From a virus: a DNA stretch of 30,801 nt. This document shows, piece by piece, positions 1 through 30,801 of the stretch. The notes under the pieces are model-generated. The model was not told the DNA's origin. It did not search any database and saw nothing but the letters and a program-made list of their open reading frames with translations. The translations under genes were made by a program, and so were the position numbers. The DNA is taken from the IMG/VR virus record IMGVR_UViG_3300027710_000861, positions 1 to 30,801 of that record; one strand, given 5' to 3'. Within the stretch, counting starts at the first letter, position 1. Each line of letters opens with the position of its first letter.

Positions 1-1
1 A

Positions 2-193
2 ACACGGCATTGGCGTGGTCCTGGGCACTTCCGTATTTGCCCTGCTAATAGCTATCACCGTGTTGAGCTTAAAGAAGGAACAGACTGCTGGACAATGTTC
101 ATGCCTGGTCCACAACGTAGAGAATGGGGTTTCCTAGTAAACAACAAATGGATACATAACAACACATACTTAACAGAAAAAGCAAAGCAATGA
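2..193 (+). CDS. C-terminal fragment of a cupin-like phage protein (partial)
   Basis: The frame starting at base 2 is open from the window edge to a TGA at 191-193, giving the last 63 residues of a gene whose start lies outside. The visible part contains HRVEL, then a GTDCWTMF segment, then RREWGF and a short W-containing tail. This arrangement of His, Trp and RxxWGF resembles the end of cupin-fold (metal-binding beta-barrel) proteins of unknown substrate that recur in phages. The stop codon overlaps the start of the MazG-like gene as ATGA, which suggests translational coupling and one transcript. Family assignment rests on memory of the motif pattern and the function is unknown. Confidence 0.6.
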   Translation, partial: TRHWRGPGHFRICPANSYHRVELKEGTDCWTMFMPGPQRREWGFLVNNKWIHNNTYLTEKAKQ

Positions 194-465
194 ATAGTAA
201 AGAAAAAGAAGTAATGGATATTCTGCAGGAAGAATGTGCAGAAGTTATTCAAGCAGTTAGTAAAATTAGCCGCTTTGGTTTAGATAATTTAAAACCGGGA
301 AAGCCAAAAACTAACCGTGAACACCTAGAAGAAGAACTAGGTGATTTGTATGCTATGATTGAAATCTTACAAGAACTAGATGTTGTAAGTTGGACTAATA
401 TTGAGAAGGCTGCTGAAGCTAAACGTGAAAAGCTCAAGCAATGGTCAAATATCTTTACTGACTAA
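190..465 (+). CDS. MazG-like nucleotide pyrophosphohydrolase
   Basis: This 91-residue all-alpha protein is a plausible NTP or dNTP pyrophosphohydrolase of the MazG/dUTPase-2 superfamily, hydrolysing nucleoside triphosphates to monophosphate and pyrophosphate. The hallmark acidic pattern is visible: EECAE near residues 14-18 supplies the first ExxE, and EELGD near residues 48-52 supplies the second ExxxD, with the SRFGLDNL helix between them as in phage members of the family. The length matches single-domain phage MazG proteins. Phage versions are thought to tune nucleotide pools or the (p)ppGpp alarmone, but the substrate cannot be read here. The start overlaps the upstream stop (ATGA). The 3' end overlaps the convergent radical SAM gene by 11 bases. 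Confidence 0.85.
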   Translation: MNSKEKEVMDILQEECAEVIQAVSKISRFGLDNLKPGKPKTNREHLEEELGDLYAMIEILQELDVVSWTNIEKAAEAKREKLKQWSNIFTD

Positions 466-1318
466 ATTTAGTTATTTGTTGATCTGACCTATCTACACAG
501 GCTCGCATGCCGCAAGTATGCGGAGCAGATGGTAGTTGAAAATTAGGACTCCATAAATTTCCCAAGGGCTTGTCATTGCAACTACTACCAGATACATACC
601 CCTGATGAGAAATAACTAATTTCTCAATTCCTACATTACATAGATAACCTGTATAGACAGGATTTTCTTCAATCTTTTTTTCATATCTTTCTTCAAATGT
701 TGTTTCTTGAAAATGTTGCTGTACTTCTACTAATTCTTCTCCACGCATAATACGTAACTGTTGTTCAGTGTAAGCAAGCATTCCGGCAACTGGATCTGCC
801 TCATTGTATAGCACAGCTTTACCTATTTGTATACCGCATTCAGATTGTAATTCTAAAACACGTTTCATGTCTTCATCAAAATAATTAGGACGGATAGGTG
901 ACGAAATATCAATATTCTTTCCTGCTTTTTGGAACGCCTCAATAATAAATTTCATAAGTTTTGGATTTTGCCAATAATGATAAGATAAATGAAGACTATC
1001 AACATGGGGTTCTATAGCCCACCAATCTAACCAAAGTTTACCACCGTTAGTAGTAAGATCAATCGTGCCGCCTCTCTCTTTGCATAGTTTTAACATCATA
1101 GGAAAATCAAACATGTCCAACGGTTCACCACCATTAAATGTCCAATCAATTTTTCTTCCTAGAGAATCGTAGTGATCGATTAATTTTCGAGTGACTTCCA
1201 TATACTCGAGTATTCCTCGGGGAAGTTCTCCTCCTCGAAATCGAATCGGGCAGTAACTACATTCCGATGTGCAGTAGTCATTCAACATCCAATTTATATG
1301 TGTTTTTAAATTACTCAT
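455..1318 (-). CDS. Radical SAM enzyme with C-terminal SPASM/twitch-like cysteines
   Basis: This 287-residue protein has the canonical radical SAM cluster motif C16-x3-C20-x2-C23, in which three cysteines bind a 4Fe-4S cluster that cleaves S-adenosylmethionine. It is followed by GGEP at residues 63-66, the SAM-binding motif. Four further cysteines lie at the C-terminus (C227, C247, C269, C274), in a region beginning CNVG and containing GYVSGSSC. They look like a shortened SPASM or twitch domain that would hold an auxiliary iron-sulfur cluster, as in enzymes that modify peptides or proteins. The substrate is unknown. A good ribosome site (AAGGTAA) precedes the ATG. It is the only - strand gene within the first 9.6 kb, divergent from the queE-like gene and convergent with the MazG-like gene, as if inserted separately. 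I see no clear - strand promoter. Confidence 0.85.
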   Translation of the reverse strand: MSNLKTHINWMLNDYCTSECSYCPIRFRGGELPRGILEYMEVTRKLIDHYDSLGRKIDWTFNGGEPLDMFDFPMMLKLCKERGGTIDLTTNGGKLWLDWWAIEPHVDSLHLSYHYWQNPKLMKFIIEAFQKAGKNIDISSPIRPNYFDEDMKRVLELQSECGIQIGKAVLYNEADPVAGMLAYTEQQLRIMRGEELVEVQQHFQETTFEERYEKKIEENPVYTGYLCNVGIEKLVISHQGYVSGSSCNDKPLGNLWSPNFQLPSAPHTCGMRACVDRSDQQITKFSQ

Positions 1319-1334
1319 TTGTTACCTTATATTG

Positions 1335-1362
1335 TTGACAAATCTAAATAAACGTGTATAAT
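1335..1362 (+). promoter_or_regulatory. Consensus sigma-70 promoter for the queE-like gene
   Basis: A perfect TTGACA (1335-1340) and a perfect TATAAT (1357-1362) are separated by 16 bases, one short of the optimum. Transcription would start near 1369, about 22 bases before the ATG. Early or middle phage genes transcribed by unmodified host polymerase commonly use such sites. It lies in the divergent gap between the two radical SAM genes. Confidence 0.85.
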
Positions 1363-1368
1363 GTATTT

Positions 1369-1384
1369 AAGTACTTCCTAGGAA
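1369..1384. promoter_or_regulatory. Overlapping palindromes at the queE promoter start (possible operator)
   Basis: Two perfect palindromes overlap between the -10 box and the start codon: AAGTACTT at 1369-1376 and TTCCTAGGAA at 1375-1384. The second includes the ribosome-binding sequence AGGAA. The site could bind a dimeric regulator or pair in the mRNA, but short palindromes occur by chance in AT-rich DNA. Confidence 0.25.
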
Positions 1385-1390
1385 CAATAA

Positions 1391-2257
1391 ATGAACAAAA
1401 TTAAAGTATCCGAATTATTCTATTCAATTCAAGGTGAGGGGCGTTTTATGGGCGTGCCTTCCGTTTTTCTACGCACATATGGCTGTAACTTTACCTGTCA
1501 AGGGTTTGGTATGCCTAGAGGCGAATTAAGTCACGAAGCAACAGACATTGCGGCTACTCATACAATGATTAGCCCGTTTACAGAATATAAAGCATTGCCA
1601 CTAGTGTCAACTGGTTGTGATAGTTACGCTAGTTGGCACCCTGCTTTTAAAGATCTAAGTCCAATGATTAATGTAGACGGACTTGCAAAAGATATTGTGG
1701 CTACACTGCCTTTTGGCGAGTGGCGCGATGAACATTTGGTTATTACAGGTGGCGAGCCGTTACTAGGTTGGCAAAAGGCTTACCCGGCTTTGTTAGAGCA
1801 ACCGTGCATGTCAGAGTTAAAAGAAATTACGTTTGAAACAAACGGCACAATGCGTTTAACAAAAGATTTTAAACAATACTTACATACTTGGGCACACCAT
1901 CACGATAAAGATTTTATGCGCGAAATTACATTTAGCGTTAGTGCTAAACTTCCAGCGGCTGGTGAACCTTGGAAAGATGCAATTAAGCCTACAGTAGTTG
2001 TTGACTATCAAGAATACGGATACGTGTATTTGAAATTTGTTGTGGCAACTGAACAAGACATCGAAGATGCACTAAAGGCCACAGAAGAATTCCGTGCTGA
2101 AGGATTTAAAGGTCCTGTATATTTGATGCCAGTTGGTGGCGTAGAGAGTGTTTACGCTCTAAATAATAAAGCAGTAGCATTAGCGGCTATGAAACACGGA
2201 CTTCGCTACAGTGATAGATTGCAGGTTCCACTATTTAAAAACGAATGGGGTACATAA
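1391..2257 (+). CDS. queE: QueE-like 7-carboxy-7-deazaguanine synthase (radical SAM), split Cys motif
   Basis: QueE converts 6-carboxytetrahydropterin to 7-carboxy-7-deazaguanine, the step that makes the deazapurine core used for queuosine and for deazaguanine DNA modification. The N-terminus is diagnostic: ELFYSIQGEG (residues 8-17), then GVPSVFLRTYGC with C32 and C36, and GGEP after VIT in the middle. Unusually, the third cluster cysteine does not follow at +3; residue 39 is Phe. The matching segment appears as GCDSYASW with C76, giving C-x3-C-x39-C, so about 37 extra residues are inserted inside the cluster loop. The 288-residue length exceeds typical bacterial QueE (about 210-240). AGGAA lies 6 bases before the ATG. 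No queC, queD or folE partner is in the window, so the final product is unknown. Confidence 0.85.
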   Translation: MNKIKVSELFYSIQGEGRFMGVPSVFLRTYGCNFTCQGFGMPRGELSHEATDIAATHTMISPFTEYKALPLVSTGCDSYASWHPAFKDLSPMINVDGLAKDIVATLPFGEWRDEHLVITGGEPLLGWQKAYPALLEQPCMSELKEITFETNGTMRLTKDFKQYLHTWAHHHDKDFMREITFSVSAKLPAAGEPWKDAIKPTVVVDYQEYGYVYLKFVVATEQDIEDALKATEEFRAEGFKGPVYLMPVGGVESVYALNNKAVALAAMKHGLRYSDRLQVPLFKNEWGT

Positions 2258-2258
2258 T

Positions 2259-2684
2259 ATGAACAAGTTTATTAAAAAATTATTTGGTATAGATAAAATT
2301 GAAGCCGAAACAGAAGAAGCTATTCGTCAAAAAGTAGCGGCTCAGTTATCGGCAGAAAAAGCCTTTGAAGCAGAACGCCTTGCTAAACTAACGCCAAAAC
2401 AAATTGCCACTGAAAAGAAAGAACCCTGGGTTCAAGTATTAGATACACATGTCAACAAAGACAACATTAAGAATGGTTTTTTTGAACTTGACTGGAATGA
2501 GTATTTTGTGTTACAATTAAAAGAAGCAGGCTACAAAGGCGATACAGAAGAAATGATTGTTGACTCATGGTTTGGCGAACTATGTAGAAATGTAGGCGGT
2601 GAATCGGGCATTAACATGAACCAGCGTACAGCAGGTTATATTAATGTAAACAATTTAGGTGATGGTAGAACAGAGGTTTCTTAA
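2259..2684 (+). CDS. Conserved T4-like phage protein of unknown function
   Basis: I chose the ATG at 2259, one base after the queE stop, rather than an earlier in-frame ATG at 2211 inside queE; this gives 141 residues. The N-terminal third is charged and helical, rich in Glu, Lys and Ala. The rest contains a WVQVLDTHV segment, GFFELDWNEYF, DSWFGELCRNV and an N/G-rich end. Proteins with this GFFELDWN and WF-x-CRNV pattern recur as hypothetical proteins in aquatic T4-like phages, as far as I recall. No catalytic motif is recognisable. Its stop TAA shares a base with the ATG of the exonuclease gene, so the two are probably co-translated, hinting at a DNA-metabolism context. Confidence 0.75.
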   Translation: MNKFIKKLFGIDKIEAETEEAIRQKVAAQLSAEKAFEAERLAKLTPKQIATEKKEPWVQVLDTHVNKDNIKNGFFELDWNEYFVLQLKEAGYKGDTEEMIVDSWFGELCRNVGGESGINMNQRTAGYINVNNLGDGRTEVS

Positions 2685-3676
2685 TGTCTAAGACATATAT
2701 TTTAGTAGATACAGCAAATACATTCTTTCGTGCTCGTCACGTAGTTCGTGGAGATCTTAATGATAAGATTGGCATGAGCATTCATACTGTATTAAGCAGT
2801 ATTCGAAAAGCATGGCGTGACTTTAACGGTGACCATGTAGTGTTCTGTCTTGAAGGTCGCTCGTGGCGTAAGGACTTCTATGCTCCTTACAAGCGTCAAC
2901 GCACAGAGGCTCGTGCCGCACATAGTCCTAAAGAAGCAGAAGAAGAAAAAGTATTTTGGGAAACGTTTGATAATTTTAAAGACTTTATCATTACTAAAAC
3001 AAATACCACAGTCTTACAGAATCCACAATTAGAAGCAGATGATTTGATTGCAGGCTTTATTCAAGCACATCCGAACGACAACCATGTAATCATTTCAACA
3101 GATGGCGACTTTGCACAACTCATTGCACCTAACGTGAAACAATATAATGGCGTAATGCAGATCACAACCACACACGAAGGATACTTTGATGAAAAAGGTA
3201 AACGTGTTAAAGATAAAAAAACTAATGAAGTTAAAGCCGCGCCGGACCCAACTTGGTTACTCTTTGAGAAGTGTATGCGTGGCGACACCTCCGACAACAT
3301 CTTCTCTGCTTATCCGGGAGTACGTGAGAAGGGGACAAAGAATAAGGTTGGTCTCCGTGAGGCCTTTGCTGATAGAGAATCCAAAGGCTACTCGTGGAAC
3401 AACATGATGCTTCAGCGCTGGACCGACCACGAAGGTGCCGAACATCGTGTATTAGACGACTACACTCGCAATGTAAAACTATGTGATCTAACAGCACAGC
3501 CCGATAATATTAAAACTATAATTAAAGAAACTATTGATACCGCAACGGCCGCAGAGAAAAGTATTCCACAAGTTGGAATTCGTTTGCTAAAGTTCTGTGC
3601 AGAGTTTGACTTACAAAAAATTAGTGAGCAAGTACAAAGTTATGCGGACCCACTTAATGCAAGGTATGTAGCATGA
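2684..3676 (+). CDS. rnh: RNase H-like 5'-3' exonuclease / flap endonuclease
   Basis: This 330-residue protein belongs to the 5' nuclease (FEN/PIN-like) superfamily represented by T4 RNase H, which removes RNA primers from lagging-strand fragments during phage replication. Metal-binding acidic motifs appear in the expected order: D9 in ILVDTAN, a basic arch segment around residues 59-73, E117, D119 and D120 in LEADDLIAGF, D140 and D142 in STDGDF, and D201 and D204 in RGDTSDNI, followed by the helix-hairpin-helix region for DNA binding. Length and motif spacing are close to T4 Rnh (about 305 residues). The start overlaps the upstream stop (TAATG), and the stop overlaps the next start (ATGA), placing it within a coupled operon driven from about 1335. 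Confidence 0.9.
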   Translation: MSKTYILVDTANTFFRARHVVRGDLNDKIGMSIHTVLSSIRKAWRDFNGDHVVFCLEGRSWRKDFYAPYKRQRTEARAAHSPKEAEEEKVFWETFDNFKDFIITKTNTTVLQNPQLEADDLIAGFIQAHPNDNHVIISTDGDFAQLIAPNVKQYNGVMQITTTHEGYFDEKGKRVKDKKTNEVKAAPDPTWLLFEKCMRGDTSDNIFSAYPGVREKGTKNKVGLREAFADRESKGYSWNNMMLQRWTDHEGAEHRVLDDYTRNVKLCDLTAQPDNIKTIIKETIDTATAAEKSIPQVGIRLLKFCAEFDLQKISEQVQSYADPLNARYVA

Positions 3677-4149
3677 ATTTTATATCAAAAGTAGTAATTC
3701 CAAACAAGGAATGGATTATTGAAGATCACGGACAAAAGATAGGTTCAGTAGCAAAACTAAAAAAAGGTTACGAATTTTTTAGACGTGGGCAAAAGATCAA
3801 TTTTAAAGATCTTAAAACATTCACAGAAGAATTTGGTGTAACACTTGTCGAAGGTAAAAAAACTCATAATTTTGAAATAGAATCTGTTAGTTACAAAATC
3901 TATGAATTTCCATGTAGCTCAAAACCCTTTGAATCTGTTTACAATGTTAAAAAGAAATTACCTTTATTTGCTAAGAGTGCCAAAAGTAAGAGTCAATATT
4001 GTGCAGGTTACTATGTAATTAAATTCCGCAAAGGCTGGGTCAAGAGTTTTTGCCCTAAACTAATTACACTAGAACGGTATCCATTTCACGGTCCTTATAA
4101 AACAGAGATCGAAATGAAGGCCATGCTTAATACTGTCAACAAAACATGA
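3673..4149 (+). CDS. Conserved basic phage protein of unknown function
   Basis: The 158-residue product is strongly basic, with many Lys residues, and begins MNFISKVVIPNKEWIIEDHG. It contains a K-rich centre, a C-terminal YYVIKFRKGW segment and ERYPFHGPYKTEIEM near the end. This layout resembles a hypothetical protein family next to replication genes in aquatic T4-like phages. I see no catalytic motif, signal peptide or membrane helix. The start is supported by AAGG at 3661-3664 and an ATGA overlap with the exonuclease gene. A nucleic-acid-binding role would fit its charge but is only inference. Confidence 0.75.
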   Translation: MNFISKVVIPNKEWIIEDHGQKIGSVAKLKKGYEFFRRGQKINFKDLKTFTEEFGVTLVEGKKTHNFEIESVSYKIYEFPCSSKPFESVYNVKKKLPLFAKSAKSKSQYCAGYYVIKFRKGWVKSFCPKLITLERYPFHGPYKTEIEMKAMLNTVNKT

Positions 4150-4370
4150 AACAACTCAATACATTACCTATAGAAGACTTCTTAGAAAAGACTAGAATTG
4201 CTATCAAAAGCAATCAAAAAAGTCTAACTTTAACTATAAAAGAAGCTACAGATTTACAAAATAGTCTTAGTATTGTAATGACTAGACTAAGCGGAAACTT
4301 AGATCAAATGCTGTCAGAAAATCAATTTCCAGACAAGATTGAAATAAAAGTAGACGGTGGCAAATTCTAA
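4146..4370 (+). CDS. Small helical phage protein of unknown function
   Basis: This 74-residue protein starts within the stop of the previous gene (ATGA at 4146-4149). Residues 8-60 are rich in Leu, Ile, Lys, Ser and Thr with heptad-like spacing, so a helical hairpin or short coiled coil is likely. The end, DKIEIKVDGGKF, may form a beta strand. No known motif is recognised. Its reality is supported by tight packing between two coding genes and by the absence of any other good frame there. Confidence 0.65.
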   Translation: MKQLNTLPIEDFLEKTRIAIKSNQKSLTLTIKEATDLQNSLSIVMTRLSGNLDQMLSENQFPDKIEIKVDGGKF

Positions 4371-4383
4371 AAACCTGCTAAAT

Positions 4384-4412
4384 ATATACGCACTTTTCGG
4401 AGATACGTATAT
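4384..4412 (+). promoter_or_regulatory. mRNA hairpin presenting a GGAG ribosome site in its loop
   Basis: A perfect 7-bp stem pairs ATATACG (4384-4390) with CGTATAT (4406-4412) across a 15-base loop. The loop contains GGAG (4399-4402), the only plausible ribosome site for the ATG at 4414, which begins two bases after the stem. It could control initiation, or be a target for a T4 RegB-type endoribonuclease, which cuts GGAG; no regB gene is visible in the window. Confidence 0.4.
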
Positions 4413-4413
4413 T

Positions 4414-4713
4414 ATGAGCAGACCAAAACCTAAAGTTTTGTTAGAAATTACTAATAAAAAATCCTATAAAACTGATCAAGTTTTAGAGTCTGAAGCCATC
4501 TGGGCAGTCTTTTACGAAGACAAACCAATTAACCTCAAAACTACCAGTGTTGTTGCACAGCAACTAGGTCCAAAATACAAAAAAGTTAGTTTTTCAAACA
4601 GCGGTCATGCATTTAATCTAGCAGAAAAATTAAACAAATTATTCAATACCACTGACTTTACCGTTTACAAACTAACAACCGGCGAAAAAGTCATAAATGA
4701 ATCCGAAGCATGA
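4414..4713 (+). CDS. Conserved T4-like phage protein of unknown function
   Basis: The frame is open from a GTG at 4357, but that start lies inside the preceding gene. The ATG at 4414, with GGAG at 4399-4402 upstream, gives a product of 99 residues that starts MSRPKPKVLLEIT like relatives I recall. Landmarks are YKTDQVLESEAIWAVFY, KPINLKT, GPKYKKVSFSNSGHA and LAEKLNKLF. The GPKYKKVSFSNxGHAxNLAEKLN block is a strong signature of a hypothetical family common in aquatic T4-like phages. No enzymatic motif is apparent. It overlaps the next gene by 17 bases. Confidence 0.8.
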   Translation: MSRPKPKVLLEITNKKSYKTDQVLESEAIWAVFYEDKPINLKTTSVVAQQLGPKYKKVSFSNSGHAFNLAEKLNKLFNTTDFTVYKLTTGEKVINESEA

Positions 4714-5086
4714 GATAACCAAAATCGTTCTAGAAGCCAAAGGGCTTGTAGCAGATGAGAAGCGGATTAAACAAACTATCCCAATTTGGTGGGTAAACCC
4801 AAGAAAAAAAGAAAAAGGCGGGCTCAGACTTACTGAGCAAGGATTTGAATGCCTGCAACAGGCAGATATCAAATGCTATGAGATTAGATTTGACGAGCCC
4901 ATTTTCTTTACTAATAAACTAGCCATCTGGATTGACCAAAATATGGACTGCCCATTTTATATAAACAATAAACGTATTTGGGTATTTGGAGAAAAGATGG
5001 CTGTCCAATTAGTGTTGTTTTCTGGCAACATTGCAAAGTTCCAAAGAGCCAGAGAAAGATTTACAGAAAAACAAAAAAACACTTGA
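4697..5086 (+). CDS. Conserved phage protein of unknown function
   Basis: The 129-residue product contains KQTIPIWWVNPRKKEKGG, LRLTEQGFECL, a CYEIRF segment, DQNMDCPFYI and a C-terminal FGEKMAVQLVLFSGN stretch. The WWVNPRK and MDCPFYI motifs recur in hypothetical proteins of T4-like phages that often sit next to the preceding family. The ATG lies inside the previous gene, implying coupling. The stop TGA (5084-5086) falls inside the -35 box of the next promoter, showing how compact the region is. No function can be proposed from sequence alone. Confidence 0.75.
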   Translation: MNPKHEITKIVLEAKGLVADEKRIKQTIPIWWVNPRKKEKGGLRLTEQGFECLQQADIKCYEIRFDEPIFFTNKLAIWIDQNMDCPFYINNKRIWVFGEKMAVQLVLFSGNIAKFQRARERFTEKQKNT

Positions 5087-5111
5087 CAAGAGACAAGATC
5101 TTTGCTATAAT
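5083..5111 (+). promoter_or_regulatory. Perfect consensus sigma-70 promoter for the MoxR gene
   Basis: TTGACA (5083-5088) and TATAAT (5106-5111) are separated by exactly 17 bases, the ideal arrangement. Transcription would start near 5118 and give a leader of about 45 bases before the ATG at 5163. The -35 box overlaps the stop codon of the upstream gene. This should be a strong site for unmodified host polymerase. Confidence 0.92.
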
Positions 5112-5117
5112 TAACTT

Positions 5118-5148
5118 ACTGTAAAACATACAGCTTCAACAGTTTTTT
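5118..5148 (+). promoter_or_regulatory. Possible leader with two alternative weak stems before a T-run
   Basis: In the leader downstream of the promoter, CTGTA (5119-5123) can pair with TACAG (5129-5133), or ACTGT (5118-5122) with ACAGT (5139-5143), which is followed directly by a run of Ts. The two pairings exclude each other, an attenuator-like layout, but each stem is only 5 bp and AT-rich, so it may be chance. Confidence 0.2.
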
Positions 5149-5162
5149 AAAGAAAGTAGATT

Positions 5163-6245
5163 ATGTCAGAAAAAATGTCAGCTAATCGCACTGTTAGCCC
5201 TAACGAAGCCAAAGCGGCAATTCGTAAGTGTATCAAAAAACAACGCCCTGTGTTCATGTGGGGTCCCCCCGGTATTGGTAAATCCGATATTGTTAAACAA
5301 ATCGGTAACGAGCAAGAGCGTGAAGTTATTGACGTTCGTTTGAGCTTGTGGGAACCTACTGACATTAAAGGTATTCCATATTACAATTCCAATTCTAATA
5401 CAATGACTTGGGCTCCTCCTGCAGAATTGCCCACTGATCCAGAATCTACTGCGATCTTGTTCTTGGACGAATTGAACTCTGCGGCTCCTGCTACACAGGC
5501 AGCGGCTTTCCAATTGGTGCTTAATCGTCGTGTTGGTACTTACCAATTGCCAAAAGGTGTTAGCATTGTTGCCGCTGGTAACCGTGAGGGCGACAAAGGT
5601 GTAACTTATCGTATGCCTGCTCCGTTGGCTAATCGTTTCTTGCACGTTGAACTCCGTTGCGATTTTGATGACTGGCACCAGTGGGCTGTTACCAATCGCG
5701 TTCACGAGCAGGTTGTTGGTTACTTGGGTTTTGCCAAGCAAGACTTGTATGACTTTGATCCAAAAAGTTCTAGCAAGGCATTTGCTACTCCTCGTTCTTG
5801 GATGTTTGTCAGCGAGCTGTTGGAAGAAGATGACGTTCCAGATAACACATTGACTGATTTGATTGCAGGTGCAGTCGGTGAAGGTCTTGCTGTTAAGTTT
5901 ATGGCACACCGCAAAGTAGCAAAACAGATGCCCAAGCCAGAAGATATTTTGGCAGGTAAAGTTAAGAAGTCTGAGATCAAAGAAATCTCTGCTATGTATT
6001 CTTTGACGATTAGTCTTTGCTACGAGCTTCAAGAAGCAGATCGCAAGAAAGCTAAGAATTGGGATGCTATGGCAGACAACTTCTTTGGCTTTATGATGGA
6101 TAATTTCCCCACAGAGTTAGTCGTTATGGGTGCTAAGGTTGCGTTGACTAATTATCAATTGCCGTTTGATGCCAGCAAATTGGCTAACTTTGACAAGTTC
6201 CATACCAAATATGGTAAGTACATTATCCAGGCAATGGAAGGCTAA
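5163..6245 (+). CDS. MoxR-type AAA+ ATPase
   Basis: This 360-residue protein is an AAA+ ATPase of the MoxR/AAA_5 type, a family that acts as ATP-driven chaperones, often with VWA-domain partners, in metal-cofactor insertion or complex remodelling. Walker A is GPPGIGKS (residues 34-41), Walker B is AILFLDE (97-103), sensor 1 is in AAGN (N140), and a likely arginine finger is R158 in PLANRF. A helical lid and a less conserved C-terminal region follow. It is a single transcription unit: a perfect sigma-70 promoter lies 50 bases upstream and a terminator just after the stop. The next gene encodes the expected VWA partner. The phage process it serves is unknown. Confidence 0.9.
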   Translation: MSEKMSANRTVSPNEAKAAIRKCIKKQRPVFMWGPPGIGKSDIVKQIGNEQEREVIDVRLSLWEPTDIKGIPYYNSNSNTMTWAPPAELPTDPESTAILFLDELNSAAPATQAAAFQLVLNRRVGTYQLPKGVSIVAAGNREGDKGVTYRMPAPLANRFLHVELRCDFDDWHQWAVTNRVHEQVVGYLGFAKQDLYDFDPKSSSKAFATPRSWMFVSELLEEDDVPDNTLTDLIAGAVGEGLAVKFMAHRKVAKQMPKPEDILAGKVKKSEIKEISAMYSLTISLCYELQEADRKKAKNWDAMADNFFGFMMDNFPTELVVMGAKVALTNYQLPFDASKLANFDKFHTKYGKYIIQAMEG

Positions 6246-6249
6246 AATT

Positions 6250-6271
6250 GGACCCTGCGGGGTCCTTTTTT
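6250..6271 (+). terminator. Rho-independent terminator after the MoxR gene
   Basis: GGACCC (6250-6255) pairs with GGGTCC (6260-6265) around the tetraloop TGCG, followed immediately by six Ts (6266-6271). The stem begins five bases after the TAA stop. This is a compact, convincing intrinsic terminator that separates the ATPase transcript from the following gene. Confidence 0.9.
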
Positions 6272-6273
6272 AC

Positions 6274-6302
6274 TTGCTCTTTTGATGAAATGAATGTATA
6301 AT
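6274..6302 (+). promoter_or_regulatory. Probable sigma-70 promoter for the HExxH/VWA gene
   Basis: A perfect TATAAT at 6297-6302 has a weak -35, TTGCTC (6274-6279), at the ideal 17-base spacing. It lies just after the terminator, and would start transcription near 6309, shortly before AGGAG at 6318-6322. Because the -35 is poor, an activator or a weaker promoter is likely. Confidence 0.65.
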
Positions 6303-6327
6303 AGTATTATCGCAACTAGGAGTTATC

Positions 6328-7587
6328 ATGTCAGTAATGAAAGCTGAAAAGCAAAAGAAACAAGATTGGGTAGGCAAAGAATTTAGTTCTGCTGAAAAGG
6401 CAAAAATCCTTGACAAGCTAATTACAGCCCGAGTCGGTTTGTTGTTGCGTCATCCGTTCTTTGGTAATCTTGCCACACGCCTTAAAATGGTAGATGCCAG
6501 CGAGTGGTGTCATACACTGGCCACAGATGGTCGCAACTTTTATTTCAATTATGGTTTTGTAAACAAGCTCACACCTAAAGAGGCAGAGTTTGGCTTTGCA
6601 CACGAAGTTCTACATAATGTATTTGATCACATGGGACGTCGGGATAGTCGAGATCCTATTCTTTCAAACATTGCCGCTGACTTTGCTACTAACCAAATTC
6701 TTAAAGATGAAAGAATTGGCACAGTGCCAAGTTTCCTTAAAATTTATCAAGACGACAAATATCGTGGCATGAGCTACGAGCAGATCTATGATGACCTTTA
6801 CGAGAAAGCAGACAAGATTGATATCGGCTCACTAGGTGAATTGTTAGACGAACACTTGGACGGTGACGGTGATGACGGCGACGAAGGTGAAGACGGAGAC
6901 CAAGAAGGCAAGGGCAAAGGTCGTCCACGGTTGACCGCAGAAGAAAAGAAACAAATCCGTGATGAGATTAAAGAGGCTATGGTAGCGGCGGCTCAGAGTG
7001 CCGGAGCAGGTCGTGTTCCAGCAGGCGTTCAGCGTATGATCAAAGATTTTACCGAGCCTAAAATGGACTGGCGACAACTCTTGCGTATGAATATCCAAAG
7101 TATTCTTAAGAGCAATTTCAGCTTTAGCCGCCCTAACCGCAAGTCGCAACATAGCGGTGCTATTTTGCCCGGTATGACCAATGATGAAACTATTGACGTT
7201 TCTATTGCCATTGACATGTCAGGCAGTATTTCAGATGCTATGGCTAAAGACTTCTTGTCAGAAGTCAAGGGCATTATGGACGAGTATGTTGACTTCAAAT
7301 TAGACTTGTGGTGCTTTGATACTCAAGTATATGGCTATCGACAATTTACAGGCGATACCGCTGATGAGATTATGAGCTATGAATGCAAAGGTGGTGGTGG
7401 AACAGACTTTGACGTAAACTATGACTTTATGAAAAATGAAGGTATTGAACCCAAAAAGTTCATCATGTTTACAGACGGATATCCTTGCGGTAGCTGGGGT
7501 GACGAAGACTATTGCGACTCATTGTTTATTGTACACGGCAATGAAACCATAGTTTCTCCATTCGGCCAGACAGCCTATTATAAATAA
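6328..7587 (+). CDS. HExxH metallopeptidase-like and VWA domain protein (MoxR partner)
   Basis: This 419-residue protein has two parts. The N-terminal region contains FAHEVLHNVFDHMGRR with H92, E93 and H96, the HExxH zinc-binding motif, as in DUF2201-type putative metallopeptidase domains. After a very acidic Gly/Asp/Glu linker (about residues 171-195) comes a VWA-like domain. Its metal-ion adhesion site is visible as DMSGS (D296, S298, S300), with later GGGGTDF and MFTDG segments supplying the Thr and Asp. The order and the adjacent MoxR ATPase match the known MoxR-VWA pairing in bacteria. AGGAG precedes the ATG by 5 bases. Whether the peptidase-like site is active is not known; the third metal ligand is not obvious. 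Confidence 0.85.
   Translation: MSVMKAEKQKKQDWVGKEFSSAEKAKILDKLITARVGLLLRHPFFGNLATRLKMVDASEWCHTLATDGRNFYFNYGFVNKLTPKEAEFGFAHEVLHNVFDHMGRRDSRDPILSNIAADFATNQILKDERIGTVPSFLKIYQDDKYRGMSYEQIYDDLYEKADKIDIGSLGELLDEHLDGDGDDGDEGEDGDQEGKGKGRPRLTAEEKKQIRDEIKEAMVAAAQSAGAGRVPAGVQRMIKDFTEPKMDWRQLLRMNIQSILKSNFSFSRPNRKSQHSGAILPGMTNDETIDVSIAIDMSGSISDAMAKDFLSEVKGIMDEYVDFKLDLWCFDTQVYGYRQFTGDTADEIMSYECKGGGGTDFDVNYDFMKNEGIEPKKFIMFTDGYPCGSWGDEDYCDSLFIVHGNETIVSPFGQTAYYK
7579..7586 (+). promoter_or_regulatory. T4-type late promoter (TATAAATA)
   Basis: The octamer TATAAATA is an exact match to the T4 late -10 consensus, used by polymerase carrying the late sigma factor gp55. It overlaps the stop codon of the VWA gene and is 13 bases upstream of the next ATG, the close spacing seen for T4 late promoters. 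Such an octamer can arise by chance in AT-rich DNA. Confidence 0.5.
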
Positions 7588-7599
7588 AGTAGGTACATA

Positions 7600-7893
7600 A
7601 TGTCGCTAAATAGAGGGACAGTTAATGCGTTAAATGTTTTGGGATTTAGGAAGCTATCCTTTATTCCAGAACACTTTGCTAGACTCTCTATAGATCATAG
7701 GATAGATGTTAAGTCCGTAGAGCATTGGATTGAATACAATCTTAACAGTAGGTATGCAATTTGTAGAAACTACGGATTAGATCATGCTAGAAAGGTTATC
7801 GAAATTACAGAAATCGGTCTAGAGGATGCTAAAGAACTAACTATGTTATCATTAGGGTGTCAACATTTACATAAGAAAAAGGAATTATTTTAA
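7600..7893 (+). CDS. Conserved phage protein of unknown function
   Basis: The product has 97 residues with a GFRKLSFIPEHF segment near the start, a mid region HWIEYNLNSRYAIC, and an end EIGLEDAKELTMLSLGCQHL. The G(F)EDxKELTMxxLxCxxL ending is a recurrent feature of small hypothetical proteins in T4-like phages, as I recall. The length is typical. A candidate late promoter lies 13 bases upstream. No catalytic residues or membrane segments are apparent. Confidence 0.7.
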   Translation: MSLNRGTVNALNVLGFRKLSFIPEHFARLSIDHRIDVKSVEHWIEYNLNSRYAICRNYGLDHARKVIEITEIGLEDAKELTMLSLGCQHLHKKKELF

Positions 7894-7894
7894 A

Positions 7895-8143
7895 ATGGAA
7901 AATCAAGAACAAGCACAAATGGAAACTCAACCAGTAGGCGGTGAAGCACCAGCGGCAGCACCTACTCCAGAGTTAACAATTACAGATTTAATTAACATCA
8001 GAGCAGTAGTAGATGTTGCAGTTCGCCGTGGTGCATTTGGCGCCAGCGAAGCGTCAGCAGTTGGAGCAACTTTTGACAAGCTGAACACGTTCTTAAATGC
8101 TGTTGCACCAGCAAAAACTGAAGAACAACCACCAGCACAATAA
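7895..8143 (+). CDS. Small acidic conserved phage protein
   Basis: This 82-residue protein has a disordered, Gln, Glu, Ala and Pro-rich start (about residues 1-26) and a short Pro/Gln-rich tail. Between them is a compact helical core: ELTITDLINIRAVVDVA, then RRGAFGASEASAVG and a DKLNTFLNAV helix. The core resembles a family of about 80-residue hypothetical proteins found next to the following gene in aquatic T4-like phages. AAGGAA at 7879-7884 supports the ATG at 7895, which sits one base after the previous stop. Function is unknown. Confidence 0.75.
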   Translation: MENQEQAQMETQPVGGEAPAAAPTPELTITDLINIRAVVDVAVRRGAFGASEASAVGATFDKLNTFLNAVAPAKTEEQPPAQ

Positions 8144-8155
8144 AAGGAGAAGCAC

Positions 8156-8767
8156 ATGAAACATGTGGGAAAAATGAAAAACAACTCTGCTAGAGTTGCA
8201 GTAGCATATAGAACACTACCAGGTGATTCAGCAAGTGCCTTAGTTATTGGTACTTCTGGTTTACCGGATGCATATCACGATTCGTTGATGGCATTGATTG
8301 AGAGCGATGCAGGACAACAAGCTAATGAATTGGCTGATGTATTAGCAACACGTAGGTTTCCAGACGGAGGCGTAATGCTCCAGTGGCTACATGCAGGCGG
8401 ACACTTGAAAAAAGTTCCTACTACTCTTGTGCTAATGACTCCAAACAACCAAAGTTTGATTCCGCTTAACGAACTCAATGTTGTTATTGCAGAACAAAAG
8501 GGGGTTGCCGTTGACGAGCTAGCAGTTACTGAAGACGGCAAACCTGCTACAAAGAAAGAACTAGCTGCCGCTAAAAAGAACAAGGAAGAAATCATTGTTA
8601 CTAGCGAAGTTGAAGCAAATGTTAGTAGCAAAGAAATGACTCCTACTGAGATGCGCTCAAGGGCAGACAAACTCTTTAAAGAAGCACAGGCTCTACGCAA
8701 GCAGGCAGATGCAGTTGATCCACCAAAGAGTAAGAAAAAAGAAGCCGCAGTAGTGGACATTGAATAA
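8156..8767 (+). CDS. Conserved T4-like phage protein of unknown function
   Basis: The 203-residue protein starts MKHVGKMKNNSARVAVAYR and contains LPGDSASALVIGTSGL, DAYHDSLMALIES, RRFPDGGVMLQWLHAGGHL and a VLMTPNNQ segment. The last 85 residues are Lys, Glu and Ala-rich, probably helical and flexible. The N-terminal pattern recurs in hypothetical proteins of T4-like marine phages. AAGGAG lies 6 bases before the ATG, the strongest ribosome site in the region, so high expression is likely. The stop overlaps the thyA start (TAATG). I cannot assign a role. Confidence 0.8.
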   Translation: MKHVGKMKNNSARVAVAYRTLPGDSASALVIGTSGLPDAYHDSLMALIESDAGQQANELADVLATRRFPDGGVMLQWLHAGGHLKKVPTTLVLMTPNNQSLIPLNELNVVIAEQKGVAVDELAVTEDGKPATKKELAAAKKNKEEIIVTSEVEANVSSKEMTPTEMRSRADKLFKEAQALRKQADAVDPPKSKKKEAAVVDIE

Positions 8768-9648
8768 TGCATCCAGATAAGGTCTACCTCGATGCTCTAA
8801 AAAATATTTTGGAGAACGGTGAAGACCGTCCAGATCGAACAGGAGTTGGTACACGAAGTATCTTTGGTCTCCAAATGCGTTTTAATTTAGAGGACGGCTT
8901 CCCTGCTATTACTACAAAAAAGTTAGCATGGCGGGCCGTTGTATCTGAATTACTTTGGTTTATTGAAGGCAGTGGAGATGAATATCGTTTAAGAGAAATC
9001 CTACACGGTGATCGATATTCTGAAAAGAGAACTATCTGGACTGATAATGCAGAAGCAGACTACTGGGTTAAACGTAAACTACAAAGACATCCAGGCGATC
9101 TAGGTCGTGTTTATGGAGTCCAGTGGCGTAGATGGCGTAAACCGTTAGTTCGTATTAACAAGGTTGTATTGCAAAATCACGATCAGTTGTTAGAATTAAT
9201 CAACGGCATTAAAGAAGATCCTTACAGTCGCAGACATATCATTACAGCATGGAATCCAGGTGAACTAGACTTAATGGCTTTGCCGCCATGCCATATGATG
9301 GCACAGTTTTATGTTAATAATGGAAAGTTAAGCTGTCAGATGTATCAACGTTCAGCTGACATGTTTCTTGGAGTGCCATTTAACATTGCTAGCTACGCAT
9401 TGTTTACACATATGATAGCCCAGGTATGTAATTTAGAAGTTGGAGAGTTAATTATTACTCTAGGCGATGCTCATATCTATAACAATCATTTTGATCAAGT
9501 TAAAGAACAACTCAAACGTGAACCAAAACCGTTAGCTACGTTAGAATTAAATTCAGAAATTTCTGTTATTACTGAGTTTGAAATGGAAGATATTGAACTA
9601 GTTGGCTATGAAAGCCACGATGCTATTAAAGCACCAATGGCTCGTTAA
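8767..9648 (+). CDS. thyA: Thymidylate synthase
   Basis: ThyA methylates dUMP to dTMP using methylenetetrahydrofolate, feeding phage DNA synthesis. The 293-residue length fits the family (264-300). Key residues are visible: R24 in DRTGVGT, W91 in RTIWTDNA, R155 and R156 in YSRRH, catalytic C175 in LPPCHMMAQFYV, R195, S196 and D198 in QRSADMFLG, and N206 in PFNIASY. Asn at 206 marks a dUMP-using synthase; the related phage dCMP hydroxymethylase has Asp there. The ATG overlaps the upstream stop and lacks its own ribosome site, so coupling is expected. Its stop shares TTAA with the convergent structural gene. Confidence 0.96.
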   Translation: MHPDKVYLDALKNILENGEDRPDRTGVGTRSIFGLQMRFNLEDGFPAITTKKLAWRAVVSELLWFIEGSGDEYRLREILHGDRYSEKRTIWTDNAEADYWVKRKLQRHPGDLGRVYGVQWRRWRKPLVRINKVVLQNHDQLLELINGIKEDPYSRRHIITAWNPGELDLMALPPCHMMAQFYVNNGKLSCQMYQRSADMFLGVPFNIASYALFTHMIAQVCNLEVGELIITLGDAHIYNNHFDQVKEQLKREPKPLATLELNSEISVITEFEMEDIELVGYESHDAIKAPMAR

Positions 9649-10919
9649 ACTACTAATACTTCAATTACCCCAAAGCCCTCGGATTGAGTTCCTAGGGCTT
9701 TTCCTATTACAGAACCCTCTTCAGCATGAGATGCCCAACTTGCGGCATACCCCGGATAGTTACTTGTTACTAATAGATCACCCTTGTTTATAGACCCTAC
9801 AACTTTGCACAAAACACGACCTTTTAAAGCAATAAAGGGGTGAGTTTCGTCGGTTCCTGCCTCAGAATTCATCATATAAGCGGGGTTTTTACTCACTATG
9901 CCCGCTACCCTTGTATCTGCATATTTGTCAGTTACAGTAACTTCTTTATCTCCACCAATTACTAGAACAGTACCGTATTCATAGACTGCATCGGCTCCAT
10001 AACGCTCTGCCAAATCTGCATAACGTGCTCGAGCTGCCGTAGTATCTAAAACTCCAATGGAAGGATTAAAAGTAATACCAGAACTCTTATAAGCAGTATT
10101 AGTAACAGTATTAATAAACGGAACCCAGAATGATGCGTTAGTGTTAGTAGTTTCAGCACTAATACCAGAACTAGCAGTAGCAATATCAGCATGTAATGCG
10201 TTCAATGCTTCAGCCGCAGTTCCCCAAAAATAACTGCTAGTAGTTAATCCAGTAACTTCACTTCTAGAAGATCCTGAAACAGGATGGGCACCTTGCAGGG
10301 TAATACCTTTTACAATTTTTGTAAAACTAGTAGTCCTAGAAGCATAAGATGGCGGGGTAGTATAAACCTCGTCCATATCGTATGTTTCAGCTGACACTAT
10401 AGCAATTACTTCGTCATTGGTGCCTAATACCGCTTTGATATTATAAACTGGAAGATCTGGAACCAAGACATTATATTCAAAATCACTGCGCCATTGCGCT
10501 TTTATATTAGCTCCGGTTGCGGGGCCAACAGTAACATATTCAATACCACTCCAAATTTTTAATTGGCCGCTTACTAAATCATACCACAGTTGTCCTTGGT
10601 CAACATCTGCTGGGGCAGTTTCACTAGCATTTAATTTCGATAAAGGTTTAAATTTGGCAGGAACTGTGCCACTAGCTTCAGCATAACAAATGTTTAATGT
10701 GTTGTCTAACGTATTATACCAAGTTTGTCCAATTAATGGATTCAATGGTGGGGTTGTATTTGAAAAATTTTCTAATAATTTTAAAAAATTTTCATTCTGT
10801 ATTTCACCATAGCCTGCATAATTCCTACCTACAAATATTAGATCAGTAGTTTGATCTAATGAAGCATCCTGAACTACTGTAATTTGTTGACCGTTAGTTT
10901 TGTTTATAATATATGGCAT
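9645..10919 (-). CDS. Tail-fibre-like structural protein with conserved C-terminal knob
   Basis: This 424-residue protein has the two-part N-terminal module shared with the next two genes: a DLIFVGRNYAGYGE segment leading to LKLLENF and GQTWYN (about residues 28-68), then a LWYDLVSGQLKIWSG motif ending in VGP. After a variable Ser/Thr-rich middle, the last 125 residues begin RYADLAERYGADAVYEYG and include DKYADTRVAGIVSKNPAY and GRVLCKVVGSINKGD. That C-terminal pattern recurs at the ends of phage tail fibre and spike proteins and may be a folding or trimerisation domain. AAGGA lies 7 bases before the ATG. Likely surface-exposed and possibly host-binding, by inference. Confidence 0.75.
   Translation of the reverse strand: MPYIINKTNGQQITVVQDASLDQTTDLIFVGRNYAGYGEIQNENFLKLLENFSNTTPPLNPLIGQTWYNTLDNTLNICYAEASGTVPAKFKPLSKLNASETAPADVDQGQLWYDLVSGQLKIWSGIEYVTVGPATGANIKAQWRSDFEYNVLVPDLPVYNIKAVLGTNDEVIAIVSAETYDMDEVYTTPPSYASRTTSFTKIVKGITLQGAHPVSGSSRSEVTGLTTSSYFWGTAAEALNALHADIATASSGISAETTNTNASFWVPFINTVTNTAYKSSGITFNPSIGVLDTTAARARYADLAERYGADAVYEYGTVLVIGGDKEVTVTDKYADTRVAGIVSKNPAYMMNSEAGTDETHPFIALKGRVLCKVVGSINKGDLLVTSNYPGYAASWASHAEEGSVIGKALGTQSEGFGVIEVLVV
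9672..9702 (+). terminator. Probable intrinsic terminator for thyA, inside the convergent gene
   Basis: AAAGCCCT (9672-9679) pairs perfectly with AGGGCTTT (9694-9701). Inside it, GGA (9681-9683) can pair with TCC (9690-9692). Four Ts (9699-9702) follow the GC-rich stem on the + strand. It lies 24 bases after the thyA stop but within the 3' coding end of the - strand gene. Strength is moderate because the T-run is short. Confidence 0.6.
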
Positions 10920-10929
10920 TTAGTATTCC

Positions 10930-11919
10930 TTATGGAACAATGTTAAGAAAAGTTGAAGTTGACCACAACCATGATGCTGTTGCAGTAGTATATGCATACC
11001 CATTTAAAGGTTCCCACCAGATTGATCCGAATGTGTCAGTTAGATGGAATTTTCTAACCGAAGTTGTTGTATTATAAACACATACCACCGATGCTGTAGA
11101 AGCTGGAAGATATGTAGATGTTGAAAACATTTTAGCAAGATCGGCAGCAATAGCACGATTAGCATCATCGTAGGCTACAAGATTAGTAGTAGTGTTAGTA
11201 GAAGTATAAGATCCATATGGGGTTATATTATAATATGCTGTTAGATCTGTATTAGGATGGTTTCTAACATTCCATCCATTTATCTTAACACTTCCAAATA
11301 CATTTAAATTTTTAAATATAGTAACACCTTCCTCGATAGGTTGTACAGATGAAAGTCCAAGTAGTATTGTAGAAGAGCTTGCCTCCATTACAAAAGAAGA
11401 AGTAGAAATTAAACCTATGTAACTTCCATAAGAATTAATTAAACTGGCTTTCTGAGCAAGTTTTGTATTATTATCTCTTATAGGAACCTGAGATGGTAAT
11501 ATTCCAAACGTGCCCAATAGTCCAGAAGCAGAAGGTCCTACTAAATTGTAACTATTACCATCCCATACTTTTAATTGACTGTTAACAGTATCATACCAGA
11601 AGTCGCCAGTGCTGGTTGTTATAGGAGCTGTTCCACTAACGTGCGATCCGTATGTTGGTTGAAAAGAGCTACCATCATACACTGTAAGTCTCTTAGTAGT
11701 TTTATTAAACCACAATTGACCAGTTTGCGGACTTCTAGGTTCTTCTGCTGCCGGCGATGCAAAACTGGTTAACAATCTAACCAGGTTAGTATTGTAATAT
11801 TCGCCGTAGTTATTAACGTTTTTACCTATTAAATCTAGGCTAGTAGAATAGCTATCAACATCGCCTACTGCAATAGTTGATAAAACTGTTCCGTCGTTGT
11901 TGTATATAGTATAGGCCAT
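10930..11919 (-). CDS. Tail-fibre-like structural protein, paralogue without a recognised tip
   Basis: The 329-residue product repeats the shared N-terminal module: TSLDLIGKNVNNYGEYYN, then LLTSFASP and GQLWFN, followed by DFWYDTVNSQLKVWDGNSY and VGPSASG. After this the sequence diverges from its neighbours. A short KINGWNVRNHPN segment is followed by a Thr/Ser-rich stretch and an aromatic end containing GSIWWEPLNGYAY. No known tip domain is recognised. It lies between the other two paralogues, 10 and 1 bases from them, so all three are very likely co-transcribed and assembled in the same virion appendage. Its function is inferred only from that relationship. Confidence 0.7.
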   Translation of the reverse strand: MAYTIYNNDGTVLSTIAVGDVDSYSTSLDLIGKNVNNYGEYYNTNLVRLLTSFASPAAEEPRSPQTGQLWFNKTTKRLTVYDGSSFQPTYGSHVSGTAPITTSTGDFWYDTVNSQLKVWDGNSYNLVGPSASGLLGTFGILPSQVPIRDNNTKLAQKASLINSYGSYIGLISTSSFVMEASSSTILLGLSSVQPIEEGVTIFKNLNVFGSVKINGWNVRNHPNTDLTAYYNITPYGSYTSTNTTTNLVAYDDANRAIAADLAKMFSTSTYLPASTASVVCVYNTTTSVRKFHLTDTFGSIWWEPLNGYAYTTATASWLWSTSTFLNIVP

Positions 11920-11920
11920 T

Positions 11921-13666
11921 TTATGTCTTTATATGATAATAAATTGGAGCTCCATTAGTTCCAGATACTGTAGCAGTTGTTAAATCAGGAATTCTAAATT
12001 TTCCAAAAGAAGCTGTACCATAGGTAGTTCCAATAAGTGCAAACAAACTAACATAAGTTGTTGCTGTATGTTCAGATCCGTTACAGTATAACCAACCTGT
12101 ATATGGTCCAGGATTTACATATCCGATGATCATACCTGTTGAAATTAAATTAGTATATACGTCCGATAAGAAATCACGTTTACTAATCTGCTCTAGCCCA
12201 GTAGTTGCACCCGATGCTGTGTTCAATACCATTAAGGTCTGCGTAGCAGTTGTCGAAGACGTAACAGATTGTGCAGAAATTAATGTAGTCGAAGCAGTAG
12301 TAACTAATGTTACATTGGCTGCTCCGTTAAATTGTACCGGAGTTTGGGTAATCATCTGCCCCGATATTTGGAAATTTCTTACAGTTTCTAAAGTAGTAGC
12401 AGTAGTAACACTACCATAAATCTTAACATAAGTGGTAGAGCTACCAATATTTTTTACATATACGCTTTCAAAAGGCTTGCTTGCAGATCCTAGATCTGTA
12501 GTTGAGTTAATTGGAACAACATCTCCAACAGTTATTGAAGATGCTGTTGATAATTCTGTTCTACCGTATACAGTTAAGTTTCCAACAACAGTTGCATTGC
12601 CAGCAACAGTAGTAGATCCTCCTAGATCAAGCACAGACGTTGACGAACTAGCAGCTGATATTGTTAAATTTTCTTTAAATATGCCGCTACCGTTAACAGT
12701 TAATGCAACACCACTGACTGTATTGGTATTGATAGCAACTGTGCCTAAGAAACTATCAAATTTAATATAAGATTTGTTGTTTATTCCAAGTTTTAGTATA
12801 GAACTATTATTGTCAAAATTAATAACAGCTCCAGTTGTTGTTGTGTAAATTTGTATTTCTCTACCGTTTTGTCTCTTAACAAATAATCCTTGAGGAGATT
12901 CTACAACCAATGATCCAGAATGCGTTTGTCGTTGAGAGGAAGGCACAGTATTTTTCATTACTTCGCTTGCCTGTATATAGATACCATTAGAAATTTCTAG
13001 TGATTTAGCTCTATCTGCAAGACCGTTAAACTTAGCAGCGACTCGAGTAGTAAGATTAATACCAGGATTTAAACTAGCAAAACCATCAATAACTGTTCTA
13101 GGAGTGAATGTATGATACGCAATAATTTCAATGACTTTACCGTTAACCCAATTTAGAATTACTGGATAAGTCCCGCCCGTATTACTTACTAAATTTACTG
13201 ATTCGCTGCCTGTTTTAGTTTCACCAGTTGAAACATTTGGACCTACCAGCGTCCATGTATTACCGTATCTGATTTTAAGTTGGGTATTTCCTGTGTCAAC
13301 CCACATATCTCCATCAATTAAATTTTGGCTATATTCTATACTAGGATCGTTTGCTTGTTGATAAATCCCATTTGCACTAGGCCAACGGGCACTGGTTGCG
13401 GCGCCATTATTAACACGTAAAACTTTACGAGTTGGATTACTAGTATCATACCATAATTGCCCTTCAATTGGATTTAACGGTGCGTTAGGGCTAGCAAAAT
13501 TTTCTAATAATTTTAAAAAATCTTGAGCAATAGTTTCACCGTAGGCAACATATCCAGGTCCTACGAGATCTAAACTAGTACTATAATTATTTTTAGTAGG
13601 TCCAGAAATAGTAATAGTATTAGTTTTACTAGGATCTGAAAAATTTAGTGTATATTGTGTCGCCAT
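11921..13666 (-). CDS. Tail-fibre-like structural protein with C-terminal tail collar domain
   Basis: This 581-residue protein starts with the shared module: TSLDLVGPGYVAYGE, LKLLENFASPNAPLNP and GQLWYDT (about residues 30-82), then DMWVDTGNTQLKIRYG and LVGPNVSTG. The long middle is Ser/Thr/Asn/Val-rich, consistent with a beta-helical or beta-rich fibre. The end, from about residue 520, reads GYVNPGPYTGWLYCNGSEH, with SLFALIGTTYG, KFRIPDL and a short tail. This is the phage tail collar domain pattern (GWLxCxG, FxxIGTTYG, FxxPDL) found at receptor-facing tips of short tail fibres. It is the longest of the three paralogues and the most likely receptor-binding one. GGAAAC precedes the ATG. Confidence 0.8.
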   Translation of the reverse strand: MATQYTLNFSDPSKTNTITISGPTKNNYSTSLDLVGPGYVAYGETIAQDFLKLLENFASPNAPLNPIEGQLWYDTSNPTRKVLRVNNGAATSARWPSANGIYQQANDPSIEYSQNLIDGDMWVDTGNTQLKIRYGNTWTLVGPNVSTGETKTGSESVNLVSNTGGTYPVILNWVNGKVIEIIAYHTFTPRTVIDGFASLNPGINLTTRVAAKFNGLADRAKSLEISNGIYIQASEVMKNTVPSSQRQTHSGSLVVESPQGLFVKRQNGREIQIYTTTTGAVINFDNNSSILKLGINNKSYIKFDSFLGTVAINTNTVSGVALTVNGSGIFKENLTISAASSSTSVLDLGGSTTVAGNATVVGNLTVYGRTELSTASSITVGDVVPINSTTDLGSASKPFESVYVKNIGSSTTYVKIYGSVTTATTLETVRNFQISGQMITQTPVQFNGAANVTLVTTASTTLISAQSVTSSTTATQTLMVLNTASGATTGLEQISKRDFLSDVYTNLISTGMIIGYVNPGPYTGWLYCNGSEHTATTYVSLFALIGTTYGTASFGKFRIPDLTTATVSGTNGAPIYYHIKT

Positions 13667-13668
13667 GA

Positions 13669-14334
13669 TTAGTTTCCAATATTACTCAAGCTCTGAATTC
13701 TTATTGTATAATCAATTTGAATTAATCTGTTCAAACTTTTTTGTACAGGGTGGAAAATAACATGAGTTAATAACATTCCAGTGTTAGGACCTTCAGTGCT
13801 AAAAGATTTTAATCCTAATTCGTCAAAAACATACGCACCTTCTGAATTTGTTGCATTATCAAAAGCAGCTTGGTCGCTAGGTTCGCCAAAGTCTAACAAA
13901 CAACTTACAAGAACATCAGTGTAAGCAACACCAGCAATGTGTCTAGTTTCCATAAAGTTTCTTGCAGGATCTAAAGAATAGCTTTGTTTAGCATCAACTG
14001 TTTTGTAATAAGTTTGATTATACAAGGCAGCAACATTACCTGTATTATTTGGAGTTAGATATGTAATAATACCTGTAGGGTCGACTCTAGTTCCTCCGTT
14101 ACCAAACACCATCTCTGCAATAGTTCCTTCGCCCTGATTTGCTATACTCTGTGCCAATGCAATAGAGAAATTTTCGTAGTGAATAGCGTTTCGTTTATTA
14201 ATAAAGACTTCTTTAGTCTGAGGATCATATATCTTAATATGTCCTTGGATGCTAACACTACCTGCTTCGTTGGGTTTAGAAGGAGTAGGCGCTATAGGAT
14301 CTTTTGGTAAATTGCTCATGTTTTTATCTTCCAT
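13669..14334 (-). CDS. Conserved virion-associated protein of unknown function
   Basis: The 221-residue frame starts MEDKNMSNLPKD; the second ATG, at 14319, gives 216 residues and may be the real start, because a candidate late promoter would begin transcription near 14333. GGAAG lies within the first codons, as a ribosome site for that second ATG. Landmarks are GSVSIQGHIKIYDPQTKEVF, NKRNAIHYENFS, MVFGNGGTRVDPTG and a final LIQIDYTIRI strand. The GHIxIxDxxTxEVFxxKRNAIHYEN and FGNGGTxxDxTG blocks recur in structural gene clusters of aquatic T4-like phages. No enzymatic motif is visible. A baseplate or fibre-attachment role would fit the neighbours. Confidence 0.75.
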   Translation of the reverse strand: MEDKNMSNLPKDPIAPTPSKPNEAGSVSIQGHIKIYDPQTKEVFINKRNAIHYENFSIALAQSIANQGEGTIAEMVFGNGGTRVDPTGIITYLTPNNTGNVAALYNQTYYKTVDAKQSYSLDPARNFMETRHIAGVAYTDVLVSCLLDFGEPSDQAAFDNATNSEGAYVFDELGLKSFSTEGPNTGMLLTHVIFHPVQKSLNRLIQIDYTIRIQSLSNIGN

Positions 14335-14339
14335 ACTGA

Positions 14340-14347
14340 TATTTATC
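14340..14347 (-). promoter_or_regulatory. Possible T4-type late promoter (7 of 8 match)
   Basis: Read on the - strand this is GATAAATA, one mismatch from the T4 late octamer TATAAATA. It lies in the 32-base gap before the conserved structural gene at 13669-14334, the widest gap in the structural block. Transcription would then start about at the upstream ATG, favouring the downstream ATG at 14319. A chance match is possible. Confidence 0.35.
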
Positions 14348-14366
14348 CATATAATTTATTCGTATT

Positions 14367-16049
14367 TTATCTTCCGTATCTGTAGATTTTAGGTCTAGGC
14401 CATGCCTGTCCTGCGCTGGGGCGAAGGCCTTGATTTACTTTAGGACCAACTTGCCCGTCAACTGGGCGTTCTTTATAAAAATATAAAAATCTATTGGCGG
14501 ATCCTTGAAGGTCAGTAAAATCAGCCGGGCCGCCTGTGCTTGCTGTAATTTGATTAGTCTTAGCATGTGTTTGTATATAGGCCCTTGCTTGAGTTTGATT
14601 TATCCTAGGCCAAGTTTCAGCTAAACAAGCAATTACGCCAGCTACCTGCGGGCTTGCCATTGAGGTTCCAGTGTATTTGGTTATATAGTAATCCGTATCT
14701 CTTAAATCATTAGAATAAACACCCAATGTCGAATTTACACTACTCATAATAAATCTGCCAGGAGCATAAGCATCTACCCTAGGTCCACAGTTACTTGAAG
14801 TTATTTTTGAATCATTAAATAGGGAACTTATTGCACCAACTGTTATAGCATTTTCTACAGATGTTATTGTTCCCCGCATATAATAATATGTTGTTGGACC
14901 AGAAATAAAATAGTTGTTATAGTCATCAGAAGTTGAATCAGACGGGTTTGCAATTTTAGCATACGCATTGCCGGCGGCACCAACAACAATAACTCCAGCA
15001 GCCATTAGGTCAATTAGATCTTGTTCAGTACTTGTATTTCTTCTGCTAGTAAAAGTAAATCCACCTGAGTTAAAAATTCCATATCCTAAAAGTTGAGATG
15101 ACGTAAACGGGCCATTAACACTAGTTCCTCTATATCTAACAGAGGTAATTGTAGTAATATCTACACTAGTGAACACTCCGTAACTATGATTTGTTATTGT
15201 AGGATTTTTAACTCCTGTAATAGGATTAACTTCTTTACGTTGATGCCATACTTTGATATAATCTGCAAGAAACGTTGAATAGCCTGGGAAAAAAGTTGCA
15301 TTAGGATTTGTAGAATAAGGATTTATATTATAGATATTTGCATCGTGGGCCCAACCTTGTGTATTTCCTGCAAGTATTCCAGCAACGTGGGCCCCGTGAT
15401 CATTATCAGATGTCCTAGCAGAATAACCATTACTGTCAGTAAAAGGATATGAAGGATCAACATACGGACCGTACTGATAGTATGATGTAGACGGATTGTC
15501 AAACCCAATTACAATAGTATCAAGCTCAAACCAGTCGTATTGATTTACTCGTGAACCGCCAGTTCCGTCAACATTAACTGCAAATTCAGGATGAGCTGGA
15601 TCCATGTGGCCATCTACAATTACTACATCAACATGTTTTCCGCTGGCGGTTACATTAATAGTACCTGATGCCCCAGGAACACCGTTTGATCCCCAGCTTG
15701 CTCGCTGAACTCCTTCAACTGATCTTAGTAGTCCCCAATTCTTAAAGTTAGAGGATACTGAATTAGATTTGTTCCAAAACGTACTAGATTGAATCCAGCT
15801 TGGTCGAATTTCAAGTCCTGCTTCTTCAAGTGATAATTCAACTGCCATGACTCTAGAATCTTTTCGAACTAACTCAGCTTCTTCATCTGTTAATCTATAA
15901 TGAGTGTTTCTGCTAACTGGTCTGCGAACAGCTACTGGTACTGCTCTGTCAGGAATGAATAGAGCGCCGCCAGGAGTCTCCATATCATCGTAAAAAGAAT
16001 CTAGATCCTCGTGCTTGTGTAAAGTTATAACATATTCGCGCTCTTGCAT
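14367..16049 (-). CDS. Subtilisin-like serine protease (peptidase S8)
   Basis: This 560-residue protein carries a complete S8 catalytic set: D146 in VVIVDGHMD, H218 in DNDHGAHVAGI, oxyanion-hole N361 in VVGAAGNAY, and nucleophile S463 in GTSMASPQVAG. Residues 1-80 look like an inhibitor-I9-type propeptide, with a strand-helix pattern and DSRVMAVELS at its end. The last 40 residues are a basic, Pro-rich tail. No signal peptide is present, so it probably acts inside the host or as part of the virion. It sits among structural genes, a placement I recall for subtilases in some cyanophages and other aquatic T4-like phages. It may process a structural protein; the target is unknown. GGAAAG precedes the ATG. 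Confidence 0.92.
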   Translation of the reverse strand: MQEREYVITLHKHEDLDSFYDDMETPGGALFIPDRAVPVAVRRPVSRNTHYRLTDEEAELVRKDSRVMAVELSLEEAGLEIRPSWIQSSTFWNKSNSVSSNFKNWGLLRSVEGVQRASWGSNGVPGASGTINVTASGKHVDVVIVDGHMDPAHPEFAVNVDGTGGSRVNQYDWFELDTIVIGFDNPSTSYYQYGPYVDPSYPFTDSNGYSARTSDNDHGAHVAGILAGNTQGWAHDANIYNINPYSTNPNATFFPGYSTFLADYIKVWHQRKEVNPITGVKNPTITNHSYGVFTSVDITTITSVRYRGTSVNGPFTSSQLLGYGIFNSGGFTFTSRRNTSTEQDLIDLMAAGVIVVGAAGNAYAKIANPSDSTSDDYNNYFISGPTTYYYMRGTITSVENAITVGAISSLFNDSKITSSNCGPRVDAYAPGRFIMSSVNSTLGVYSNDLRDTDYYITKYTGTSMASPQVAGVIACLAETWPRINQTQARAYIQTHAKTNQITASTGGPADFTDLQGSANRFLYFYKERPVDGQVGPKVNQGLRPSAGQAWPRPKIYRYGR

Positions 16050-16050
16050 T

Positions 16051-16893
16051 TTAGCTTTCCAATTGTAGTAATGTTAAACTAACATTTATAACTCTAGAAG
16101 ATACATCTTTATTAGTGACTGCTAGATATATTGTAGAAGTTGTTGAAACATCATTGTTAAATCCAAGAACACCAGGAGTAATTAATTGTGTCAGCGAGCC
16201 CGATGTAGTGATAACTTCAGCTAAAATTCCACTACCAGGAGTAGGGTCATTGCCTTCTGTTCGGCTAGCATCAGCAGTTCTACTAGCACCATCTGTGTAA
16301 ATTCTTACCCAGGCAGGATAGTTGGTTACTACTTTTGATAATAGATAAGATTTAAAACCTTCTACTTGACAATTTTCCGTAGCGTCTGCTAGCACTGATA
16401 GTGCTGTTGTTCCTACAACCGTAGTCCTTGTTGACAATCCAATACCTGCACCAACTGACGCTGGTTTCCAAACTGAACTAACTGAGTTCCATACCAAGGC
16501 TTGTCCATTTGTCGGGGGTGTTGTTACTGTATCAACATCAAGAAAAACATTAATACTTGTAGCAGTATATGCAGCTGGAATTCCAGACAATGAAGAATAA
16601 TTTCCTGTGGTAGAAACTTCTGATAATGTAAGCCACTTAGTATTATAATCAGCGGAGTCAATTTTTGCTAATACTTGATTAGCAACACCTCCAGTAATTA
16701 CTCCAGCACCTGTTGTCCCTGTAGAACCGTTAGTTCCAGCTTCTCCTCTAAACCCAGCTTCTAACAAATCTGTTGTTATTTGATTTAAAAAATTTAAATA
16801 GTTAATTCGTTTTGTAAGTCTATTATCAACAATTACAAAAGTTGTAGCATCTGTAACGTTTGTAATAGTTGGTAGCAGTGTAATATTTGGCAT
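16051..16893 (-). CDS. Fibre-like structural protein with a short collagen-like segment
   Basis: The 280-residue protein opens with a helical/beta region (residues 1-46), then five G-x-y triplets at residues 50-64 (GEAGTNGSTGTTGAG), a short collagen-like trimerisation segment typical of phage fibres. A Val/Thr/Ser-rich body follows, with NVFLDVDTVTTPPTNGQALVW and WKPASVGAG, a linker style common in phage fibre proteins. The C-terminal 110 residues contain GFKSYLLSKVVTNYPAWVRI and RTADASRTEGNDPTPGSG, a conserved end seen in marine phage structural proteins. AAGGA at - strand 16906-16902 lies 8 bases before the ATG. The stop is one base before the protease start. Confidence 0.75.
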   Translation of the reverse strand: MPNITLLPTITNVTDATTFVIVDNRLTKRINYLNFLNQITTDLLEAGFRGEAGTNGSTGTTGAGVITGGVANQVLAKIDSADYNTKWLTLSEVSTTGNYSSLSGIPAAYTATSINVFLDVDTVTTPPTNGQALVWNSVSSVWKPASVGAGIGLSTRTTVVGTTALSVLADATENCQVEGFKSYLLSKVVTNYPAWVRIYTDGASRTADASRTEGNDPTPGSGILAEVITTSGSLTQLITPGVLGFNNDVSTTSTIYLAVTNKDVSSRVINVSLTLLQLES

Positions 16894-16895
16894 TT

Positions 16896-19800
16896 TTAAT
16901 ATCCTTCTAGAGGTTCTCCGTTTTCGTCTGTTAAAGCATTGCTATTTTCAAGGAGCACTTTATCTCCTCCATAGAAATATATGTCAGGTAGCTCTGCGGT
17001 TCTTGAACGTAAGAAATTAGCTTGAGTAGAAGTACTTGTTAACAACGATGTTGCTTCTGTTCCTGTCCACAATGCGCCTTCTTTCTTAACTATAGTTATT
17101 CTTGTTCCAGTTGTAATTTCTTCAGCAATATTTAATGTAATTCTTGTTGGTTCAATGAAAGTCAACGGCCATGCTATATTAATTGAAGTTGCAAAGCCGA
17201 CACCCCAGCCGTTAAACAAAACATTATGTCCTGAATAAATGACTGTATATCTAGCGCCACTAGCATCTTGCATAATCCATCCAGGTTGTATCTGCATTGT
17301 AGCTGTAGTTTCAGGGAGCACCCAACCTGAACCTGTAGGGGGTGTGCCGCCAGTTACATCTGTAATAACTGGGACAGTCACTAGCGTATTCATGGTAAAT
17401 TCGGGAGGATAGACTATTGTGCTATTTACAGAATCATAGTAAGAAATAGATCTATCATGCACACTTAAAGATGTTTTTCTTAACGGACGGCCGCCATAAT
17501 AAACTTCAATCTGATCTACAGCGTTTGTAAGAGTTGAGAATGTAATTCCGTCTCCTGCATGAGTAGAAGAAGTCACTGAGAACGTAGATGTATTAGTTAC
17601 TTCACTGATAAGATACGTAGTAGTATTTGAACTAGGAATATGTTGTGTCAAACTATAATCAATGGTTGGAATACTTTGACGTATACTCTGGTCAATAACT
17701 GTGGTACCAATGTCAGAAAACTTTGCAGGTCCTGTGCCTAAAGTTGATCGGCGAAGTCCACTTAATATATTTCCATTTTTAGCAGTGTATTCAATGCGTT
17801 CACTGTCAATGTAAACAACGCCTGGTAAGTTTCTTCCAGGGTTAGGTTGTAATAAATGATCACCATCCTCTACGTAAATCTCATTGTCAGTATATTGCAA
17901 CGGTTGCGCTAATTTTGTAGAGAAATATTCTGACAATCGTCTAAACTGTTGTCTACCAAACATGTCTTTAAAGATCTTATATCCTAACACTTTACTTCCA
18001 TACGATGGGGGATTAATTACAACAACTACAATGTCATCGTTTTCTTCAATGTTAACAAATTCTGATAATTCAATAGTTCTCATATCTTCAAGAAGCATGT
18101 AATCAAATCCAGCAATTAATGGTTTGTTAGCTACCGTTACCCATACATAATTTTCATTAATTGCAGGGTATGTTAATATTAAAAGATCGTTGGCACTAAA
18201 TCGTTCAGTTCTCATCATCATATTATCATGATCAGTAAATGAAGTTACTTTAATAGTTGCAGATGTTACCGGAGCTGTTAACTGTAATGTATTACCAGTT
18301 ACCATATAGTCATAGTCAACTAATGATATAATTGCAATAGCATCGCCGTTAATAATTCCAGGTTTAACTAATGTAATCTCACGTGATAGTCCATTTACAG
18401 TAAAGTCATAACCAGGTCGTAGTTCAATTCCGTTAAGGTATACCTTAACATTATCTAATGTGTATGTACGAGGTAGATCAGAATTTTTAGGATCAATCGG
18501 ATAATTCATTTTACCATTTAGGATTTTATAATAACTTGCCCAAGGTGGTAACATTCTATATCTAGTAGAACCTGATGTTTTCTCAACTATAACTTGTTCG
18601 CTAACAGGTTCAATTCCTCCAGGAGCACTATCAAGAATTAACTCAGAAGTAGCAGTAGATCCAATACTAAAGAATTGTTCATGTACTCTATTAAATTTAG
18701 GATAAGGAGTATCAAAGAACCACACTTGTAAATTATATGTATTACTGACTAATCCGTTAACAGTAATCATTGCTCGATTATTAACAGAACTAGTCGGAGT
18801 TAGAACATATCCTGATACACTTATGTCATTAGGTGACACTGACGGAGATATTTCAAATTCATTTAACAATACATACACGCTCTGAACTTCGTCAAAAGGT
18901 AACAAGCTAGATACTGATATTGTTCCAGTGTTAGTTTCGCTAAGGATTTCAGCTGCTACATAATTACTGTCTACAATAACATCAGAGCCCGCTGTAACAA
19001 AAGAATATCCTACTAAGGTCGTTCCAGTTTGCGAATTAACAGAAATAGTATTGCCAAATATTGAATAAACTTCACGGTTGTTCGGAGTAAAAGATCCTTC
19101 ATTGGTAACTCTTTCAAATGGTCTTCCGTTAGCCTGTACTCTAAATCCTAATGGGGTATCGGGTAACCAAGATAACGTAGCTCTTGTTATTCCGTCAGCT
19201 CCTGCAACAAATGCTCCAGATACTACCATAGGGCTCGATGGAGGTTCATCAACTGTGTATACATTAATACCAATACTATCTCGAACATGCCCCGGTACGC
19301 ATTCTTCCGGAGCATAACTGTCAACTGAATTTAAAAAGTTGTTACCGTCAATGACAATATCTTCTGGTTTGTAACCTATAGACGTATCTAATAAAGTTCC
19401 TCCGTTTATTGCACTATCTAAACTATTGTAATTAGTGTTATAAGAATAGAATTCTAATTCAGTGGCTCCAAATAATCTAACGTTTAGATCTCCAGATATT
19501 GTAGTTGTTGAATTAGCATGCCTTAAAGAAACTGTAGCCCGATCTAACCCATCAATTGAATTAGAAATACTGTACCAAACTGTATCAGTACTAGTAGAAA
19601 GTACTTCTACAGGGTGTGTGCTCAATGATACTTCTGCTCGAATAACATCATCAAATGGTGCAAAAGTCTGAACTGTCGCAACATCAGTATTTGAAAAACT
19701 GCCAGTAACGCTGTCTAATAATTTATTAGATGCAGTCAATCTTCTAATGATGCTAGATAATCTAAAAGCTGCTCCTGATTGTAATGTGGTAGCAGTACTG

Positions 19801-22800
19801 CTTAATTCCAATTGTGAAAATGCTTCAACGTAATTACTTGTGCATTTTTCCACTCTAAGAGCTTGATTAAACCCAGGGTCTAAACTAGCAATAGCAATTC
19901 CTTGAGAAGTACTAGTTGTACCACTTAAAGTTACTGTCGGTATGGAGGTGTATCCCATACCTGTAATATCCATTACTATCTGTGTTACAGTAAACCCGTT
20001 TTGTATAGCATGGGCTGTTGCTTGTCTACCACTAGGAAGATTAGGAGGAGAAATTGTAACAGAAACTAATGCGGTAGTCGACGTCGATACAATGGGCGGC
20101 GTAGTTGATACGCCAATTCCAATTCCATAACCAAACAGACTGTTAACTCCATTAACTACTATTGAGTCACCTACATTAATTGCATTATGGAACGAATCTT
20201 TTGTTTCGATGATAATAGTTGATCCGGAAGAGGTGCCGGTAGAATATATTCGGTCTATGGAAGTATCTACTATGTCGAGTGTACTAATATATACTCTATT
20301 TCCTACAACTCGTTCCACAACTGTGCGTTCTTTAAAAATTTGAGTTGATGTATTCAACGGTACAATAGTTTGTCCTGGAAAAATTCCATCACTTGATACC
20401 ACCATAAAAGAACTTTGGTGTCGATCTAAATTGCTAACAATCTTAGTTAATGCGTAATCACTAACTGTATCTCCCCAAGGAGCAGTATCGTATTGTGTTC
20501 CAGTACTATCCCAATTAGGAGATTGATCAAGCATTAGTCCTTGTATGGATATTCCAGGATACTCTGCACCTTCCATTAGTAGCGGTAATTCTTTACCTGG
20601 CATTATATCTGTAGGATTATATAAACTGTTAATTCTATCTACAGCATTATACAAATCAATATGCTTGGTATAGGTTACTTTAAAAATTTGACCATATTGA
20701 GGTACTCTATTTAAGAATACAAATTTAGCATAGTGTCTAATATACCCCGGCAATTCACCAGAACGTTCTGTATTCAAGAAATACTTGTAACGATGATCAA
20801 CCATTGTTTCACCTTCCCAAGAATACTTAGGGAAAGTCTGTGGTACATCTATACCAGTTTGAGAAACTTTAACTTGATAATACTCTACTGTATAATCAGA
20901 CCCAAATACTAGCTTACCATCTAATAGAGGAGTAATTGATTTTTTGTCGGGACTTGCTAACCAAGTTAATGTAAATTTGTCTGAAACTCCGTCGCAAACA
21001 AATTCATCAGTTACAGATAGATTTTCAATATCGCCAACTGTAGAAGTCCTGTCAAACTTCATCCCAATGATATTCTTTCTTATTGTATCATTGGCCATAA
21101 TAACTGATACCCTAGCAGTATCGTCGCCAATGTTACTATCAGAAATAGTAACGATTGGAGGAATTACATACCCGGATCCAGGATTAGTTACTAATACTTT
21201 AAATACTTCACCGTTTCTAACATAGGCTTCAGCAGTGGCTCCTGAACCAGTATCGCCGGTAGCAGTAGTGATAGTTACTGTGGGTCGTTGAGTATATCCA
21301 GAACCTGCATATCCCACTTCAATTGAACTAACATAAAACTTATAATTGTCGGCCCAATCTTTCCAAGGGCGTACTCCTAACAGCGGGTCTCCTAACCCAA
21401 CAACTGCAAGTGAATCAGTAATTGTATTATAATACGCTGGCAAGTCAAAGTCTGTTATATCTAATGGCAATCCCTCAGACGTATTTTCTTGATAGCTGTA
21501 TTTAGAAGTATAACTTCTTATCTTTGTATGATAAGGTTTAACTTCATTAATGTAATTTTCAAAGTATTCTTCGTTGTTTAATTTGTAAACAGGACGCTGG
21601 TTCAGGGTTCCAATGTTGTTGAACACGTTAACAAAAGAAGTTTTGAAAGCCCAGTCTAATAATTTTTGCTCAGTTAGTGCATATTTTACTGCGGCAAAGA
21701 AAAATAAGTTCCAATTTACTTTTAATGAATTGATAAAAATATTATTCTTTAATGCTAACAGAATGTAATATAATTCCTGATCCGGAATTTGATCATACAA
21801 CGTTTCTTCAATGGTAGCATTATCATAGGCGTATTTTCCTATACTATAATCCCACAGCGAATCTAATAATTGTATAGTTCCTTGTTCTCTATAAACAATA
21901 TCATATGACGGAATATAATTTCCATTGCCTGATACTTTCTGTAAGATAGCATATTTTCCGTCGCCTATATTTTTAACTTTTACATAATTGCCGTCAGCAA
22001 TAGTTGTTAATGAACCTATATCAAACAAATTAGAAATTGTATACTGTATAGCTTTGTAAGAATCATAAGTATTGCTTACCCAGTCAACTGTTTTCCAATA
22101 TAACGGTGTGTTGTATTTTTGTGTTTGAACTTTAACCCATGTTCTTAGAGAGTAATCAAAGCTATGTTTTGTCCATCTATTTCCATAATCAGAATTTACC
22201 TGAACAATAATAGTGTGAGCACGGACTGATACTTTAGCTAATACTGCTCCAGTCTCATCATTTAAATATCCGTCGCCTGCATTGATAATTGTTGCAGAAA
22301 CTATCTTACCCTCAGAATCTAATTCTGTTAAAATTTCAGCCCCTGTTCCGATACCGGAAGTAGGAATAATTGTAACTTTTGGAGAGACAGTATAGCCAAA
22401 ACCTGGATTGGTAATAATAACACTTCGAATTTTTCCATTTTCTGCAAAACATTGCAGTTCAGCTCTAACAAAATTAACTGTAAAGACTTCATCAAGTGCT
22501 GCCGAATCTTCAACTATTGCATCGTATTCATAGGAGAATAATGCCGGTTTTTCTTCTATCTTGTTAAGATTTTCAAAAGAATAATTTCCTACAATCCTAT
22601 TTTCAAGTAATACAGAATTTGCAAAAGAGATTAAGTTACGTAATGCAGATAATCTGTCTTTAAATAATGTTTGCTGAGGACGGATTCCAATACCATATCT
22701 ATTTCTATGTGTGAGATTCTTACCAGGTACTTCATTACCAAAACTGTCGTGTCCTAGTAAACTGTCAAACAGCTTCTTCTCTAACAGTGTATTAGGCACA

Positions 22801-25800
22801 TTAGTATCATCACCTTCATTTAACAACAACCATTCTGTATGTTTAGGAGTTGTAAAATTATAATCAATAGTAATATTTGCATTAATTCTGTTTCCAATTA
22901 ACATAGGTTGAACGTTAGCAAATGCTACAGCATTAGATGATAATATTTCAACAAATTTTAATCCATTGGCAACAGGATCTGCAATATAACTAGCAACCTG
23001 GAAGCTACTTAATCTGCGATTTTTAACATTAGGCAAAGTAACTTTATTTTTAACCCAGTAATAATAAACATTCTCAAATGAGCCGGTTACATTATTAAAT
23101 AGTTGTTTAACTGAAATAACACTGTTATCTGGATATTTTGGTTGTCCGCTGATACTGTTAACCAGTCCCTTAGTAGTATCAGCCAAGGCGGCCCATTCAC
23201 TAGGTAATAGATCAGATTTGACCCATTCGTAGACATCTATACTTGCGCCTGGGAATAGTCTTCCCCAATTATTCTTTCTATATACTTCATCACCTTGTTC
23301 GTACCAAGTATACTTGGCAGTACTTAGGTCCCACCATAATTCACCTACGTGTTCATCTAGCCAGTTAGTGTCAGTGTTAACAATTATGCCTGCAAGACCT
23401 ATACTATATGTTGCAGGATCAAATGCTGCTTTGTATTTTAATTCTTGTTCGGCTATCCCTGCAATTTTACCTTTAACTGGATCAATAACATCAAGATATT
23501 CAACTATCTCTTCTTTCACTGTATCGATAAGTGCAACACGACCAATTGTTGATAGATCAACACTATCTTCTTGTTGTCTTAAAACTTTCCATCCTTGACT
23601 TGATGAATCAATTTTACTAAACATAAACAATCTAGAAGCATCAGTTGCAGGAGCTGGCAATAGATTACTTTGATTTGTCGGAGCTCCAACAAACACTTCG
23701 TTGTTAGTTACAACAACTGCACTTCCGTATCTGCTACCAGCCGTTATGGTATAGATAGCAGGTTCAAGTGTGAAAGTTGTATACGCAGTTCCCCAAACTT
23801 CAGTTGATGCATTTTTTGCATATATTGTTAGATTGCGAATACCTGCAGGCAACCTACTAGTATCAATATAAAAATAGTGATCTCGGCTTGGAGAATTTTG
23901 AATTGTTCCGCCGTAAGGGCCATAAGTTAAATCGTCAACTTGCCCAATGATGTAATTAATATTAACATCAGTGTGGAAATTAACAATAATTGTGTTTCCA
24001 ATATTTGTTACAGTTTCGGATAATGTAATGTTAGATATCACAGGAGCACTAGGTTCATTGACGCTAACATTAAGTGGCAAAATAGCTACAGTGTTTGCTT
24101 CTTCAATAATCTTAACATCATTTAATTCATCTGCCTGTATAAATTTATTACCTATCTTATTGTATAAGTAGACTGTTCCAGCATCTGGTAGAGATTCACT
24201 AAACTTAGTAGAATCATTGTCAAAGGTTGTTTTTCCAGAATTATTATTTTCGTCAAATATTTGTTCACTGCTTCTAGTCTTACCTAAGGCACCAATACCA
24301 ATTGTTTGTTCATCTTTACTAATAGAGATAGAATAACCAAATTTTAAATCATTAGTAGGCAATGGGTTGTCAATTACTTGATAACCAACTGTACTACTAG
24401 AATAGTGTGTGAAACTTATAGAAGTTACTGGACCAGTGGTTGCTGCACTTAAGGAGATTATAACAATAGTACCGTCAAAATTTGATAGAATGTCAACTGC
24501 ACGGGTTCCGGCAGGTATTCCTTCGCCTGTAACAAATGTACCTAATACATAATACAATTCCTCAACATCACCATCAGTAGTAAGTTGATCGCCAGTTGAA
24601 GTAGTAATTGTTAATGTGCTAGTTTTCTTAGGATATATTACAACTTTACCATACGGCTCGTTTGTATTCTTAACTTCGGGAGCAGAGATTAACAAATAAT
24701 TTCCACTGGTAGTAATTGCAATATCGTGCCCAAATCGGCCGCCTTCTCCAAACGGAGAAGCAATTGTTTGGAAATATTCTAAATTATTATTAAACAATTG
24801 AACAATACCAGTGTCGTTCGTTTGTCCCGGAGCACTGACAGCAAATCCAATTGAACAACTAGCAATTTTATATCCCCACTCTGCACCGTCAGTTAATGTT
24901 ACTGACGACGTAGTGTATAACGGAACACCCCATCTTGGTGTTACAACAAATTCAGGTGTTATATTATAACTGTAAACTGCACCAAAGTTAGTAGCTGTCA
25001 GTGAACTTGTAGTAAGGAAACTAGGTCCAGGGGCCCCAACTAATAAAGTAGTAGAAGCAGTGTTCGATACCTGGTTAATAGATACTGAATGACCAAATCT
25101 AGAATAATGTGTTGATAGTCTGTGTGATATTACAGTTTCAGTAAATGCAGGGAAATCTTCAAGGCGGCTATCAATTTTAACAAGCCCTTCGTTGATATTG
25201 CCCTTATTGAGATTTAAGAAAGGAAGAAGATAAGAAGTGCCTGTACTCATGACATCAGAAGCTTCAGGAGCACCAGTAATGTATAATTTCTTTCCTATGT
25301 CATATTGTAAAGAGTAACCAAATTGTGTAGAACTTGTAGAACTACAATATTTGTTGCCTGGTTCAGTGTTTAAAATATAATCATACGTACGAACCCATGC
25401 GCCATTTACTTTATTAAAGACTTTAACGCGGCCCCAGCTGTATGTTCCGTCAATTCTCCAATCTGGAGCAGACACTAACATTACAGGACTATCATCAGAT
25501 GCAAAAATAGATGAGCCAAATTTCTGACCAGGTGGTGTGTTTACTGTGTCAGAAACTGATGCAGAGTAGTTTTTAACTTTTTCGTAAACTTGCCACTTAC
25601 CGCCGGTGCCTTGATCAATCCAAACTTTATCACCTGCATTTAATTTTAATAAGTCAGTAACCTGCGACAGATCTTCAAGATTATCATATCTTGCTTCTTC
25701 AAATCTATACAACGAACCGTAATTCAATAATTCTTCGTTTTCAATACTAGATAACGCAGTAGAAACTGTAAATTGATTTGTGTTTACAATAGAATTAACA

Positions 25801-28800
25801 ACGTACACTCCGTTAACTTGAGCGTTAAATCTTACTACAGAAATAACATCGCCAGGTTGAAGGCCGTGATGACTGTCTGTTACAAAAGTAATTTCACTGG
25901 CAGGAGCACTAACAAATACTCCACTAATTTCAGCTAACTGTTTAGTATATCTGTAAACGGTCCAATCTCCGTTTTCTTGGAAACCTAACCAAACAGTATC
26001 ACCTTCTTGTATTGCAGAATTATTAGCAATATCTAACAGACTATTTTTGTTGTAGGCAGTAGAAGTAACATCATCTGATCTTACATAGCCTGCTGTGGTT
26101 AATTTTAAATTATTATCCACCCAGTTACTAGCATACGAACTGATAGTATTTGTAGGAGAATAATCAACCGGAGTTAATAACAATGACGATGACGTTATAT
26201 AATTAATTAATGGATTAGCATTAGTTGGAATCAAATCAACAAATTTAACTAGATAAGGATTCTCTAGGTATGTGCCTTCTTCTAACGGAAATTCAATCTC
26301 ATTTAATGTTTCAAAACTTCCGTACTGACCTATTCTAAAGGCCCATTCTTCTTTAAATGTCAGGTCACCTTTATTAGCAAATTCTCCAGCTTTGGATAAT
26401 TTGTCAACAGCATTTTTAGTGCCTTTGTCCTTAATCATGCCTTGATAAAATTTGTACTGGCTAATTGGATTTGTGAATATATTATTTAGATATGTTCTAG
26501 GTGTATATCCAGTAAGGTGCTGTGCCAGCTGTTGCTGACTATAATCAAAATTATCAATGTCAAGACTGTAAAAATCTTCAAACTGGTTAATTTTATAATC
26601 AAAATTGGGCAGCAGTTGAGGAATTGGTTTACCAGATAACTGCACCCACTCTGTAAAATTAAATGTAACGCTAGCAACTACTGTTACCAATGACTCATAG
26701 TATCTACCGTTGTAACGTACAACCATTCCTGGTAGATATTTTTTGTAAGGTTGCCAATCAGAAACTTCAACATTATCATATACAAATCCTGGACTGAATA
26801 AATCACCGTTCCAGTTCTTTGTTCTAAATCCAGAAAGTTTAATTCTTCGTTGTTTGTATCCAGTTTCTATGTCATAGATAGTGTCATTAAATACTGTAAA
26901 GTTATTAAACACCATGCCGTGTTCTTTTTGTACAGAATTTAACGTGGCAAAGAATAAACCTTCGTTAGCATCTTTGGTTTTAATTGTACATATAGTATCT
27001 TCACGAGCCATAGTAAATCTATCTGCAGGATAAGGTTTTCCGTCTGCTTTTAATAAACTATATTCGTATTTGGTTCCAACAATGTTGTCCACTACAGAAT
27101 TAGGGAAATTGTATTTGATGTAATTTGCAAAAGGACTTAAAGTAATTAAGTTACCATCGGCCCAATTTTGAGTTGTCCAATACAAGAATTCTTTGCCTGT
27201 GAATTTCCAATTTAGCATTTCATTTAGGTCTGCATTAAACTCATCAAAGATAAATCCTTGAGTCTCGAGATATGCACCATAACCTAAAATAACATCGTAA
27301 ACTTCTTGAACAGTAGCAAATTCTGATCCATAAGGAATCTGTGTTATCGCAGTTTCAAATCTAGCAGGGGATTGAACTGTAGCGCCACCTTTAACTGGTA
27401 GGTCAGGAAGACCTTGGAATAATGTAGGATCAAAAGTAGAACCCGCATTGTGACCTATTTTAACTCTGTAAAATTTATTACTATATCTTACTAACTGCCC
27501 TTGTTTATAATAACGACCAGTTGACTGTTCTGCTGATGTTATATCGATAGAACTCAGTCCGTTGTTTCCGTTGTTAACTATATTAGACCATTCTGAAAAT
27601 TCTTCAGATACTCCGCCTACTTTTACAACTCCTGAAGAATAAGAAGCAATTGGTTGCAGTATTTCAAAGTAAGGATTCTTTATATCGTAGCCCTTGACTA
27701 TAAAGTTACCGTTAGAGCGTTGAACAATAATTCCAGAAATTCTAGCCGTCTTAATAGGATTGCTTACATTTAAAATTAAAGAATAATCTTCAGCAGGCAA
27801 AACAACTCCCGGACTTGTCGATGTTGGATCGATGGAGTCAATAATAATTTGTAATTTTTCTTTACTAACAAAACCACCAACCTTGTGGAACAAATTAACA
27901 TTAAGATACTCAAGGTCCTGACGTAACTTTGTAATATAGTTTTGATCTTTCTGTCTACCTTTTTCAATAACATAGGTACCAAAGCCTGCTATTTGATTAT
28001 CATCTTCTCCCTCAATTATTAACTTTCTAGGGTCTAGATACAAATCATCTTCTTTATAAGTTAGTTGTCCAACACTATTAATAGATGCCCTACTAACATC
28101 AAATAATCCAGAACAAAAAGCGCAAGGATCTAATAGAGCGGCTGCGGCAATTAATGCAAAATGACAATGACTGCTTCGTCTCCACGCAAGTTCGGCAGGA
28201 CTAAGATCACCAAATTTCCATTTTGATTTTTTATCTTGGTATGAATTTGGTGTAACTAAAAATGAATTAGGTGCTTTCAAATTGCCCAATGCATCAACTG
28301 GGATAATAGATAATAATTCAGGTCTTGCATATTCAGTAAGGTATCTATCTTCACCTCGTAGATATCCATTTCTTAAATCAGTCCAAAGTTTTGTATTAGA
28401 CGAAGTGTATGGGGCAGACCCGTATTCTGCTTTCCACCAAGAAGGCTCTTGAGTTATTCCTAACATTCTCCAAGGAATAACGTTAGGACGAGGAGTATCA
28501 TAAAACTGTATGAAGAGATTTTTCCAAGATCCAGAAACAGGAGAATTGTTTACAACATCAAAGCTACCTGTGTAATTCCAAGTGCGTGAATTTACTTCAT
28601 CAAAAGTAGTATTAGTAGCTATATCAACTCCGTAAGTTCCAGCCCAACGAGAAAAGTCATTAATTAATATATTGTTTACATCCTCTGAGGTATAATTTTT
28701 TGTTCTAAAGGCGCCCGGATCAAGAGAAAGAATATCAAAAATGTCTCTGTTATATTGAACTTTAATATTATTAAAAATTCTTAATTCAAACTCAAGAATA

Positions 28801-30801
28801 ATTGCATCTCGATAATCACCGTAGGCATTTATAATACTGCCGTCGTGTCCCTGTATTGATTGCACACTACCAACAGCTATTGTTGTATCGTTGAATATTA
28901 GTGGATGATACGCTGGATATAACCCTAATTTTGTGGGGGTAGGAGGAATATAACAACCTAATGTATTTGTATAACAGTTAATTGTAACCACATCACCGAC
29001 TACTATAGGAACTAATAAAGTCACAGAACCGTCAATGTAATTAAAAGTATAATCAGTGTCATGTGTTAATTGAACGTCATTTAGATATAAAATAACTGAT
29101 TGAAAACTTAATCTTGTTAGATCAAATTCAAATCCAATAGGATACTCAATATTAAAAACGTCAGTAACAGTAAATGTTCTAACTGTTTTATTCTGTCCAT
29201 AACCTATCATATCAGATCGTTGATATAAAGATTTAAGATCTTTTGCGGTATTAAGATCTGTTAAAATTAAATCAACTGCATCGGCTGGAGATAATTGACT
29301 ATCAACATTGACCATCGATCTTAAAAAATTCATCTTAAATTGATCGTAATGATCGCCTGCCTGTCTAATAGCATCAACTATATTATGTTCTTTCTTTCCA
29401 AAGAAAATCTGTGCAAAAGAAATTGGATTGGCATTAACTACCAATCTAGAACCATACTTGGCATAATCAGCCAGATCTCTTAGATTAGTTCCAGTATACG
29501 CAGAAATTTTACCAACCATTGTAGATACATGATCTCCTAATTCGCTGAGAGTAAGACTCAATGCTGATCCATTTAACGGGTTGTTTGTTAAGCCAATCGG
29601 GGTTTCATAATAACCGTTTCCGTTTGGAGTTTGATCTGTTTCTATTTTTAATACTACAACGTCATTAACTGCCAAGGAGGTAGATGTTAATAAACTAACA
29701 TTACTAGAAGTAGCAGTTGTTGTTGCAGAAATTTTTATACCATTTACATACGCACTTACTGTTAAATTAGTATCAATAGGAGAGTCTAAACAGGTAACAG
29801 TAATAGTATTAGTAGTCTCTGTTATTGTTTGTAATTCTATAACAGGAATTTTATAATCAACAGATTCTGCCCAGACGTTAACTAGGCTATCGTTTAATTT
29901 TAAATAAGTAACTGCTGACGAAATAGTTCTACTTACATTATTGTTAATCAATGTAATAGTATCTACCATAAAATAATTTTTAAACAGATAACTGCCTGTT
30001 CCAATATTATTTTGATATTTTAAAGAAAATCCTAATATGGGGTCAACTACTCCGGTCCCAATTTCATACCCAAAAATTTGATTGCCTGTAAAATTATTAG
30101 ATTCAGTAATATTAGTATAACTAACACCGTCGCTGGTAAACAAATCAAATAACGGTGGTTGATTTAATGTAGTGTGTTGTTGTGCATATACCCATGAGCC
30201 AGTAGATGCATTAAAGTACCAACTTGTTCCATAATATTCTGTACCAAAGTTTACACTTACCGAATCCATGTCATTAGGATTTGCATCTTCGGCGCCAATG
30301 AGGCGAAGCACAGGAACATCCCCTGATAGATCAAAATCAACTTGGAATATTTTACCTCTAACATCTAAATCTGTGTCAGCATTAAAAATAACTCTATGCC
30401 CTTGTTGCAATAAAGTTTCGTCAACATAGTATCCGTAAGTACCGTCAACTGTGCTGAATGCATCGGTAGTGGAATTGTCAATTAAATCAATATTTCGAAT
30501 TCCAGTTTGTCCAAAGTTGTATAATTTTAAATTTGGTCTAAATTCAATAATAGGTCGTTGAGCTCTTGTATCTAAAGGATAGATTACTGGAATATTATTG
30601 ATTTCAGAAGTAGATTTGATAACATCTTTGTGGAACCATCTGTTATATCGTGTCCACGGATTTAAGTCATCACTGGCTCTATTAATAGTAATGTAATCAG
30701 GAGTTAACGGTAATTTTTTATCGCCATCAAACGGATATTCATCAAATTGTGTTTCATCAAAAGTTTCATTATAAACTATAGCAGTTCGATCATACGAATT
30801 C
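16896..30801 (-). CDS. Giant virion structural protein (5' end outside window)
   Basis: One frame is open on the - strand from the right window edge to a TAA at 16896-16898, giving at least 4634 residues. A TTG at 30410 is not the start: 130 further codons upstream are open and coding-like (with FDEYPFDGD, DYITINRAS and LNPWTRYNRWFHKD), and none is ATG. The protein is beta-rich and Ser/Thr/Asn-rich throughout, with no catalytic motif I recognise. Parts: a RIEYTAKNG and LRRSTLGTG segment near the C-terminus (about 17760), GxGY repeats (19941-22410), seven FG-GAP-type repeats (23640-25545) and a CAFCSG motif near 28120. Proteins of this kind are hypothetical structural genes of marine T4-like phages. 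A tail or appendage role is inferred from position. Confidence 0.85.
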   Translation of the reverse strand, partial: NSYDRTAIVYNETFDETQFDEYPFDGDKKLPLTPDYITINRASDDLNPWTRYNRWFHKDVIKSTSEINNIPVIYPLDTRAQRPIIEFRPNLKLYNFGQTGIRNIDLIDNSTTDAFSTVDGTYGYYVDETLLQQGHRVIFNADTDLDVRGKIFQVDFDLSGDVPVLRLIGAEDANPNDMDSVSVNFGTEYYGTSWYFNASTGSWVYAQQHTTLNQPPLFDLFTSDGVSYTNITESNNFTGNQIFGYEIGTGVVDPILGFSLKYQNNIGTGSYLFKNYFMVDTITLINNNVSRTISSAVTYLKLNDSLVNVWAESVDYKIPVIELQTITETTNTITVTCLDSPIDTNLTVSAYVNGIKISATTTATSSNVSLLTSTSLAVNDVVVLKIETDQTPNGNGYYETPIGLTNNPLNGSALSLTLSELGDHVSTMVGKISAYTGTNLRDLADYAKYGSRLVVNANPISFAQIFFGKKEHNIVDAIRQAGDHYDQFKMNFLRSMVNVDSQLSPADAVDLILTDLNTAKDLKSLYQRSDMIGYGQNKTVRTFTVTDVFNIEYPIGFEFDLTRLSFQSVILYLNDVQLTHDTDYTFNYIDGSVTLLVPIVVGDVVTINCYTNTLGCYIPPTPTKLGLYPAYHPLIFNDTTIAVGSVQSIQGHDGSIINAYGDYRDAIILEFELRIFNNIKVQYNRDIFDILSLDPGAFRTKNYTSEDVNNILINDFSRWAGTYGVDIATNTTFDEVNSRTWNYTGSFDVVNNSPVSGSWKNLFIQFYDTPRPNVIPWRMLGITQEPSWWKAEYGSAPYTSSNTKLWTDLRNGYLRGEDRYLTEYARPELLSIIPVDALGNLKAPNSFLVTPNSYQDKKSKWKFGDLSPAELAWRRSSHCHFALIAAAALLDPCAFCSGLFDVSRASINSVGQLTYKEDDLYLDPRKLIIEGEDDNQIAGFGTYVIEKGRQKDQNYITKLRQDLEYLNVNLFHKVGGFVSKEKLQIIIDSIDPTSTSPGVVLPAEDYSLILNVSNPIKTARISGIIVQRSNGNFIVKGYDIKNPYFEILQPIASYSSGVVKVGGVSEEFSEWSNIVNNGNNGLSSIDITSAEQSTGRYYKQGQLVRYSNKFYRVKIGHNAGSTFDPTLFQGLPDLPVKGGATVQSPARFETAITQIPYGSEFATVQEVYDVILGYGAYLETQGFIFDEFNADLNEMLNWKFTGKEFLYWTTQNWADGNLITLSPFANYIKYNFPNSVVDNIVGTKYEYSLLKADGKPYPADRFTMAREDTICTIKTKDANEGLFFATLNSVQKEHGMVFNNFTVFNDTIYDIETGYKQRRIKLSGFRTKNWNGDLFSPGFVYDNVEVSDWQPYKKYLPGMVVRYNGRYYESLVTVVASVTFNFTEWVQLSGKPIPQLLPNFDYKINQFEDFYSLDIDNFDYSQQQLAQHLTGYTPRTYLNNIFTNPISQYKFYQGMIKDKGTKNAVDKLSKAGEFANKGDLTFKEEWAFRIGQYGSFETLNEIEFPLEEGTYLENPYLVKFVDLIPTNANPLINYITSSSLLLTPVDYSPTNTISSYASNWVDNNLKLTTAGYVRSDDVTSTAYNKNSLLDIANNSAIQEGDTVWLGFQENGDWTVYRYTKQLAEISGVFVSAPASEITFVTDSHHGLQPGDVISVVRFNAQVNGVYVVNSIVNTNQFTVSTALSSIENEELLNYGSLYRFEEARYDNLEDLSQVTDLLKLNAGDKVWIDQGTGGKWQVYEKVKNYSASVSDTVNTPPGQKFGSSIFASDDSPVMLVSAPDWRIDGTYSWGRVKVFNKVNGAWVRTYDYILNTEPGNKYCSSTSSTQFGYSLQYDIGKKLYITGAPEASDVMSTGTSYLLPFLNLNKGNINEGLVKIDSRLEDFPAFTETVISHRLSTHYSRFGHSVSINQVSNTASTTLLVGAPGPSFLTTSSLTATNFGAVYSYNITPEFVVTPRWGVPLYTTSSVTLTDGAEWGYKIASCSIGFAVSAPGQTNDTGIVQLFNNNLEYFQTIASPFGEGGRFGHDIAITTSGNYLLISAPEVKNTNEPYGKVVIYPKKTSTLTITTSTGDQLTTDGDVEELYYVLGTFVTGEGIPAGTRAVDILSNFDGTIVIISLSAATTGPVTSISFTHYSSSTVGYQVIDNPLPTNDLKFGYSISISKDEQTIGIGALGKTRSSEQIFDENNNSGKTTFDNDSTKFSESLPDAGTVYLYNKIGNKFIQADELNDVKIIEEANTVAILPLNVSVNEPSAPVISNITLSETVTNIGNTIIVNFHTDVNINYIIGQVDDLTYGPYGGTIQNSPSRDHYFYIDTSRLPAGIRNLTIYAKNASTEVWGTAYTTFTLEPAIYTITAGSRYGSAVVVTNNEVFVGAPTNQSNLLPAPATDASRLFMFSKIDSSSQGWKVLRQQEDSVDLSTIGRVALIDTVKEEIVEYLDVIDPVKGKIAGIAEQELKYKAAFDPATYSIGLAGIIVNTDTNWLDEHVGELWWDLSTAKYTWYEQGDEVYRKNNWGRLFPGASIDVYEWVKSDLLPSEWAALADTTKGLVNSISGQPKYPDNSVISVKQLFNNVTGSFENVYYYWVKNKVTLPNVKNRRLSSFQVASYIADPVANGLKFVEILSSNAVAFANVQPMLIGNRINANITIDYNFTTPKHTEWLLLNEGDDTNVPNTLLEKKLFDSLLGHDSFGNEVPGKNLTHRNRYGIGIRPQQTLFKDRLSALRNLISFANSVLLENRIVGNYSFENLNKIEEKPALFSYEYDAIVEDSAALDEVFTVNFVRAELQCFAENGKIRSVIITNPGFGYTVSPKVTIIPTSGIGTGAEILTELDSEGKIVSATIINAGDGYLNDETGAVLAKVSVRAHTIIVQVNSDYGNRWTKHSFDYSLRTWVKVQTQKYNTPLYWKTVDWVSNTYDSYKAIQYTISNLFDIGSLTTIADGNYVKVKNIGDGKYAILQKVSGNGNYIPSYDIVYREQGTIQLLDSLWDYSIGKYAYDNATIEETLYDQIPDQELYYILLALKNNIFINSLKVNWNLFFFAAVKYALTEQKLLDWAFKTSFVNVFNNIGTLNQRPVYKLNNEEYFENYINEVKPYHTKIRSYTSKYSYQENTSEGLPLDITDFDLPAYYNTITDSLAVVGLGDPLLGVRPWKDWADNYKFYVSSIEVGYAGSGYTQRPTVTITTATGDTGSGATAEAYVRNGEVFKVLVTNPGSGYVIPPIVTISDSNIGDDTARVSVIMANDTIRKNIIGMKFDRTSTVGDIENLSVTDEFVCDGVSDKFTLTWLASPDKKSITPLLDGKLVFGSDYTVEYYQVKVSQTGIDVPQTFPKYSWEGETMVDHRYKYFLNTERSGELPGYIRHYAKFVFLNRVPQYGQIFKVTYTKHIDLYNAVDRINSLYNPTDIMPGKELPLLMEGAEYPGISIQGLMLDQSPNWDSTGTQYDTAPWGDTVSDYALTKIVSNLDRHQSSFMVVSSDGIFPGQTIVPLNTSTQIFKERTVVERVVGNRVYISTLDIVDTSIDRIYSTGTSSGSTIIIETKDSFHNAINVGDSIVVNGVNSLFGYGIGIGVSTTPPIVSTSTTALVSVTISPPNLPSGRQATAHAIQNGFTVTQIVMDITGMGYTSIPTVTLSGTTSTSQGIAIASLDPGFNQALRVEKCTSNYVEAFSQLELSSTATTLQSGAAFRLSSIIRRLTASNKLLDSVTGSFSNTDVATVQTFAPFDDVIRAEVSLSTHPVEVLSTSTDTVWYSISNSIDGLDRATVSLRHANSTTTISGDLNVRLFGATELEFYSYNTNYNSLDSAINGGTLLDTSIGYKPEDIVIDGNNFLNSVDSYAPEECVPGHVRDSIGINVYTVDEPPSSPMVVSGAFVAGADGITRATLSWLPDTPLGFRVQANGRPFERVTNEGSFTPNNREVYSIFGNTISVNSQTGTTLVGYSFVTAGSDVIVDSNYVAAEILSETNTGTISVSSLLPFDEVQSVYVLLNEFEISPSVSPNDISVSGYVLTPTSSVNNRAMITVNGLVSNTYNLQVWFFDTPYPKFNRVHEQFFSIGSTATSELILDSAPGGIEPVSEQVIVEKTSGSTRYRMLPPWASYYKILNGKMNYPIDPKNSDLPRTYTLDNVKVYLNGIELRPGYDFTVNGLSREITLVKPGIINGDAIAIISLVDYDYMVTGNTLQLTAPVTSATIKVTSFTDHDNMMMRTERFSANDLLILTYPAINENYVWVTVANKPLIAGFDYMLLEDMRTIELSEFVNIEENDDIVVVVINPPSYGSKVLGYKIFKDMFGRQQFRRLSEYFSTKLAQPLQYTDNEIYVEDGDHLLQPNPGRNLPGVVYIDSERIEYTAKNGNILSGLRRSTLGTGPAKFSDIGTTVIDQSIRQSIPTIDYSLTQHIPSSNTTTYLISEVTNTSTFSVTSSTHAGDGITFSTLTNAVDQIEVYYGGRPLRKTSLSVHDRSISYYDSVNSTIVYPPEFTMNTLVTVPVITDVTGGTPPTGSGWVLPETTATMQIQPGWIMQDASGARYTVIYSGHNVLFNGWGVGFATSINIAWPLTFIEPTRITLNIAEEITTGTRITIVKKEGALWTGTEATSLLTSTSTQANFLRSRTAELPDIYFYGGDKVLLENSNALTDENGEPLEGY
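19941..22410 (-). repeat. Five GxGY repeats in the giant protein
   Basis: The motif G-x-G-Y followed by a proline and a VTI-like strand occurs five times on the - strand: NPGFGYTVSPKVTI (near 22400), NAGDGYLNDE (near 22280), GSGYTQRPTVTI (near 21310), GSGYVIPPIVTI (near 21170) and GMGYTSIPTVTL (near 19960). The spacing is irregular. They look like a recurring short beta module found in phage structural proteins. Confidence 0.65.
23640..25545 (-). repeat. Seven FG-GAP-type repeats (predicted beta-propeller) in the giant protein
   Basis: Seven segments repeat the pattern FG/YG/WG followed by a hydrophobic strand, then a GAP-like turn and a strand ending in a fibrous motif. The first aromatic residues are encoded at - strand bases 25520, 25322, 25097, 24878, 24734, 24341 and 23729. 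The turns read SAPD, GAPE, GAPG, SAPG, SAPE, GALG and GAPT. Spacing is 66, 75, 73, 48, 131 and 204 residues, so two blades carry long insertions. The last gap includes an Ig-like stretch starting APVISNITLSETV. The pattern matches FG-GAP repeats of bacterial type rather than the calcium-binding integrin form. Confidence 0.7.

Follow-up and report, generated by a model that had tools for sequence, protein, structure and literature searches.

A giant structural gene in the gene 7 slot of T4-like jumbo phages and its probable role in the baseplate wedge

The locus and its giant open frame

The window analysed here is an entire IMG/VR record of 30,801 bases, so the sequence cannot be extended within its own assembly. 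On its minus strand, positions 30800-16896 form one open frame of 4634 codons, with the stop at 16896-16898 and the 5' end open at the contig edge. The next gene on the same strand encodes a 280-aa protein with a short collagen-like stretch (16051..16893), likely a tail appendage, and is followed by a gene for a 560-aa subtilase (14367..16049, minus strand) with a clear Pfam match to Peptidase_S8. Three tandem fibre-like genes of 424, 329, and 581 aa occupy 9645-13666 on the minus strand. They have in common an N-terminal module of about 90-130 residues, likely a common docking domain, in which a 'GQLWY/GDFWYD..LKVW' motif is repeated; the 581-aa protein ends in a phage tail collar domain. A thymidylate synthase gene (8767-9648) converges on the fibre gene at 9645, and the two ends overlap by 4 bases. 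Further away, a MoxR-type AAA ATPase gene followed by one for a DUF2201 metallopeptidase/VWA protein (5163-7587) makes up a phage-borne pair of MoxR-VWA type. At 455-2257, a radical SAM gene (minus strand) adjoins and diverges from a gene for a QueE-like 7-carboxy-7-deazaguanine synthase (plus strand), a pair that hints at deazaguanine DNA modification.

At the base composition of the window, the computed chance of 4634 stop-free codons is approximately 10^-142. Compared with L008, a contig carrying a 77%-identical relative, there are 1061 base differences, 636 of them at third codon positions, and 821 changed codons, 488 of them synonymous. As most changes are of these kinds, the giant frame is truly coding, and purifying selection acts on it. 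More than 20 other, independent contigs of IMG/VR also have this single frame, open over 3431-5270 codons, which excludes the assembly error that the original prediction had named as refuting it.

The same prediction had noted 130 codons without a stop upstream of the TTG at 30410 and proposed that the gene runs past the window edge. Those codons are indeed stop-free and are conserved in relatives. Moreover, in contigs L007-L010, whose giant proteins are 73-77% identical to that of the window over the first 667 aa, the ATG start lies 198-199 codons before the first codon of the window. In L008 it lies 199 codons before, 1 base past the gp6 stop. The TTG at 30410 is therefore read as an internal codon and not a start; the gene of the window is predicted to have lost its first ~199 codons to the contig end, and the full protein would have approximately 4830 aa.

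Family and gene order

The giant protein matched phrog_10938 in 4 stretches with E=1.6e-267, and tblastn and blastp aligned it with virion proteins of jumbo phages in colinear blocks across much of its length. By tblastn, 59-60 phage records were matched, and among the matches listed all were jumbo phages or fragments of them. The matched phages were RaK2, K64-1, 121Q, PBECO4, CBB, GAP32, and Erwinia and Xanthomonas relatives, together with PA5oct and its relatives, Atu_ph07, Phosso, SCTP-2, and Vibrio 2.275; XacN1 (3313 aa) and RAS14 (3138 aa) also belong, as colinear but more distant members. For the first 667 residues of the window protein, IMG/VR yielded at least 495 relatives. On these matches, the giant gene is assigned to a known kind, the PHROG 10938 virion protein of RaK2-, PA5oct-, Atu_ph07-, SCTP-2-, and Phosso-type jumbo phages. 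The colinear cores are 22-34% identical to those of RaK2 gp465/ORF070, PA5oct gp355, CBB_236, Atu_ph07 gp180, Phosso 294, and SCTP-2 140, proteins of 3326-4555 aa. Members span 3138-4555 aa in cultured jumbo phages, shorter than the ~4830 aa predicted for the window copy, and reach 5270 aa in metagenomes. The cultured members with complete genomes have 284-490 kb and two related contigs have 331 and 353 kb, while the window is only a 30.8-kb fragment.

Virion mass spectrometry, which the original prediction had proposed as a check, has detected two relatives. CBB_236 (3340 aa, encoded beside gp6) was found in virions with 21 unique peptides and 7.7% coverage (PMC5259590), and the annotation of PA5oct gp355 is marked 'ESI-MS/MS'. 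Together with the single open frame and the coding signal, the presence of relatives in virions confirms a very long structural gene of at least 4634 residues.

The original prediction had also suggested that the protein may need processing by the neighbouring protease. Of 29 contigs of relatives, 12 gave a match to the subtilase, a strong one in 10 cases, and the strong homologues lie close to the giant gene. No match was obtained in the other 17, including the 353-kb contig of L025, in which other genes directly follow the giant gene; since some of these contigs are fragments, absence there is weak evidence. The neighbourhoods of the giant gene in RaK2, CBB, and PA5oct contain no annotated subtilase. 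Processing is thus not a general need of the family, though it may occur in this phage. We hold it very unlikely that the giant is a polyprotein from which the subtilase releases several virion proteins: its size and an S8 protease two genes downstream, with a strong homologue near the giant in 10 related contigs, are suggestive of such cutting, whereas the many loci lacking the protease, even as a partial test, speak against it. In RaK2 (L005 26577-28886) and CBB (L088 21627-23924), the giant gene is directly followed by an opposite-strand gene for a ClpA-like ATP-dependent protease.

In L008, the closest relative, and in L025, genes for a gp5-type hub, gp25, and gp6 are followed by the giant gene, which begins 1-11 bases past gp6. 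The order gp25-gp6-giant also occurs in PA5oct, Phosso, RaK2, CBB, and XacN1; for Atu_ph07 and RAS14, it was read from size, order, and partial annotation. The order of gp6 and the giant equals that of T4 genes 6 and 7. Because the window ends before gp6, its own gene order is taken from relatives only. A gene for gp8 was recognised neither downstream in the window nor in the jumbo-phage annotations. In Salicola phage SCTP-2 (L004 7003-16293), the gene before the giant itself encodes 3096 aa and is possibly an enlarged or fused gp6.

Giant genes also occupy the gp7 slot of cyanophages: S-PM2 (3048 aa), S-CAM7 (4314), P-HM2 (4454), P-SSM2 (5195), and P-SSM7 (7124). In P-HM2 and P-SSM2, the slot gene is annotated as gp7, and in P-SSM2 also as the baseplate wedge initiator. 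The 7124-aa slot gene of P-SSM7 (L121 6053-27001) is annotated only as a virion structural protein and has several GxGYTxxP-type repeats. The slot genes of other T4-like phages are small, with 503 aa in the Stenotrophomonas phage Yut3, 631 in OspM_OC (annotated gp7), 1032 in T4, and 1164 in Vibrio F86. In XM1, the gp7 counterpart (gp17) has 242 aa; it joins two copies of the gp6 counterpart in a core bundle, and the tail spikes are held by its extra loops (PMC10457771). The claim that the giant exceeds any T4 structural protein is thus true in size, but T4 is the wrong yardstick, given the 3048-7124 aa of the cyanophage slot genes and the 3138-4555 aa of those in cultured jumbo phages.

Domain layout of the giant protein

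All coordinates below are on the minus strand, and residues are counted in the window frame. Residues 1-1740 (25581..30800) form a first conserved core, common to the jumbo-phage relatives. AlphaFold2 modelled the first 1200 aa of the L008 protein as one confident unit (pLDDT 85, pTM 0.80), and in a viral structure library the whole-length matches of this model were family members and uncharacterised phage proteins. Within the core, residues ~535-612 (28965..29198, mapped from L008 734-811) are modelled as a β-sandwich resembling phage tail-fibre-docking domains, namely those of TSP4, the T7-type fibre N-terminus, and the baseplate, with Z 7-8.9 over 61-70 residues. A carbohydrate-binding module, CBM_5_12, was matched by Pfam at 30 bits for the whole protein (cut-off 26.2), and the better of the two stretches reported covers residues 1349-1376 (26673..26756). 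A block with a KGT motif follows at residues 1426-1534 (26199..26525).

An insertion spans residues ~1741-2404, and within it residues 1761-2376 (23673..25520) carry exactly seven FG-GAP-like repeats, compared with 0.09 expected in shuffles. Pfam FG-GAP_2 scored 32.9 bits (cut-off 23). From the seven repeats, a seven-bladed β-propeller is predicted, and in the gap between the sixth and seventh repeats (2175-2357) another domain may be inserted. In closer contigs, the regular FG-GAP copies number three to six. The insertion is absent from the 3425-aa protein of L025, and it sets the window copy apart from the cultured phrog_10938 members, in which the FG-GAP motif was not found.

The second conserved core, residues 2404-3450 (20451..23591), is likewise common to the relatives and was defined by alignment, and its model is less confident (pLDDT 74, pTM 0.41). 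It contains three GxGYTxxPxVTI repeats, the first at residues 2800-2811 (22368..22403) and the other two, which begin at 3166 and 3208, within residues 3166-3219 (21144..21305). Residues 3256-3394 (20619..21035) are modelled as a second β-sandwich of the fibre-docking type, with Z 8.2-9.6 to several phage tail or baseplate proteins and Z 7.3 to chain B of the T4 baseplate structure 5iv5. The two sandwiches thus resemble (Z up to 9.6) those of CBA120 TSP4, the T5 portal-complex protein 9ilp_a, and T4-type baseplates, but in the giant they would be embedded within a baseplate protein and not placed at a fibre N-terminus. A variable, partly Ser/Thr-rich region follows at residues 3451-4270 (17991..20450), and the C-terminal residues 4271-4634 (16899..17990) are conserved and common to most contigs.

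Consistent with the original prediction, the protein has recurring modules, namely the FG-GAP-like repeats, the GxGYTxxPxVTI repeats, and the repeated β-sandwich modules. Likewise, no enzyme domain was recognised, the Pfam matches being only CBM_5_12, FG-GAP_2, and weak β domains. The proposal that so large a protein must form a long fibre or line the tail fared less well, and we consider it very unlikely. Fibre-docking-type domains, a Ser/Thr-rich variable region, and fibre-like genes downstream would suit a fibre. However, the gene's place behind gp25 and gp6, as seen in those relatives that were examined, indicates the baseplate wedge, and the large core is modelled as a mixed α/β fold rather than a fibrous repeat; slot and fold together do not fit a fibre or a tail lining. 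In addition, RaK2 makes its long tail fibres from gp526-534, whose genes form a cluster of their own (PMC10253068).

Relation to gp7 and proposed role

The T4 sequences used here come from record NC_000866. When the whole giant was compared profile to profile with T4 gp5, 6, 7, 8, 9, 10, 11, 12, 53, and wac, no match was obtained; the whole giant did not match the T4 gp7 family profile, nor T4 gp7 over any long stretch. The KGT block was the best of 60 tiled blocks against the gp7 core profile (pattern FYxxKGxxxSfkfLF) and matched in register, with its motif at residue 1459 and P=5e-4, and it is among the blocks conserved as far as the most distant relatives, XacN1 and RAS14. After correction for the 60 blocks, P is approximately 0.03, and against the T4 profile alone it is 0.25. 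In a control that used the gp7 motif from the N-terminus instead, P=7e-4 was reached by a block that is unrelated and poorly populated; as this chance-level value is similar to that of the KGT block, the match is counted as suggestive only. An N-terminal 'LPEYL..D' lay in the right register with the gp7 N-terminal helix motif but gave P=0.13 in that control, and was left unused. By position the giant corresponds to gp7; by sequence the KGT block is a candidate for the gp7 trifurcation motif.

A PDB sequence search with the giant protein returned no credible match, and with core profiles only a tailspike was matched (E=0.0017), in the GYT-repeat region. A match to phrog_460 ('head closure Hc2') was rejected as a sign of a head role, since it is confined to the same repeats. 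Foldseek found no PDB match at E<=0.001 for either model, and T4 gp7 is absent from the Foldseek and VIA-align lists for both, an absence that is no evidence against homology. No structure was found for any member of the family.

The cyanophage giants provide a precedent. They share with the window protein the slot after gp6, a similar giant size, and GxGYTxxPxVTI repeats (P-SSM2, P-HM2, P-SSM7), but have no significant sequence match to it outside the repeats, and they differ in a clear gp7 motif near the N-terminus (residue 210 in P-SSM2). Around its KG motif, the N-terminus of the P-SSM2 type matches the profile of the T4 gp7 family with P=9e-7, and tblastn from P-SSM7 also reaches gp7 of T4-like phages. 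With T4 gp7 and XM1 gp17, the giant shares the gp6-gp7 gene order and possibly the KG motif, but these proteins are approximately five to twenty times smaller, and no significant sequence homology to them was detected.

The absence of significant sequence homology is a point for another reading, in which a giant protein of the baseplate periphery, separate from gp7 and not related to it, took the gene position of gp7 and replaces gp7 and gp8-gp11. Conserved cores of more than 2500 aa, which far exceed gp7, and a first 1200 aa modelled as one fold whose whole-length matches are family members and uncharacterised phage proteins would also suit it. Against it stand the gene position, which is that of T4 gene 7 and of cyanophage giants with supported gp7 homology, and the KGT block, which lines up with the gp7 motif. 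On balance we find such a replacement unlikely.

We consider it probable that the giant is the gp7-slot baseplate wedge protein of a T4-like jumbo myophage, and the best reading is a gp7-type wedge protein made larger by insertions. Family membership, the slot, the cyanophage precedent, the fibre-docking domains, the presence of relatives in virions, and the KGT block argue for it; it is weakened by the missing long gp7 match, the weak KGT match, and a gene order known from relatives only. Giant genes in this slot were already known, under the name gp7 in cyanophages, as was the family in jumbo phages, which has a PHROG and is supported by mass spectrometry. In our literature collection, which is incomplete, no paper tied the jumbo-phage giant to gp7 or described the propeller.

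The data show the single long gene, its family, the gene order in relatives, the presence of relatives in virions, and the domains; we infer the wedge role of the giant itself and, by analogy with T4 and XM1, its copy number, fibre docking, and signalling. As with T4 gp7, six copies would probably be present, one per wedge, each pairing with the enlarged gp6 and gp25 around the hub. The two conserved cores would form the wedge scaffold. The carbohydrate-binding modules, the FG-GAP propeller, the GYT repeats, and the fibre-docking β-sandwiches would lie in the outer baseplate, where they may hold tail fibres or contact the cell surface. When a receptor is bound, the signal would be relayed by the wedge to gp6/gp25 and the sheath.

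In this wedge reading, the outsized 'unknown structural protein' of these jumbo phages gains a testable place, the baseplate wedge. From 242 aa in XM1 or 503 aa in Yut3 to 7124 aa in P-SSM7, the slot gene has a span of sizes that few other structural genes of contractile phages may equal. The extra domains of the giant are candidates for host contact. A bolder form, in which the integrin-like FG-GAP propeller and the carbohydrate-binding modules are receptor binders built into the wedge and the roles of T4 gp7 to gp11 have all passed to the giant, is unlikely; if true, the wedge itself, and not only separate fibres, would touch the host in this lineage.
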